From Pirellulaceae bacterium (lineage in GTDB: Bacteria > Planctomycetota > Planctomycetia > Pirellulales > Pirellulaceae), in assembly GCA_020852965.1 (NCBI GenBank), contig JADYZV010000075.1:62001-126000 (forward strand): DNA of 64,000 bases, given 5' to 3'. The position numbers were made by a program, and so were the translations under genes. Position 1 is the first letter of the stretch. Every line of letters begins with the position of its first letter. This document shows, piece by piece, positions 1 through 64,000 of this stretch. The notes under the pieces were generated by a model. The model ran no database searches. It was not told where the DNA came from and saw only the letters and a program-made list of their open reading frames with translations.

Positions 1-1
1 C

Positions 2-727
2 GTGCGGCGCCCCATGCTCGAAGAGATGAATCGATTCATCTTTCAGCACTTGGGATTGGCTGACTGGCACGAAGGGGCCGTCGCCGACTTGGGATGTGGT
101 GTGGGAGCCGTGTCGCGCTTTGGCAGTCAGCTCTATCCGCAGCTCGAGTTCCATGCCATGTCGATCTCACCTGGCCAAATCGCCTCGGCAATGCAGCGCC
201 ATTCGGCACAACGAGTAACCTACCATTGTGGTGACTATCACACTCTCCCGTTCGAAGACGAGTCGATCTCAGGTGTATTTTACCTAGAGAGCCTGTGTCA
301 TAGCACGCAGCCCGAGCAAGCCCTGAACGAAGCAGCCCGAGTCCTCAAACCAGGCGGACGCATCGTCATGACAGACGGCTACTTGCGTCGACCTCTACAG
401 CAGACCTCGCCGCTGTTTCGCACTATCGTCAAGGGAGTCGCCCACAATTGGGCCGTTCCCATGTTCCATGAATTGGAACTTGCGCGGCGATGGACTGGCG
501 ACGGTCGCCTCCGTTTGGTGAAAGACATCGAGTGTGGTTGGCGGTTGGGACCATCAGCGCTGCATGCTGCACATCTAACCACTCTTCATTTTCTCAAGCT
601 GGCACTCAAACGCGGTGTTACCTCTTGGCAATGGAGACACCTAACCGCCTCGGCCTACACCATCGCCTTAGGATTGTACCGACGCCACTTTCACTACCAT
701 TTACTAGCGTTTGAAAAGGGTTCTTAG
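2..727 (+). CDS. SAM-dependent methyltransferase, 5'-truncated by window edge
   Basis: This is a class I SAM-dependent methyltransferase. The SAM-binding motif I (DLGCGVG) is at about residues 29-35 of the visible part. An acidic loop (FEDESISGVF) and the post-motif ARVLKPGGRIVM, typical of the sterol/tocopherol/small-molecule methyltransferase group, follow. Motif I usually lies 60 or more residues from the start, so the GTG at position 2 is probably internal and the true start lies outside the window. The substrate cannot be told from sequence. The last two codons and the TAG stop lie inside the first unit of the downstream heptamer array, so the C-terminal Gly-Ser may be repeat-derived. 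The gene faces away from the minus-strand block that follows. Confidence 0.85.
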   Translation: MRRPMLEEMNRFIFQHLGLADWHEGAVADLGCGVGAVSRFGSQLYPQLEFHAMSISPGQIASAMQRHSAQRVTYHCGDYHTLPFEDESISGVFYLESLCHSTQPEQALNEAARVLKPGGRIVMTDGYLRRPLQQTSPLFRTIVKGVAHNWAVPMFHELELARRWTGDGRLRLVKDIECGWRLGPSALHAAHLTTLHFLKLALKRGVTSWQWRHLTASAYTIALGLYRRHFHYHLLAFEKGS

Positions 728-797
728 TTCTTGGTTCTTGGTTCTTGGTTCTTGGTTCTTGGTTCTTGGTTCTTGGTTCTTGGTTCTTGGTTCTTAG
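721..797. repeat. Heptanucleotide tandem array (TTCTTGG family), 11 units
   Basis: Eleven perfectly phased 7-bp units are present. The first and last are TTCTTAG and the nine between are TTCTTGG. The array begins inside the methyltransferase stop codon region (TAG at 725-727) and ends before CTACGAGG. TTCTTGG units have no stop codon in any frame on either strand, so the array creates a spurious repetitive open frame (VLGSWFL-type). The same repeat family recurs at 61604-61848. Confidence 0.95.
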
Positions 798-855
798 CTA
801 CGAGGCTCTCATGTTGCGATTGGCCATTCAGGCGTGCCCCGAATGGCATGAGAAG

Positions 856-3270
856 CTACTCCGCCATCAGGTACGCAATTAAATCGGCGATAGCCTGCTT
901 ATCGAGCGTTTCCTCAAGACCTTGGGGCATTAGCGACAGACCTGTGTTTTTGATCTGATCGATATCCACCCGCAAGACGGTTTCCGTGACACCTTCGTCT
1001 TTCTTCAACGTGATGCTCGTCGCTCCTTCATCGACGATCATTCCAGAGATCACACGGCCTTCGAGCGTTACGACAAGGTAGTTGACATACTGAGGATTGA
1101 CCTCGCTATTGGGGTCTAGAATAGATGCCAACAATGTCTCAGCACCACGAGACTTGATCGCCATCAAACTGGGACCCAGCTCATGTCCGACTCCTTGCAC
1201 GCGATGGCACGCGCTGCAAGATTTCTTAAACACCTCACGGCCTCGATCAATATCGGCTGGCATGGAAAGTGACACACGATACTGGGCAATAATTTTCTCG
1301 CGAAGAGCTGCTTGCTCTGCCGTTCGTGGACTGGTAGGTGGCGAGATTGTGTGAGTCGACCCGGCATCCCGTGGCGCGTCCTTGGCTCGTTGGCGGGCAG
1401 CGACCTGTTCGGCAATCTGCTTTGAAAACTCTGGATCATCCACAACCTCATTCAAATGCTCAACGTCCTCGCCGATCGAGCTCATCACGGCCGCGCGCAT
1501 CCATCGATCTGCTGGGTCGCGAGCTAGCACTCGCAAGAGTCGTTCGGTTCGTTGCGGTGCCGGCCCATCGCCGAGGGCGAACGCTAACTGGTAGCGTACC
1601 TCCATCGATTCGTCATCCACCAAATCCCCCAACGCGGCGGAAAGTTCAGGCGTCCACTCCATCGGTCCCGCCAATCGAACCGCGTGACGGCGAACTTGTG
1701 CGTGGGTGTCCGCCAGAGCAACGAGGATGGTGGCTTCGTCCAGTTTCCTCAAACCGCTCAGCGCATATAACGCGTGCATCCGCCCCAGCGCTGATGAACT
1801 GTTGCGAACAAGTTGCTTCAGTGGTTCGATCGCAGCTGGATCCTGCCGCTCGTATAGCAATCGCGCTGCCGTTTCGCGGTGCCAAGCGTTCTCATGGGCC
1901 AGCAGGGCAACCAGCTCGAGCGTGCTGCGCCCGCTCAAATCAATTGGACCCGAAGACCGAAATCCACTCGGTACGACTTGGTATATGCGTCCCGCATCGC
2001 GACCGGAGGTTAAGTCGAGATGCATTTTGATCTGCGGCGGTAGTGATGCCGGATGCTCGATAACTTCTCGATACATGTCGATCACCGCCAGGGCACCGTT
2101 GGGCGCATTGGCGAACTGGGCAGGGCGAAACCAGATATCGGTCGACGTGACAAACTCACTGTGATCATCCATACGCTGCGCGATGAATTCAAGACCATTG
2201 GGGACCAACCGCTTGCGATGGATCAAATTGCTGCCGACGTCACCGATTATGGCAACCCCTTTGTAAGACGAAGGCCACGCGTCGCCTCGATAGATGGTCA
2301 CCCCCGTTGCACCAGTGAAATAGCCTGCGGCACGCCCGCCCCCTTCAATCACGCCCTTGACTTCGCCGGAAACTCGCAATCGAGTGCGTACAATACGCCA
2401 CGGTTCGACCGGACTAGTGCGATAGACTTCGGCCGCCGGCCCATCCGCTGCGATGGAAATCCGCGACGGAGGCGGGATCATATAGGGATTCCTGGCGATC
2501 ATCCGGTCTTCATACATCACCTGTTGAATGTGGTCGCTGTTGGAGGAGGCAAACTTGTGCCCCCAGTCATCGAAACTCATCCCGTGTTGGGCCGCTCCGG
2601 CGGTTGGCTCGATCTCGTAGGTTCGTGGGTTCAAGGCCAGATCTCGACCACGGATATTCAAACTCGGTACCGACTCGTCTTGATGTGCGTGCCGAATCTC
2701 ACCACCTACACTGCTGCATGCGATATGAATCCGATTGTCCAATCCCCAGCGGAATGAATTCACCAACCCCTGAACGTTCGAGGTGCCGAAGCCACTCAAA
2801 ACATGTTGCTTCACATCGGCGCGACCGTCGCCATCGCTATCTTTGAAATACCACAAGTTGGGTGCATCCGCTACGAACAAACCGCCATCGTAGGGAAACA
2901 ATGCCGTGGGCCAAAAAAGTCCCTCCGCGAAATCCGTACGCGTGTCGTACACTCCATCGCCATTGGTGTCTGTAAGCCGGGCAATCCGCGACAGTCCATC
3001 GTCACGGTCTTCGCTGTAGCCACGCATCTCACAGACGAACAAGCCACCGCTTGCATCCCACTCAATTGCTACAGGGCTGGCGACGAGCGGTTCGCTGGCG
3101 ATCAACTGAATCTCGAACCCCTCGGCGACTTCAAACGTTGCCAGCGCCTGGTCGGGAGACGTCGGTGGGATCCGCGGCAATTCATCCGAATAATCGGGCT
3201 GTTGGCACCAAGCCGACGTTGAAATACTCAGTATCCAAGTCAGTAAACAAAACAACTGTAATATTCTCAT
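856..3270 (-). CDS. PVC-type haem-binding CxxCH protein (membrane-bound dehydrogenase family)
   Basis: This is a secreted c-type cytochrome of the family specific to Planctomycetes and Verrucomicrobia. Residues 1-23 form a signal peptide. A beta-propeller dehydrogenase-like domain spans about residues 45-420 and is rich in short Asp/Gly motifs (DSDGDGRAD, DTNGDGVYD). HEAT-like alpha repeats with many Arg/Leu and Ala follow at about 455-640. The C-terminal haem domain carries CSACH at about 685-689 and a likely distal Met ligand in LMPQGL near 780. The family is thought to take part in periplasmic oxidation of sugars or polymers, but no substrate is established. The ATG at 3270 is followed directly by the signal peptide. 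The gene follows the DUF1501 gene on the same strand after a 356-bp gap, so it probably has its own promoter. Confidence 0.9.
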   Translation of the reverse strand: MRILQLFCLLTWILSISTSAWCQQPDYSDELPRIPPTSPDQALATFEVAEGFEIQLIASEPLVASPVAIEWDASGGLFVCEMRGYSEDRDDGLSRIARLTDTNGDGVYDTRTDFAEGLFWPTALFPYDGGLFVADAPNLWYFKDSDGDGRADVKQHVLSGFGTSNVQGLVNSFRWGLDNRIHIACSSVGGEIRHAHQDESVPSLNIRGRDLALNPRTYEIEPTAGAAQHGMSFDDWGHKFASSNSDHIQQVMYEDRMIARNPYMIPPPSRISIAADGPAAEVYRTSPVEPWRIVRTRLRVSGEVKGVIEGGGRAAGYFTGATGVTIYRGDAWPSSYKGVAIIGDVGSNLIHRKRLVPNGLEFIAQRMDDHSEFVTSTDIWFRPAQFANAPNGALAVIDMYREVIEHPASLPPQIKMHLDLTSGRDAGRIYQVVPSGFRSSGPIDLSGRSTLELVALLAHENAWHRETAARLLYERQDPAAIEPLKQLVRNSSSALGRMHALYALSGLRKLDEATILVALADTHAQVRRHAVRLAGPMEWTPELSAALGDLVDDESMEVRYQLAFALGDGPAPQRTERLLRVLARDPADRWMRAAVMSSIGEDVEHLNEVVDDPEFSKQIAEQVAARQRAKDAPRDAGSTHTISPPTSPRTAEQAALREKIIAQYRVSLSMPADIDRGREVFKKSCSACHRVQGVGHELGPSLMAIKSRGAETLLASILDPNSEVNPQYVNYLVVTLEGRVISGMIVDEGATSITLKKDEGVTETVLRVDIDQIKNTGLSLMPQGLEETLDKQAIADLIAYLMAE

Positions 3271-3626
3271 TAATTATTAACCTGTCGGTTGTGGCTTACG
3301 ACTCGGGGCAAGCCCGGCGGAAATATGGATCAAGTAAAGAACGGTCGTCTATCGATACGCTATCTTAATCCGATGAAACGTCTTGGAAACCCGGGGGGTG
3401 GGAGAACCGATGCGACGTGGATGTGCGTTTTACGCTACCCGTGCTTATCCCCGGCGATCGTCACCCTCCTAAATGTTCACCGTGGAATCGCTACCCACGT
3501 GTATGCAGGCCACCTCCATCGGTTGGCCCTGTTCGCTAGCTGCAAATGTCGTAACACCCAGTCGGACCCGACGTCACGAAAGGTCAGTTTGCCGTCGACG
3601 GTGATGGCATACGACCAAGCCTTGGC
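3271..3626. other. Intergenic region, 356 bp, between DUF1501 and PVC cytochrome genes
   Basis: No convincing gene is visible. The plus-strand open frame here has low-complexity composition and no family resemblance. The end near 3271-3290 is AT-rich (TTAATTATTAA) directly upstream of the cytochrome ATG and is the likely promoter/leader area. No clear -35/-10 pair can be assigned. Confidence 0.5.
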
Positions 3627-5060
3627 CTAGGCAAGAATATTGTGCACAACATCTCCATGAACATCAGTCAGCCGAAATTCGCGACCTTGATAGCGGTAGG
3701 TCAATCGTTCGTGGTCGAGGCCTAACAGATGCAATATCGTAGCATTCAGATCATGCACGTGCACTCCATTCTCAGCGACATCCATCCCCAGTTCATCCGA
3801 GCTGCCATAGCTGACTCCACCTTTAATTCCGCCACCGGCCAACCAAATGGTAAAGGCATCCTTGTGATGATCGCGGCCGGAGAGTTTGGAATCTTCAGCC
3901 TCGGCTCCCTGGCGTAGCGGCGTGCGGCCGAACTCCGAGCCCCAAATCAATAGTGTATCTTGCAACAGTCCACGACGTCTCAAATCCTCGATCAGTGCCG
4001 CTATGGGTCGGTCGGTCTCGAGACACTTCTTCGACAACCGCGATTCCAGATTGCTATGATGATCCCAATCGGAGTCATACAGTTCAATCAATCGCACTCC
4101 TCGCTCGACCAGTCGTCTAGCCAGCAAACAATTATTCGCAAAAGACGACTTGCCCGGCTTGGCGCCATAGAGTTCCAATGTTTCATTCGTCTCGCCATCG
4201 ATGTTCATCAACTCCGGCACTGAAGTTTGCAGGCGATAAGCCATCTCGTATTGAGCAATCCGCGTGGCGATTTCCGGATCGCCACTGGCGGCATACTGCT
4301 CCCGATTCAAAGCGGACAGAGCGTCCAACACCCTCCGACGATCTGCGGAACTGTGCCCTTCGGGGCTCGATAGAAATAGCACGGGATCCCCCTGAGAGCG
4401 AAACTGGATCCCCTGGTGGATGCTCGGTAAAAAGCCGTTGGACCACAGACTGGTGCCTGCACCACCAGCCGGGCCACTGAGCAGCACAACGTATCCGGGC
4501 AACTCGCGGTTCTCGGAGCCAAGACCGTAGCTTACCCACGAACCCAGACTTGGACGTCCACCGCGGCCGAAGCCCGAGTGCAAAAACATTTGAGCCGGCG
4601 CATGATTGATTTCCTCCGAATGAACAGAGCGGATAATCGCCAGTTCATCGACGACGCGTGCCAAATTGGGTAACAGCTCTGATAGCGACTGTCCGCTCGC
4701 GCCATGACGTGAAAATTTGTACGGCGACCCCGCCAAAGTCGATGTCTTGCCGATAAATGCAAAGTCCCGGTCCTTGGTAACTTCTGCGGGACACGGTTGA
4801 CCATCGCGTTTTACTAGCTCCGGCTTTTCATCGAACAGATCAAGCTGGGACGGTGCGCCAATCATATGCAGGTAGATTACTTGCTTGGCCCTGGCTGCAA
4901 AATGCGTTAGGTTCGCTGCCATCAACGAGTCGTCGCTGAACATCGAAGCCAGAGCAATACCGCTAAAGCCAATACCTGATGAACGAATGAAATCGCGGCG
5001 AGCCAAGTTTTGCGAAACTTGCGACCTTGCTTGAATACTGGCTGAGTGCGTTGCGTTCAT
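3627..5060 (-). CDS. DUF1501 domain-containing secreted protein
   Basis: This 477-aa protein matches the DUF1501 family, which has an alkaline-phosphatase/sulfatase-like fold. The N-terminus has a twin-arginine-like signal (RRDFIRSSGIGFSGIALA, residues 21-38). Typical landmarks are HMIGAPSQLDLFDEKP near the start, IRSVHSEEINHAPAQ in the middle, and WGSEFGRTP and GRDHHKDAFTIWLAGGGIKG towards the end. DUF1501 genes usually sit beside PSCyt1/DUF1549/DUF1553 genes, as here with only 28 bp between them, which implies one operon. Work on the family suggests a role in oxidative or hydrolytic periplasmic catabolism, but the reaction is not known. Length is normal and the ATG at 5060 precedes the Tat motif. 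I see no strong Shine-Dalgarno sequence. Confidence 0.92.
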   Translation of the reverse strand: MNATHSASIQARSQVSQNLARRDFIRSSGIGFSGIALASMFSDDSLMAANLTHFAARAKQVIYLHMIGAPSQLDLFDEKPELVKRDGQPCPAEVTKDRDFAFIGKTSTLAGSPYKFSRHGASGQSLSELLPNLARVVDELAIIRSVHSEEINHAPAQMFLHSGFGRGGRPSLGSWVSYGLGSENRELPGYVVLLSGPAGGAGTSLWSNGFLPSIHQGIQFRSQGDPVLFLSSPEGHSSADRRRVLDALSALNREQYAASGDPEIATRIAQYEMAYRLQTSVPELMNIDGETNETLELYGAKPGKSSFANNCLLARRLVERGVRLIELYDSDWDHHSNLESRLSKKCLETDRPIAALIEDLRRRGLLQDTLLIWGSEFGRTPLRQGAEAEDSKLSGRDHHKDAFTIWLAGGGIKGGVSYGSSDELGMDVAENGVHVHDLNATILHLLGLDHERLTYRYQGREFRLTDVHGDVVHNILA

Positions 5061-5088
5061 GAATTGCAGTTCACGGCAATGATTGCCG

Positions 5089-7686
5089 TCAATCTTTAGT
5101 TATCGTCTCGTGTAAGTTCAGCAGCGTAGTGGCGACACAATACCATGCATCCTGGCTCGATCCGACAGCTAGTTGTGCGTGATATAACTGCAACAACGTT
5201 TCGCGTTCGGTCACCAATGGTCTGCGGGCGACGCATAGTTGAAACGCGTAATCCATTTTCTCCGCGAGCGAGGCATGGGACTGTTCAGCCTGCACCCGCT
5301 CAGCCAGCGACTTGGCAGCGGAGACGTAGACTGGATCATTCAAGAGCGTCAAAGCTTGAAGCGGCGTGTTGCTCCGCGAACGCATGACCGTACAAGCTAA
5401 GCGGGCGTTAGCGTCAAAATTGATGAAGCTCGGATAAGGAGCTCCGCGTTTGAGGACCACGTAGATCCCCCGTCGGTGCTGCTCGCTTCCCGGACTTACT
5501 TCATAATCGTATTTAACACCGCCAACTTTAGTCCATATACCATCCGGTTGATAGGGCCGAATGGGTGGGCCAAATTGTTGGAGGGAGAGCAAGCCGGAAA
5601 TGGCCAACGCGTTGTCGCGGATCATCTCCGCGTCCATTCGCATTCGCGGCCCGCGTGCCAAAAGTCGATTGCGGTCATCGCGCTCCAGCAGTTCGGGCGT
5701 GACACGCGAGGATTGCCGGTAGGTGGCCGAAGTGACAATCGTCTTGAGCAGTTTCTTCATCGACCAGCCAGACTCTACCAATTCGACGGCCAGCCAGTCC
5801 AGCAATTCGGGGTGCGTCGGCGGCTCCCCTTTAACGCCGAGGTCCTCCAGCGTAGGCACAATTCCCTGGCCGAAAAGTTCGGCCCACCAGCGATTGACCG
5901 TTGTTCTCGCGACCAGCGGATTTCGGGGAGAGACCAGCCACTGCGCCAGCGTCAGTCGGTTGAGCGGGCCCGCCGGCATCGCATGTAGCGCGGCTGGTGT
6001 GGCTGGTTCCACGGACTCGCCAGGTACCTTGTAGTCGCCTCGAACGAAAACGTGTGACTTGCGTGGTCCATCCAGTTCAACCATGACCAGCGTGATTTCG
6101 GCTGCAACCGCCGCAATCTTTTTCTCGATCGTCGCAAATTGTTGGCTTAGCTCGGTGGCTAGCGCGTCCTGCGAAAATCGATAGGCATCTAATTTCTTTC
6201 TATCTGCCTTGGACCATTGGTCGCTTGGCTTCCGGGCAACCTCCAGGATTTCACTGGGAACGGACTCCGACGCGACATTGCCAGTAATCGCTGAAAGTTC
6301 GCCACCGTCATGCGTTCCAAACGCATCCGTTGCGCCCTGCGGCGTGGAGTCCAGTATCGGCAGAAGTTGGGTCTGCGCGCAACCCTCGGCTTGCCCGGAT
6401 ACTTGGGCTACCCACGAGTCAAATTCAGCATCCAACTGCTGCTTCCGCTTCGTCAATTGTTCGTTGACTGCCGCCAGTTTCTGTTGCTGTTCACTCCGCA
6501 AACGATCGCGTTCGGGATTGGCAAGCTTCAGACTTGGGCCCTGAAACTCAATGGAGCTGGGAACCTTCGCTTTGGCGAGATCGGCTTCGAGCTCCGTACT
6601 ATTGTAAAAGGCAAACAGGCTGTAGTATTCCTTGATCGTGAAGGGATCGTATTTATGGTCGTGACATTGACAACACTCAAGTGTTGTTCCCAGCCAAATC
6701 GCTCCGGTCGTATTAACGCGATCGAGTACTTGTTCAACCCGTGTCTCTTCGGGTAATGAACCAGCTTCCACATTGGTTGGTGCATTGCGGTGGAAGCCCG
6801 TAGCGATCTTCTGCGACTCGGTCGCGTTGGGCAAGAGGTCGCCGGCGAGTTGCTCGATGGTGAACTGATCGAACGGCATGTCGGTATTTAAGGCCTGGAT
6901 CACCCAATCTCGATACGCCCAATTGTCGCGCAAGTCATCGCGTTGAAAGCCGTGCGAGTCGGCGTAGCGCGCCAAGTCGAGCCAGGGTCGCGCCCAACGC
7001 TCGCCAAACTGCGGACGACTCAGCAGCTCATCTACTAATTTGACGTAGTGGGCTTGAGTTGGCTCTGCCTCAAACGCCTCGACCTCTATGGGGGTTGGCG
7101 GTATGCCGATCAAGTCTAAGAATAGTCGCCGCACCAGCTTAGCCGGCTCGGCCGACGGGGAAGGACTCAACCCCTCTTCGTGAAGTCGTTGCCATACAAA
7201 GTAATCGATGGGCGACTGGATCCAGTCGCTAGCGAATTCGAGCGGTACTGTCGGACGCTGGGGAACGACATAGGACCAGTGCGGTGGCACTTCGAAGTTC
7301 TCAGGCCAGACTGCGCCTTGTTCGATCCATTGACGAATCTTAGCCACGTGACGCTTTGGTAGCGGTTCACCAATGGCAGGCATGATCTGTTCATGTCCTC
7401 GCGGCAGACTAATTCGTCGCAGAAGTTCGCTGGTAGCTGGCTGCGCGAGGTCGATCACACCCGAATCCAAGGCCTCGGATCGCAGGTCGAGTCTCAGCCC
7501 CCCCTCCTGCTTGCGCGCCCCGTGACATTCAAAACAAGCGCGTTGCAGAATAGGGTAAACGTCGCGCGCAAAATCCACGGTTGCCGCAGCTGCCGATCGA
7601 TCGCCTGCAGACCAAACCCAAGTATCAATATGCGGATTGATAAACAGGCACCACAATATAGCGAAAGCAATTCGGCGATTCATCAT
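5089..7686 (-). CDS. PSCyt1-DUF1549-DUF1553 planctomycete cytochrome-like protein
   Basis: This 865-aa secreted protein has the classic planctomycete architecture. An N-terminal signal peptide (about 1-27) precedes the PSCyt1 haem domain (CFECHG at 51-56). DUF1549 spans about 155-360 and includes the signature CQCHDHKYDPF. A coiled-coil-like linker rich in Lys/Gln/Glu (about 395-435) follows, then DUF1553 from about 575 to the end with NRWWAELFGQGIV and SRSNTPLQALTLLNDP. No LamG or Ig-like insert is seen, so this is the compact form. It is the upstream partner of the DUF1501 gene (28 bp apart). The pair probably acts together in the periplasm in electron-coupled catabolism. Two tandem ATG codons (7686 and 7683) could both start it. 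Confidence 0.92.
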   Translation of the reverse strand: MMNRRIAFAILWCLFINPHIDTWVWSAGDRSAAAATVDFARDVYPILQRACFECHGARKQEGGLRLDLRSEALDSGVIDLAQPATSELLRRISLPRGHEQIMPAIGEPLPKRHVAKIRQWIEQGAVWPENFEVPPHWSYVVPQRPTVPLEFASDWIQSPIDYFVWQRLHEEGLSPSPSAEPAKLVRRLFLDLIGIPPTPIEVEAFEAEPTQAHYVKLVDELLSRPQFGERWARPWLDLARYADSHGFQRDDLRDNWAYRDWVIQALNTDMPFDQFTIEQLAGDLLPNATESQKIATGFHRNAPTNVEAGSLPEETRVEQVLDRVNTTGAIWLGTTLECCQCHDHKYDPFTIKEYYSLFAFYNSTELEADLAKAKVPSSIEFQGPSLKLANPERDRLRSEQQQKLAAVNEQLTKRKQQLDAEFDSWVAQVSGQAEGCAQTQLLPILDSTPQGATDAFGTHDGGELSAITGNVASESVPSEILEVARKPSDQWSKADRKKLDAYRFSQDALATELSQQFATIEKKIAAVAAEITLVMVELDGPRKSHVFVRGDYKVPGESVEPATPAALHAMPAGPLNRLTLAQWLVSPRNPLVARTTVNRWWAELFGQGIVPTLEDLGVKGEPPTHPELLDWLAVELVESGWSMKKLLKTIVTSATYRQSSRVTPELLERDDRNRLLARGPRMRMDAEMIRDNALAISGLLSLQQFGPPIRPYQPDGIWTKVGGVKYDYEVSPGSEQHRRGIYVVLKRGAPYPSFINFDANARLACTVMRSRSNTPLQALTLLNDPVYVSAAKSLAERVQAEQSHASLAEKMDYAFQLCVARRPLVTERETLLQLYHAQLAVGSSQDAWYCVATTLLNLHETITKD

Positions 7687-7916
7687 TCGTGACCAACGGA
7701 ACTAAGTGGTAGTTCAGTAACAGTTTAAGCCTGTAGTACATTCCATTGTAGCACGCCCACTTTTGCCTTGCAGTGCGGCGAAGGACAAGTGGTCCCAGCT
7801 CACTGCTTACCGATATGCCACCACAAACGTTCTGCGCAACGGAAATGGTACCTTCCCGTCGCCGTAACGCAGGTAGTGATTTGCGATCCAGTCGCTTGGG
7901 GGCACTCTGTCGCCGC

Positions 7917-8309
7917 TCAACTGTCGGAAACATCAGCCTCGGACTGAAATGCAATTCGGAAGACGCGCGGGTCACGCAGCCCCAATGCAATCCACACTAG
8001 AACGCCGAAAACGATCGGCAGAAAAAATGGCTCACCAATGCGGACGTGAGCACCTGTCGCGCCGCCAAGATAGGCTGACAACAAAATGGCAGCGATGAAT
8101 GCCGCGCGCGGAATCAGGAACAGAACTGCGATCGAGACTTCGACGATACCAACGTAAAACATTACATCGCTCGTCCAACCCATTTTTGCAAACATCTCTT
8201 GCTTGTTTGGAAAGTCGACGAACTTCCCGCTCGCACTTACCAAGCACATAAATACGACAATCAAGCCACTCAGCACCCAACCAGCTAGTTTCGCTTTCGA
8301 TCGCTTCAT
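7917..8309 (-). CDS. DoxX-like four-helix membrane protein
   Basis: This small, very hydrophobic 130-aa protein resembles the DoxX/DoxX-like family. It has four predicted membrane segments at roughly residues 9-28, 46-66, 71-90 and 97-114. The first helix is followed by SASGKFVDFP, a DoxX-like feature. The open frame could start at a TTG at 8312, but the ATG at 8309 (MKRSKAKLAGW) is preferred. DoxX proteins are linked to redox or quinone-associated membrane complexes, and the function here is unknown. It sits upstream of the cytochrome operon on the same strand with a gap of about 230 bp, so co-transcription is uncertain. The polar tail (ESEADVSDS) is on the last cytoplasmic or periplasmic end. 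Confidence 0.7.
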   Translation of the reverse strand: MKRSKAKLAGWVLSGLIVVFMCLVSASGKFVDFPNKQEMFAKMGWTSDVMFYVGIVEVSIAVLFLIPRAAFIAAILLSAYLGGATGAHVRIGEPFFLPIVFGVLVWIALGLRDPRVFRIAFQSEADVSDS

Positions 8310-9122
8310 CAATGGAACTCACTCTAAGTAGCTACACGGGTTATTCGAGGACAGGAAAGAGAGGTCGAATTTCGAATGGCCCGGTACGGACACCGGGATG
8401 TTTGGACATCAACTCGACTGCTATTAGTCGAGTGACGATTCTCGGGATCGACAGCACAGCAAAAGGTTTTCGAGAAAAGTCTAATGTGACAATATCGCGA
8501 ACATTCTGCCGGCAATCGATGCTCAGAAGTCTAGCTCGAAAGTACCAAAGTCGCCCGCACCGCTCCCTGTCCAGCTTAGACGTTTCCAGGCCGCAACTGG
8601 GGTTTAGGTTTGTGTTCAAGTAGCGGCGAAGTATGCTGTGGGTGCTTAGCTGGATGCGTCTTTGTAGGCTCGTAACGAGTAATGCGAGTTACGGCAGACC
8701 GAAGCAAATGACCATTGTGCCGCGTTTCCACGTTCTAATGAGAAACGGCCTGACGATGCGCTACAGTTGATGTTAGGCCAAACTCTACGGTGGCGACATG
8801 AACCGGACGGCAAACCGATGAGAACATGGGGGCGGGGCTTTCCGTACTCGCTGCCCGTGCCGTAACTCGCAGTACTCGTTACGAGCCTACTCCAGGGGCG
8901 CAACAGCGGTGAGGAGTTGAGCCAGTTCACAAGGAGCGATGACCGAGACACAACTTGGTCTGGGCGAAGAACACGATGCAGTGTCGGCTATAGTTTCAAA
9001 CAGTCGGCCGGAAGTTCAGGATTTAACGTGAAAAGGCATACGGCGTAATCATGGAACCCAGCCAGCAATCGACTTTGCCGTATTCTCGCGAAAGCGCATG
9101 CGAGCGCAATGCTCGTCGGTAG
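8310..9122. other. Intergenic region, 813 bp, with an inverted-repeat element
   Basis: I see no supported gene. Short open frames on both strands lack family resemblance, and one of them (minus strand, 8646-8951) merely covers the inverted repeat described separately. This is the longest clearly non-coding stretch in the window. Confidence 0.6.
8664..8890. repeat. Inverted-repeat element, two 33-bp arms (MITE-like)
   Basis: The left arm at 8664-8696 (starting GTAGGCTCGTAACGAGTA) and the right arm at 8858-8890 (ending CTCGTTACGAGCCTAC) are reverse complements with one mismatch in 33 positions. They enclose 161 bp of unique sequence with no gene. Each arm itself contains the near-palindrome CTCGTAACGAG. 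I see no clear target-site duplication and no transposase. It could be a MITE, a remnant of an insertion sequence, or a structured RNA stem. The arms are too far apart for an ordinary terminator. Confidence 0.75.
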
Positions 9123-12100
9123 CTATTTCGGTTTTTTCGCTTTCAAATCGGTAACTTTGTCTAACTCTGGATCCCAGAAGAACCAATCTTCCCCAGACGC
9201 TCCTGTCAATTTGTCTTCCGAGGAGTCGTCGAAAACGGTCTGGGCGATATTCGAACTTCCAATGCCACTTAGAAAGTAGCCTTGGTTGTTTCGCGTGCCA
9301 GTTGAAGTTCCGCTCAAGTTTCCTTTGCGCTCCGCGTAGGATCGCTCTGAATTCCATTCGGCCAAGATGCTCGAAATTGCAAGCCGATGCGCATGCAGAT
9401 CTATGGCGGGAAATTCGAAATCAAATGCTGTATAGCCTGCAATCAGTATATCATCGTCGGTTCCACCGTTTAAACGATCGGTGCCGGCGCCTCCAATAAG
9501 TAGATCTCTACCTTGTTCGCCTTGTAAGAAGTCGTTTCCTGGGCCTCCAAACAGGACGTCGCTGGCCTTGCCACCAGAGAGCCGATCGTCACCTGATTCG
9601 CCATAGAGCCACAGGGGAAGTGAGAAATCACCCTTCGCCGCGACAGTATCGTCGCCTGCGCCCGCGTAGACTTCGACGCGGATGGTTTCGCTGACTTTCA
9701 CGTCGGGATAGGAATCAAAATTAACTTCGATCTCCTTCTTCTTTTTGTCAAACGCGATTTCAATGCGGTCGCTCGATGCAGTTCCCCAAACGGCTAGAAC
9801 TCGATCGACTGCAGATGTGCTAGGTGCAAACTGTTGATAGATTGGCCCGTTTGCAAATGCGATCGTTAGCAAACGCGTACCAAGGCGAATATCTGGATAG
9901 TTTTTTCCTTGAACGTAGATCGTATCACCGTCGTTTGCAGAATCGATCGCAATTGACGTGTCGCCGATGCGAGGAGTTACGTACAACGAGTTCTCCACGA
10001 ACGTAATTAACCCTCCGGCACCATCCAAGCGATGTTGGATCAGATCTTCGATGGCGAATCCGGAATCTAAAGGTTGGTCATCAAGTTGAAACGAATTGCC
10101 AATCGCAGTTACAGGATTGACGCCAAGATTTGAGATCAGTTGTCCAGCACCGCGGACGCGCAGCGTATTGAGGCCTGGATTGTCGCCCGTGCCCAGGTCG
10201 ACTGACCCGCCTAGGATACGTATGGCCGATTCCGAACCGTTCGGTGTTTCTTCGATCGTGCTACTTCGAATCGAGACGTTACCACCAACCACACGCAACG
10301 TTGGCGTATCAGTCGCATTGATGAGCAGCATGTTCTGCAACTGCACGGTACCTGACGTGATGGTTAGTGCGGGAGAAGCTCCGATGAGCGTACCATTTTT
10401 CAGCACGATTACCACGCCTGCTGGCGGGCTGAGCACTTGACCAGCGAAGTCGAGCCCACCGAGGTCCAAGGTAACGGCGACAACGGCCGACGGACTTTCT
10501 AAAGTGTTGATCGAATCGATAATCGCATTGAGCGACGTTGAGTCGGCTACATTCAGTAGTGCTTGGAAATCACCTCGTTCGATCGCGGCGGCAATAGCCT
10601 TCGGTAAGTCTTCGGCTATCGAAGTTGGATCGACGGATACGATCAGATCGGAATTGGCGGTGCCAACTCCTCCATCCTTGTCGGTCGCTGCAACCGCCAC
10701 ATTGTATTTACCGGTAACGGTATAAACGTGGCTGAGTGTTAGGCCAGCGCCGTTGACTGCGGTAGCGGCAATGAACTCCGTACTTCCATCCCCCCAGTCG
10801 ATGTTGAAGTCGAAGCCAGCGATCTCGTCAGCCAGAGAGGCGTCTCCGACTCGGAAGCTCAACGATGCAACTAAACCAGCGCTCGCCAAATTCGAAACCG
10901 TTACTGACGGAGCCACGTTGTGCACGATCGTGGTCAGTGATTGAATAGCAGGCGTCGTCGAGACGACGAAAATGTCCGAACTGTTGTTAGTATCGCCCTC
11001 CACCAAATTGCTGGCATAGGACAGGAAAGCGACGAATCTACCATCTGCTGAGATACTATGGAAGAGAGACAAGTCGTTTCCCTGTTCTCCATTGGCACCC
11101 ACTGAGATGCGCTGGGTCGTACCAAGTAGCCGATCACGGACAAAAACGTCAGCTTTATTGTTAGTATCGCCCTCCACGAAGTTGCTAGCATAGGAAACAA
11201 AAGCGACGAATCTTCCATTTGCTGAGATACTAGGGTCTAAAGAACTATCGTTTCCCTGTATTCCATTGGCACCCACTGAAATGCGCTGTGTTGTGCCTAG
11301 CAGTAGATCGCGGACGAAGATGTTGTTGGTGTTGTTTGTATCGTCCTCCACCAGATTTCTGGCATCGGAACAAAAAGCGATATACCGTCCATCTGCTGAG
11401 ATACTAGGTAAGTATGAAGTTCCATACACCTGCTCACCATTGGCACCGACGGAGATCCGCTGCGTTGTGTCTAGAAGCAGATCACGGACGAAGATGTCGT
11501 TGGTGTTGTTTGTATCGTCCTCCACCAAATTGCTGCCGGAGGAAAAGGCGACGTATCGTCCATTTGCCGAGATACTAAGGGTGTAAGAATAAACGTTTCC
11601 CTGTATTGATACTCGCTTGGTCGTACCCAGTAATAGATCGCGGACGAAGATGTCGTATGTGTTGTTACGATCGCCCTCCACCAGATTGTTCGCGAAGGAA
11701 AAAAAAGCGACGTGTCGTCCATCTGCCGAGATACTTGGGGCGTAAGATTCGCTGTTTCCTTGTTCTCCATTGGCACTTACCGAGATGCGCTGGGTTGTGC
11801 CTAGCAGCAAATCGCGGACGAAGACGTCGCCGGTGTTGTTAGTATCGCCCTCCACCAAATTGCTGGCATGGGAAGCAAAAGCAACGTGTCTTCCATCTGC
11901 CGAGATACTAGGCTCGGAAGAATAATTGTTTCCCTGTTCTCCATTGGCACCCACGGAGACTCGCTGGGTTGTGCCAAGTAGCAGATCGCGGACGAAAATA
12001 TCGTATTGGTTGTTGGTAGCGCCCTCCACCAAATTGCTAGCACCGGAAGCAAAAGCAACGTATCTTCCATCGGCCGACATACTAGGTTGGTAGGAGCCAT

Positions 12101-15100
12101 AGTTACCCTGCTCACCGTCCGAGCTCACGGATACTCTCTGTGGACCAGCGGTTGGGGCGTGGGCGTTGTCCTTGTCGACCAGCGATTGAATTACTACGCG
12201 ATAAGTATCTTGAGGTGCATTGGTCACGCCGTCATCGTCGTAATAATGATTGACGCTGAAGGTCGACGTTCCTGCAGCCAGCATGTAGCTTTCTACGTAG
12301 TCACCCCAGTCGACCGTCAAAGTAAACGAGTCGTCGATGCCTGGATCGACCACGGTTCCACTCAGCGTGGCGAAGTCTCCTTCGTTAACGTCTTGAGTGA
12401 CGGACAATGCTTCCAGTCGCGGAGCAACATTCTGTACGGTAACAATAATCGTTTGTTCCGCAATTCCGCCATCATCGTCAGCTAGCGTAACGGTCAAAAG
12501 GAATTCGCCGTTGTCACGGTATACATGGTTTCCCAAGATAGAGCCCATGGTCGCATTGCCTGCCGAACCATTAGTCACGTCCAATTGTAATCCGCCCGCG
12601 CCCGTCGACTCGACCGTGCCATCACCCCAATCGACTGTGGCGCTGAATTCGATCGGTAAGCCAAAAAGTGAAAACTCGGGATCGGAGAATGTATACGAAT
12701 CCAACGCTAGCGAGTCACCCTCGTTCAGCAGTAATGTCGGAGGAATGAATTGCTGTGGTGCGATATTGAGCACGTCAACATCAATCGCGTTGGCAGCGGG
12801 ATTGTTCGAACCATCAACGATTGCCCAGGCCTGAATCTCAAAGTTCGCTGGACCATCCGCATAGACATGATTCGCATCCGTCGCATCGCCAAGGAGAGTT
12901 TCGACGATTCCGTCCCCCCAGTCGACCAACCAACCGTCAGGCTGAGGCGAGGATGCGCTTGTGACGAATTGCAAGTAGTAATTCTCACCTTCACTGATTG
13001 ACGGTGCACCCGCGATTTTCATGAAACTAACCGGTACCGCCGCAGAGAACTCAGAAGTGTTTCCGCTAGCATCCGTAGCAGTCGACGAGACGTAATCTCC
13101 AAATGTCAAGTCACCGAGCAGTGGCGAATCGAAGGTCGCAATTCCGAATGCATCGGTCGTCACCTGTACGTTTCCGACGTATCGCTCACCTTCACCATAA
13201 CCACTCGGCTCCAGGCTGCTGTTGGCAAAGAATTCGATTCTAATTTCCGCATTCGGCGAACCTTGATAACTTCCCACGGCTCGCGAAATCGCTCCCGGAA
13301 CAATTGTTGCCAGCAATGGGAAATTGACCGAATTGTTGGAGCCCCCATCGGTATCTAACGTATCGTTTAAAGTCACTCCGTCAGCGTTTAAATCGATACC
13401 CAGGCCTGAATTACTGTAGATCCTATTCTGAGAAAAGGAATTCTTAACAGTGTTCTGGCCACTGGCTGTGATTCCGTCGCTACCACTGAAGGCGATCGTA
13501 TTGGATGTAACAACACTGCCATCGGCGCCAGCGGAGATCCTCACACCAGAACTCGAGTTTCCCATGGGCAGACCATTTACATCGATGCCGATCCGATTGC
13601 CTTCCACGCGGTTACCGGTAGCCTGCGCATTTAGGCCAAAGGAATTGATCGCATCCTCAATGAAAATACCATTGCGTACGTTGCCTGAAATGAGATTCCC
13701 AGCTTCCGGGCTCTCTCCACCAACGACGTTGAACGATCCACCTTCGATGCGAATTCCGTCGAACGAATTACCGAATCGGGAAGTGCCGTTAATGTCTGTG
13801 CCAACGTAGTTGCCTTGCACCAGGTTGAAGTTCGCGCCACGCAGTGCGATGCCGCCAAACGCGCCAAAGTTTCCTGAGACAATGTTTCGCGAACCTGCCT
13901 GTGTGCCGCCAATACTCGCCGCATGTGTCGATTCTAGCTCGATGCCTTGGAATCGATTGGCAATTCTCGCCGAACCTAATGCGTTGAGGCCGATGATATT
14001 GCCGAGGATTTTGTTTTCACTTCCGGCACCTCTCATCACGATCCCATTCTGGAAGTTGCCTGAGATAACGTTTCCTAAGGCTGTTCCTGCTGTGGCTGTG
14101 GTACCTCCAATTGAGTTTCTGGATGAGCCGGATATGACGGTGATACCCGAGAATTGATTTGCCAGCGCGGTCAAGCCATCGATGCCAGTCCCGATATAGT
14201 TTCCGACGATTTGGTTATCGTTGCTTTGTGAAATCAAGACACCGGATTGAGCGTTCCCCGAAATGATATTTCGCAAGGACTGAGTGTCACCGCCAATTTG
14301 ATTTCTGGCCGAATTTGATTGAATACGTACACCGTTATAGTTGGGGATCGCTCTACGACCAGTGGCATCCGTACCGATCAAATTTCCCGCGACCTTATTG
14401 TCGAGACTGCCGTAGATCCGGACGCCATCGCCCAGGTTTCCAGAGATCAAATTGCCTTCGGTCTCATCGTCGAGACCGTCAGAGTCAGAGCCGACAGTGG
14501 TTCGCCGCGTGTTGAGTCCCAGAAACACACCCCCGATGCTGTCATAAATATCGGCGGTGCCATTTGGACGAGCGGCAGTACCGCTCGTGTCCGTTCCAAT
14601 TCGATTACCCTGGATAATGTTGTCGTGGGAGTTGGCACCGAAGACTTCGACGCCGCTGTAGCCACTTGCTGAGATGGTGTTGCCCGCGTTCAACTTGCCA
14701 CTGCCAATCCGGTTCCGAGATCCAACAACGTAGATGCCAACAGCGGGATGAACCAAAGCGGTGATTCCATCGCTGCCCAATCCAATGGTATTTCCTAGAA
14801 TGACATTGTCGTTGGAGGACTCTATGTCAATTCCGGCCCAATCATTTCCGGCGATGACGTTTCCGCTGATTGTGCCGTCAAGCGTTGCACCAATCCAGTT
14901 GGAGTATGTTCCGGCAGTCAGAATTACGCCGTGGAGAGCATTTCCCAAGTCGAGTATTCCACTCGCATCGGTACCAATCAAGTTGTTTGTCAGCGAGTTG
15001 TTATAGCCCGCACCGCGATCGTGACTGATCCAGACACCGCTTGTATCGTTGCCGGAAATCAAGTTGCTGTCGACTCGATCACTGTGACCCGATAACACAA

Positions 15101-17192
15101 TTCCTTGATATCGATTCCCTCGATCAAGTGTCCCGGTAAAGTCGGAACCAATGGTATTCCCTTGAATCAAGTTGCCGTGCGATAGACTCCATACGCCCGA
15201 ATCGAAGTTGCCAGAGATAATATTCCGGTCGACTTCCAATGGTCCACCCACGGTATTGTTGGGGCCGTCGAGCACGACGCCCAAAGACAGATTTCCTAAC
15301 GGCTTTGATTTGTCACTACCTAAACCAATTACATTGCCTGTAAGGCTGTTGTTAAAACCTTTTGCGATCCACACACCATAAAAGCCGTTTCCTGATATGA
15401 CATTGTGTTGGATGAATGTGCCTGCCGCATTGCCGGACGCACTGTATGTCCCAGTATCCCAACCAGTAGCGGAGCCGGAATAGATTCCATGAGAACCGTT
15501 ACGTAGAGGATTTAAGCCAGACACGTCGGTGCCGACATAATTGTTCTCGACGATGTTACCGGTAGCACCGCTGGCAATGATCGTTATTCCTCCCTCTGCA
15601 TTGCCCGAAATCACATTGCTTGGGAGTCCGTCAGGACGCGCCAACCCGACCCAGTTGTTGGGGGCGTCGACGATCGAAACTCCCCATCGAGCATTCGGAA
15701 TGGCAGACAGGCCATCAAGGTTCGTGCCGACTTTGTTGTTAATAATGAAATTGTTTTTTGTTGTCGTAAAGACTAAACCAATTCCGTGACCTCCGTTTCC
15801 GGAAATGAGATTGCCCGGAGCGGTGACGATCGGTTTGCCATCGGAGTCGGCTTCCCCCCCGAGGAAATTGCCCTGAGCGCCGTTAACCAACAAGATCCCT
15901 TCGTAGCGATTGCCTATTGAAGACGTTCCTGCTTTATTCGTTCCGATTCGGTTGCTATTGAAAACGTTGGCTCTTCCGCCGACACCACCCAAACCATTCA
16001 GATACACGCCGACGTAATCGTTTCCTGAAATCAAGTTGCTCACAAAGCGATTTTCACTGGTGTCCAAGTAAATGCCATTACTCCCATTACCAATATCGTA
16101 CGTTCCATTCGCATCCGTACCGAAGTAATTGTTCTCCACTCGAGTCTTGGTGGAATTTCCACCTACGATGGAAAGCCCATCAGTTGCGTTTCCGGAGATA
16201 ATGTTGCTAGGCAGGCCATCAGGACGATTCAGACCTACGACATTGTTTGCACCAGAGATGATGACTACCCCTGTGTTTGCATTGCCAAGGGGATTCGTTC
16301 CTGCGGCATTGATACCGATTAGATTGTTTAGCAGCAAGTTTCCTGTCGTCGATTCACCTTCAATCCACACACCGGCGTAGCCATTTCCTGAAATCACGTT
16401 TCCGGGACCAGTTACGATGACTTGGCCTGTACCGTCGAGATTGCCACCGACGAGGTTTCCCCTGGCACCCTCAGCGACGCGCACCCCATTGCCAACGTTG
16501 GGAACTGCCATGTTTCCAGATTTATTTGTGCCAATCTTATTGCCAGAAAGTACATTGTTCTGTCCGGTGCTCCCGTTTGTTCCATAGATCCAAACGCCGT
16601 TTGCATGGTTCCCCGAAATAACATTATTTACGATCCGATTGCCGTTGGATTGAACGAAAATGCCTTGCAATGCGTTGCCTACGGCCGTATTGCCGCCAAC
16701 GTCGATTCCTATCAAATTCTCGGCAATTAGATTCTCGTTGGCGTTCGGATACAAGACGATTCCATCCCCTAGGCCTCGATTGACCGCCAAGCCGAGAATG
16801 CTGTTGCCAGAACTACTTAGCATCAGTAGCGGTGAGTTGTCTGTCATGTTTTGCCCGCTGATCTCAATCAACGGCAAGCCTGTGTAGCCGGGTTGGCTGG
16901 TCGCATCCACAACGACCGATCCGCCGGTCAGTATGGGCAGCGGCGACGTCGGCGCGATTGTATGAGGTCCAGAACCTGGAATGTTGAAGTTGATGGAGTC
17001 CGCACCGTCGGTCGCGTTCGCACTGAGAAATGCTTCTCTCAGACTGATTAAGCCATCGTCTGGATCGACTACATCCCGCGCAGTGTTCACGACCAAGGCG
17101 GCAAGCAATCGACGTGCTTCCATCGTCTCATAAGACAGCTTCCGGTGGTTTGATTTTTTCGAAGGCGGTTGACGGGACCAAATGCTTTGCAC
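9123..17192 (-). CDS. Giant secreted beta-helix / PKD / PD40 / RTX protein (LEPR-XLL, CSLREA)
   Basis: This is a 2689-aa surface or secreted protein. The N-terminus carries an LEPR-XLL-like motif ([11 protein letters not shown], about 21-31) and a CSLREA-type motif ([12 protein letters not shown], near 48-59). Residues about 70-1290 are a right-handed parallel beta-helix with many N-IGTD-SG and NVISGN-GV units. PKD-like domains with VDWGDG signatures span about 1400-1680. Seven 58-residue PD40 (TolB-like) repeats (about 1675-2080) follow, then another PKD domain (about 2090-2190) and RTX nonapeptides ([20 protein letters not shown]; about 2520-2590). It ends in a DWFFW cap. The start is a GTG with AAGGA about nine bases upstream. 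The Asp-rich repeats suggest calcium-dependent folding outside the cell. It probably acts in adhesion or as a surface layer or matrix component; no catalytic site is seen. Confidence 0.9.
10947..12179 (-). repeat. Seven-copy 174-bp coding tandem repeat (PD40 block)
   Basis: Inside the giant gene, seven 58-residue units follow the pattern [32 protein letters not shown] and [12 protein letters not shown]. Units are about 174 bp, and the fourth lacks six residues. DNA identity between units is high by eye, so this is a recent expansion. The block is flanked by CAGTGATTGAAT (10935-10946) and CAGCGATTGAAT (12180-12191), a 12-bp direct repeat with one mismatch. Seven units would fit one closed seven-bladed propeller. 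Confidence 0.85.
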
Positions 17193-17334
17193 GATCTACT
17201 GTCCTTCATAAGGTCTTGAGTTTGGGTAAGGGATTGCGACAGTCCCTAACCAACTCAATAGGCTTGATGATTGTATAAGCGATGAGAGAAGAGTTTTAGA
17301 AAGCAGTTTGGTCAGAGAAAACTCAGATGAGAAA

Positions 17335-20300
17335 TCAGTTGGTTAGCCAATCAAAATCGGCTTCCAGTTTCTTATCCTTCAAATCAGACAGGTTGTCCTC
17401 GCTTCCCCAAATAAACCAGTCATCTCCGCTAGAGCCGGTGATGTGATCTACTTCGTAATCAGCGAATACGTTTTGATTGAGTTTGACACCGGTGAAAGCT
17501 AGCGATCCGTTTCCGTAACGAACGTTATTGACACGAGACTCGAATCCCAATTCAGACGTCCACTCCTTGAGTATCCGAATCAGCGCGAGGTTATTGGAGT
17601 CGTAGTTGGTCCAGGAAGCGATCAGTAGGTCATCGTCACCACTTCCTAGAATTCGATCAGCGCCGCGGCCTCCTATGATGACATCGCGGCCGCTATTACC
17701 TTGAAGGAAATCATCACCATTACCTCCGACAATAATGTTGTTTCCGCTGCCCCCCTTGATACTATCATTCCCGTTGCCTCCAAAAAGCGATGCGTCAATC
17801 CGGATGCTACTCGGTAAGGTAATCGTGTCATCGCCATCTTGTGCATATACGACAATTCGGTCAGGTGAATAGGGTCCAAACGTCTCCGTATTTAAATCTA
17901 CATAGATCCCAGCCCCGGTAGATCGGAAGTGAATTTGGTCGTTGCTCATCGATCCACCGACTACTAATTGCGTTCGGCCTGCAAATATCGGATCGGATTG
18001 CACAGCGACCGCGCTGACAGCCATATTTCGCACGGCAGATCCAACGCCGCCGTCATCATCTGTCACTTTTAGCGTGAAAGAGTAGATTCCTTCTTCAGAG
18101 GGAACGAAGGAAAGTGTTTGCTGGTTCGTAGGTGCGGTCGTCGCTACCGGTAATCCGTCCTTCGTGATCGACCATTCGAAAGTGTGGGTATCCAGTAAGC
18201 CTGGATCATTGAACGTTCCCTCGAGTCGCAAAGTCTGTCCGCGAACGCCACCCTCGGTCAATGAAATGGATATTGCATACGGTGCGACATTGTTGATCGT
18301 CAAAGTGGTCGTAGATATCGACGAGAAACCAAATGGATCAGTGACCTTCAATGCAATTGTGCGGGCTGCGAAATTGTCATCCAATTGAAGGTTTGAACTG
18401 ACGCCAACCAAGTCAGAGTGAAAACTCACTCCGTCGTAATCTAAATCCCAAGCAAATGATAACGCAGCCAGCGGGTTATCGTTGTCGTAGGACAATGATC
18501 CGTCGAGATTGAAACTCGTCCCTTCGTCAAACTCATAGGGTCCGCCAGCATTTGCAATTGGTGCTGCATTCTCGGCGATTAAACGGATGCTTGCCCAGTC
18601 GTCGAAAGTTGGTGTTCCCCGATCCGATGATCCCGTAACAACGATGCGATCCTGAGAATCGATTAGCGCGGTACGGCTGTAATCATTGTCGCTCCCAAGG
18701 TCGATCGTTTGAATTCCGGTCCCACCGAATGTCGTATCAATCAAGCCGCTTTCTAAAATGCGAACCACTGAGAAATCAAAGTTATTTGACCTTCCGGGTA
18801 ACGGGACATTGGAGCTACCCACGGCAATAATCCTTCCTTGGCTGTCCATGGAAACTTGGCCAGGAAAGTCGTTGCTTGAAGCGATATCTACGATGAGCTT
18901 CCCACCTGACGCGAACGAACTGTCAAGCAAACCATTGGCTGTCAATCGAGTTAACGCGAAATCAATATTGTAGCCGCCAGTTTTGGGTGTCGATCCCAAT
19001 GCAATGACGCGATCGAATTCATCGACCACAAGCGATGAAAACCCATCATTGAGTCCGGCGAAATCAATGAAGCTTATACCGTTCAATCCAAAGGCGCCAT
19101 CCAGTTGACCGTCAGGCAATAGCCGTACAATTGCGAAATCAAGCTGGGTACTTCCACCGTGCGAAGATTGTCCACCAATTACGATTCGATCTTGGCTATC
19201 AATGGAAACTGAATATGCTTGTTCACTGGCACCATTAAAATCAATGGTTTTCGTCCCCCCATTTCCAAACGTTGGATCCAAGTCACCGTTGTCGGTCAAT
19301 CGAGCAACGGCAAAATCTTGATTCGTCGGTGCTGGTTGGAACGAATAGCCCACCACGATTATCCTTCCGAGGCTATCAATCGCCAGGGAATTCCCGACAT
19401 CACCGCGATTCGAGAAATCAATCCTTCTACTGCCAAGATCGCCAAAGCTGGTGTCGACTTGGCCATTCTGTAAGAATCGGGCGACTACAAAATCTGAATT
19501 TTGACTATCAGTCGCTAGTATTCGATTTTGAGAATCCGTAACCAAATCGAGGACCCGGAAACTAGTTCGAGCCATACCGGCTAAACCGAAAAACTCATCA
19601 CGGATTCCTTGAGGAGAAAAACGAGCAATGCCAACGTCCCCAGCGACCAACAATGATCCATCAGTTTGCTCAGCAGTTGCAAACGCGGATGCAGTGGAAC
19701 CTAGCACTCCAAAATCGGATAGAACTTTGCCCTGGAGTCCGAAGGAACTGTCGAGCTGGCCACTCGACGACATTTTCGCTAGGGCAAAATCCGCCGTGGA
19801 TGCGACAGAGGTCTCTCTCGCAGTGGCACCGATGATGAGATCGTTGTTTTGGTCAAAAACTATGGCGCGGCCTGAATCTCGGTGTTTTGCGAAATCTAGC
19901 AATTGAATTCCGTTCTGTCCGAACGTGAGATCGATCTCACCGCTCGGCAACAGCTTTCCAATGGCTACGTCTACGTCAGTGTTCGTACCGGCTACATAGC
20001 TCGAGCCAACAACCCAGATATTACCTTCAACGTCCGTTGCGTATTTTGATGTCTCGCCGAGCGTATTTCCAAAGTCGAGACTTTGCCAGCCGTCATCGCT
20101 GAAAGATAAATCAGGTAGCCCTGCAGTGGTTATTTTGGCGACTGACGCTTGTTGACTGGTATTGAGTACGCCGCCTACTAGGTAGGCCCCAGAGTCATCT
20201 ATTTGCAAATTCGTAGCCTTGAACCCATTGTCCATAGGACTTGTCAGCAGTTGCTTTCCATTTGCGCCAAACAGATTGTCTAGCTGTCCATTAGGCAGTA

Positions 20301-21093
20301 GTCCAATCAGCCCAAGCCGAAAATCTTCTCTCTGACCAGTTAATGTATCGGGAACGGAAGAGCGTCCGGCCACCACGATCTGACCTGACGGCGTAATTGC
20401 TACTCCAACAGCTTCGTCATACCTTCCGTCAAAATCAACGATCCGAACGCCCGTATCGGCAAAACTTGAATCCAAGTTCCCGTTGGACAGCAAGCGAACC
20501 ACAGCAAAGTCATCTTTTGCTTGGCTGTCGGTGAAGTAGCTTCCGACCAAGATGATTCTATCTTGTTGATCCACCGCAACGTCAAACACTTCGCCTCGAA
20601 ACGGTCCGAAAACAGTGCTTGTGCCGTTAATACCGAAACTCGAATCCAGACGCCCATCAGCCGTAAACCTGACAACTGCGAAATTTTGACTGGGACTGTT
20701 AAGTAAATAGCCTGCGACCAGAATTCGGCCTGAGTGATCTACCGCAATACTTTTGGTATGCGGCGGTTGGTAGCCACCTGTCGAGAACAATTGTTGCCCT
20801 GTAATAATAGAACTTCGGCCATCGTCTCCGAATGATCGATCGACAGTACCGTCCAGGCTGTACTTGATAAGACTTGTATTGCCAGCGACATCTGAAGTTC
20901 CAACTGCGATGTATCCACCGCTAGGAAGAGCAACAATGTCGGTGAGGTCATCGCTTGTGGAGGTTCGTATGTTTTCAATCACGACCCCCTGGTCCCCAAA
21001 CGTTGGATCGAGGGAAGCGGCCAGGACTCGCCTCGATTCCATCTGTTCAAAACAAATCCTACGAAACCGCAAGTTACTGGGATTCTTGTTCAT
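17335..21093 (-). CDS. Secreted delta-60 repeat / PKD / RTX protein (LEPR-XLL)
   Basis: This 1252-aa protein starts with an LEPR-XLL-like motif (FEQMESRRVLAASLDPTFG). About 15 delta-60 repeats (LDSSFG-NG, DQ-DRIIV-G, FAVVRL units of about 55 residues) fill residues 29-860. PKD-like domains (FDEGTSFNLDGSLSYD; NNVAPYAISISL) span about 867-1070. RTX-type glycine/aspartate repeats (GGNGDDFLQG, GGRGADRILG) lie near 1110-1165. The C-terminus (TGSSGDDWFIW, DLKDKK) matches the tail of the neighbouring 2689-aa protein. It lies 142 bp upstream of that gene on the same strand, so the two may be co-expressed. It is likely extracellular and calcium-binding, probably structural or adhesive. Delta-60 repeats have no defined activity. 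Confidence 0.9.
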   Translation of the reverse strand: MNKNPSNLRFRRICFEQMESRRVLAASLDPTFGDQGVVIENIRTSTSDDLTDIVALPSGGYIAVGTSDVAGNTSLIKYSLDGTVDRSFGDDGRSSIITGQQLFSTGGYQPPHTKSIAVDHSGRILVAGYLLNSPSQNFAVVRFTADGRLDSSFGINGTSTVFGPFRGEVFDVAVDQQDRIILVGSYFTDSQAKDDFAVVRLLSNGNLDSSFADTGVRIVDFDGRYDEAVGVAITPSGQIVVAGRSSVPDTLTGQREDFRLGLIGLLPNGQLDNLFGANGKQLLTSPMDNGFKATNLQIDDSGAYLVGGVLNTSQQASVAKITTAGLPDLSFSDDGWQSLDFGNTLGETSKYATDVEGNIWVVGSSYVAGTNTDVDVAIGKLLPSGEIDLTFGQNGIQLLDFAKHRDSGRAIVFDQNNDLIIGATARETSVASTADFALAKMSSSGQLDSSFGLQGKVLSDFGVLGSTASAFATAEQTDGSLLVAGDVGIARFSPQGIRDEFFGLAGMARTSFRVLDLVTDSQNRILATDSQNSDFVVARFLQNGQVDTSFGDLGSRRIDFSNRGDVGNSLAIDSLGRIIVVGYSFQPAPTNQDFAVARLTDNGDLDPTFGNGGTKTIDFNGASEQAYSVSIDSQDRIVIGGQSSHGGSTQLDFAIVRLLPDGQLDGAFGLNGISFIDFAGLNDGFSSLVVDEFDRVIALGSTPKTGGYNIDFALTRLTANGLLDSSFASGGKLIVDIASSNDFPGQVSMDSQGRIIAVGSSNVPLPGRSNNFDFSVVRILESGLIDTTFGGTGIQTIDLGSDNDYSRTALIDSQDRIVVTGSSDRGTPTFDDWASIRLIAENAAPIANAGGPYEFDEGTSFNLDGSLSYDNDNPLAALSFAWDLDYDGVSFHSDLVGVSSNLQLDDNFAARTIALKVTDPFGFSSISTTTLTINNVAPYAISISLTEGGVRGQTLRLEGTFNDPGLLDTHTFEWSITKDGLPVATTAPTNQQTLSFVPSEEGIYSFTLKVTDDDGGVGSAVRNMAVSAVAVQSDPIFAGRTQLVVGGSMSNDQIHFRSTGAGIYVDLNTETFGPYSPDRIVVYAQDGDDTITLPSSIRIDASLFGGNGNDSIKGGSGNNIIVGGNGDDFLQGNSGRDVIIGGRGADRILGSGDDDLLIASWTNYDSNNLALIRILKEWTSELGFESRVNNVRYGNGSLAFTGVKLNQNVFADYEVDHITGSSGDDWFIWGSEDNLSDLKDKKLEADFDWLTN

Positions 21094-21274
21094 GGTTTTA
21101 GTCCTGGATTGTCAACGAAATACCTGAGAAATGCTTGATACGAAGACGGAAAACCGTGGGCAACCGAACCTCCGCCGAATTCAACCCGCAGCTTCCCTTT
21201 GGCAGCCTAAAACGCGGTTGGGTTCGGACTGCTGGCGAAGTCTGCGACAGATCTAGCACTTAGATAGCAAGCAG

Positions 21275-21847
21275 CTATTTATTCTTCCCTTTACCACCGC
21301 CACCGCTCGGTGGGGGCGCAATGCTTCTCACAGGAATTGCGTCGAGCGAAGTTCCGAGACTCAGCAGAAAAGTGTCGTATGGCGGCGTATTGGCATCGAC
21401 GACGTAGCCCTTGTTCCCTCGCTTGCTATTGCTCCAAAGGAATCCAGTGCCCAGATCATTCCAAAAGTCTGGACCTGGCTCAACATCGTGGTAGATGAAC
21501 AAGCTCGCCTGAGCAGCGGCCTTCAGCTCAGCGGTTGAAGGTATTCGCCAATCAAAGTGGCTCTCTCCTGAGCGAGCGTTCGACCAGTCGTTGTAATTCG
21601 AATAGGTATTTCCATCATAGACAGCGTTGGGTAAGACAAGATTATTGACGTCTTGCCAATTGTGCGCCCCGTTGCCTGTTCGCGATAAGCTAAAGCCCCA
21701 CACAAGACCGGTCTGGGTATCCAACGTGCCTTCAGAGACTTCCAAGAAACGGCCAGCGGGATCGAGCGCTTGGGCATTCAAATGGGAACACAGCACCAGA
21801 CAGATTGCTACGGAAGCTAAAGTGCGAACTAGAGAAGCGTATTTCAT
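21275..21847 (-). CDS. Secreted DUF1566 (Lcl-type) domain protein
   Basis: This 190-aa protein has a clear signal peptide (about 1-26, ending HLNAQA). A DUF1566-like domain follows: DTQTGLVWGFSLSR near residue 43, W-D---Y-N in the centre, DWRIPSTAELKAA near 100, a FLWSNSKRG segment and a final IPVRSI. The C-terminus is a short basic/glycine tail (PPPSGGGGKGKNK). DUF1566 domains occur in extracellular adhesins and C-lectin-like proteins, and the ligand here is unknown. The ATG at 21847 is preceded by GAGGAAATC, a good Shine-Dalgarno at proper spacing. The gene lies between the delta-60 gene and the kinase gene, on the same strand as both. Confidence 0.78.
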   Translation of the reverse strand: MKYASLVRTLASVAICLVLCSHLNAQALDPAGRFLEVSEGTLDTQTGLVWGFSLSRTGNGAHNWQDVNNLVLPNAVYDGNTYSNYNDWSNARSGESHFDWRIPSTAELKAAAQASLFIYHDVEPGPDFWNDLGTGFLWSNSKRGNKGYVVDANTPPYDTFLLSLGTSLDAIPVRSIAPPPSGGGGKGKNK

Positions 21848-22012
21848 GATTTCCTCAACAGTTACGAGGTCCGGTTAAAAATCTCCGCACCTGTACCACG
21901 CAGTTTCCTTCCAGGCGTTGCATGGAAATCACTAAAATTCCCGAATAATTTAGAATCGATGCCCCCGTGTGTACGCCCTCGCCAATTCCAAGGCTCAAGC
22001 CTCTTCTATTAG

Positions 22013-22026
22013 GGCTCGACCGAGCC
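22013..22026 (-). terminator. Short hairpin just downstream of the kinase gene
   Basis: GGCTCG-AC-CGAGCC forms a perfect 6-bp stem six bases after the end of the minus-strand kinase gene (stop at 22032). A weaker AGGCT/AGCCT stem follows at 21991-22002. No uridine run is present, so intrinsic termination is doubtful. Confidence 0.35.
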
Positions 22027-22031
22027 AAGAG

Positions 22032-25000
22032 CTAAGGCAGATCGGCAATGGGGCCAAAATGATATTGTTCCAATTCGCGAAGATAACCCTCCGTAATCAA
22101 GCTCCGGCCATCTGACGAAAAACGCACACGAACCGATGGCCAACGTGGCGGATGAGGAATATCGAAGAATTTCGTCCCGGTAGCGGTGCTCCACAGCTCA
22201 ATTCGGTCTGTCCTCGAGATAGCTAGCGTACGATTGTCCACTGAAATATCACAGCTCCCCTCATCGTTCAGGCCAGAGCAGGCGATACGCCGTAGCTCTT
22301 GCCATGACGCCGAGTCGTAGATGGCTAGCCCATTTTCAAAAGTGCCTAATAATAAACGTTGGCCGTCGCGTGACCAATTTGCGGCAGCGATTCGGTCGGG
22401 GAATTCATACTGCAGTGTGGCCGAGTGAACATCATAGGCTGTCGCCACGGCGTCATGTGAAATAGCGCAAACGAAACGACACAGCGGATCCCAAGCTAAA
22501 CTGCGAGCCTTCAGAACACGACCTGCCAGCACGTCGCGAGCTGGCTTCCCCGTTATAGGGTCGACGACTATCCAGTTACGACTCACGTTGACACTGAGCG
22601 CATGCGAGCCTGGAACAAAGTCAATGGGTCCGAGCGTGGCGTCGATTGGATCTAGGTCGGGAAACTCCCTCAAAATATCTTCGATCGAGATTTCTTTGAT
22701 CATACGAAGTTCTCGAGAATCCCAAATTCTCACCGGGGAATTTGGCTGACTATCTGCCAATAGTTGCTCGTCGCTCGAGATAGCCAGCTGAGTAGATCCT
22801 TTCGCTGCATGTTTTCTTTCCTCAGCCGTCAGGCTTTGAAACCGAGATGCGTCAACATGCTGCGGTAGTTGCAGCCAGTTTTCATCGAGCGCATAGCGCG
22901 TCACGAGGCCGGCACGATCGGTCATAACGATGCTTTTCGTATCGGGTGTCATTCTCGCGTACCAAATAGGCTCGCTGTGCTGAAAGGTGTACTTGAGCGC
23001 TATGGGTTGTTCCAGGCTGTCACTGGCTGAAACGACACCAAATACTCCATCGCGTGCTGCGAATGTAGAGTATTGTATAGCGGGGTGATAATGGATGCTT
23101 TCGATGGCATCCGAAGCAACTTCAAGGCGGCCCAATGGCACCAGTTCATTGGATCGAACTTGCCAGGCGAACAAGTCCCCTTTCACCGAGCCGCTTAACA
23201 GCAATGACTCATCTGACACGAACTCGAGCGACCGAACTGGCCCAACGGCATTCGACGTTATTACCTGCCCGCTGCTCAGGTTCAGTACAGTCAGGCCCTG
23301 ATGCGAACCGACAAACACCTGTTGCTGCGCCTCGCAAGCTAGGCAACATTGAAGCCATGGTCCTGCTTCCCGCCAGCGCCAAATCGCTTGGCCCGTGTGT
23401 AGATCGATGCGACTGACTGTGTTTTCGCCGTTGACGTCGTTGGAACTGCGCCCCGCCACGATTAGGGACTGATCTCCATCGATATATTGGGCCGACATGA
23501 CAGGTAAGGGGTAGTCGATGAAACGGCTGGGCTGCCACTCAATCGTGTCCCAGATGATGAGTCGTTGATCTGCTCCTGCGGTAACCAGCCACTGACCATC
23601 CGCCGAAAATTCGGCACCGGTGACCTCCCCTTGATGTTGTTGCAAGTGCTGAGTGGTTTGCCATGTCGTTGTATCGATTACATGCACCCCATCACTACCA
23701 GTTACCACCAACTGTTGTCCGTCTACTGAGAACTCTGCAGAGTACGATTCGCCAGCCTGAGCGAGGAGCGGCGAAGGCTTTTCTTTGATTAGAGTCTGCA
23801 AGTAGTACCACTCGAAACCACGCATGTCAGCGTCTGCGCTGTCAGGAATCCATCGCGCTAGAATCACGAGCGCCCCTGGGGCGTCTAAACTTTTCCACTT
23901 TTGAAAAGCTAAGCTTAAATCTTCCGCGTAACGTCGCTCTGCTTGCTCGGATTTAAGTTCGGCTTGGAGTCGTGAAGATTGTTGGGCAACAAGGCTTTTC
24001 TCGTCACTGCGGAGTCGCCGCTCCTTTACTAGTAAGTACCCCAGCACTCCCAAACAACTGAGCAACACCGCACTAGCGACGAGTGCAGCGAGGGCAATCC
24101 TGGAGTGGCTCTTCAGTTTCCCGATGTAAAAATCAGACAGCCAAGAATGCTTGGCCTTGATGGGGCGTCTTTGCAGGAATGCCTCAAAGTCAGCAGCTAA
24201 CTCGCTAGCTGCCGCGTAGCGGCTCTGTGGAGATGGGTTGGCGGCCTTGGTAAGAATTGTCTGCAAATCGCGAGGAATCGGGTATCGTTTCCCCCGAGCC
24301 TGATCAATCTCCAGGAAATCCCGCCGCATGGCAATAGGAATCCTGGATACATCGGTGCGAAGGTGCTCGATAAAAAGTTCCAGAAATGTCGCACCCAGAG
24401 AGAAGATATCAGTGCGGAAGGTAACTGCTCCCGCAACGCTGCCAAGCTGTTCGGGACTCATATAACGCACCGTCCCGATGGCGAAACCAGATTCTGTCAA
24501 ATTGTCCGTGTTTTCGATCCGAGCTAATCCGAAATCGGTGATCCATACACGACCCTGTTGATCAAGCATCAGGTTAGACGGCTTGATATCCCGGTGTACG
24601 ATACCGGCCTGGTGAGCACATGCTAACGTTTCGGCTGCTTGTCGTCCCATTTCGGCTACCAGGTCAGCCTTGCAGAGCAAAAAGTCAGGGGACGACGGCG
24701 ACAGTGTTTCGTCGAGCAACCGCTGCCATCTTGCCCGCTGGTTTGGGTTCGCAGCTAGGGCCAGTGACTCAATCAATACTCGCATGCCTGGAAAATGGCT
24801 CAGACGGTCGCGACTGAGCGACAAATCGCTTAACGACTTGCCGTCGATATATCGCATGACAAAGAAGTACTCATCTTCAAAGTCAACGCAATAGATGTTT
24901 ACAATTCCTGGATGGTCAATTTTGGTGACTGCGCACGCCTCATTGCGGAAACGTTGCCGCGCGATCGGATTGGCCAGTAAGTGTGGAGACAACACTTTGA

Positions 25001-25370
25001 TGGCGACTTGGCGCTGCAAACTTGTTTCCATTGCCTCATAGACAATTCCCATCCCACCACGACCCACTTCGCGTTTCAGTTCAAATCCTTTGGCTAGGAA
25101 CTTAGCCCGAAGCTCTTGAGAAGGGATTAAGTCGGAGCGAGTCTCGCGGCCAGCGAGCGACATCTCCTCCCGCGCTAATTTCCTTAACGTGGGCATCAAT
25201 CCATTTAGTTCGACAATATAGTCCGGGTGTTGTTCCGCCCATCCAGTAGGTAGCAAATCCAACAACTCAACTGAGGCCAACTCGTTAGGTTCCAAACCCT
25301 GCATGCGTTCGATCAAGAGCTCGAACATGTCCAAAAAATCTGAGTTCCAATCACCGCTAGCGACGATCAC
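22032..25370 (-). CDS. Membrane Ser/Thr protein kinase with WD40 propeller
   Basis: This protein of about 1112 aa is a bacterial Hanks-type kinase. Numbering is from the TTG three bases further upstream, at 25373. The glycine loop GRGGMG is at 104-109, the ATP-binding Lys in VAIKVL at 126, the catalytic HRDIKPSN from 260, and DFGLARI about 20 residues later. About 50 extra residues lie between the hinge and helix E. One membrane helix (about 425-447) separates the cytoplasmic kinase from a C-terminal WD40-like propeller (about 510-1100; FSADGQWLVTAG, SRDGQRLLLG). The GTG start at 25370 overlaps the sigma factor stop as GTGA, which implies translational coupling; the ATG at 25328 is the alternative. 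The likely role is to control the ECF sigma factor encoded upstream. It ends with a WD repeat, so it appears full length. Confidence 0.88.
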   Translation of the reverse strand: MIVASGDWNSDFLDMFELLIERMQGLEPNELASVELLDLLPTGWAEQHPDYIVELNGLMPTLRKLAREEMSLAGRETRSDLIPSQELRAKFLAKGFELKREVGRGGMGIVYEAMETSLQRQVAIKVLSPHLLANPIARQRFRNEACAVTKIDHPGIVNIYCVDFEDEYFFVMRYIDGKSLSDLSLSRDRLSHFPGMRVLIESLALAANPNQRARWQRLLDETLSPSSPDFLLCKADLVAEMGRQAAETLACAHQAGIVHRDIKPSNLMLDQQGRVWITDFGLARIENTDNLTESGFAIGTVRYMSPEQLGSVAGAVTFRTDIFSLGATFLELFIEHLRTDVSRIPIAMRRDFLEIDQARGKRYPIPRDLQTILTKAANPSPQSRYAAASELAADFEAFLQRRPIKAKHSWLSDFYIGKLKSHSRIALAALVASAVLLSCLGVLGYLLVKERRLRSDEKSLVAQQSSRLQAELKSEQAERRYAEDLSLAFQKWKSLDAPGALVILARWIPDSADADMRGFEWYYLQTLIKEKPSPLLAQAGESYSAEFSVDGQQLVVTGSDGVHVIDTTTWQTTQHLQQHQGEVTGAEFSADGQWLVTAGADQRLIIWDTIEWQPSRFIDYPLPVMSAQYIDGDQSLIVAGRSSNDVNGENTVSRIDLHTGQAIWRWREAGPWLQCCLACEAQQQVFVGSHQGLTVLNLSSGQVITSNAVGPVRSLEFVSDESLLLSGSVKGDLFAWQVRSNELVPLGRLEVASDAIESIHYHPAIQYSTFAARDGVFGVVSASDSLEQPIALKYTFQHSEPIWYARMTPDTKSIVMTDRAGLVTRYALDENWLQLPQHVDASRFQSLTAEERKHAAKGSTQLAISSDEQLLADSQPNSPVRIWDSRELRMIKEISIEDILREFPDLDPIDATLGPIDFVPGSHALSVNVSRNWIVVDPITGKPARDVLAGRVLKARSLAWDPLCRFVCAISHDAVATAYDVHSATLQYEFPDRIAAANWSRDGQRLLLGTFENGLAIYDSASWQELRRIACSGLNDEGSCDISVDNRTLAISRTDRIELWSTATGTKFFDIPHPPRWPSVRVRFSSDGRSLITEGYLRELEQYHFGPIADLP

Positions 25371-25984
25371 CAACTGTCCGACTCCTGCGCTTTACCGAGC
25401 AAATTCCGGAGCTTCTTAAGTGCTCGGAAATGCTTGGACTTGACGGTACTCTCCGGAAGCTTGAATACCTGAGCTAGCTCAGCAACTGACCTGCGTTCCA
25501 TATGCCGAAGCAGAACAATTTCTCTTTCCAAGTCGTCGAGTTGCCCAAGAGCCCAGTTCAACCTTTCTCTCTCGTGGGCAATTATCGAGCCCTGATCTGG
25601 TCCGGCAAGGTTGTCGATTAGGTTTCGCGCCGGTTGTGACGCAGAACCGGCAGGTAACCAATAGTCACACTCCCGAAGTACAGATCGCTTGGAGGCCAGA
25701 ACGTGACGACGATGAAAGTCGGTTAGGCGATTGAATGCGATTTGAAGCAGCCAAGGAAAAAAGCCGATGGGTTCTGTTTCTAAATAGGCTGGCAATCGTC
25801 GGTAGGCCTCAATCCAGGTCTCCTGAATCACATCGGACGGCGACACTCGCTGTCGTAATCTCGTATCCATTCGAGCCGCAATCAATCGCCGTAGGCGGGG
25901 ATAATGCAGTACAAATAATTCTTCATTGGCCGAGTCGTCGCCTGCGCGAACCGCCAATAGAACTCTTTCGGTATCAATTCCCAT
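25367..25984 (-). CDS. ECF-type RNA polymerase sigma factor
   Basis: This sigma-70 family ECF factor has region 2 (YPRLRRLIAARMD, SPSDVIQETWIEAYRR, PWLLQIAFNRLTDFHRRH) and region 4 (LDDLEREIVLLRHMERRSVAELA, LPESTVKSKHFRALKKLR). It belongs to the planctomycete type that is genetically linked to WD40 kinases. The open frame reaches an ATG at 26116, but the extra 44 residues show no sigma homology, so the internal ATG at 25984 (MGIDTERVLLAVRAGDD, 205 aa) is preferred. Neither start has a strong Shine-Dalgarno. It overlaps the downstream kinase gene by four bases at GTGA. No anti-sigma gene is adjacent, so the kinase is the probable regulator. Confidence 0.88.
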   Translation of the reverse strand: MGIDTERVLLAVRAGDDSANEELFVLHYPRLRRLIAARMDTRLRQRVSPSDVIQETWIEAYRRLPAYLETEPIGFFPWLLQIAFNRLTDFHRRHVLASKRSVLRECDYWLPAGSASQPARNLIDNLAGPDQGSIIAHERERLNWALGQLDDLEREIVLLRHMERRSVAELAQVFKLPESTVKSKHFRALKKLRNLLGKAQESDSW

Positions 25985-26172
25985 AGGTGAATCCAGTTGA
26001 CGAATACGAAACCGTGCCCAGTCGCCTGGGTACCGCAGTGCCGCCGCTAACGCATCGCAATATCCGAAGTCTAACCGAAACGCTGATCGGTTTCGACACT
26101 TCTCGCAGAAAGCCATTGATGAAATTTATGGAATATTGTTTGATGGATTGCGATTGTCCCATTCCAACAACG

Positions 26173-26193
26173 CCGTACCGTTGTGCGGTATGG
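26173..26193. promoter_or_regulatory. Hairpin/operator-like dyad in divergent promoter region
   Basis: CCGTACCG-TTGTG-CGGTATGG is an 8-bp dyad (one G-T pair) in the 372-bp region between the divergent sigma factor and S9 peptidase genes. It could be an operator or a leader hairpin. The rest of the region shows no feature I can name. Confidence 0.3.
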
Positions 26194-26356
26194 TTTCCTG
26201 CAAGCGATTGATTCTCACATGACTGTGCACTAGATTCTTAGTTAGTCGGACTACGCGTTATCTCACCGAAGAGTCCGTCTCAACCGATTGCCACGGCGCT
26301 TATCGGCGGCAGATTTACTTACATAGTTCCGCAATAAAACGTGAGGCCATCACACG

Positions 26357-28414
26357 ATGCTGGGTTCGATCCGTCCGCTTCTACTCTTCCCGACCTTGTT
26401 GGCGGTAGGGTTCGATCTCGCACCGAGTGTGGACTCAAGTGACACACCTCCTTCGACGGACCATGCCATGCCGTTGATCCCGCTGCGGAGTTTGTTCGGA
26501 AATCCAGAGAAGACCAGCCCTGCCATCAGTCACGACGGAACACGATTGAGCTATCTGGCACCGGTGGACGGCGTGCTCAACATCTGGGTGAGCCCAATCG
26601 ACGACCCCGCCTCGGCCAAGCCGGTTACCCAAGTCAGTCAGCGACCCATCCGTTACTACACTTGGTCCTTCACCAACCAGCATCTGCTTTACGTACAAGA
26701 TTCCAGCGGCGATGAGAATTGGCACATTTACTGTCTGAACTTAGAGGACAATTCAATTCGGGACCTGACGCCCGTCGAGGGGATCGCCGCACACTTCCAG
26801 GGAACAAGCCACAGGCACCCCGAAGAGATCCTCGTCAAGCTCAACGAGCGTGACAAGCAGTTTCACGACGTCTATCGTGTGAACATCACTACCAGCGAGC
26901 GCCGTCTGATCCAGGAGAACCCGAAGTTCAGTGGCTTTACAACAGACGAAGACTATCGGATGCGCTTTGCCTACCAATTGATGCCTGACGGGACCGGCAA
27001 GCTCTTCCAGCCCGACGGCACCGACGGCTGGAAGGACTTCCAGACGATCCCCTTCGAGGACATGCAAGCGACCCGCCCGCGGTGGTTTGACAAATCGGGC
27101 GACACTCTGCTACTGTCCGACAGTCGCGGGCGAAACACGGCGGCGCTGACTTCGGTCGTGCTGGCAACTGGCGAGACAAAAGTGATCGCGGAGCACCCCA
27201 AGGCGGACCTGGGATTTATCCTGGCACACCCTACGGAGAACACCGTTGAGGCTGTGTCGTTCGAGCATCTGCGCTCCGAGTGGAAAGTACTCGACCCGGC
27301 CGTCGCTGCAGATTTTATCTATTTAAGATCGGTGACCGAGGGCGATTTCAGCATCCTCAGCCGCTCCCTGGACAATCAGCGCTGGATCGTCGCCTACACG
27401 ACGGACACGGGGCCGCAACGCTGTTATTGCTACGACCGCCGCCTGCGCAGGGCAACGTTCCTATTCGCGGACCAACCGGAGCTCGAGAAACTGCCGCTGG
27501 CCAAGATGCATCCGGTCATCATCCCGTCCCGCGACCGGCTGGACCTGATAAGTTACGTGAGCCTTCCCTGCTGGGCCGACCCGGAGGGTGACGGCCGGCC
27601 CAACAAGCCGCTGCCGATGGTACTCCTCGTGCATGGAGGTCCGAATGATCGCGACCACTGGGGCTACAACCCCGAGCATCAACTCCTGGCCAACCGTGGC
27701 TACGCCGTCTTGAGCGTCAACTTTCGCTGCTCGACGGGCTTCGGAAAGGACTTCCACAACGCCGGGGCGCGGGAGTGGGGCGCCAAGATGCACGACGACC
27801 TGTTAGACGCGGTCGATTGGGCCGTGGATGAAAAGGTCGCCGATCCCAAGCGCGTCGCCATCATGGGGGCCAGTTACGGCGGCTACGCGACGCTGGTGGG
27901 ACTGGCATTTACACCCGACAAGTTTGCGTGCGGTGTCGACATGGTTGGCATCTCGAACCTCGAGACGTGGCTAAACACATTGCCGCCGTACTGGGCGCCG
28001 TGGATTCAGGCACATAAAGACCGGATCGGCGACCACACCACGCCGGAGGGACGGGAGTTCCTGCGGCAGCGTTCGCCGCTGACCCACGTCGGGCGTATCA
28101 AGCGGCCGCTGTTGATCGTCCAGGCGGGCAACGACGTGCGTGTCAAGAAAAGCGAAGCGGACCAGATCGTCAAAGCCCTACAGGACAACCGGATCCCTGT
28201 GACGTATGGCTTGCTGCCGGACGAGGGGCACTGGGATTGGCGGCCAGAGAATTCCTTGGCGGTCTACGCCATGACTGAGGCATTTCTGTCCGGTGTACTG
28301 GGTGGCCGCCATGAGCCGATCGGCGATGCCTTCAAGGGCTCGTCACTCGCCGTGCCCATCGGCGCCGACTTGGTGCCCGGCCTGAGCCAGGCCCTCCAGG
28401 AGTCGGGCCGATAG
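26357..28414 (+). CDS. S9 family (prolyl oligopeptidase-type) peptidase
   Basis: This 685-aa serine peptidase resembles acylaminoacyl-peptidases. An N-terminal seven-bladed propeller (about 45-390; PAISHDGTRLSYLAP) precedes an alpha/beta hydrolase domain. The catalytic triad reads as Ser506 in GASYGGYA, Asp593 in GNDVRVK and His625 in EGHWDW. The oxyanion-hole segment LLVHGGPNDRDHWG fits the family. The N-terminus is hydrophobic (LLLFPTLLAVGFDLA), so export is likely. The ATG at 26357 has GTGAGG ten bases upstream. The gene looks clearly richer in G+C by eye (near 60% in sampled lines, against about 50% in the next gene), which may reflect separate ancestry. It diverges from the sigma/kinase pair. 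Its end is 49 bp before the enolase-superfamily gene. Confidence 0.92.
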   Translation: MLGSIRPLLLFPTLLAVGFDLAPSVDSSDTPPSTDHAMPLIPLRSLFGNPEKTSPAISHDGTRLSYLAPVDGVLNIWVSPIDDPASAKPVTQVSQRPIRYYTWSFTNQHLLYVQDSSGDENWHIYCLNLEDNSIRDLTPVEGIAAHFQGTSHRHPEEILVKLNERDKQFHDVYRVNITTSERRLIQENPKFSGFTTDEDYRMRFAYQLMPDGTGKLFQPDGTDGWKDFQTIPFEDMQATRPRWFDKSGDTLLLSDSRGRNTAALTSVVLATGETKVIAEHPKADLGFILAHPTENTVEAVSFEHLRSEWKVLDPAVAADFIYLRSVTEGDFSILSRSLDNQRWIVAYTTDTGPQRCYCYDRRLRRATFLFADQPELEKLPLAKMHPVIIPSRDRLDLISYVSLPCWADPEGDGRPNKPLPMVLLVHGGPNDRDHWGYNPEHQLLANRGYAVLSVNFRCSTGFGKDFHNAGAREWGAKMHDDLLDAVDWAVDEKVADPKRVAIMGASYGGYATLVGLAFTPDKFACGVDMVGISNLETWLNTLPPYWAPWIQAHKDRIGDHTTPEGREFLRQRSPLTHVGRIKRPLLIVQAGNDVRVKKSEADQIVKALQDNRIPVTYGLLPDEGHWDWRPENSLAVYAMTEAFLSGVLGGRHEPIGDAFKGSSLAVPIGADLVPGLSQALQESGR

Positions 28415-28463
28415 GATCTGCGAGCGAGCCTTCATTATCCATACCAGAACTCTTACAAAGAAG

Positions 28464-29606
28464 ATGTCAGTCACCATGAAGATTCGAGAAATTCGCTGTG
28501 CGGGACTACGCGGAGCGACACCCGAAGGTGGGTGGAGCAACGAACTGAGACCCGAGGATTGTGTCCATACGCTCATCGCCGTGCATACCGATGAGGGGGC
28601 TGTCGGTCTGGGTAGTGTCTTTACGAACGACGCCTTGGTACGCGCGTCGCTGGCAATCCTGGAACCATTGTTTCGCGGCGAGAATGCGCTCGAGCCGGAA
28701 AGAGTTACAGAAAAGCTGAATCAGCACATGTTCTGGCTTGGCCGCGGCGGAGCGATCACGCATACGATCAGCGGGATCGACATCGCCTTGTGGGACCTAC
28801 TGGGAAAGGCCACGGGCCAACCTGTCGGAAGACTTCTCGGAGGAAGGTATCGCGAGCGAGTTCAGCCCTATGCGTCAATTCTCATGGACGAACCACAAAA
28901 GCTGCACGATCATTTGCAGGCAGTTAAGGCGAAGGGATTTCGCGCATTCAAAATTGGTTGGGGGCCATTTGGTCGTCACAATGCCGCGACGGATGTAGCT
29001 ATTGTCAAAGCGGCTCGCGAAGCAGTGGGAGCCGAGTCGCGATTGATGGTTGACGCTGGCGCGAGTGACGCATTTTGGGCGCAGGGCTACAAATGGGCAT
29101 TGAAAACGTCAAAAATGCTTGCCGACTACGACGTCGCCTGGTTTGAAGAGGCGCTTTGTCCGGACGCCTTGGAGGACTACGTAGAACTTCGAAAACAGTC
29201 GCCGGTTCCCATTGCGGGTGGCGAAGTATTGACTCGTCGGCAGTCGTTTCAACCGTGGCTCGAAGCGCGAGCGTTTGATATCGTACAGCCCGATGTGACC
29301 AAGGTCGGCGGCATCAGCGAGGAGCGACGCATCGCGTGGATGGCTCAGGAGCACGGTGTACGCTTTATTCCGCATGGTTGGAATACCGCAGTCGGGCTTG
29401 CCGCCGACCTGCAACTCGCTTCGGCCTTCGCAGCAACGGATTTAGTTGAGTACCTGACAGGTTCCCCCTTCATCGACGACATCACTGTAGGTGGCTGGCA
29501 GTTGGATAGCGATGGAATGTTAGCAATACCGAGTGCTCCAGGGCTTGGTTTAGAGCTCGATCGCGACATGGTGCAACACTATTCGAACTCAAGCGATCTA
29601 TTTTAG
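28464..29606 (+). CDS. Mandelate racemase / muconate lactonizing enzyme family protein
   Basis: This 380-aa enolase-superfamily enzyme is probably an acid-sugar dehydratase or racemase. The N-terminal capping domain contains GRGGAITHTISGIDIALWDL. In the barrel, Lys163 lies in AFKIGWG. Metal ligands are likely Asp197 (VDAGAS), Glu228/229 (WFEEAL) and Glu254 (GGEVLT). DIVQPDVTKVGG precedes the probable general base His304 in PHGWN. The strand-2 motif is Lys-x-Gly, not the full Lys-x-Lys of classical members. The start could be ATG 28464 or ATG 28476. It lies between the S9 peptidase and sulfatase genes, suggesting a role in sugar-acid catabolism. The exact substrate cannot be read from sequence. 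Confidence 0.88.
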   Translation: MSVTMKIREIRCAGLRGATPEGGWSNELRPEDCVHTLIAVHTDEGAVGLGSVFTNDALVRASLAILEPLFRGENALEPERVTEKLNQHMFWLGRGGAITHTISGIDIALWDLLGKATGQPVGRLLGGRYRERVQPYASILMDEPQKLHDHLQAVKAKGFRAFKIGWGPFGRHNAATDVAIVKAAREAVGAESRLMVDAGASDAFWAQGYKWALKTSKMLADYDVAWFEEALCPDALEDYVELRKQSPVPIAGGEVLTRRQSFQPWLEARAFDIVQPDVTKVGGISEERRIAWMAQEHGVRFIPHGWNTAVGLAADLQLASAFAATDLVEYLTGSPFIDDITVGGWQLDSDGMLAIPSAPGLGLELDRDMVQHYSNSSDLF

Positions 29607-29678
29607 TTGAAGAGCGACTTCGTACATCAGTAGAGATGCGCTGGCACGGATTCAGGCACCGCCTACCGATAGGACCAC

Positions 29679-29717
29679 CATTTGCGATGGGCATTTGCGA
29701 TGGGCATTTGCGATGGG
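29679..29717. repeat. Three tandem 13-bp repeats
   Basis: CATTTGCGATGGG occurs three times head to tail in the 280-bp intergenic region before the sulfatase gene. Copies are identical. A related shorter phrase (ACTGCGATTTGGGG) follows about 15 bases later. Confidence 0.9.
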
Positions 29718-29886
29718 TGCGACCCCAAACTGCGATTTGGGGAAATGCACGGAGTCGATTTTTTTCGAGGTTCGAAACCCGACCACGGAGAATTCGGCAA
29801 CAATGGACCCGGTTTGACGCGTACGACCTGTCCCTAGAGAGAGCGATGTAGGCCCCAGACGGTTCCCTAAAAAGTGAAGGCAAATA

Positions 29887-31296
29887 ATGAAACTCCTATC
29901 GAAAACCATTTCAAAAGCAATCTTTTGGCGCGCGACGATGCGTTTCTCACTGCTGTTCGTCTTGTGGTTCAGCCTAGGTGATATTGAGACTACAGATGCT
30001 CAGGACAAACAGCGTCCGAACGTGCTATTCATCGCCGTGGATGATCTGAACGCATGGGTCACGCATTTGGGGCGCAATCCGCAGGCAAAAACCCCCAATA
30101 TCGATCGATTGGCGAAGATGGGGACGACATTCAGTCGCGCGTATTGCGCAGTTCCCGCCTGCAATCCAGCTCGCAACGCGCTACTGACCGGCCAACGTCC
30201 CTGGACAACGGCTTGTTATATGAACGGGGACCCTTGGAAAAAGCACACGACCGAGGGCTTTGGGCTGAGCAACCAGTTTTTGCAAGCCGGTTACCACGTT
30301 GCCGGAGCGGGAAAAATCTACCACAGCCAGACTTATTTCGAGTCGGAGTGGTCGGAGTACCTGAACCCTAAGAGCTACTCCCTGGACGGGCCCAGCGTAA
30401 AGAAGGATGAGGGATTTCACCAACCGCTGCCACATGATCTCAAGGACGATGACCTCGGCGATTGGCACATCGCCAACTGGTGCATTGAACAACTGCACAA
30501 GAAGCACGATAAGCCGTTTTTTCTGGCATGCGGTCTCTACAAACCGCATCTCCCCTTTGCCGTTCCGCGGAAGTATTACGACATGTTTCCACGTGATCAA
30601 ATCGAGCTGCCGCCGTATCGTGAAGACGACCTGAGCGACATTCCACCAGCGGGGGTCAAGATGGCCAAACCCAACGGCGATCATGCCAAGTTTCTAAAAA
30701 GTGGTCGCTGGAAAGACGCTATCCAGTCCTACCTGGCAACGTGCGCGTATACCGACATGAACATCGGTCGTCTGTTGGATGCGCTCGAAGAGAGTCCGTA
30801 CGCGGAGAATACGATCATTGTCCTGTGGGGTGATCACGGTTGGTCCTTTGGTGAGAAAAGTCACTGGCGCAAATTCGCGCTGTGGGAGGAGCCAACCAGA
30901 GCCCCGCTGATTTGGGTCGCGCCCGGAGTCACGAAAGCCGGAACCGTTTGCGAGCGCACGGTTGACTTCATGACGATCTATCCAACGTTGTGCGAACTGG
31001 CGGGCATCGATACGCCGTCGCACGTCGAAGGCCCCAGCGCTGTCTCGTTATTGCGTGATCCTGAATCCGCCTGGGAGCATCCGGCTATCACGACCTACGG
31101 CTACAAGAATCACGCCGTGCGTACGGAAACGCATCGCTACATTCAGTATGCCGATGGAAGCGAAGAACTGTACGATCACAGAAACGACCCGTACGAATGG
31201 ACAAACATCGCCTCGAAACCCGAATCGACGATGGTGATTGAGGAACTGAGGAATCACCTGCCCACTCACAATGCCAAACCGTTCCAGCAGAAATGA
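29887..31296 (+). CDS. Sulfatase, iduronate-2-sulfatase-like
   Basis: This 469-aa sulfatase of the alkaline-phosphatase superfamily has an N-terminal signal sequence (basic start and hydrophobic FSLLFVLWFSLG, about 18-30). The metal-binding DDLNAWV follows. The formylglycine motif is Cys92-N-P-A-R96 in AVPACNPARNALLTG. Other landmarks are GAGKIYHS, FFLACGLYKPHLPF and WGDHGWSFGEKSHWRK, and together they match the iduronate-2-sulfatase group. Activity needs Cys-to-formylglycine maturation by an enzyme not encoded in this window. The start at 29887 has GAAGG five bases upstream; ATG 29938 is the alternative. Planctomycetes carry many such enzymes for sulfated polysaccharides. The substrate here is unknown. 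Confidence 0.92.
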   Translation: MKLLSKTISKAIFWRATMRFSLLFVLWFSLGDIETTDAQDKQRPNVLFIAVDDLNAWVTHLGRNPQAKTPNIDRLAKMGTTFSRAYCAVPACNPARNALLTGQRPWTTACYMNGDPWKKHTTEGFGLSNQFLQAGYHVAGAGKIYHSQTYFESEWSEYLNPKSYSLDGPSVKKDEGFHQPLPHDLKDDDLGDWHIANWCIEQLHKKHDKPFFLACGLYKPHLPFAVPRKYYDMFPRDQIELPPYREDDLSDIPPAGVKMAKPNGDHAKFLKSGRWKDAIQSYLATCAYTDMNIGRLLDALEESPYAENTIIVLWGDHGWSFGEKSHWRKFALWEEPTRAPLIWVAPGVTKAGTVCERTVDFMTIYPTLCELAGIDTPSHVEGPSAVSLLRDPESAWEHPAITTYGYKNHAVRTETHRYIQYADGSEELYDHRNDPYEWTNIASKPESTMVIEELRNHLPTHNAKPFQQK

Positions 31297-31389
31297 GTGT
31301 ACGAGGTGGACCGTGAGTCACCTCAAGTCATATTATTATCATAGGTCGTTCTTCTGATTGTCCGTCGGCCACCTACCTGCACAGGAAAT

Positions 31390-32484
31390 ATGGAACAAGA
31401 CACATCGACTTCTGAATCGCAAGTGGAGGTAAACTTTGATGGACTGCGAAACGCCATCAGCCCGATCAATCTAATGTTCGATGGCAGACTCTATCAAGAC
31501 GTGAAAGGTCTTACAGCGCACATCACCCAAGCAATGAAGATGGTCAAACGAGAGCGTCCTGACTACCAGGGCGCGCTCGTCGAAATCAACCTACTGGAAG
31601 CAGCCTTCAATTCGGCCATCATGCGCTGGGAACAAAAGCTCACCGGCGAGATCCAGAGGCTCAAGAGCACGGTCGAAACTGCGCAACAAAAGTCATTGGG
31701 CGCCACCAAGAAGATCAGCAAGTACAAAGAAGAATTGACGCGTGGCAGAGCCTCCACACGCTCGATGCCCATCCGAATTGGGCAGGTGCGAAATCAACTG
31801 ATTCACGTGAGTGGCAATAGTCCTCGTTCCTCGTCGTTGGGAATGGCAAAGAAAACCAAATCTAGGTTGGTCGAGGGTACTGATAAGTTCCCCACGGTTT
31901 ACAAGAATGCAGTTGCACAGGTTCTTCGTAAAGTGGAGCAGCGAGGCAGCGCGAAGTTCATGGAAACTGCACTGAAGGTCTTCAAGAACGTGTCGAAGCC
32001 GATGTTCGAATTGCAACGCGAACAAGAAATCCACCGATGCAAACTCTATTACTTGCAGCAAAGCAATGCCGACAACGATCCGAAGTCTCAGTTTGTGGTA
32101 GTCAGGGGAATTAACGAAGCCGGCGGCGCGTACTCTCTACAATCCATTTTTCTGGATACGCAACAAACCTTTGAAATTGAATTTGAGGACTTGGATCGGC
32201 GAAACGTCTTCGTTTTCGAGCCTCTCGAGGATATGGAGATCATACTCCAGCTATTGCGGGCTAAGTTCAAAGGCAGTGACTTCAAGGAGACCTTCAATCT
32301 TTACGCGGCCATTCGCCGCAAGGCCATCGAAAACCAGCGTGACGAAAAGTTCAACCCAAGGCAGCTGGAAATCCATCAGTACTTGACAGATTTGGTTTTC
32401 GAATTTGTCGGTATCTCCTTTGACAATCGCGCTGCCGAAGTGCGTTTTACTGAACACATCAACGCTGCCATCCAAATTCGCTGA
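31390..32484 (+). CDS. Hypothetical cytoplasmic coiled-coil protein
   Basis: I do not recognise this 364-aa protein. It has no signal peptide or membrane helix. Residues about 65-120 are charged and helical (KLTGEIQRLKSTVETAQQK), consistent with a short coiled coil. Residues about 120-165 are basic and Ser/Arg-rich (RASTRSMPIRIG, SPRSSSLGMAKKTKSR), which could be disordered or bind nucleic acid. The C-terminal half (about 210-364) looks globular, with QFVVVRGINEAGGAYSLQ and a mostly alpha end. The ATG has AGGAAA just upstream. Codon use and frame length support a real gene. It follows the sulfatase on the same strand at about 94 bp. Confidence 0.75.
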   Translation: MEQDTSTSESQVEVNFDGLRNAISPINLMFDGRLYQDVKGLTAHITQAMKMVKRERPDYQGALVEINLLEAAFNSAIMRWEQKLTGEIQRLKSTVETAQQKSLGATKKISKYKEELTRGRASTRSMPIRIGQVRNQLIHVSGNSPRSSSLGMAKKTKSRLVEGTDKFPTVYKNAVAQVLRKVEQRGSAKFMETALKVFKNVSKPMFELQREQEIHRCKLYYLQQSNADNDPKSQFVVVRGINEAGGAYSLQSIFLDTQQTFEIEFEDLDRRNVFVFEPLEDMEIILQLLRAKFKGSDFKETFNLYAAIRRKAIENQRDEKFNPRQLEIHQYLTDLVFEFVGISFDNRAAEVRFTEHINAAIQIR

Positions 32485-32558
32485 AGTGTGAGCTATGTTG
32501 TTCCGATTCCCGAGGGGCTCAAGCCTCCTTCTATGATTCGTAATCTTGCTCGATTCGC

Positions 32559-32598
32559 CCACTAATATTTCTAAAGAGCCACTAATACTTCTGAAGAG
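32559..32598. repeat. Two tandem 20-bp repeats
   Basis: CCACTAATATTTCTAAAGAG at 32559-32578 is followed directly by CCACTAATACTTCTGAAGAG, with two differences. A partial third start (CCATTCTAATGA) follows. The repeat lies in the intergenic region next to copy B of the dispersed element. Confidence 0.85.
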
Positions 32599-32610
32599 CC
32601 ATTCTAATGA

Positions 32611-32729
32611 ATTCTTAAGCTGGCTGATCAGATGATCTGTTGGTATCGCAGAAGTGCGAGGTGCCATAGAGTAGCGTTCCTATCCGTGCTCCGACCTCGC
32701 CATCCATGCTAGCGAATGTCACGGAATCT
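32611..32729 (-). repeat. Dispersed repeat, copy B (half element)
   Basis: Read on the minus strand from 32729 down to 32611, this stretch matches 35656-35762 (plus strand) at about 85% over the first 80 aligned bases (12 mismatches), then with a small gap to GAAT. Shared words include TTCGCTAGCA, GGAGCACGGATAG and ATACCAACAGAT. Copy B lacks the left inverted arm seen in copy A. It supplies the last roughly 38 codons and the stop of the DUF1579 remnant. Confidence 0.8.
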
Positions 32730-33034
32730 TGTGTGATGCTGATGATCAGCTCATCTACTTCATTTTCTGTGTAAGCCAACTGCATGAATCTGGTTTCCTC
32801 TCCGCCTTGGAGAGTGATGTACATGGTCATCACACGTTTCCCATCATTGTAGACGGTGGTCAACCTGTGTTTGGCCGGGTTGCCGTCCATGCCATGCGCC
32901 ATTCCGACAAGTGTCATTGTCTTTTTTTCATTGTCGTACTCACCCTTCATATGCATCATTCCAGGACTCAAAGAATCCACCCAGGTTCCAAGGTATTTCT
33001 TTGCCTCGGCGTCATAGCCTGCGGTGATTCTCAA
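32615..33034 (-). pseudogene. DUF1579 remnant, 5'-truncated and fused to a repeat
   Basis: The open frame reads 139 codons from a TTG. Residues 7-70 match the second half of DUF1579 proteins (GYDAEAKKYLGTWVDS, GMMHMKGEYDNEKKTMTL, MAHGMDGNPAKHRLT, FMQLAYTENE). The first half of the family, about 70 residues with a WL--LVGEW-type start and a GG-W motif, is missing. Upstream the frame runs only about 15 more codons to a TAG with no ATG. The natural family end is near YTENE; beyond that the frame runs on through repeat copy B, adding a foreign tail of about 40 residues. I call it a degraded gene. A short functional protein started at TTG cannot be excluded. Confidence 0.6.
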
Positions 33035-33346
33035 TACAGTCGACTTGCACAGTCCGTCCGTGCTCTTGTCAGCTTGCTACAATGCCTGGTCGACGCAGTT
33101 TTTCGCATTGAGCGCGAATTCGTTGCTGATGCGCGATTTGTCTACTCAGACAACCAAGCATATGCACCCGGATGCCTGGACTAGGGACTAGGCGACGAGC
33201 AGCAACTTTCGTCGATGTCATGAGACTTCAGCCGACACATTGAGCTTTTAGCAGCATGTTGAATTCGCACCAACGCACTCTCAACTTCTCAACTGTTGAT
33301 TGAGTGAGCCAACTAATCGACGAACCACACGAACATAGAGAACCTT
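33035..33346. other. Intergenic region, 312 bp
   Basis: No gene is visible. I looked on the minus strand for the lost N-terminal half of the DUF1579 gene and found neither the expected motif nor a usable start. The end near 33346 should hold the CIA30 promoter. Confidence 0.45.
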
Positions 33347-33955
33347 ATGTCGCTCAAACCAACCTCGCTCTTGATGTTCACCGCCCATCTTGCTTTCTAT
33401 TCTGCCGTCGGCGTAGCGGTGGTAGCCGCACAACCGCCAGACAGAACGGGGACGGGCCGTGTGCTGTTCGATTTTGACAATGCCGATACTTCGGAAAAAT
33501 GGCGAATTGTTAACGACGACGTAATGGGTGGCCGGTCGAGCAGCAAGCTAACGATTTCCGAGGACGGCATTGCTAAGTTTTTTGGCGAGCTGTCATTGGA
33601 GAACAACGGCGGGTTCGCATCAATCCGTTCCAGACCTACAAAGCTGGATTTAAAGCTAGATCAGAAAATCGCTCTCCGAGTACGTGGCGATGGTCGACGG
33701 TATAACTTTAACCTCTATGTTCCTCGACGCCAAACGGCGTTCTCGTACCAAGCCGAATTTGAAACAAGCCAAGGAGAGTGGATCCAAATCGATCTACCAT
33801 TATCTGAGTTCGTGGCCACATCGTTTGGGCGACGAGTCGAGGGAGATACTCTCGACCCGAGTCAGGTGGAGGCCATTGGCGTATTGCTTAGCGACAAACT
33901 GGCAGGGCGATTTGAGCTACTAATCGACTGGGTCCGAATCGACAACGCTGAATAG
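33347..33955 (+). CDS. Secreted CIA30-like protein
   Basis: This 202-aa protein has a signal peptide or N-terminal anchor (about 1-28, ending VVAAQ). The remainder matches the CIA30 (complex I intermediate-associated protein 30) family: LFDFDNADTSEKWRIVNDDVMGGRSSS near 40-65, FGELSLENNGGFASIRS, and the end IGVLLSDKLAGRFELLIDWVRID. The fold is a galactose-binding-like jelly roll. In bacteria these proteins are usually exported and have no proven link to complex I. Here it stands alone between the DUF1579 remnant and the SDR gene. The ATG at 33347 has no strong Shine-Dalgarno. Confidence 0.85.
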   Translation: MSLKPTSLLMFTAHLAFYSAVGVAVVAAQPPDRTGTGRVLFDFDNADTSEKWRIVNDDVMGGRSSSKLTISEDGIAKFFGELSLENNGGFASIRSRPTKLDLKLDQKIALRVRGDGRRYNFNLYVPRRQTAFSYQAEFETSQGEWIQIDLPLSEFVATSFGRRVEGDTLDPSQVEAIGVLLSDKLAGRFELLIDWVRIDNAE

Positions 33956-34064
33956 AATTCAATAAGACGTCAGACGCCGCTGCTGACGCTGCGAGATATG
34001 GCGGGGGAGGGAATTCCTGATCGTCACGCAGTTCTTTGTATTTGGAAGATTGTCAGGGCCATCG

Positions 34065-35516
34065 ATGAATGCTGTGAAAAAACCAAGGATCTTATTAACT
34101 GGTGCAACGGGTTATATTGGTGGAAGATTGCTACCTCTGCTCGAAGAACTGGGTTATCCGGTCCGTTGCCTGACTCGACGCTCAGGTTCGATTGAAAGCT
34201 CAGTCGACACGGGTCGCGAAATCGTGGAAGGGGATGTTCTCGAACCCAATTCACTCCCCGCTGCCATGGCCGGTATCGATACGGCATTCTATTTCGTGCA
34301 CTCCATGGGTTCTACTGCCGATTTTGAAGAACAAGACCGGCAAGCTGCACAAAACTTTTCCGCAGCCGCCAAAACAGCAGGCGTCAGAAGGATCATCTAC
34401 CTCGGAGGACTGGGGAACCGAGATAGGAATTTGTCCAAGCACTTGCGAAGCCGACAAGAGACCGGGGATATTCTCCGCGAAAGCGGAGTTCAAGTCATCG
34501 AATTGCGAGCTTCCATTGTGATCGGCTCGGGCAGTCTATCGTTCGAAATGGTTCGCGCATTGACGGAACGGTTACCGATCATGATTTGTCCCAAATGGGT
34601 TCGAGTGGAAGCCCAGCCAATTGCAATTGAAGACATGTTGTCACTCCTGATCGAGTCGATTGGGCTTCCGTCGACGGATTCGCACGTCTTTGAAATAGGA
34701 GGGCCCGATCAAGTCAACTATGGAGAGATCATGCAGGAGTATGCTCGGCAGCGCAAGCTTCGTCGATTGATGATTCCGGTACCGCTATTGACACCGTATC
34801 TCTCCAGCTTATGGCTGGGGCTTGTCACTCCGCTCTACGCTCGAGTTGGTCGCAAGATGATCGATAGTATGAGGAACGCCACGGTTGTGTCTAACAATTT
34901 GGCTGGGATAGCTTTTAAGGTCGTGCCAAGGTCCGCTTCCGAGGCGATAGCCAGAGCGCTCATCAACGAGGAGCGTGAATTCGCCGCGACTCGTTGGTCG
35001 GACTCGCTTTCATCATCGGGCGAGCCCCGCGCACTGGGTGGGGTGAGATTCGGCTCGAGGCTAGTTGATTCACGAACCGTTTCGATCGCGGTGCCGCCGC
35101 ATGTAGCGTTTGCTCCGATCCAAAGTTTAGGCGGTCCAACCGGTTGGTACTACGGAAACTGGATGTGGCGTGTACGCGGCTTTCTCGATCTGTTGGTGGG
35201 AGGAGTCGGCATGCGGCGCGGTCGCCCTCATCCAACCTCGATCCGTGTGGGTGATACCTTGGATTTCTGGCGTGTGGAAGCCTTCGAACCAGATCGATTC
35301 TTACGACTGCGGGCTGAGATGAAGGTACCCGGACGGGCCTGGTTGGAATTTGAGGTAACCGGAGATGAACTGCAGAGCACCATCCGCCAAACAGCTAGTT
35401 TCGATCCCGTCGGCCTGGCAGGCCTAGCCTACTGGTACGCTCTCACGCCAGTTCACCATCTAGTGTTTGCCGGCATGCTACGCAATTTAGCCGCCGCAGC
35501 CCAACGCAATCGATGA
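34065..35516 (+). CDS. SDR-family NAD(P)-binding protein with DUF2867 domain
   Basis: This 483-aa protein starts with an atypical/extended SDR Rossmann domain: TGATGYIGG at residues 12-20, VEGDVLEPNSLPAAM, AFYFVHSMGS and RIIYLGGLGN. The second half (about 300-483) resembles DUF2867 (GGPTGWYYGNWMWRVRGFLDLLVGG; GDTLDFWRVEAFEPDRFLRLRAEMKVPGRAWLEFEV). This fusion is a common bacterial architecture of unknown reaction. The open frame can extend to a TTG at 34050, but the ATG at 34065 is the natural start just before the Rossmann strand. It is cytoplasmic or membrane-associated, and no close operon partner is seen. Confidence 0.9.
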   Translation: MNAVKKPRILLTGATGYIGGRLLPLLEELGYPVRCLTRRSGSIESSVDTGREIVEGDVLEPNSLPAAMAGIDTAFYFVHSMGSTADFEEQDRQAAQNFSAAAKTAGVRRIIYLGGLGNRDRNLSKHLRSRQETGDILRESGVQVIELRASIVIGSGSLSFEMVRALTERLPIMICPKWVRVEAQPIAIEDMLSLLIESIGLPSTDSHVFEIGGPDQVNYGEIMQEYARQRKLRRLMIPVPLLTPYLSSLWLGLVTPLYARVGRKMIDSMRNATVVSNNLAGIAFKVVPRSASEAIARALINEEREFAATRWSDSLSSSGEPRALGGVRFGSRLVDSRTVSIAVPPHVAFAPIQSLGGPTGWYYGNWMWRVRGFLDLLVGGVGMRRGRPHPTSIRVGDTLDFWRVEAFEPDRFLRLRAEMKVPGRAWLEFEVTGDELQSTIRQTASFDPVGLAGLAYWYALTPVHHLVFAGMLRNLAAAAQRNR

Positions 35517-35968
35517 GCTGAACTGCCGTACCCAAAGCGGAATCCTACCAAACCAGTCTTTCGGCGCGCCACTGAGGGGATGTAAACGAGCCATGTCGTC
35601 TTCTGTCCCTGTCATCCGTGCTCTGGACTTGCTATCCGTGCGAGAATTCGTGTCATTCGCTAGCACGGATGGCAAGGCCGGAGCACGGATAGTAACGCCA
35701 CTCGGTTGCACCATGCACTTTTGCAATACCAACAGATTTTTCTGAGAAGCCAGTTTAGGAATGTTCGCGATAGCCTGAATGTTGGATCACACTTTAGGTC
35801 GAATTGACCGTAGGAGGCCAGCATGGGGACACTCTCGGATGATTGGAGGTCAGCTATTTGCGAGTAGCTATCCTCGTAGAACTATTCGTCGAGGGCACCG
35901 TAGCCTACGCGGTTTGTGTTAAACTGTGCGTCTATCGGACTTTGTGATCCTACCTTGAGGTTGTGCAA
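35517..35968. other. Intergenic region, 452 bp, mostly repeat copy A
   Basis: No gene is seen. Positions 35614-35762 are the dispersed repeat. The last 200 bp contain the leader of the amidohydrolase gene, with TGAGG about eight bases before its ATG. Confidence 0.5.
35614..35762 (+). repeat. Dispersed repeat, copy A, with 28-bp inverted arms
   Basis: Arms at 35614-35641 and 35663-35690 are reverse complements with three mismatches in 28 positions, around a 21-base loop. Each arm contains ATCCGTGC twice, 12 bases apart. The part from 35656 to 35762 is homologous to copy B at 32611-32729. The hairpin lies about 100 bp after the SDR gene stop and could also act as a transcription barrier, but the homology shows it is a mobile or multicopy element. 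Confidence 0.85.
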
Positions 35969-37588
35969 ATGATTTTCAACTGGCGTAATTCTGCATGCTG
36001 GCGTACCGCATTTCTGGCGATGACGGTGACAATCGGTCACGTTGTCAGTCTCCATGCGCAACAACTTTCGCAAGTTGATGTTCTATTGAGAAACGCTGAA
36101 ATCCATCGGGGTGACGGTGAAGCGGCGATTATAGGGGACGTTGCGATCTCGGGCGACCGAATTATTGCCGTCGGAAAGATTGACTCAGACGCTCGTCCAC
36201 TACGAATCATCGATTGCACGGGCTTGATCGTGTGTCCTGGATTCATTGATTTGCACAACCATAGTGACGACGAAATTCTGCTCAAAGAAACATCTTCGGC
36301 AATGAATTACTTGACTCAGGGGTGTACTACGTTGGTCACCGGCAACTGTGGCAGCGGGCCGGTCGACGTCGCCGAATACTATGATGCCATCGAACGCAAT
36401 GGCACCGGGCTGAACATCATGCACCTGCTGCCCCAGGGGGACTTGCGCCAAAGAGTCATTGGATTGGAACAGCGGAAGGCCACCTCTGAAGAACTCGATC
36501 AAATGCGTGAGCTGGCGCGCAAGGCGATGCTGGAAGGGGCCTGGGGGATGTCGACGGGGTTGATCTATGTCCCGAGTTCCTATGCGGACATCGATGAACT
36601 GGTCGCGGTTTCCGAAGTGGTTGGGCAACATGGCGGGATCTACGCAAGCCATATTCGCAACGAAGGGACGCAGTTGTTGGATTCAGTTAATGAGGCACTG
36701 GAAATAGGGAAACGAGCCAAGTTGCCGGTTCACATTTCGCATTTCAAATCGTCTGGCAAAGATTCTTGGGGGCTGGTTCGCACGGCGATTGAAATCATCA
36801 AACAGCGGCGTGCCGAAGGGCAGACGGTGACCGCTGACCAGTATCCGTACACGGCATCAAGCACGTCGTTGGGAGCGACCTGCATTCCAGCTTGGGCACG
36901 CGCCGGCGGACGGGAAGCGATGATCGAGCGAATTGATAAGGACGACGAACAATCCAAGCGGGTCATCGATGCGATTCTCGAAAAGCTAGAGGTGACTGAC
37001 AATGGTCACCGAATTCAAATCGCCTCCTGCTCCGAGCACCCCGAATGGGCAGGCCGGCGTCTAGACGAGATCGCCGCTGACCTTAAGATCGCTCCGGTGG
37101 ATCTCGTGTTGCAAATTGAACGCAACGGTGGCGCCTCGGTCGTCAATCACAGCATCGATGAAAGCGATGTTCGGTTTGTAATGCAACAAGATTGGGTTGC
37201 CACGGCTTCGGATGGTTCTGCGAAACTCCCCTCCAATTCCATTCCACATCCGCGAAGTTATGGCACCTTTCCTCGCCGCATCGGGCATTACGCCCATCGC
37301 GAACAGGTCATTTCACTTGAGCAGGCCATATTCAGTGCGACTGGACTGCCGGCACAAATCTTGGGTATCCAAGACCGCGGCTTGGTGCAAGAGGGGTGTT
37401 TTGCGGATATCGTCGTGTTTGATCGCGACACGCTGATCGATCGTTCAACCTTTGTCCAGCCGCATCAATACAGCGCTGGCGTAGTCCATTTGTTCGTTAA
37501 CGGACGACCCGCGATCGCCGATGGGCACGCGACCGGCGCGCTTTTTGGAAGAGCCGTGCGCAAACACGAAGCCAATCCAACGCGGTAG
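35969..37588 (+). CDS. N-acyl-D-amino-acid deacylase-like amidohydrolase
   Basis: This 539-aa exported amidohydrolase of the D-aminoacylase group has a signal peptide (about 1-29, ending VSLHAQQ). An N-terminal amidohydrolase beta domain (VDVLLRNAEIHRGDGE, GDRIIAVGKI) precedes the metal motif HNH at 96-98 in GFIDLHNHSDD. GCTTLVTGNCGSG, STGLIYVPSSYAD, ASHIRNEGTQLLD, HISHFKSSG and ATASDGSAKLP follow. The C-terminus closes the beta domain (GCFADIVVFDRDTL). The likely reaction is hydrolysis of N-acyl-D-amino acids or a related amide; the substrate is not provable. The ATG 35969 with TGAGG upstream is preferred to the GTG at 35963. It converges on the second kinase gene. Confidence 0.9.
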   Translation: MIFNWRNSACWRTAFLAMTVTIGHVVSLHAQQLSQVDVLLRNAEIHRGDGEAAIIGDVAISGDRIIAVGKIDSDARPLRIIDCTGLIVCPGFIDLHNHSDDEILLKETSSAMNYLTQGCTTLVTGNCGSGPVDVAEYYDAIERNGTGLNIMHLLPQGDLRQRVIGLEQRKATSEELDQMRELARKAMLEGAWGMSTGLIYVPSSYADIDELVAVSEVVGQHGGIYASHIRNEGTQLLDSVNEALEIGKRAKLPVHISHFKSSGKDSWGLVRTAIEIIKQRRAEGQTVTADQYPYTASSTSLGATCIPAWARAGGREAMIERIDKDDEQSKRVIDAILEKLEVTDNGHRIQIASCSEHPEWAGRRLDEIAADLKIAPVDLVLQIERNGGASVVNHSIDESDVRFVMQQDWVATASDGSAKLPSNSIPHPRSYGTFPRRIGHYAHREQVISLEQAIFSATGLPAQILGIQDRGLVQEGCFADIVVFDRDTLIDRSTFVQPHQYSAGVVHLFVNGRPAIADGHATGALFGRAVRKHEANPTR

Positions 37589-37607
37589 TGGAATCAGCCG
37601 CGTCGTG

Positions 37608-37654
37608 CCGGCTGAGCGTCAGCCGGGCATGCTAGCGTCCCTCCAATCGCTAGC
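37608..37654. terminator. Two hairpins between convergent genes
   Basis: CCGGCTGA-GCG-TCAGCCGG (37608-37626) is a perfect 8-bp stem with a 3-base loop. GCTAGCG and CGCTAGC (37631-37637 and 37648-37654) form a perfect 7-bp stem with a 10-base loop. They lie between the converging amidohydrolase and kinase genes and could stop transcription from both sides. Neither has a T-run, so they may equally be palindromic repeat elements. Confidence 0.45.
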
Positions 37655-37802
37655 AGGGCGAAACAACTGGAAGCTACAGCGGAAACTGCGCGTAGATTAG
37701 ACGCTCGGTGTGGAAGGTTGCGACTTAGATTGCTTTGCGAGTTCGATCAATGAACATTGTGGGAATTTGGATTCTGACTAGGCTACTTTGGTACCTGTCT
37801 GT

Positions 37803-40800
37803 TCAGTCCCAGTCGAGCCCAAGCTGCAACAGGCGCTCTCTCAATAGGCGCAGATCCCACAGTTGAATGATGTCTTGGTAGGTACCAATGGCAAGCAGTT
37901 TGCAGTCTGGACTGAAGCATATGGCAGCGGCACTCGGATGGGACGAAGATAGTTGGACATCGTTCGGTCCGCGAAGGAGAGCAAGCAATTGACGGCTGGA
38001 GAAATCGTATAGTTTTACGTGGGTCATTTCAGAAATTGCCAGCAACTTCATATCTGGAGAGATTGCAACATTGGCAAATCCTGGCTGGTCACGCCGCAAG
38101 GTGAATTGCTTTTTCCAATCGCTAACCCGCACAAAGTTGACTTCATCGGCCTCCCGAACGACTAGCCATTTTCCATCGGGACTGAAGTTTACGCCGGCCC
38201 CATCCAATCGCGTTTCGCGTCGAACGACCTCCTCGCCGGATTGAGTGTCCCACGCGCTCCAGTGCGCAGTCTTCCAAGAGCCGCAGGCGGCCCACTTACC
38301 ATCCGGGCTGATGTCCGAATGGTTGATCCAGTCGTCGTCATATACCTCCATGCGTTCGTTCGGCTTAAGAAGGTTGAGAATGTGCGCTTTACCCGTCATG
38401 ACTTCCGACACGAAGGCCACTCCATTGCGGCTGATGTTTGCCGCGGGGCACTGATGGGAATGAGACGTGAAGATTGTTTCGCGATCGGTTAACTGAACGA
38501 ACTGCCCCGTTGTTCCACTACGGAGAACTTTCCAGCAGTCCAGCGAGTCACCTCCGCACACGAATAGCTCGTCTTTTGCATGGTGGAACTGAACGGAGGT
38601 TGTGCGTTCGTAGTTCGTGTTGCGTTCCAAACATGTACCATCGTTTGTATCCCAAATGGAAAGTTCATTCTTGGATGTAGAGGCCAGCAAACGACTGTCT
38701 GGGCTAAAACTGAGTCCCTGCACGACCGCCTTGAGTCCACCGTTGAGGCCGGACAACACTCGGCATTCTCGACTAAGATGCATTCGCAGACGCCCCACGT
38801 CTCGCCCTGCGTACTCAAATCCCAACCATTGGTCGTCGGTACTAAACCGCCGACCACCAAAGAAGTCCAATTGCATCAGCTCGCGACCTGTTGGAGCGTT
38901 CCACAGACGTGTCGTTTGGTCCCATGATGTGGTCAACAGCATCGCCGAAGAGTTAAAGGCGATATTGCGAATGGAATCAGCGTGGCCAATACACTTGGCC
39001 AGTGGCTGGCTCGAATCGAAAGTTCTCCAGACGTAGGCATTTCCGTCGACACAGGCTGCGGCGAGCATGCGACCATCGTTACTCCATGCAACTGAGGTTA
39101 CTTCGGCGGGATGCAGGAAGCGACATTTCTCCTCGATGGTTTGGGTGTCGACAACCAATACCGTGGTATAGGCTACGTCAACTGCTATGTACTTGCCGTC
39201 AGGGGAGAAACTGAGGTAACTCAGGCATTCCTTTAACGGAATTTGACGAATCACAAGGCTTTCGAGATTGATTACTTGAAGGCTGTGGTCGGGAGCCTGA
39301 TAGAGGAAATGTTGACTGTCGGGTGAAAAAGCAATCTGACGCCAATAGGCTTCACCCACGCTGGGGAGCACTTGTTCAAATACGGGGCGCTGGGCGAGAA
39401 GATCAAACAATTGCACCGACGTGCGACCGTCCCCTGCCACAAAGTACTGTCCCAAGTACCTTCCGTCGCCGCTAAATTCAAAGTAGGGTCTGACATCACC
39501 GAGGTAACTTTCACCAGAAAATCGCATTAATTCCCGATCGTCATGCATGTCGTACACCACCACTTCACCGCCTGCAAGCTCCCGCGCATAGCGTTCAGCT
39601 TTTGCATCGATAGCCCAACTCATGTGCGACGAACGTTCTCCGTATTGATCGCCCGGCCAGCGGCGATCAGGCTGCAAATCAACCAGTGCCATGCTGGCGA
39701 TGGCTTCGTTGCGCAGTTCAAATTGCCAATCGTTCTCGAATTCGAGAGTGCGCATGAGCTCCGCAGCTTGAGAGATTGCCTGTAGGCTGTCGATGCGTTG
39801 GCCAGGGCGTCGCGTCTGCCGTAGCGCTCGTGCCTGGGCCACATAGGAATCAAATAGATTCTCCTGTGCTCGCAAATTTGCATCTTGCGCGGCATTCTCC
39901 GCTGCCTTGACGCGAACGAGAGAACGGCGGACCTGAACGGAATACACCATTGACGATGCGGTTAACACTAGGACCAAGAACAGCACGATGCCAGAGAGTG
40001 CAGCCGCTACAGGATTCCTGCGGCACCACAGCCCAACATGCTGAAACACCGGAGTGCGCGTGGCCACGATGGGCTTGTCGGCGACGAAACGAAGTAAGTC
40101 GTTTGCTAAGTCCAGAGCAGATTGATAGCGGGCGTAAGGTTCTTTTTCAATCGCCTTGAGGACGATGGTTTCCAAGTCACGTGGAATGTGGATGTCAACC
40201 TGCCTTGGTGCTGGCGGGTTCTCCTGCATCACGCGTCGAATCATTTCGACGCGGTCAGCATCTTCGAAGGCTGGATGCAAAGTAAGCATCTCGTACAGGG
40301 TCAGTCCCAAGGAGTAGACATCGCTACGCGGGTCGGACCAACCACGAAAGCGTTCGGGTGCCATGTACCGCAGTGTCCCAACCAGGTCGCCCGTGTGGGT
40401 CAGATCTCCTTCCAATGTCTTGGCCAAACCAAAATCGGTAACCCATGCCTGGCCGCAGGAATCGATCAACAAGTTCGAGGGCTTGATATCACGATGCAAT
40501 ATCCCCTGCGCGTGGGCACAGCTCAGGGCCTCAGCAATTTGAGCGCCGATACGCGCGACGTTCTTGTAGAAATGGTATCCCGACGCCGAACCGGACGATA
40601 CCGAAGCTCCCGACAGGCGACCACTCGAAACTGCCTCGTCGACTGTGTCTACACCCAGCGGTCGATCGCTCCTAGGAGTTGAGGTTGTCTCGCCAGCGGG
40701 CAGAGCCTTGCTTCCCGAAACGTCTTTGCCAGTTTCCGCTTCGCCTGAGTGAGTTTGGTTTTGCGCGATTGGGCTAACAACTGGCCGCGTTTGAATTGCG

Positions 40801-41366
40801 GAAACTTGTTTCGATGCACTGGCGAGATCCGTCGCGCCGCGGAGAGAACGCATTTCCTCCAAGACTAAATCAAGCCCCAGTCCGCGAATAAACTGCATGG
40901 CGTAATAGTGGATTCCTTCGTGCTCACCCACTCCAAATACGGGAACGATATTAGAGTGATGCAACTGCGCGACGGCGCGCGCCTCGCGATGAAAACGCGT
41001 GAGATGTTTGGGATCCATCAGCGCATGAAACGGTAGGACTTTGATAGCCACATGCCGCCCCAGTGATTCTTGTTCCGCTTCATATACTACGCCCATGCCA
41101 CCTCGGCCAATCTCGCGCAGAATTCGATATTCACCGAGTTGCTTAGGAGCCTTCCCACTGGCGGTCACGCTCGCTTCATTTGCACCGACACCGGCCTGCT
41201 CCATCGTCAACAGCGTCGGGAACAATTCGCGAATTTCATCAGCCAGCTGCGGATGCCGTGAGGCATAATCCTCAACTCTTGGTCGCTGGCCAGCGCGGAC
41301 CCGCGCGGTGAATTCATCAATCAACTCCCCTAGTTGCATCGGATCTGGATCTGTTGATTTGTTCAT
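37803..41366 (-). CDS. Membrane Ser/Thr protein kinase with WD40 propeller
   Basis: This protein of about 1187 aa repeats the plan of the first kinase. Counting from the ATG at 41366, the glycine loop GRGGMG is at 87-92, Lys in VAIKVL at 109, HRDIKPSN from 291, and DFGLAKTLEGD next. An insertion of about 90 Ser/Thr/Ala-rich residues (about 174-264) lies between the hinge and helix E. One membrane helix (about 450-475; GIVLFLVLVLTASSMVYSV) leads to WD40 repeats to the end (WSNDGRMLAAACVDGNAYVW, FSPDGKWLVV). The frame extends to GTG 41414/ATG 41411, overlapping the sigma gene; ATG 41366, 19 bases after the sigma stop, is a reasonable choice but is not proven. It is probably co-transcribed with the sigma factor. 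Confidence 0.88.
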   Translation of the reverse strand: MNKSTDPDPMQLGELIDEFTARVRAGQRPRVEDYASRHPQLADEIRELFPTLLTMEQAGVGANEASVTASGKAPKQLGEYRILREIGRGGMGVVYEAEQESLGRHVAIKVLPFHALMDPKHLTRFHREARAVAQLHHSNIVPVFGVGEHEGIHYYAMQFIRGLGLDLVLEEMRSLRGATDLASASKQVSAIQTRPVVSPIAQNQTHSGEAETGKDVSGSKALPAGETTSTPRSDRPLGVDTVDEAVSSGRLSGASVSSGSASGYHFYKNVARIGAQIAEALSCAHAQGILHRDIKPSNLLIDSCGQAWVTDFGLAKTLEGDLTHTGDLVGTLRYMAPERFRGWSDPRSDVYSLGLTLYEMLTLHPAFEDADRVEMIRRVMQENPPAPRQVDIHIPRDLETIVLKAIEKEPYARYQSALDLANDLLRFVADKPIVATRTPVFQHVGLWCRRNPVAAALSGIVLFLVLVLTASSMVYSVQVRRSLVRVKAAENAAQDANLRAQENLFDSYVAQARALRQTRRPGQRIDSLQAISQAAELMRTLEFENDWQFELRNEAIASMALVDLQPDRRWPGDQYGERSSHMSWAIDAKAERYARELAGGEVVVYDMHDDRELMRFSGESYLGDVRPYFEFSGDGRYLGQYFVAGDGRTSVQLFDLLAQRPVFEQVLPSVGEAYWRQIAFSPDSQHFLYQAPDHSLQVINLESLVIRQIPLKECLSYLSFSPDGKYIAVDVAYTTVLVVDTQTIEEKCRFLHPAEVTSVAWSNDGRMLAAACVDGNAYVWRTFDSSQPLAKCIGHADSIRNIAFNSSAMLLTTSWDQTTRLWNAPTGRELMQLDFFGGRRFSTDDQWLGFEYAGRDVGRLRMHLSRECRVLSGLNGGLKAVVQGLSFSPDSRLLASTSKNELSIWDTNDGTCLERNTNYERTTSVQFHHAKDELFVCGGDSLDCWKVLRSGTTGQFVQLTDRETIFTSHSHQCPAANISRNGVAFVSEVMTGKAHILNLLKPNERMEVYDDDWINHSDISPDGKWAACGSWKTAHWSAWDTQSGEEVVRRETRLDGAGVNFSPDGKWLVVREADEVNFVRVSDWKKQFTLRRDQPGFANVAISPDMKLLAISEMTHVKLYDFSSRQLLALLRGPNDVQLSSSHPSAAAICFSPDCKLLAIGTYQDIIQLWDLRLLRERLLQLGLDWD

Positions 41367-41385
41367 GGGAAACGAGTCGCAACTA

Positions 41386-41976
41386 TCAGACCACTGAATT
41401 CGATGTGCCATCACTTAGCACGCTCTTGAGCCGTTTCAAGGCACGCACATAGCGTTTGTAGCAAGTCTCTTCGGTAACTTCCAGCAACAGCGCTGCCTCG
41501 ACATTGGTGAGCTGTTCAAAATGTCTGAGTGCCAAGATTTCACGATCCAATTGCCCCATGGCATTGAGCGCGTTCTGAACCCGAATCTGCATTTCAGCTC
41601 GGGCCACGGCCTGTGTGGGCGAGGTGTGCTTACCAACCAATTGTGCAGCGATGGCATGGGTCGTGGCCTCGGGCATGGGGCCACGATAGAGCGATACCTC
41701 ACGTGCAACATCGCGGCCCTGGACCCCCAAATGCCGACGATGCACCTGAATCATTTTTTGCCCCGTTAGGAAACGCAGCCAAATAAACGCGGGGACCTCT
41801 GGCTTGGCTTGATACTCCTTGTAACGCAGCGCCGCTTCCACAAACGCTTCCTGAATGACATCCGACGCATCGACGCGACCTTGCAGGCGTCGATCCATGC
41901 GCAAGCGCACCATCCGCTCGAGCCGCTCCCGGTGGGAACACAACAGCTCGTTCAGTTCAGTTGAACTGTCGTTCAT
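41386..41976 (-). CDS. ECF-type RNA polymerase sigma factor
   Basis: This 196-aa ECF sigma factor has region 2 (HRERLERMVRLRMDRRLQGRVDASDVIQEAFVEA; FIWLRFLTGQKMIQVHRRH) and region 4 (LDREILALRHFEQLTNVEAALLLEVTEETCYKRYVRALKRLK). The frame extends to a TTG at 42033, but region 2 of related proteins begins shortly after MNDSSTELNELL, so ATG 41976 is chosen. It is encoded just upstream of a WD40 kinase, the same arrangement as the pair at 22032-25984, and diverges from the 15.7 kb giant gene across about 300 bp. By position, its candidate targets include that divergent gene. Confidence 0.88.
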   Translation of the reverse strand: MNDSSTELNELLCSHRERLERMVRLRMDRRLQGRVDASDVIQEAFVEAALRYKEYQAKPEVPAFIWLRFLTGQKMIQVHRRHLGVQGRDVAREVSLYRGPMPEATTHAIAAQLVGKHTSPTQAVARAEMQIRVQNALNAMGQLDREILALRHFEQLTNVEAALLLEVTEETCYKRYVRALKRLKSVLSDGTSNSVV

Positions 41977-42283
41977 CGATTGAATGTCAACGCTCGATGG
42001 CGGCATGGGATTCCAATTCGTGACAAAGCCCAACTAGTATGGCAACCCGAGTGCTGGCGCGTCGAGCCGATATTGGCGAGCCAACCCAAGCCCCGCTCCC
42101 AAGTACTTTACTGCTGCGCAACGATGAATCCGGACAACTTTCGTCCGAACTTGTTAAATCTTGCGGTTTCTACCGATTCTACTGTCCGAATCGTCGCGAT
42201 GCGAGCAGTAATAATCTTTAGCGGCCTTTTCTGAGCCGTCATCAGTCTAGCGGCCCCCCCACGCGGAACGAAGGAGATTTATC
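41977..42283. promoter_or_regulatory. Divergent promoter region with strong RBS for the giant gene
   Basis: This 307-bp region separates the sigma factor start from the giant gene. AAGGAG at 42271-42276, seven bases before ATG 42284, is one of the strongest Shine-Dalgarno sequences in the window. A CGGCCCCCCC run precedes it. I cannot define a core promoter or a repeated ECF-type motif by eye. Confidence 0.5.
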
Positions 42284-45200
42284 ATGTCCCACCTAGTTGC
42301 ACGGCGCGAGCGTGCCAATCGCAGACAGGGGCGTCGCCACTCGTTCAAACGCAACCTGCTGGCGGAAACTCTAGAGGATCGACGACTCCTTACCGTCAGT
42401 TCCTTCTTCGAAAGTGGCACGCTACAGATCACGGCCGACGCGGCGGACGATATTGCAATCACTCAGGACTTCGGTCAGGTCAAAATCAATGGCTCCGATC
42501 CAGATTCGGGAGTGCTTTACGCTGAAGAGGTCGCAGCAATCGACATCGCGGCCATCGGCGATTTTCCGAATCGAATCGACCTCAGCAATATGGATCCCTA
42601 CGCATTTGGCGGGGTCAGCGAAATTGCGATGAAAGGGGGAGGCGGCGATGATGTGCTGATCGCTCCCGCAATCACTTCGATGCTATTCGGTGAAGCGGGT
42701 AATGACTTGCTCCAATGCGGTCCCGCAAATCACAACCTAGATGGCGGCGGAGGGGACGATGAGTTCATCGTCGACTTGACTGCCGGGACGCCCGCAGTTC
42801 CTAGCGGTATTCACGTTTCAGGTGGTGAGGGGGGGAACGATCTGCTGACCATGCTGGGAGGTGGCACTGGCGAGTTGGAGTACACACCGAGTGCCACGAC
42901 GTTCGGAAGCGGTGAAGTCAGCGGGTTCGTCGATAGCTTCTTTCTGTCATTCGAAGGTTTGGAGCCGGTCAATCTCCAAAGCTTCGGCAACATTACAATT
43001 GCGCTTCCGAACGCAGATGATCTGCTAACGTTAGCTAGTGCACTGTTTGGGGGGACGGAATATTTGGTCGTCAACGGAACTTCCGGCGGCGTCGCAGTGG
43101 AGGAACTAAGGGTTTCGCAGGCCGCTTCGCTCACGATTGACACCACCGCGAACAACTCGGACGGCAACGATAGGATCGACATCAACGGCGGCACAAGCGC
43201 GCACGGTATTGCAGATGTTGAAATCATCACCGGCACCGGTTCCGACATCATTTATGTCAACGGCACTCAGACGTTGAGCGGCACTCTAACCGTTAGCAGC
43301 CAGGGCGATGTGACGGGCAGCAGCTCCGCGAATCTCGATGCCAACGTGCATGTGGTCGGCGCGACGGTCGACCCAAGGGGTGGTGGTGCGGGCATTCTCG
43401 AAGTTGGCCCGATGAAGTTTGATGCGAATTCGACCTTCAAGGTCGAAGTCCATGGCACCACGCCTGGCACCGACCACGATCAACTCAGGGTTAATGGGAC
43501 GTTGGATCTCGGCGGCGCAACACTGAATGTGACAGGCTCGATTGGTGGAGCGTCTTCGGCCAATCCAATCGTACTGATCGATAACGATGGAACAGATGCC
43601 GTGACCGGGACCTTCGCTGGACTGCCAGGTGGCTCAACGGTCATCGTCAACGGACAGAACTTCGAAATCCAATACAACGGCGGCACGGGAAACGACGTCG
43701 TGCTGATGGCCATCGTTACCTCTGCACCGATGGACGTCTATGTCGACGATGATCTGCATGCCACGGCCAACGGTACGCCCATCGCGGACGCCAACCCGGA
43801 CGCTCCGGGCAATCAAAGCGGGACGTTTGGTATCGATGTGTTCGCAACGATTACAGAAGGTGTGGCTGCGGTTGCTGCCAACGGAACCGTGCACATTGTC
43901 GGTGGAACGTACGCGGAAGATGTCCACCTTGCCAAGCCGCTGACACTGGATGGCACCAGCCCCAACCGACGTGACGCAAGCATCGGTGGAGCGGGGATCT
44001 CGATCGAGGCGGGTGGCGACGGCGTCATCCTCCGCGACTTGCATATCGTCTCTGAACTGCAGGCACACTCCGTCGCGGCACCCACGCTCGAGAATGTATT
44101 CTCCAGTGGCGATGTCGGCTTCTTCGGAAGGAATTTGACCGGCGTACTGAGGGTTGAAAATTCACTATTTCAGGCCAATCAATTCACCCCCTTCGACATC
44201 GACTCGGGCGGGTTGCATATCGTTATCGAGAACTCCGCGTTTCAGGCGAACACTCTTGGCCCGATCTCTATCAATAACGTCGATTCATTGGAGCTTCGCA
44301 ACGTCACTTTTCGCGGCAACACGGTTGGCGTTATGCTGAGCTCTATCGGCACGTTGACTTATGATACGCAGCGCAGCGACATCAGTGATGAAATCACGTT
44401 TGACAGCAATGCGTTGACCCACCGCAGTAGCGGTGTCGACCGAGACCCGTTGGAACTGCTTAGCATTCAGAATCTGGTCATCAACACCTTCGGCGGCGAA
44501 GACCATGTCACGGGGCGAACCCACTTTGCCATGACAGCCACGATCGACACGGGAAATAACTTGACGGGCGACAGTGTCACGATCGAAGGATCTGCGATAA
44601 GCGATTCCTTTACGACAAGCATCAACGGCGGTGATACTGAAGTGCGCAACGGCACACAGGCGCCGGTGATTTTGCGCGGGATGGAGAGCTTGACACTGAA
44701 GGGGAGCGCAGGTGCAGATCGCTTTGATATTGCGCCGTCAAGAGACTACGCCATTATGGTCGATGGAGGCGAACCGATCGGGCAAAACGGAGAGCCAACC
44801 AGCTTTGATGTCTTGAACATAGTCGTGCAAGCTCAGCAATTCGCCTACTTAAATGGTCCCGAAAACGACGCGGGCAGTATCGTAGTCGACGACTACTTGC
44901 CCATCAGTTTCGACCAAGTCGAGTTGGCTGCGCTACAGGCCCTGCCCGCACCCGATGGCCTGCCGACGTTCAAGTCGTTTCCGCTACCGTTTGGCAACCC
45001 GAAAAGCAATCCGGTCGACGTCGCATCGAGCGGAGACGGCGAAGTCAAGGTTTCTCAGGGGAACTTCCAGCTTACGTTCTTAGAGTTGGAATCTGAAGAG
45101 CAGGTAATACTAGACCTTTCAGACAGTTCGGAAGACGTCCACTTCAATTTTGATGGCGAGCGGTTTGCACAGAATTTTTTCGTGCGCGGACGTGGTGACA

Positions 45201-48200
45201 ATGCGGTAATTTTGAATGGCGGTGATGGATTTGGCGAAACGACGCTCAATCTTCAAGACGACGGGACCGTGCAACTCACGATCAACCCGACGATCACATT
45301 GTCGGGGGTCAACGGACTGTTTGTTAACTCTACCGTTAAAGCAATCAACCTCGACGGCAGCGGTCTCAATGATCTATTTGTGATCGAAGACGCTTTCAAT
45401 GGTAATACTTCTGTCACTCTCTCACTGGCTCAATCACTATTCAGCTTCAAGACAGTTCTGCCAACCGCCGCAGAAAAACTGACCATCAACGGAGGTGGAG
45501 GTGATGACAGAGTTCGCTTGAATTCCGTGGGAAGTGCGTTTAAGGCTGCCCTAGCCGTCGATGGCGAGGCAGGTACGGATGTAATTCACGTTCCGAACAT
45601 GGTGGCCATTCCCAACGACGTTTCGCTCGTAGCCGATGTAATTGATGTGACCGGTGGAATCAATACTACTGGCGGTGGCGGATTAGCCGACATTCGGCTC
45701 AATGGCAACACCGTGAATATTCACAGTCTCACGGTTTCCGCAGCCGATGTGCGCTTGAATGCATCGGGAAATATACAAATCGACGGACCGATCTTGACGG
45801 GAGGAGGCCCAGTGGTTGTGCGAGCCGGTTTAGATGTTCGGTTTGGTCCGGCTGGATCCATCGACGCGCAGGTCGTGGGTGGCGCATCTTTGGTGGATAT
45901 CGAGGCTGGTATCTTTTCAGGAGTCTCGCAAAAGCTGAACCGTCCGCAAGTCGCCAATAGTAGTGTTGTGTGGCCAACGATTAGCCCTGATGGAAAGTGG
46001 GTAATTTATCTGGGCGACGAAGACGCAGATCAAGAGCAAGAGATGTACCGTGTGCCCATTGCAGGCGGAATCGCCACTCAAATTAGTGAGTTGCCCGACT
46101 TTGGCGTTTATGAGTCTTTTGCCATCAGCCCAGACAGTCAACGTATCGTCTATACGGCTGATCGGGAGGTTGACCAGAGAATCGAGCTGTACAGCATGTC
46201 GATCATGGGCGGGGCTGTCGCTAAATTGAGTGCAATGCCGGCCGCTGGCGACATCCGTTCATTTGCTATCAGTCCAGATGGTCAGTCAGTAGTTTTTGAG
46301 GCCGATCGGGATACAGATGACACCTATGAGCTGTACTCGGTTTCCATTGCTGGGGGAACTGTCACAAAACTCAGTTCAGTCCAAATGGTCGGCGACGTTT
46401 ATGACTTCTCTATTAGCCCCGACAGCCGACGAGTGATCTATCTAGCGGACAAGGATGTCGACAATCAATTTGACCTATACAGCGTTCCAATCACAGGCGG
46501 GGCAAGCATCAAGCTCAGTGCGTTGAGCGCTGGCGGCGACCTCGATATCAGCTCACTTGGTATCAGAAAGAGTTTCGCCATCAGCCCTGACAGCCTACGG
46601 GTTGTCTACGTGGCCGACCAGGATACGGATGAGACATTTGAGTTGTTCAGTGTCTCGATCATTGGTGGGGCCGTCGTCAAGCTCAGTTCCTTGCCGACAG
46701 ACGGCGATGTGTTTGAGTTTTCGATTTCTCCGGACAGTCAGCGCGTCGTCTATGTGGCAGATCAAGAGCTTGATGACGTTTTTCATCTATACAGTGTTCC
46801 ACTCGCGGGCGGAATTCCTCGCAAACTCGCCGCATTGCCGGCGCATGCGAATGTGCGTTCATTCACCATCAGCCTCGACAGTAAAGAGGTCGTTTATGCG
46901 GCCGATCAGCAGGTCGATGCTAAGTTCGAGTTATTCCGCGTGCCGATTCAGGGTGGAGATACAACTAAGCTAGTAGCGTTACCGGCACACGCGAATATCG
47001 AGCTATATTATCCTCGCATGTCGATCAGCCCCGACGGGAAATATATCGTTTTTGCGGCCGACAGGGACGTTGATGGGATGCTTGAACTGTATAGCGTGCC
47101 ACTCAGGGGTGGGGCGATCGTCAAACTCAATGCCGTGCTCCAACCGTTAGGTGGAGTCGGTTCCTATTCAATCAGCCCTGACAGCCAACATGTCATCTAC
47201 CTCGCTGACAAGGATATCGACGATAGGTTTGAACTATTCGCAACCACACTCCCCGGTCAAATTCGGATGGCCAGCGAGGCGAAGATCAACGCGCGCGGCG
47301 GCAACGTGCGACTCGCTACCAACGGCGACATTCTGGTTTCCAGCATTGTCACCACCGCCGACGTTAGCATCACTACGAGCCACGGAGCGATCATCGACTA
47401 CCGGACTGGGGAGCAGCCCAACATTGAGGCAAACTCGGTTGCCCTGCGGGCGAATTCGGGTATTGGGCACAACAATGACCTGGATCTGAGTGTTACTACT
47501 GTTGCGTTTCAGAATTCCGACTCAGGTGACGTGAATCTCACCAACTCCAGCTCGCTGACGATCGGTGGCGTCGGGGCACTGTCCGCTTCACGCAATTTGA
47601 ACGGTCACGTTAGGCTTGATGCACTGGGTTCGATTTCAATCGAACATAACCTAGGAGCCAACAGCTTGATGGTCTCATCCATCGAGAACCCGAATTCCTC
47701 ACAAGACAACGTTGTCGTTCGTGCGGGTGTTGCGATTACAGCTACATCAATGGTCCGCTTGAATGCGGGTGACGATGTCGTGATTGAAGATAGGGCTGCC
47801 ATTCAAGGCGATGAGATAACTTTGTCGTCCGGCGAACACAATCAAGATTTACTGGGTGGCATTACCATTGAGGGAAGTATCGATGCTACTGGAGGAGCGA
47901 CTGGATCGGTGACACTCCTTCCAGAAGCGGGTGTTAAGGAGACAAGCACTGGGAGAATTCTCGCTCCGGAACTAATATTACGCGGTGCAGGCGGATTTGA
48001 TCTAAGGGATGGAACGAACGACGCCGGCCACCTATCTGGGATTTTGAGGGGCGACGTCATTTATGCTGATGTCGACGGGGTGGGGATCGGGGGATTGCAG
48101 GCCTTTGGTTCAGATCTGACTGTGATTGCCGATCAGATTGCGATCGACGGCATCCTCGAACTTCGATCGGGTTCTCTGGCTTTGAACGCAACGGTCAACG

Positions 48201-51200
48201 GCGTCAGCCAAAATTCAGGTGCAGCTATCTATGCCGATCGACTGTTCGTACAGGGACAAGGCTTCTTCAATCTCAATGCGCAAGACAACCACATCAATAT
48301 TATCGGCGGCTCGGTCGATTCGATCTCGTTGACGGACCGGGACGGCGTCACGGTTGGTTCCGTTTCGGCCCCTGCATTGAACAGCACATTTGGTGGCCTA
48401 TTCGCGACCAACGGCATCGCTGTTTTCGCTCCACAGGTTCGTCTCAGTACGATCCTGGATAGCACAACGGGCCTGGTAAGTGTAAACGCCATCCGATCGG
48501 ATGGCAGCGATGGAACATTTGAGATCATCGGGACCGCCACAGAGATTAATGCCGGTTCCGTGCAGATCACCAATGCTCGATTGTCAGCCGATCAGCTCGG
48601 GCGTAGTCTTTCGATCGACACCAGTTCGGTCACAGCGGGTGGCGACATCGTGCTGCCTGAATTTGATGCGACACGGCCGCTGCTCAATCGACTGTTCATC
48701 GATGCTAGCGGTGGGAGTAGTGATGGAATAATCCATTTTGTGAATGGCGCTTTCCTAGCGAACAGTGGAGCAAGCAACTCCGCCGACCTGACCATCCGTG
48801 GAGATGTCGAACTTCTCCAGTCGATTGTGTTTGACACATCGTCTGCTTTCGGATTTGGCGGAGCCATCGATCTTAGGGAAACAAACGTCTATGCTCGAAA
48901 CGTTGGAGCTAGTCTGACAATCGATGCACGTGCCAAAGGCGCCATCATCGGCTCGCTGGGAACGGGCGGAGCAATTCAACTTGGCCGGTTCAGCGCTTCA
49001 GGAGGTAGATTGGAGATTGAAAACCTCAACGTGTTTACCACCGGTGGGCTTGGCGATGGGACAATAGTCGTCAACCACGATGTCCTGGTGGATGGAAATA
49101 TCACATTCGCAGGCGTCATCGAACTCCCCCGAACGACGACGCTTTCGACCAGCACTAGCGTTGGTGACGCTGGAGATATCTATCTGTCAGACACCCGAAT
49201 TCGTCAGTTTCCTCATGCATTGCCCAACCTGAATATCGAGGCGACATATGTTGGGAGCTCGACTCGAAATAACTCGGGAGGGAACGTAACTCTAGGCGCC
49301 CTGTCTGGACTGGATGAAGTCGCAATCAACACGACCAGCACTAGCGGTCCTGGTGGAAACGTCCTCGCTGTGGATAAGGTTCAAGTCGAGAAGCTTTACA
49401 TTGCGGGAAGTCGCGGTTCAACGTTAGACGCTAGTACCGTGAAATTCATCGACTCTCTTTCAGTTGGAGTTGGAGGTCTCAATATACACGGTTTTGACGA
49501 AGTCAACCTTTCAACGGTCAGCTCCGTCGGGGACGTTGAGTTGAGTTCATTCCAGTCGACAAGACTCATCAACGGTATCTATACACAGGGTGGGGACATC
49601 GTTATCGAAGGATCACTATTACCCACTGGTGCGGGCGGGTCTGTGCGACATCCGGTGGTACTCGACACACGGTTAGACAACATTGGCGATGCGGGAAGCG
49701 TTCGGCTCCACGGTGGAGAGGTTTATGGTTTTTGGCCAGGAGAACACCTGCGGATTGTCACCTCCACAGCGGGTGTCGGAGGATCCGTCGTGCTCGACTC
49801 AGAATTTACCAACGCTCCACACTTGGTATCAGTTGGCGGTTTGACGGTTGACACGTCGGGCTCGACCGACGGTGTGATTTCACTTGGAAAGGATGTCAAG
49901 CTTGGTGACAACTTGGGAACCTCTCCAGGAGCGAATTGGGCAAGCCCATACCTATCGCTCACGGGAGAAGTACAGCTCACCGATGACATTCTGCTCGACC
50001 TGTCGGATACCAACGCGCCTGGTGGAATCGTTGATCTCAGTCTGGCTTCGTTCTCCTCCAATGGAACTCCCCAACGCAACTTGTCGATTGATGCACGGCA
50101 TACCGGCAATTCCACTTTCGGCAGTGGCGGCCAAGTACGGCTGGGCGAGTTTCTCGATCCGTCGGCTCATGCAGCCGTCGGCCGGCTGACCATCGATGTT
50201 TCAACTAGCTCCACCACTAGAGCGGGAGGTCAAGTTTCTTCCGGTGGAACAATACAACTGGCCGATGGCTTGAGTATCATCGCCCATGGTGGCTTGCTGA
50301 CAGCACCATCTCAGGTCTTGCTTAACGATGACATGCTTGTCAGCGGGACCGGAGGAGTCGATGTTCGCGCCGATGTTGTGAAGCTTAAATCCGGACAGTC
50401 AATCCTCAGCGCTGGCACCGTGGTTATCACCGCCAATCAAAAGCTCGATTTGGACGGATTCGTCAATGCTACTTTCAATGGCGCGGTCGGGCGAGACGTC
50501 CGTCTTAGCTCCAATCGGATCGAACTTTCCAACGACATTGTAACTAAGGGGGGTAGCGTCGGTCAGTTCGTTGCCGGCGACATCCTACTCAATGGCAACG
50601 TGGTCATTGACGGACCGAGTGTCCTGCTTTCAACCGACGCGGGAGGCCTCGGGGGTGCTGGTGCTGTACGATTCACCAGTGGCACTATCTCCGCAGATCA
50701 AGCTGGGCGAAAGTTGACCATCAATACGAAATCCGCCAATGTCAACGCGAACGGAGGTGACGTGCAATTGACTCCCGTCACGAATACGGCTGGCGGAGCA
50801 TTCTTGCAAAGCCTTGTTGTCGATACCTCGGGTATGGGAACGGGAATGCGCGGAGTGATAACACCCGACGATATCGCGCTCAGGGGTGATGTCCTTGGTA
50901 ATCCGTCGTCACTCACACTCTCGGGTGACGTGCGCTTGGCGAAGGCTGTTAGCTTCACGACAACCGATGCGACCAATAGTGGTGGGAATATCGATCTGCG
51001 GAATGCCGAGTTTTCCGCTACGCTCCCAATCGTTGGTTTGAGGATCGACAGTCGTTACACAGGCGCAGATGCAAGGGATGGAGGGAGCGTTTCCTTGGGA
51101 GAATTCAGCGATCGGGGTGGACACTACGTGACTGAGTTGCGAGTCGACAGCCATTCATCCGGCTCCGGCAACCACGGCGTCACCGACTTTACCAAGCAGG

Positions 51201-54200
51201 CCATTCTGAGCGGCAGCTTGAGCGCGAACGGCCCCGTGGTTGTGAATGCAGCGGCCCCCGCCGTCGTATTGGCTTATAACCAACAAGACTATCGTGGTTC
51301 CGTGACCATCGGTGCTGCGAATGCCCATTTAGTCGCAGGTGATATTCGGTTCTTCGACACGGTCAACCTGCAAAGGAATGCATTGAAAGTTACCGTGTCT
51401 GGCGCAAACAGTGAAGCTCGCAGTGCGATTGGCGGAACAGGCGACTTTATCAAGAGTGGAGTTGGCGCGTTGACTCTCTTGAACGCTAGTTCGCAGATCG
51501 GCCACACAACGATCGAGGACGGCCTGCTGAATATTGGGACGGTCGTTGCTCCAGCCGAACTGATATCGAACGTTGCGATAGCGGGCGGCACGTTGGGAGG
51601 CGACGGCACGCTTCGTGGTTCGGTGATCATGAGCGCGACCGGTGGCGCAGTCTCCCCCGGTTCGTCGCCTGGCTTGCTTGAAATTGACAATGACCTTGTA
51701 TTTAATGCCGCCGGAAGTTTTGAAGTGGAACTAGATGGATCCGGTGATCGGCTGCGAGTTTCTGGCAGCCATCGGATCGTCGACTTGGCCAACGCGGCTC
51801 TAAATGTATCATTTACGACGAAGCCTGCAGTCGGTCGCAAATTTACATTGATTGATAACGTCGATGTTCAGACCTCAGTCATTGGCATGTTTTCTAGCCT
51901 CCCCAATCGAGCCGCTGTGACCAACGGAAGCTTTCGCGGGCGGATTGACTACTTTGGGGGTGATGGCAATGACGTTGTCTTGGAAGTTCTACCGTATGTC
52001 CCCGTGGCGTCGGTGTCAGTCGATAGCAGTACCATTACGTTGGGAAGTGTTAGCGATCTTGCGGGGACGACGTCCAGTGGTAGCGGGCACTTCACCCTGC
52101 ATGCCGGCGACGATGGCCGGATTCGAATCTCACAGCCTGGCAGCTTTTTCAACGTCGGGGGAACGTTGCATCAATCCGAGTCCATCGAGATTCCCTTGTT
52201 GGGAGGTGAGACATTCAACCTGGTTGCCGGTGCGGGAGCAACTCAGTTGCTATTAGACCTTAGCGGAAATGAATATGGCCTTCGCTTCGACGCCGACACT
52301 CTCTCAGGCATGATCGAGGGAGTCAACTTCCACATATCGGGTTTTCAAGGACTACAAGTGATTGGCGACGGCAACGACAACGTCTCCTTCGCATGGCCAA
52401 CTAACGCGAACTCGCCGATTCATGTTTCCGGCTCCGCCGACGGCGGCGATTGGGTTTCACGATCGGGCGATTGGGATCGTGCCGGTAACTGGGGTATTGT
52501 AACCTCCGGGCTGAGTAGCTTGACGATCGAGAGCACGGGAGGAAGTGGTGAAGTCATTTTCGATGCGACTTCACTCAACGGAGCCAACGACTACACGGCG
52601 AATTTGCAGGATACGGACGTAGCACGAATCGAAGGTAGCAATGCACTCGGCGACAATTTTGTAATCAGTCGCTACGGCAATGCGTGGCATCCGGTGGGAG
52701 CGGAGCTGAAACAAGGCGGAGCCAATGTGCGAATCGCTGGTGCCGGTCGGTTGGAAGTTCGCTTGGGCGGCGGTGACGATACGCTCACGATCGATGTCGA
52801 TCAGACGCGCGGCTCGGATGTGATCTCAATACCTATCCTCTTTGACGGTGGCGAAGGTGGCTTGGATACGCTCGAACTGGTGGGCAATCCAGCCACGACT
52901 GTCGAAAGCACGACCTATCGCCCTGGGCCCGATACACACAATGGTCGCCTCGAGTTTGCAGACGCAGCCCAACAGAGGTTGATGCAAGTGGAATTTTCAG
53001 GGCTCGAACCGATACGCAATAGCGTGTCTAGTAGCTTTCATAACGTCTACGGCTCAGGTCTCACCGAGAACATTGTTTACGATACGGTGTACCAAGTCCC
53101 GGCACTATTTGCCTCCAGCAAATTGTTCGGGCGCGTGTCGATCGATGACAAGGAATCCTATTCCTTCCAACTGGAGAATGTCTCGGTGGCACCTACGTTA
53201 CTGCTCTACGGTGAAGGTGGTCGCGATCGGTTCGATGTGGAATTGCCCTATCGGCAAGCTATCGACGCTCTCAGAGCGATCTCAGTGATAGGCGGAGTGG
53301 ACGCGCTTGGTGATCGACGGGAGCAGACCGAGTTAATACTACGAGGCTCAAGAAACGACGAGAATTTTGAATTCGAAGCTGCGTCCGGTAGCCTGCCTTA
53401 CACTCGTCTCTACGTGTCGCAGGCTGGATCGTCCAGTCGCGTGAAAATCGAGACCAGCGCTATCGCAGACATTCTGCTACCAGAATCTGGAGGGGCTGAC
53501 AGTCTGACAATCACAGGGTCGGATAGCGCGGAACGACTGCACTTCGAACCGTCACTGGGCAGCTCTGAGTTTGCTCTGCCGTTCCCCGCGTATAGGTATG
53601 ATGTCTCCTACTTCGAAGCAGACCCCGCTTTTCCGCTTGGTGGTAATACTCTCACTGCTTATGCAGTAAAGACCCTCAGCGCGGATCTCGGCAATGGATT
53701 CGATGCGGTCGTTGTTAAAGGGACGGACCTCAACGACGACATTCGATTGACAGCTACTTCGGCCGTAGTTCGACTAGGCGATTCCGTTGCACTTGGTAAC
53801 CATGAATCGATTCGAGTCGAATCGCTCGGTGGAGACGACCGTATTGAGATGCTTAGTCCAATACTCATTGACGTACTTATCGATGCAGGCGTTGGAGATG
53901 ACGATCAACTTACTGTGATGGGTCCTGCCTCCAGCGCGACATTCACACCGTTCGAAGAGCCACGGTCTGGAAGGCTTGTGACTCAGCGACACGGGGATCG
54001 CCAAACGGTGGATTACAGCGGCGTCGAAACGCTGGCCGCGTTTCTCGACCAGTGGGACACCGCCGTCTACGTTGGTGCGGACAACGGCGACAATGATATT
54101 ACTGTCAGTCACCCAGGTAATCCGTTCATCAATATCGATGATCGTACAGAAATTCAACTATACGAACTCGGCTCCGACGCTTCCATCAGGGTCTCTGGGT

Positions 54201-57200
54201 TGAAGGGTGCCGATCGTTTTGCAACAACACTGGCCGATTGGGATATTTACCTGGACTCAGGAGGCTCGGACGCGGACGACGTTGTTACGTTCTACGGAAA
54301 CGATGTTCACTACAGACCAGATGCACTTTTTAGTAACGGTCGAGCTGAGCTATCGCTGATCGATTTCGATGAGATCATCGTCGAAGTAGAGTCGCTATTG
54401 GCTGCCAGCGATGAAAGCATTCCGTCGTTCCAGTACCGTACGGCCGGCAGCGATGATCCTCAGGCAAAAGCCGTGGCGTTTGTTGTTCCTAGCGACGATG
54501 TGCCGATACCACTCGTTCGTATACTCGGTGCGGATCGTGAAACAACCTTGAGTGAAGCGGAATTTCCATCCGATTCCAACGGTGGAGTAGCCTTCTTGGC
54601 GAGCGACCGTCCAGCTCAAGACAACCTCTACTTCGAAGTTGCCAGCTCCGATGGACAAGCGGTGCCAGCCTTTGATTTATTCGCGGCAGTGATAGAACCG
54701 GGAGAGTTTGTTGACATCCCCAGTGGCGGACAAATCGCGGTACAAATCGACCATAACCATCGAGTCGCAGGGCGGGGAACTGTTCCGTTTGGTGGTAACG
54801 ACTTGATATCCGTGCAGATTGATCACAACCACCGCATCGCAGCCGTAGTCAACAACGATCCGGCAAACCGTGGTAGTCGAGCACATTCGGTGCTTGAAAT
54901 TCTGGACGCAACCGGCGAACACGTTTTGGCTAGCGGCAGCAATATCGCGGGAGCAATCGGAAACGGTGTTGTGACGCATCCGCTCCCAGCGGGGATGTAT
55001 CTGGTGCGAATTGCAAACAATAATTCGGATGGTGAAGGTAACTACGAACTGGTCCTCTTCGATGTGAACGATGATAACGCGGTCACGAGTGATAGTGGGG
55101 CGTTCCCGATCAATGCTAGCTTGGAACCGGGGGAACATGGACGGGGTTCCATCCCGGCGACTCCTGGCATCGACGACGTTGTTTCACTCACGCCTCTGGG
55201 CAACGGGCGGTCCACTCTTCAATTCAACCAATCCACACCGCTCAGTTTGCGCAACGTCACCAGTGTGGAACTAGATGCTCGCGGGGGGGACGATCTACTG
55301 CGCATGCAGGGGAGTGCGAATTCAGATTCTGTTTTCCTAACCGCCAACGATTTGTTGATGAACAACCAGTCGTTCCTGCATCAAAACTTTGAGTCATTCG
55401 AACTGCAAACCGGCGCGGGCGATGACGCTGTCGGAGTCCTTCAGTCACTTGAGGTCGCCGGATATTTGAAATTCGATGGTGGCGATGGAATAGACCGCCT
55501 AGCCATGCAGCTTGATGGACCCAGCGCCCAGCTAATGTTACCCGCGGTCATTCAGGACTCACGCCTAGTGACAAGTGTCGCCGTCGAGAGATTTTCACTA
55601 CACGGTTCTGTCGATGAAATTGGAAATGGAACCAATATTGTCGTGACCGGTATTGCCGATGCGACCGGTTCCGTGACTGTGGCGCCGCAGACGGTCGATC
55701 GCGTCGATATCAGCAGCGGCAGTTTCAATGCTGACCTCACGACGACTGGTCGCGTTACCATTTCTTCGGCCACTCCGCTACTCGGTTCGACGCTGCCGAT
55801 TCGCCAGGTCGAGGTTGTCGGCACGGTGTTTGACGACACCATCCATGTTACCGAAAGCAAAGTCAATTTTGATGGTGTTTTAAAGACGGTCGGCTTACTG
55901 AACATCCCATCCGTCGCGGTAGATGGCGCAGCGGGACAAGATCGGTTTTTTGTCATTCCATCGCCAACTACGGCTTTCCATATCGACGGTGGAAACCCGA
56001 TCGGATTTGGCGATCGCCTGGAAATACAGACTTCATCCAGTGCGACATTTTTTCCTGGACCAGAAAACGATGAGGGCGCATATGTTGCCCCTGGTTTGAA
56101 ACCTGTTTCCTTCGATCATATCGAAGAGCACGCCGTTGTGGCCGGCTTGACGGATTTATTGGTTCAACTGCTGCCTGATCAGCGAGTGAACGTGCGGATC
56201 AGCGGAGGTGACATCGAAGTGGTTGATGCCGATAGTGCCGCTATTCTCGCGCTCCATCCTCTCGATCAATTCAACTCACTCAAGCTTGTGGGAACGGCCG
56301 GCGACGAAGAAGTTACCGTTGATTTTTCGACAGGCTTCTTTGCACTACCCAGCGGAATAGACTTTGATGGAGGCGCTGGTGACCACGATCGCTTGGCTGT
56401 GATCGGTACGGGTGATACTCAAGCCGACTACTCGATGATCGTCAATCCTGTTGGTTCAACACAACTACAACTATCCGACAACGGCCATCTGAGCAGACTG
56501 CGCTACCGGGAGGCCGAAGATCTAAATTTCGTGGGACTAACTACTTTTGCGGCCCACAGTCTCCTCAGTGTCGGAAGTGGAAGCCTCTCGCTGGGTACTT
56601 CAGCACCTGTCAGGCTCGCACCATTCACGACCATCGCCGGCGGAAGTCTCAGCTCGATCAGCACGCTTGTGCTCGGCACAGGCGCTACGCTGCAAGGCTA
56701 CGGAGCTATTAACGCTCCACTGGCGGGAGAGGTTGGGTCGTTGATTCGCGCCACTGGGAATCTGACGATTGGCCAAGCATCCTCGCCGATTGGGTTCGCG
56801 ACCCTCGGAGAGCTATCGATTGGTGGCAATTCAGTCGAACTCCTCGACGCGAATCAAGCCGTGCTGGGTTCATTGACATCGCTGGGGGATGCGGGCGCAC
56901 CAGGCACAGTTGTCTCCGCAGGCGGATTGCTCATCGATTACGGTCACAACGTGATCGGCTATGGCGTCCTAGACACCACCCACGCGCCAGCGACTCTACT
57001 GATGAATAATGGCGCTATTGATGGCAACAGTGCAGCCGAGCAAATTACATTGACTGGCTATGTGAAAGGTGTCGGAACGCTCGACAACGTGGAGTTGACT
57101 GGCACGTATAGCCCCGGTTTTAGTCCAGCAGTCCTGTACCACGGCAGCGTCAATTATGGAGCCGTGGGTACGACGATCATTGAGCTCGGAGGAACGGTCC

Positions 57201-58009
57201 CAGGAAGCAGTGGTTTCGATCAACTAAACCACTCAGGTGTGGCCACTCTGGGAGGAGAGCTAGTCGTTCAGCTCACCGACGACTATTCTCCCCACGTTGG
57301 TGATTCGTTCTTAATCATCACAGCCAGCGAAGGAGTGACTGGAGTATTTGACAAGGTGTCGCTCCCGACAGCACCCTTGGGGAGCGATTGGGAATTGGTA
57401 GTTGAGCCACATGCAGTGCGCATCGAACTGGTGGACCTGGCGAACATTGCCAACGTTCGATTTGGTGATGGTAGTCAACAGCGATCGCGTATCGAAAAGA
57501 TTGAAGTCACTTTCGAAGGACAAGTCGACATCGACTCGGAGGCGTTTGCGCTGATCAAGCGAGGTGCTGACGGCGGCGTTGTAGAGACGAGCTTCACCAC
57601 GCGGCTAGAAGGTAGCGACACCGTAGCCACGCTTCGTTTTAGTGGGCTCTATGCGCGGGGGCTAGATAACTTGCTAGCCGATGGCAACTATCAATTCACG
57701 GTCCATGGCAGCGGTATTCGACGCGCGGGGACAAGCCTCGCGCTGGATGGCGACAACGATGGTTTGGCTGGCGGCGAGCGTCTGATCGGCGCGAGTGAGG
57801 CCGACGAGTTCTATGCCTACTACGGAGACGTACGAGGTACGCGCGCCGTCGGTACGTTCGAATTCAATGAGTTTCGCAAAACATACCGTAAGCAACTCGG
57901 AGAGTTTGGATATAACCCGCTATTTGATGTCAATGGAGATTCCGCAATTGGCTTACTCGAATTCAATCACTTTCGCCGCAATTTTGGCAAACTTTTGGAG
58001 TGGGAATAG
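42284..58009 (+). CDS. Giant 5241-aa secreted repeat protein with dockerin-like C-terminus
   Basis: The N-terminus is strongly basic with an LEPR-XLL-like motif (LAETLEDRRLL, 26-36). RTX-like glycine/aspartate repeats (GGGGDDVLIA, GEAGNDLLQCG) lie near 115-165. A pectate-lyase-like beta-helix with VYVDDDLHATANG spans about 484-690. Nine PD40 repeats (ISPDSQRVVYVAD) lie at about 1226-1660. Long filamentous-haemagglutinin-like beta repeats (GNVTLG, LTIDTSG) follow to about 2990, then an autotransporter-associated strand module (GVGALTLLN, VSPGSSPGLLEID; about 2993-3160) and further repeated beta modules. The end (about 5175-5241) is a double EF-hand/dockerin-like module: a degenerate YGDVRGTRAVGTFEFNEFR and a canonical DVNGDSAIGLLEF. 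No catalytic site is seen. It is presumably a cell-surface or matrix protein. AAGGAG lies upstream; the next gene is 54 bp away. Confidence 0.9.
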   Translation: MSHLVARRERANRRQGRRHSFKRNLLAETLEDRRLLTVSSFFESGTLQITADAADDIAITQDFGQVKINGSDPDSGVLYAEEVAAIDIAAIGDFPNRIDLSNMDPYAFGGVSEIAMKGGGGDDVLIAPAITSMLFGEAGNDLLQCGPANHNLDGGGGDDEFIVDLTAGTPAVPSGIHVSGGEGGNDLLTMLGGGTGELEYTPSATTFGSGEVSGFVDSFFLSFEGLEPVNLQSFGNITIALPNADDLLTLASALFGGTEYLVVNGTSGGVAVEELRVSQAASLTIDTTANNSDGNDRIDINGGTSAHGIADVEIITGTGSDIIYVNGTQTLSGTLTVSSQGDVTGSSSANLDANVHVVGATVDPRGGGAGILEVGPMKFDANSTFKVEVHGTTPGTDHDQLRVNGTLDLGGATLNVTGSIGGASSANPIVLIDNDGTDAVTGTFAGLPGGSTVIVNGQNFEIQYNGGTGNDVVLMAIVTSAPMDVYVDDDLHATANGTPIADANPDAPGNQSGTFGIDVFATITEGVAAVAANGTVHIVGGTYAEDVHLAKPLTLDGTSPNRRDASIGGAGISIEAGGDGVILRDLHIVSELQAHSVAAPTLENVFSSGDVGFFGRNLTGVLRVENSLFQANQFTPFDIDSGGLHIVIENSAFQANTLGPISINNVDSLELRNVTFRGNTVGVMLSSIGTLTYDTQRSDISDEITFDSNALTHRSSGVDRDPLELLSIQNLVINTFGGEDHVTGRTHFAMTATIDTGNNLTGDSVTIEGSAISDSFTTSINGGDTEVRNGTQAPVILRGMESLTLKGSAGADRFDIAPSRDYAIMVDGGEPIGQNGEPTSFDVLNIVVQAQQFAYLNGPENDAGSIVVDDYLPISFDQVELAALQALPAPDGLPTFKSFPLPFGNPKSNPVDVASSGDGEVKVSQGNFQLTFLELESEEQVILDLSDSSEDVHFNFDGERFAQNFFVRGRGDNAVILNGGDGFGETTLNLQDDGTVQLTINPTITLSGVNGLFVNSTVKAINLDGSGLNDLFVIEDAFNGNTSVTLSLAQSLFSFKTVLPTAAEKLTINGGGGDDRVRLNSVGSAFKAALAVDGEAGTDVIHVPNMVAIPNDVSLVADVIDVTGGINTTGGGGLADIRLNGNTVNIHSLTVSAADVRLNASGNIQIDGPILTGGGPVVVRAGLDVRFGPAGSIDAQVVGGASLVDIEAGIFSGVSQKLNRPQVANSSVVWPTISPDGKWVIYLGDEDADQEQEMYRVPIAGGIATQISELPDFGVYESFAISPDSQRIVYTADREVDQRIELYSMSIMGGAVAKLSAMPAAGDIRSFAISPDGQSVVFEADRDTDDTYELYSVSIAGGTVTKLSSVQMVGDVYDFSISPDSRRVIYLADKDVDNQFDLYSVPITGGASIKLSALSAGGDLDISSLGIRKSFAISPDSLRVVYVADQDTDETFELFSVSIIGGAVVKLSSLPTDGDVFEFSISPDSQRVVYVADQELDDVFHLYSVPLAGGIPRKLAALPAHANVRSFTISLDSKEVVYAADQQVDAKFELFRVPIQGGDTTKLVALPAHANIELYYPRMSISPDGKYIVFAADRDVDGMLELYSVPLRGGAIVKLNAVLQPLGGVGSYSISPDSQHVIYLADKDIDDRFELFATTLPGQIRMASEAKINARGGNVRLATNGDILVSSIVTTADVSITTSHGAIIDYRTGEQPNIEANSVALRANSGIGHNNDLDLSVTTVAFQNSDSGDVNLTNSSSLTIGGVGALSASRNLNGHVRLDALGSISIEHNLGANSLMVSSIENPNSSQDNVVVRAGVAITATSMVRLNAGDDVVIEDRAAIQGDEITLSSGEHNQDLLGGITIEGSIDATGGATGSVTLLPEAGVKETSTGRILAPELILRGAGGFDLRDGTNDAGHLSGILRGDVIYADVDGVGIGGLQAFGSDLTVIADQIAIDGILELRSGSLALNATVNGVSQNSGAAIYADRLFVQGQGFFNLNAQDNHINIIGGSVDSISLTDRDGVTVGSVSAPALNSTFGGLFATNGIAVFAPQVRLSTILDSTTGLVSVNAIRSDGSDGTFEIIGTATEINAGSVQITNARLSADQLGRSLSIDTSSVTAGGDIVLPEFDATRPLLNRLFIDASGGSSDGIIHFVNGAFLANSGASNSADLTIRGDVELLQSIVFDTSSAFGFGGAIDLRETNVYARNVGASLTIDARAKGAIIGSLGTGGAIQLGRFSASGGRLEIENLNVFTTGGLGDGTIVVNHDVLVDGNITFAGVIELPRTTTLSTSTSVGDAGDIYLSDTRIRQFPHALPNLNIEATYVGSSTRNNSGGNVTLGALSGLDEVAINTTSTSGPGGNVLAVDKVQVEKLYIAGSRGSTLDASTVKFIDSLSVGVGGLNIHGFDEVNLSTVSSVGDVELSSFQSTRLINGIYTQGGDIVIEGSLLPTGAGGSVRHPVVLDTRLDNIGDAGSVRLHGGEVYGFWPGEHLRIVTSTAGVGGSVVLDSEFTNAPHLVSVGGLTVDTSGSTDGVISLGKDVKLGDNLGTSPGANWASPYLSLTGEVQLTDDILLDLSDTNAPGGIVDLSLASFSSNGTPQRNLSIDARHTGNSTFGSGGQVRLGEFLDPSAHAAVGRLTIDVSTSSTTRAGGQVSSGGTIQLADGLSIIAHGGLLTAPSQVLLNDDMLVSGTGGVDVRADVVKLKSGQSILSAGTVVITANQKLDLDGFVNATFNGAVGRDVRLSSNRIELSNDIVTKGGSVGQFVAGDILLNGNVVIDGPSVLLSTDAGGLGGAGAVRFTSGTISADQAGRKLTINTKSANVNANGGDVQLTPVTNTAGGAFLQSLVVDTSGMGTGMRGVITPDDIALRGDVLGNPSSLTLSGDVRLAKAVSFTTTDATNSGGNIDLRNAEFSATLPIVGLRIDSRYTGADARDGGSVSLGEFSDRGGHYVTELRVDSHSSGSGNHGVTDFTKQAILSGSLSANGPVVVNAAAPAVVLAYNQQDYRGSVTIGAANAHLVAGDIRFFDTVNLQRNALKVTVSGANSEARSAIGGTGDFIKSGVGALTLLNASSQIGHTTIEDGLLNIGTVVAPAELISNVAIAGGTLGGDGTLRGSVIMSATGGAVSPGSSPGLLEIDNDLVFNAAGSFEVELDGSGDRLRVSGSHRIVDLANAALNVSFTTKPAVGRKFTLIDNVDVQTSVIGMFSSLPNRAAVTNGSFRGRIDYFGGDGNDVVLEVLPYVPVASVSVDSSTITLGSVSDLAGTTSSGSGHFTLHAGDDGRIRISQPGSFFNVGGTLHQSESIEIPLLGGETFNLVAGAGATQLLLDLSGNEYGLRFDADTLSGMIEGVNFHISGFQGLQVIGDGNDNVSFAWPTNANSPIHVSGSADGGDWVSRSGDWDRAGNWGIVTSGLSSLTIESTGGSGEVIFDATSLNGANDYTANLQDTDVARIEGSNALGDNFVISRYGNAWHPVGAELKQGGANVRIAGAGRLEVRLGGGDDTLTIDVDQTRGSDVISIPILFDGGEGGLDTLELVGNPATTVESTTYRPGPDTHNGRLEFADAAQQRLMQVEFSGLEPIRNSVSSSFHNVYGSGLTENIVYDTVYQVPALFASSKLFGRVSIDDKESYSFQLENVSVAPTLLLYGEGGRDRFDVELPYRQAIDALRAISVIGGVDALGDRREQTELILRGSRNDENFEFEAASGSLPYTRLYVSQAGSSSRVKIETSAIADILLPESGGADSLTITGSDSAERLHFEPSLGSSEFALPFPAYRYDVSYFEADPAFPLGGNTLTAYAVKTLSADLGNGFDAVVVKGTDLNDDIRLTATSAVVRLGDSVALGNHESIRVESLGGDDRIEMLSPILIDVLIDAGVGDDDQLTVMGPASSATFTPFEEPRSGRLVTQRHGDRQTVDYSGVETLAAFLDQWDTAVYVGADNGDNDITVSHPGNPFINIDDRTEIQLYELGSDASIRVSGLKGADRFATTLADWDIYLDSGGSDADDVVTFYGNDVHYRPDALFSNGRAELSLIDFDEIIVEVESLLAASDESIPSFQYRTAGSDDPQAKAVAFVVPSDDVPIPLVRILGADRETTLSEAEFPSDSNGGVAFLASDRPAQDNLYFEVASSDGQAVPAFDLFAAVIEPGEFVDIPSGGQIAVQIDHNHRVAGRGTVPFGGNDLISVQIDHNHRIAAVVNNDPANRGSRAHSVLEILDATGEHVLASGSNIAGAIGNGVVTHPLPAGMYLVRIANNNSDGEGNYELVLFDVNDDNAVTSDSGAFPINASLEPGEHGRGSIPATPGIDDVVSLTPLGNGRSTLQFNQSTPLSLRNVTSVELDARGGDDLLRMQGSANSDSVFLTANDLLMNNQSFLHQNFESFELQTGAGDDAVGVLQSLEVAGYLKFDGGDGIDRLAMQLDGPSAQLMLPAVIQDSRLVTSVAVERFSLHGSVDEIGNGTNIVVTGIADATGSVTVAPQTVDRVDISSGSFNADLTTTGRVTISSATPLLGSTLPIRQVEVVGTVFDDTIHVTESKVNFDGVLKTVGLLNIPSVAVDGAAGQDRFFVIPSPTTAFHIDGGNPIGFGDRLEIQTSSSATFFPGPENDEGAYVAPGLKPVSFDHIEEHAVVAGLTDLLVQLLPDQRVNVRISGGDIEVVDADSAAILALHPLDQFNSLKLVGTAGDEEVTVDFSTGFFALPSGIDFDGGAGDHDRLAVIGTGDTQADYSMIVNPVGSTQLQLSDNGHLSRLRYREAEDLNFVGLTTFAAHSLLSVGSGSLSLGTSAPVRLAPFTTIAGGSLSSISTLVLGTGATLQGYGAINAPLAGEVGSLIRATGNLTIGQASSPIGFATLGELSIGGNSVELLDANQAVLGSLTSLGDAGAPGTVVSAGGLLIDYGHNVIGYGVLDTTHAPATLLMNNGAIDGNSAAEQITLTGYVKGVGTLDNVELTGTYSPGFSPAVLYHGSVNYGAVGTTIIELGGTVPGSSGFDQLNHSGVATLGGELVVQLTDDYSPHVGDSFLIITASEGVTGVFDKVSLPTAPLGSDWELVVEPHAVRIELVDLANIANVRFGDGSQQRSRIEKIEVTFEGQVDIDSEAFALIKRGADGGVVETSFTTRLEGSDTVATLRFSGLYARGLDNLLADGNYQFTVHGSGIRRAGTSLALDGDNDGLAGGERLIGASEADEFYAYYGDVRGTRAVGTFEFNEFRKTYRKQLGEFGYNPLFDVNGDSAIGLLEFNHFRRNFGKLLEWE
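45979..47256 (+). repeat. Nine-unit PD40/TolB-like coding repeat block in the giant gene
   Basis: Nine units of about 45-50 residues carry the pattern SFAISPDSQRVVY, ADQDTDETFELYSV and GGAVVKLSSLP. They are more diverged than the seven-unit block at 10947-12179 and use a different consensus. The block sits between IEAGIFSGVSQKL and GQIRMASEAKINARGG, that is, within beta-helix-type repeats that look continuous if the block is removed. Confidence 0.8.
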
Positions 58010-58063
58010 ACCTGCTACCTCGCTATCACCCCGACGGACTCTCCCTATTCATTGGAACCAGTA

Positions 58064-58711
58064 ATGTCTAGCCGATTTAGTATTTGCCTTGCTGTCTTGC
58101 TGTTTGTGCCATCCCTGGCTCATGCAGACATTGTCTTTTTCGTAGACCTGAACATGGACCAAGTTGGTATTCAGCAGAGTATGGTAGGCAATGCAGATGA
58201 CGTTTTGACAGCTACCATTGTATTGCAATTGACGGACGCTGCGACGTCTCTTTCGAGCTACGGGATCACTTTGGAGTACGACCCAAATGAATTAAGTTTC
58301 TTGCTCTCAGGGAGCGTCGAGACTCCGCCGACCGGCCTCCAGTCATTGGTCACCTTGAAGGATAGTGCAGTCGTAGGCACAATTTCCGGCATAGAGGCAG
58401 GGACATTTGACTCGGGTCCGGCAGGTCCCGCGATATTCAACATTGCAACCATCCATTTTCGCGTGCTGACACCGCTGGGGAATGCACAAGATATCGATCT
58501 GAGACTCTTCGAAGCCCCTCCATTTGATGGATTGTTTGACAATGAAGGAAAGCAACTTGTCCCATCGTTCTTCGGAGCTAGCGTCGTGACTTCTGTCCCC
58601 GAGCCTTTACCATTACCCCTGGTCGGTCTTTCATTGATGGCACTCATTCTTTATCGTGGGTCACTCCGTCGACAGAGTGCTTTGGGATTGGCTAAGCAGT
58701 GTGGAGCATAG
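58064..58711 (+). CDS. PEP-CTERM protein with cohesin-like domain
   Basis: This 215-aa secreted protein has a signal peptide of about 20 residues (FSICLAVLLFVPSLAHA). The body has cohesin-like features: LTDAATSLSSYGITLEYDP near 60-80, NELSFLLSG, and FNIATIHFRVLTPLGNAQDI near 127-146. The C-terminus is a typical PEP-CTERM sorting tag: VPEP, a hydrophobic helix (LVGLSLMALIL) and a basic cluster (YRGSLRRQ). PEP-CTERM proteins are processed by an exosortase, which is not encoded in this window. The ATG 58064 is preferred to a TTG at 58052. It follows the giant gene by 54 bp on the same strand, so co-transcription is likely. The giant ends in a dockerin-like module, which makes a cohesin-dockerin partnership a concrete hypothesis. 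Confidence 0.8.
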   Translation: MSSRFSICLAVLLFVPSLAHADIVFFVDLNMDQVGIQQSMVGNADDVLTATIVLQLTDAATSLSSYGITLEYDPNELSFLLSGSVETPPTGLQSLVTLKDSAVVGTISGIEAGTFDSGPAGPAIFNIATIHFRVLTPLGNAQDIDLRLFEAPPFDGLFDNEGKQLVPSFFGASVVTSVPEPLPLPLVGLSLMALILYRGSLRRQSALGLAKQCGA

Positions 58712-58867
58712 TTGTCGCCGATTAAACGGTTACTAGAAAGAGTTCGGACAGAATCAGTTACGTGACCAATCCACTGGCGTTTCGAGCTCATAAAGCAAAT
58801 TGGGGAACTTGCTGGATAAGCTCATCGCCTAACAAGACGAAATCTATCCTTCCAAGCTACTTCACCT

Positions 58868-59791
58868 ATGAAACCGCTAATTGATTCCGATGTCTCGTCA
58901 GCTCTTTGCGAACTGATCGACCCGAGTATAGAAATATTGCAGGTTCGACCGATCGGTGGCGGCTGCATCAGCAATGCCATGCAAATTACGCTGAGGTCGG
59001 ACCGGCTAGGGCGTCGTACCTGGTTCGCCAAATCGAACGCGCCCAGTTTTCTAACCAATTTTCAATCCGAACGGGACGGATTGATTGCTCTGGCAACAGC
59101 CGAATCCATTTCGGTCCCCAAGCCGATTGCGGTGGGCTCGGTTGCCGAACGATCGTGGCTGATCACCGAGTGGGTGGAAACTCAGCCTCAAGTTGAAGGC
59201 TTCTTTGACGAATTTGGTCGACAATTGGCGGAGCTGCACCGCGTGACCTCCGGCAACCGCATCGGTTGGTCCCACGACAATTACCTAGGTGCCGCGATCC
59301 AGCCGAACTCGCCAACTGACACTTGGGTCGAATTTGTAGCTCAAAATCGCATTGGCTACCAGCTTCGTTGGGCCATCGACCAACAGCGAGTTGACGCCAA
59401 GTTGCGTCGTCAATGCGAAGCAATTGTGGCGGCGATGCCCGAACTGCTGGCCGGTCGCGTGGACGAGACGTCGTTGTTGCACGGTGATCTGTGGAGCGGT
59501 AATTATCTTTTTGGTACCGTGCATGAGAACATTGCAGGCGTGCCCGTGATCATCGACCCTGCGGTTTACAATGGTTGCCGCGAAGCGGAATTTGGAATGC
59601 TGAAGCTGTTTGGCTCCTGCCCGCCCGTGTTTTATGATGCCTACCAAAACACGTGGCCGCTGGCCGATGGGTGGCAACGTCGCACTAATGTCTATGTGCT
59701 CTATCATCTGCTGAACCATCTGAACATGTTCGGCAGCGGCTATCTCGACCAATGCCACCGCGTCGCAGGTGAAATTCTGCTTGCGAAGTAG
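58868..59791 (+). CDS. Fructosamine kinase family protein
   Basis: This 307-aa kinase belongs to the fructosamine/ketosamine-3-kinase family of the aminoglycoside-phosphotransferase fold. Early residues show IGGGCISNAMQI (nucleotide loop), then WFAKSNAP with the ATP-binding Lys. The central ITEWVE is the hinge. Catalytic HGDLWSGNYLF starts at His205 and the metal-binding IDPAVYNGCREAEFGM follows. This enzyme type repairs glycated amines or proteins by phosphorylating the sugar moiety, and it is cytoplasmic. Length matches the family. No Shine-Dalgarno is obvious before ATG 58868. The gene stands alone; the neighbours give no pathway clue. Confidence 0.92.
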   Translation: MKPLIDSDVSSALCELIDPSIEILQVRPIGGGCISNAMQITLRSDRLGRRTWFAKSNAPSFLTNFQSERDGLIALATAESISVPKPIAVGSVAERSWLITEWVETQPQVEGFFDEFGRQLAELHRVTSGNRIGWSHDNYLGAAIQPNSPTDTWVEFVAQNRIGYQLRWAIDQQRVDAKLRRQCEAIVAAMPELLAGRVDETSLLHGDLWSGNYLFGTVHENIAGVPVIIDPAVYNGCREAEFGMLKLFGSCPPVFYDAYQNTWPLADGWQRRTNVYVLYHLLNHLNMFGSGYLDQCHRVAGEILLAK

Positions 59792-60204
59792 TTTCGCTTA
59801 TGCCCCTTGTAGGATTCGGTCGCGATGGTCGCGATGGTCGCGACGGTCAGGGGCGATGCTGACGCACCATTTTGCCTTTTATCGTACGTCGATCGTTGAC
59901 TATGGATTGTCCGGAGATTACACTCCGGACCTACCAGAAGTGGCATTTCTTAGCCTACTGAAAACGTGATTCGGAAACAGCTGAACAACCGTTGTCAGAC
60001 TTTATGGGTGCGATGCTCGGCAAGAAATACCCTTAGCCCGCCACCGAATTCAGAGGTGCGGTGGCGATGAAATTCGACTTACCGCCATAGCCCAGCTAGG
60101 ATCAACTCTCATAATTCTACGCGAATCTATGGCGGTGTAGGTGAGTACAAGTTGACAGCTTGCTCCACGTATATTCACTTCCCTACCTCTGCGGGAGAGA
60201 TTTC
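59792..60204. other. Intergenic region, 413 bp, with a short tandem repeat
   Basis: No gene is seen. It contains the triple 9-bp repeat at 59820-59846 and a GGTGCGATGC/GGTGGCGATG-rich stretch near 60007-60070. The last 20 bp hold GGGAGAGA, the Shine-Dalgarno of the next gene. Confidence 0.5.
59820..59846. repeat. Three tandem 9-bp repeats
   Basis: TCGCGATGG, TCGCGATGG and TCGCGACGG follow one another about 30 bp after the fructosamine kinase stop. The unit is itself partly palindromic (TCGCGA). Confidence 0.85.
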
Positions 60205-61599
60205 ATGTCCACTGCTGTATCACCTCAGATCGCCGCTCCCGCGCGCGCGCCGCGTCTGTTTCCTTTGTACTTGACACCGTTCGAAGAGTACATGCTGTGG
60301 GATGATCGAACGGACTATCCGATGACATTCGTCGTTAAAATGGAATTTGATGGCAAGCTCAATCGCGATGCCATTACCGATGCACTACCGAAGGCACTAA
60401 GCCGCCATCCGCTGTTGCAGGCAAACGTTAAGCTCGCCAAAGGGAATCGGAGTTGCTGGGTTGCGGCAGAGCAGCCCCATGTCGAGATCTCGTGGGGGAC
60501 GATCGATCAACCACTCGAATTGCCACGCGGCGAAGCAATCAACCTGGGACGGGAGGTGGGCCTGCGAGTTTGGATCCGCGCCACCGAGGATCGCTGTGTC
60601 ATCACAACTCAGTTTCATCATGCAACCTGCGACGGTATCGGTGCTTATCAAATGCTCGGTGATTGGTTGTGGTTCTACGCGGATCTCGTCGGCGAACCAG
60701 TCGAATCTTCGCTGCCCAAGTTTGATCCCTGGCAGCTTCGGATGCGAGTTAAAGCGGCTTACAACATCGATCTGTATCGAGACAAAGATGGCAAGATCAC
60801 CTACGATCGCTCTGAGGCGGCGATGATGGCAATGCAGACGATGCAGAGCCTAGCTCCCGTTCGTAGCCGTAAACTCGACGCGGCACCGGAGCCGCTATTC
60901 CCAGGCGTATGCGATTTTGAATTCGACAAAGCCCAATACAAGAAACTAAGGCACATCGCTGCGGCTCGCGGGCAGGCGACCAATGAACTGCTGATTCAAC
61001 AATTGCTCGTCTCATTGAACACATGGAGCAAAAAACAAGGGGAACGGCATCGAGGGCAATACTGCATCATGATGCCGATGGACTTGCGTGACGCGGACAC
61101 CCGACTGTGCACCGCAGCGAACTTGGTTACCTACGCGTTGATTCGCCGTCGTCGGCGCGATTGCGCCGATTCCCCCAAACTGATCGAGTCGCTGGCGCAA
61201 GAACTACTCAAACTCAAGCATACACGGCACAAAACCACGTTCATGTACGTGATGGCCTTCCTCGTCCGACTTCCCACATGGTTAAAACGCGGTTTCGCGA
61301 GCCGACGCCGCTTGGCCACTGCCATCGTCTCCAACACTGGCGATCCGACCAAGCGGTTTAGTGTTCCGTTCCCAATGAAAAACGGCTTGCTGCGAGCGGG
61401 CAATCTATTGTTGACGGACATCCATGGAGTGCCACCAATGCGGAACGGCACACGACTGACGATATCCGTATTCACCTACCGACATGTTTTAAAGATCTGT
61501 TTGCGGTGCGATCCGAAACATTTTACGGTGGCAGACAGCCGGGCATTTTTGGCGCACTATATCGCTTCGATAAAGAGCATGTTGGAGGCCAGGCTTTAG
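60205..61599 (+). CDS. Condensation-domain-like (HHxxxDG) acyltransferase superfamily protein
   Basis: This 464-aa protein has the HHxxxDG signature (HHATCDG, 138-144) shared by condensation domains, wax-ester synthase/DGAT and related CoA-dependent acyltransferases. The N-terminal LTPFEEYMLWDD and ALPKALSRHPLLQANV match the start of such domains. FDFEFDKAQYKKLRHIAAARGQATNELL and a late NTGDP segment fit the second half. It is a stand-alone domain, with no carrier protein or adenylation gene nearby. It could acylate a lipid or small molecule, but the substrate is unknown. The ATG 60205 has GGGAGAGA five bases upstream and is preferred to a TTG at 60160. The gene ends four bases before the large heptamer array. 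Confidence 0.8.
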   Translation: MSTAVSPQIAAPARAPRLFPLYLTPFEEYMLWDDRTDYPMTFVVKMEFDGKLNRDAITDALPKALSRHPLLQANVKLAKGNRSCWVAAEQPHVEISWGTIDQPLELPRGEAINLGREVGLRVWIRATEDRCVITTQFHHATCDGIGAYQMLGDWLWFYADLVGEPVESSLPKFDPWQLRMRVKAAYNIDLYRDKDGKITYDRSEAAMMAMQTMQSLAPVRSRKLDAAPEPLFPGVCDFEFDKAQYKKLRHIAAARGQATNELLIQQLLVSLNTWSKKQGERHRGQYCIMMPMDLRDADTRLCTAANLVTYALIRRRRRDCADSPKLIESLAQELLKLKHTRHKTTFMYVMAFLVRLPTWLKRGFASRRRLATAIVSNTGDPTKRFSVPFPMKNGLLRAGNLLLTDIHGVPPMRNGTRLTISVFTYRHVLKICLRCDPKHFTVADSRAFLAHYIASIKSMLEARL

Positions 61600-61603
61600 G
61601 GAG

Positions 61604-61848
61604 TTCTTAGTTTCTAGTTCTTAGTTCTTAGTTCTTAGTTTCTAGTTCTTAGTTCTTAGTTCTTAGTTCTTAGTTCTTAGTTCTTAGTTCTTAGTTCTTA
61701 GTTCTTAGTTCTTAGTTCTTAGTTCTTAGTTTCTAGTTCTTAGTTCTTAGTTCTTAGTTCTTAGTTTCTAGTTCTTAGTTCTTAGTTCTTAGTTCTTAGT
61801 TCTTAGTTCTTAGTTCTTAGTTCTTAGTTCTTAGTTCTTAGTTCTTAG
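61604..61848. repeat. Heptanucleotide tandem array (TTCTTAG family), 35 units
   Basis: Thirty-five phased 7-bp units fill 245 bp: 31 TTCTTAG and four TTTCTAG variants starting at 61611, 61639, 61730 and 61765. There are no indels. Because 7 is not a multiple of 3, TAG occurs in every plus-strand frame and TAA in every minus-strand frame at 21-bp intervals, so the array closes all six frames. It begins four bases after the condensation-like gene stop and ends 93 bases before the metallophosphoesterase start. The family matches the array at 721-797. Confidence 0.97.
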
Positions 61849-61941
61849 AGATTGTGCACTTTGCTAAGAGATTTAAAACTTCCTAGCTTGGCGCCTGTGC
61901 TTTTGACGGCCAATCCAGTCAATCCTTCGAGAGTTCAATTG

Positions 61942-62940
61942 ATGAAACGTCGTACATTCATTCAAACCTCAGCAGCGGCCTCTGTTGCTGGACTCGCTTC
62001 CGCAGGTGCTGGCGCTCTATCGACTTCCGCACGCGAAGCAACGAGTAGAGCATCGTTTGCGATCGACGACAATCAAGTCACGTTCTTTACCAACGTCGTG
62101 ACTCGCCCAGTCCATGTCATGATTGTGGCTGACACTCATCTGTTCACGGATGACGAACGAGGCAAACCGTATCAGGAATTCAGCGGTCGAATGGCGAAGG
62201 CGTACAATTCGACGACTCACGTCAGAAGCGGAAAGCCAACCAATCCGGAAGAATGCTTTGAAGAAGTGCTGGCCCGTACCCAAACCGGGGACATTGATCT
62301 ACTGGCGCTGGTGGGAGACATCTTCAGCTTTCCATCCGAAGCGGCAATCGAATGGGTTACGGAACGACTTGCTACCCTTCAAACTCCATGGTTGTATGTG
62401 GCGGGAAATCACGATTGGCACTATGAAGGCATGGATGGGACGTTGGAAGAACTTCGAGCCGAATGGATTGAACGCCGCTTAAAGCCCATGTATCAGGGAA
62501 AACATCCTCTGATGGCGGCGTATGATATCCACGGGGTTCGCTTTCTGGCAATCGATAATTCGCACTACGAAATCCTACCGGAACAGCTTGAATTCTTCCG
62601 GGCGGAGGCAGGTCGCGGTCAGCCTCTGGTTTTGCTGATCCATATTCCGTTGTTTGCACCGGGACGTTCCATCGGTTTTGGTTGTGGAAATCCGGAATGG
62701 TCCTCCGCCACCGATCGCAATTTTGAAATTGAACGACGCCCCAAGTGGCCCGAAGCTGGGCATACTCAGACGACGCTCGACTTCCATCGCGAGGTCTTTG
62801 AAGCCGACAACCTAATGGGAATATTTGCCGGTCACATCCATCGGCAATCCGTCGATGTCGTCAACGGCATTCCTCAGTTTGTGACCAACGCGAATGCCGT
62901 CGGAGCCTTCATGGACATTCGCTTTGAACCACAGGTTTGA
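61942..62940 (+). CDS. Tat-exported metallophosphoesterase
   Basis: This 332-aa calcineurin-like phosphoesterase begins with a twin-arginine signal (KRRTFIQTSAAASVAGLASAG). The dinuclear metal motifs are present in order: DTH in IVADTHLF, GD in LALVGDIFSF, GNHDWHYEG, a later HI segment (LLIHIPLFAPG), and GHIHRQ near residue 295. This is a complete active site. The substrate, a phosphate mono- or diester, is unknown; export suggests scavenging or cell-envelope work. The frame extends to a TTG at 61852 next to the heptamer array, but ATG 61942 is chosen because it places the Tat motif at the N-terminus. Confidence 0.92.
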   Translation: MKRRTFIQTSAAASVAGLASAGAGALSTSAREATSRASFAIDDNQVTFFTNVVTRPVHVMIVADTHLFTDDERGKPYQEFSGRMAKAYNSTTHVRSGKPTNPEECFEEVLARTQTGDIDLLALVGDIFSFPSEAAIEWVTERLATLQTPWLYVAGNHDWHYEGMDGTLEELRAEWIERRLKPMYQGKHPLMAAYDIHGVRFLAIDNSHYEILPEQLEFFRAEAGRGQPLVLLIHIPLFAPGRSIGFGCGNPEWSSATDRNFEIERRPKWPEAGHTQTTLDFHREVFEADNLMGIFAGHIHRQSVDVVNGIPQFVTNANAVGAFMDIRFEPQV

Positions 62941-63481
62941 GATTATCGGCGACTCAAGCCGAGAATGACTGACGTGAACTCCCCCGTTTTCCCACGCAAC
63001 TTTGGGTTGAACTTTCGGCCAGCAAAGAGGCATGACTCGAATGCTTGGTGCGTGTTCCTCATTGATCCGTTGCGGAACGCGACGCCAACGCTGAACGAAT
63101 ACTGGCGGAGACATGATCCGCTAACTGCTCTGAACCAGCAGGCGTGTAATGCACGTTGGCAGGAAGTTGCTGAGCATTGGATTTGGCAAAACCGTGGAGA
63201 TCGTCAGTGCGAATATCACCCATTTCCCGCATGACTTTGGCCGCCACGGCGTTGTAGTCGTCTTCCTAAATCGTCTATCTTTCGCGCTCTTTGTGGTCTT
63301 TCGTGGCCAACGTGGTTTCGCTTGGTTGGATTGTGGCTGTCCGCTCCGCCCGCGAGGCTTGTCGATCCCTTTCAGCCAATTTGACTCGCCGCCAGGGGTG
63401 TGCTAGAACCCGATTCTAGCAACGTCATTTAAGACGGTAGTCCTCCAGCTCCACAACTCCATTTTCCCTTCAGGAAGAATC
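62941..63481. other. Intergenic region, 541 bp
   Basis: No supported gene. A phrase with loose internal repetition (TTTGTGG, TTTCGTGG, AACGTGG near 63290-63315) resembles low-complexity spacer sequence. AGGAAG at 63472-63477 is the Shine-Dalgarno of the following gene. Confidence 0.5.
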
Positions 63482-64000
63482 ATGTCCCATCCCGCCAATC
63501 CCTACGAACCAACCACGTCGACAGTCGGGGAGTTGTTTGCTGCCCAAGGCAATTACGATGGTCTGGCAGGTACCGCAACTGGGTTAAAAATCATCTATTT
63601 CAGTATTCTTTTGATGTTACTTTGCATTATTGGGATGATCGTAGCCGCTTTCGCTCTCCCGCTCGCTATCGTACCCCTTAGTTTCTTAATTCTGATCGCC
63701 TATCTGATGCTGATCGTGGGACCTTTCTTCTGTCTGTCGGCGCCGGAGTCCACGGGGGCAAAGGGACTGATCATTGGCTCCATCTTGTGTCAAGCGGCGG
63801 GACTACTTATCACCGCTGCACCGATGGTTGGCATTGCAATTCCGGCAGTAGTCACTTCCGCGACAAGCCTGGTTGCAACGATCGGTTCGATACTTTTCAT
63901 TTTGTTTATGATGAAGATTTCTAGCTACATCCAAAGAGACGACTTGCGCGGAAAAGGTCGAACCATCCTGATTGGATCAGTCATCATGGTTGTGCTTTTG
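63482..64000 (+). CDS. Multi-pass membrane protein, 3'-truncated by window end
   Basis: From ATG 63482 the frame stays open for 173 codons to the window edge. A polar N-terminus (MSHPANPYEPTTSTVGEL) of about 35 residues precedes at least five hydrophobic segments: about 36-58, 59-84, 94-113, 125-143 and 161 onward. The charged loop SSYIQRDDLRGKGR (147-160) separates the last two. AGGAAG lies five bases upstream of the ATG, which supports the start. The N-terminal NPYEP phrase is common in planctomycete small membrane proteins. I recognise no family and propose no function. Confidence 0.75.
   Translation, partial: MSHPANPYEPTTSTVGELFAAQGNYDGLAGTATGLKIIYFSILLMLLCIIGMIVAAFALPLAIVPLSFLILIAYLMLIVGPFFCLSAPESTGAKGLIIGSILCQAAGLLITAAPMVGIAIPAVVTSATSLVATIGSILFILFMMKISSYIQRDDLRGKGRTILIGSVIMVVLL

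Follow-up and report, generated by a model that had tools for sequence, protein, structure and literature searches.

A predicted cohesin-dockerin surface pair of exchangeable specificity in Planctomycetes

A giant secreted protein of a Pirellulaceae bacterium ends in a dockerin-like module, and the small protein encoded just downstream is probably its dedicated cell-surface socket. The pair lies in a 64,000-nucleotide stretch of DNA (called the window for simplicity), for which an earlier note had proposed a cohesin-dockerin surface pair; this core idea is largely supported by the predicted folds and by the comparison with related genomes described here. Beyond that proposal, sequence comparisons place the pair in a family of many specificities and indicate that, among close relatives, both parts are exchanged together. 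The results suggest an exchangeable lock-and-key cassette that would tether giants to exosortase-processed anchors.

The gene of the giant (42284..58009, plus strand) encodes 5,241 residues with an N-terminal LEDRRLL motif of the planctomycete extracellular type and the dockerin module at the C-terminus (ending in YGDVRGTRAVGTFEFNEFRKTYRKQLGEFGYNPLFDVNGDSAIGLLEFNHFRRNFGKLLEWE). The family Planc_extracel (PF07595) matched weakly and below the cut-off (E 0.0062), and the Pfam matches over the cut-off were propeller types (PD40 propeller repeats). Peptidase_M28 remained below its family cut-off (E 0.071) and no glycoside hydrolase family was found in the Pfam scan of the giant. The small gene (58064..58711, plus strand) follows head to tail, its ATG being located 54 bp past the giant's stop; the product has 215 residues, or 219 if the alternative TTG at 58052 is used, and both proteins look exported from their sequences. 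Re-reading of the sequence showed that the layout originally described, i.e. an EF-hand-tailed giant, the short gap and a PEP-CTERM neighbor, was correct in coordinates and features.

The conserved C-terminal module of the giant consists of an Ig-like domain (residues about 5054-5180, 57443..57823, plus strand, delimited by AF2 strands) directly followed by the dockerin-like tandem EF-hands (residues 5181-5241, 57824..58006, plus strand, with AF2 helices at module positions 151-160 and 184-193). The AF2 model of the module (pLDDT 95.9) contains two loop-helix units, and the internally symmetric tandem repeats typical of dockerins are present in this model as well as in the dockerin set. The first loop (DVRGTRAVGTFE, 57827..57862, plus strand) has lost the ligands at positions 3, 5 and 9, whereas the second loop (DVNGDSAIGLLE, 57926..57961, plus strand) retains D1, N3, D5 and E12; the window module thus does not have calcium ligands in both loops, as a type I dockerin would. 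The DxRGxRAVG motif of the first loop recurs in relatives from two other genera (G203 and G152), and in the closest relative, G203, the ligands are absent from both loops. A role of calcium, as put forward in the earlier note, is therefore doubtful for this copy. Pfam detected no family in the window module at E 0.1 and no dockerin at E 1. Among 33 aligned modules, 26 matched Dockerin_1 (PF00404, best 6e-11), the window's own module not being one of them, and nine matched Big_5 in the Ig-like part. Weak Foldseek matches of the module included the X-dockerin chains 3kcp (E 8.4e-3), 4wi0 and 4u3s, with antibody domains scoring alike. At seven code positions of our choosing, repeat-to-repeat identity in 61 dockerins was 60% within versus 15% between dockerins (0 of 5000); the script set two or more of the repeats in the wrong place.

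The small protein comprises a hydrophobic signal peptide (residues 1-21, 58064..58126, plus strand, with an ...AHA/D cleavage site picked by script as for the other partners), a cohesin-like beta-sandwich domain (residues 22-176, 58127..58591, plus strand) and a PEP-CTERM-type tail. The domain was assigned from its AF2 model, from Foldseek and from a profile of class C, one of three partner classes (A-C) to which we assigned the partners ourselves. Although the model is modest (pLDDT 63.4, pTM 0.56), every chain at Foldseek ranks 1-22 came from a cohesin or cohesin-scaffoldin entry (E 2.5e-4 and probability 1.00 for the best; query TM 0.50-0.66 across these ranks), in agreement with the cohesin fold that had been read from the sequence. 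The class C profile (window partner and five relatives) matched eight PDB chains, seven of them scaffoldin or cohesin chains, of which only the best was significant (E 7.5e-4; the others 0.11-0.36). The cohesin family of Pfam (PF00963) matched none of 28 partners and none of six class C members, phmmer of the small protein against the PDB gave no match, and a scan of the genome contig collection with the small protein found no relative. Neither Pfam nor NCBIfam called a dockerin or cohesin in the two window proteins; the identity of the pair, which is largely supported, rests on relatives and predicted folds. Class A partners are likely cohesin members; their profile obtained PDB matches, none of them to a cohesin, and the clean comparison of class A with class C profiles (A7 versus A5) was weak (probability 22, 35 columns). 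An A5 versus A4 comparison (probability 97.5) was discarded as circular, since both profiles contained the window protein and one relative. For class B partners, no resemblance to cohesins, class A or class C could be detected.

The tail (VPEPLPLPLVGLSLMALILYRGSLRR, 58592..58708, plus strand) reads as VPEP, a hydrophobic helix and a basic end, which together with the signal peptide is the make-up of an exosortase substrate, and by our pattern it is the sole case among the 45 stop-to-stop frames of at least 150 aa in the window. The tail family PF07589 matched 21 of the 28 aligned partners and missed the window's own copy, for which NCBIfam gave only sub-cut-off PEP-CTERM matches. The whole 8.37-Mb genome contains 14 PF07589 tails (the model also misses the tail of copy C1) and three matches to the exosortase family PF09721 that pass its cut-off (best 3.8e-29).

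All three copies of the module found in the own genome at E 1e-8 are followed directly by a PEP-tailed gene; with 14 tails genome-wide, this adjacency is beyond chance. A fourth module match (C122) was weak (E 0.076). In the first search across genomes, 49 matches were listed, and 47 remained after exclusion of two (both G013:C18) without a stop in the fetched stretch. A partner-type gene lies just downstream in 35 of these 47 readable modules, so that the expected conservation of the gene pair is borne out in many genomes; the count includes G012:C399, added by eye (tail cut by the contig end), and G005:C485, added by a later search, while a pattern match at G073:C367 (a 398-aa dockerin protein) was dropped. 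The other 12 modules have no adjacent partner, which weighs against the socket reading. A partner profile (A4) applied to 98 genomes at E 1e-5 gave 32 matches, 28 of which are rows of the profile itself, and in 29 of the 32 cases a module lies directly upstream; the others are a gene ahead of a long exported-type frame, one at the end of a contig and one interrupted by a transposase. In the complete genome G255, which has 38 modules, 4/4 partner matches adjoin a module. Two further observations count against a socket: G253 has 26 modules and no A4 match, and in genus g36 one code is common to 51 of 61 sampled modules, none of which (0/51) has an adjacent class A-C partner. A larger set of 99 loci, not random in that at most 13 and 15 candidates were scored per genome and one group contains best matches only, had a candidate partner at 35 loci, 23 of which were kept as adjacent partners after reading. 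Dropped were six chance frames (L126, L135, L136, L173, L182, L197), three PEP-CTERM proteins unlike classes A-C (L178, L184, L201) and a fragment (L134), and cohesin-like genes more than 800 bp from the module (L170, L212) were not counted as adjacent. Default HMMER filters missed the partners L133 and L195; in unfiltered searches with profiles built without the sequences under test, L133 scored 27.7 bits as a class A partner, and L130 and L167 fell in class B (64.3 and 56.1 bits).

Partner type is predicted better by the dockerin than by the adjoining Ig-like domain. For this comparison 61 pairs were reduced to 55 by removal of six near-duplicates; L233 and L235 were lost from the pair set (module pattern missed), L118 is truncated, L232 is the second of two partners in tandem behind one giant, and the mature starts of the G012:C399, L161 and L169 partners retain some signal-peptide residues. 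The partner at the locus with the nearest EF-hands ranked among the three nearest in 31/55 cases and first in 19/55, compared with 16/55 and 14/55 for the nearest Ig-like domain. In partial Mantel tests, whose permutations do not model phylogeny, the EF-hands correlated with the partner at 0.164 (equalled or exceeded in 9 of 5000 permutations), or 0.286 without class B (0 of 5000), and the Ig-like domain, after removal of the EF effect, at 0.083 (153 of 5000) or 0.143 (13 of 5000), respectively. The correlation seen for the Ig-like domain means that part of the signal stems from shared inheritance.

Dockerin and partner also appear, from alignments of orthologous loci in two genera, to be swapped as a unit. 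Between G025 and G125, DNA identity falls from about 93% to 33-50% across dockerin and partner, the deepest of three dips; the identities are 97% for the Ig-like domain, 49% for the EF-hands and 39% for the partner, as opposed to 95/98/96% at a control pair in the same genomes. In genus g45, four congeneric genomes (one of Rhodopirellula europaea) carry three partner classes at one orthologous locus. The replaced block comprises the dockerin and the partner body. The Ig-like domain lies outside it, as does the PEP-CTERM tail in G025/G125; in g45, unmatched sequence continues for about 50 to 880 nt beyond the partner gene. The giants are mosaics in general and other blocks vary too, namely the two further G025/G125 dips and a two-type middle region in g45.

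These data could also be read in terms of an independent PEP-CTERM matrix protein that is co-inherited with the 3' end of the giant gene, both being neighbors in a recombination hot spot. We consider this unlikely, given the likeness of the partner domain to cohesin, the established receptor of dockerins, and the matching code residues maintained in both dockerin repeats; yet class B partners are not recognizable as cohesins, and three GQDY-coded giants (L178, L184, L201) are followed by other PEP-CTERM proteins. The correlation with the Ig-like domain suits co-inheritance, but the EF-hands correlate better although the Ig-like domain is equally close. Likewise, the additional variable blocks and the overrun in g45 would suit a hot spot, whereas the boundaries of the block, which takes in the dockerin and the partner body and leaves out the Ig-like domain, argue against mere co-inheritance.

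It is still less probable that the small protein serves as a secretion cap or chaperone that binds the dockerin during export only, with the mature giant docking on other cohesins or surfaces. A cognate chaperone would be compatible with the short spacing and with a single partner for each giant, features that do not set it apart from anchoring; the PEP-CTERM tail, by the role of exosortase, implies retention and not a soluble helper, and the A4 profile at E 1e-5 detects only the three module-adjacent genes in the own genome. Least credible of all is a scaffold on which a cohesin gathers polymer-degrading enzymes: cohesin and dockerin modules do occur in freshwater Planctomycetes, for which a peptidase complex has been proposed in the part of that report available to us (PMC6461901), but the partners inspected here are short, with room for one domain only, and the giant shows propellers over the cut-off and no glycoside hydrolase family. 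With no enzymes and no scaffoldin seen in the giant or these partners, both a cellulosome, defined by a multi-cohesin scaffoldin and dockerin-bearing enzymes, and a peptidase 'planctosome' were rejected.

In the preferred reading, that of a dedicated socket, the models and profiles provide a giant ending in an Ig-like and dockerin module and a small protein with a cohesin-like domain and a PEP-CTERM-type tail, and the comparison between relatives provides their joint variation and block replacement. The cohesin-like domain would bind the dockerin, exosortase would process the tail and fix the small protein to the envelope, and the giant would thereby be held non-covalently at the surface via its C-terminus. 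Each dockerin code may fit one partner type, allowing several giants in one cell without cross-docking; alternatively, several giants with a common code might use one socket. More tentatively, dockerin and socket might form a polymorphic, recombining specificity cassette, swapped by the bacteria so that engagement is restricted to matching giants and sockets. It might even act between cells, as an adhesion code specific to kin or strain and assembled from cohesin-dockerin parts and an exosortase anchor. That close relatives differ by exchange of plug and socket in one block suggests selection for altered specificity, as known from recognition and conflict systems. The pairs offer a directly testable answer to how planctomycetes retain very large secreted proteins at the surface, bear on why Dockerin_1 is enriched in such proteins, and, with cognate partners encoded side by side in dozens of naturally occurring specificities, are a source of candidate orthogonal protein pairs.

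The pair shares with the cellulosomal cohesin-dockerin pairs of Clostridium/Acetivibrio (OlpA, ScaB, X-dockerin dyads) the symmetric two-repeat dockerin and the cohesin-like beta-sandwich, and an Ig-like module, possibly akin to the X module of the dyads given the weak Foldseek scores above, precedes the dockerin. In known systems such as OlpA and ScaB, surface anchoring is provided by the cohesin side, as proposed here. In contrast to cellulosomal pairs, there is one predicted socket per giant encoded by an adjacent gene, a PEP-CTERM-type tail replaces SLH or sortase anchors, neither a multi-cohesin scaffoldin nor enzymes were seen, and many codes, cassette exchange and a degenerate first loop are found. 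The 'planctosome' hypothesis, formulated for freshwater lineages with peptidases and a lamin-tail anchor, also concerns non-cellulosomal cohesin and dockerin modules in Planctomycetes; PEP-CTERM anchors, adjacent giant-partner pairs and cassette exchange are not described in the accessible part of that paper (PMC6461901). Dockerin_1 is reported to be enriched in the huge proteins of Planctomycetota, with no receptor or neighbor gene named in the portion of the study available (PMC11573180). With the PEP-CTERM/exosortase sorting system, the locus shares the partner's tail and the exosortase in the genome; among the papers accessible to us, none that named PEP-CTERM also named cohesin or dockerin. 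Polymorphic cognate pairs whose adjacent parts are replaced together between conserved flanks also include recognition loci and toxin-immunity cassettes, and the present locus may resemble them, with the difference that its parts are the plug of a surface protein and a predicted socket.

The giant gene (42284-58009, + strand, 5,241 aa) lies in a source genome of 8.37 Mb. The last 201 residues of its product were modelled with confidence (pLDDT 95.9, pTM 0.88) as an Ig-like domain followed by two loop-helix units; this predicted layout is that of a dockerin and bears out the dockerin-like end proposed in the earlier note. The partner gene begins at ATG 58064 on the + strand, 54 bp beyond the giant's stop, and encodes 215 aa, in which a signal peptide is followed by a beta-rich domain and then a VPEP-hydrophobic-basic tail, so that the adjacency and the PEP-CTERM-type tail described earlier both hold in the sequence. 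Scanning of 57700-58950 returned zero promoter-like or terminator-like sites (chance expectation 1.3 and 1.0), which is compatible with, rather than proof of, co-transcription of the two genes. Elsewhere in the giant, WD40-like propeller repeats of the PD40/TolB type were detected within residues 1001-2000 (45284-48283; PF07676, E 6.7e-31), and an autotransporter passenger-type repeat (PATR) matched below cut-off at 51446-51535. The opposite strand of the window carries two more very long open frames, 9123-17192 (2,689 aa) and 17335-21093 (1,252 aa).

Family models (Pfam, NCBIfam) made no cohesin call on the window's partner. Its mature domain was modelled with the help of 27 partner proteins from other loci sharing 10-22% identity with it, and the model was of modest quality (pLDDT 63.4, pTM 0.56). 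When this model was compared with the PDB in Foldseek, ranks 1-22 all came from cohesin or cohesin-scaffoldin entries (best match E 2.5e-4, probability 1.00; query TM 0.50-0.66 over these ranks), ranks 11 and 14 being multimodular chains. The A5 profile, built from the window's partner and five relatives, matched eight PDB chains at E ≤10, seven of them scaffoldin or cohesin by name or entry title; significance was reached by the best chain alone (4ums, E 7.5e-4), the other scaffoldin/cohesin chains lying at 0.11-0.36. The structural ranking and the 4ums match support the cohesin-like body claimed for the small protein, and a cohesin fold is likely for the window's partner and its relatives of class C, one of three partner classes (A, B and C). 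In profile comparisons, class A showed a weak tie to class C, and no similarity of class B to cohesins was detectable.

The earlier note had proposed a check of whether the gene pair is conserved. The C-terminal module is present in 21 of 98 genomes, with 49 matches, 47 of which have a readable stop. At 34 of these 47 modules the same strand carries, within about 300 bp downstream, a gene whose product is exported and ends in a PEP-CTERM-type tail, and at a 35th the partner gene is cut by the contig end and matches the partner profile; the pair is thus kept at 35 of the 47 readable modules. All three modules of the window's genome (contigs C75, C9 and C1) are paired, and the PF07589 model identified 14 PEP-CTERM tails in that genome. 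Across the 98 genomes, the partner profile A4 at E 1e-5 hit 32 places: 28 of its own rows, the contig-end case and three others, of which one immediately precedes a long exported-type frame that runs off the contig, one lies at a contig edge and one is cut by a transposase. No clear case of a free-standing A4 member was found among these genomes at this threshold.

The course of sequence identity along related loci suggests that dockerin and partner have been exchanged as one unit. Within an orthologous 12.5-kb region of two congeneric genomes, G025 and G125, DNA identity in 150-nt steps is mostly 87-97%, drops to 33-50% from the dockerin through the intergenic gap to the partner body, and rises again at the PEP-CTERM tail. 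Protein identity is 97% in the Ig-like domain, 49% in the EF-hands and 39% in the partner; for a second pair in the same genomes, used as a control, the corresponding values are 95%, 98% and 96%. Two shallower dips were also seen at this locus (L223), one at G025:C1:6156900-6157195 (59-72%, with 59% near 6157050) and one within the giant at 6162445-6163040 (59-69%).

A similar replacement is seen in four genomes of genus g45 (G205, G206, G207 and G208), whose giants have open frames of 4,631-4,729 codons. These giants share 69-97% identity over the 200 alignment columns that precede the dockerin versus 43-60% in the dockerin columns, and DNA similarity stops 177-287 nt upstream of the giant's stop in six of six comparisons. 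Where sufficient DNA is available downstream (G205, G206 and G208), similarity is back at 79-81% in the next gene, and no blastn match was found between the end of similarity and that gene; from the end of the partner gene the unmatched block continues for between about 50 nt (G208) and 880 nt (G205). The partner at this one locus is of class C in G205, of class A in G208 and of class B in both G206 and G207. The middle of the giants (L251-L254) occurs in two types, G205/G208 versus G206/G207, with a similarity of mostly 15-40% across types and about 80-97% inside each type; therefore the cassette of dockerin and partner is not the sole variable part, and the stalk appears to be swapped independently of it. 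The window's giant and those of related loci differ: over the stretches compared, the window's giant could be aligned only in its last ~630 residues with those of G224:C3 (43%) and G012:C485 (38%), and in the module alone with that of G203.

The EF-hands and the adjoining Ig-like domain were each set against the partner in 61 pairs (55 without near-duplicates). When loci were matched by their EF-hands, the closest locus carried a partner among the top three in similarity in 31 of 55 cases, and the most similar partner of all in 19; matching by the Ig-like domain gave 16 and 14 of 55 (random expectation for a top-three partner, about 3 of 55). Rank Mantel correlations with partner distance, with phylogeny outside the model, were 0.208 for the EF-hands (reached by 2 of 5000 permutations) and 0.153 for the Ig-like domain (3 of 5000). 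Corrected each for the other, they were 0.164 (9 of 5000) versus 0.083 (153 of 5000), and 0.286 (0 of 5000) versus 0.143 (13 of 5000) when class B was omitted (n = 46). Both partial correlations indicate that shared inheritance accounts for part of the correspondence and that the EF-hands add information. For the window's pair, the locus nearest in EF-hands (G203, another genus) has the partner ranked 1 of 54, and that nearest in the Ig-like domain (G012:C485, same genus) the partner ranked 19. At seven code positions, which were chosen by us, the repeats of one dockerin agreed at 60% versus 15% between dockerins (n = 61, 0 of 5000), with at least two repeats misplaced by the script.

Loop 1 of the window's dockerin reads DVRGTRAVG, and the pattern DxRGxRAVG is common to loci in two other genera, G203 (arginine in both loops) and G152 (loop 1), both with class C partners. 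This makes calcium dependence doubtful for the subtype; any binding by the window's copy would be expected to need at most one calcium. In 241 genomes the class C profile (E 1e-4) matched at least 15 places: 10 just downstream of a module (including six of the profile's own rows and two tandem copies in G152), two immediately before a dockerin gene (G138/G139), and three weaker ones with no module within 1.5 kb on either side. At G152:C448 (L232/L239), one giant is followed by two tandem class C partner genes.

The wider module search covered 241 genomes of the family, many of them fragmented, at least 72 of which had a match at E 1e-20; 99 further loci sampled among the matches listed revealed the second of TWO ARRANGEMENTS. 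When genus g36 and genomes G172/G195 are set aside, an adjacent partner accompanies 18 of the 24 modules sampled. Within g36 the proportion is 4 of 61; the GQDY code occurs on 51 of these 61 modules (G250-G261, e.g. L137-L160), which lack an adjacent class A-C socket, and on none of the four partnered ones. All 14 modules sampled in G172/G195 carry the DLL code, one with an adjacent partner. The complete genome of G172 holds 15 modules, along with two partner genes that are free-standing and by eye of the subtype of G195's adjacent partner; sharing of one socket among many giants would produce such a pattern. No socket for the GQDY code was found, G253 having 26 modules and zero A4 matches at E 0.1; G252 has one free-standing partner candidate, and in the complete genome of G255 all four partner matches adjoin modules with codes other than GQDY. 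Three GQDY-coded giants (L178, L184 and L201) are directly followed by PEP-CTERM proteins unlike classes A-C. L164 and L144 (G241:C6:269924-275308) are giants about 5 kb apart with the common code GSDFL and an adjacent partner for one alone; both may possibly share that socket.

In the mechanism we propose, the socket protein would be exported and its tail processed by exosortase, and its cohesin-like domain would grip the giant's dockerin, holding the giant at the surface by its C-terminus. If the giant depends on its socket in this way, the plug and its socket should be exchanged jointly. Binding itself, any need for calcium, the cellular location and the cause of the diversity are what we infer. 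Exosortase has three matches in the window's genome, two close together on opposite strands (G000:C117:4266-7218) and one on C155.

In the openly accessible literature searched, we found no paper joining dockerin or cohesin to PEP-CTERM. The combination of cohesin, dockerin and exosortase led to one paper, on methanotrophic archaea (PMC5244752). Dockerins are reported to be increased in kelp planctomycetes (PMC5264255), huge planctomycete proteins are enriched in them (PMC11573180), and non-cellulosomal cohesin and dockerin modules are already known from Planctomycetes (PMC6461901).
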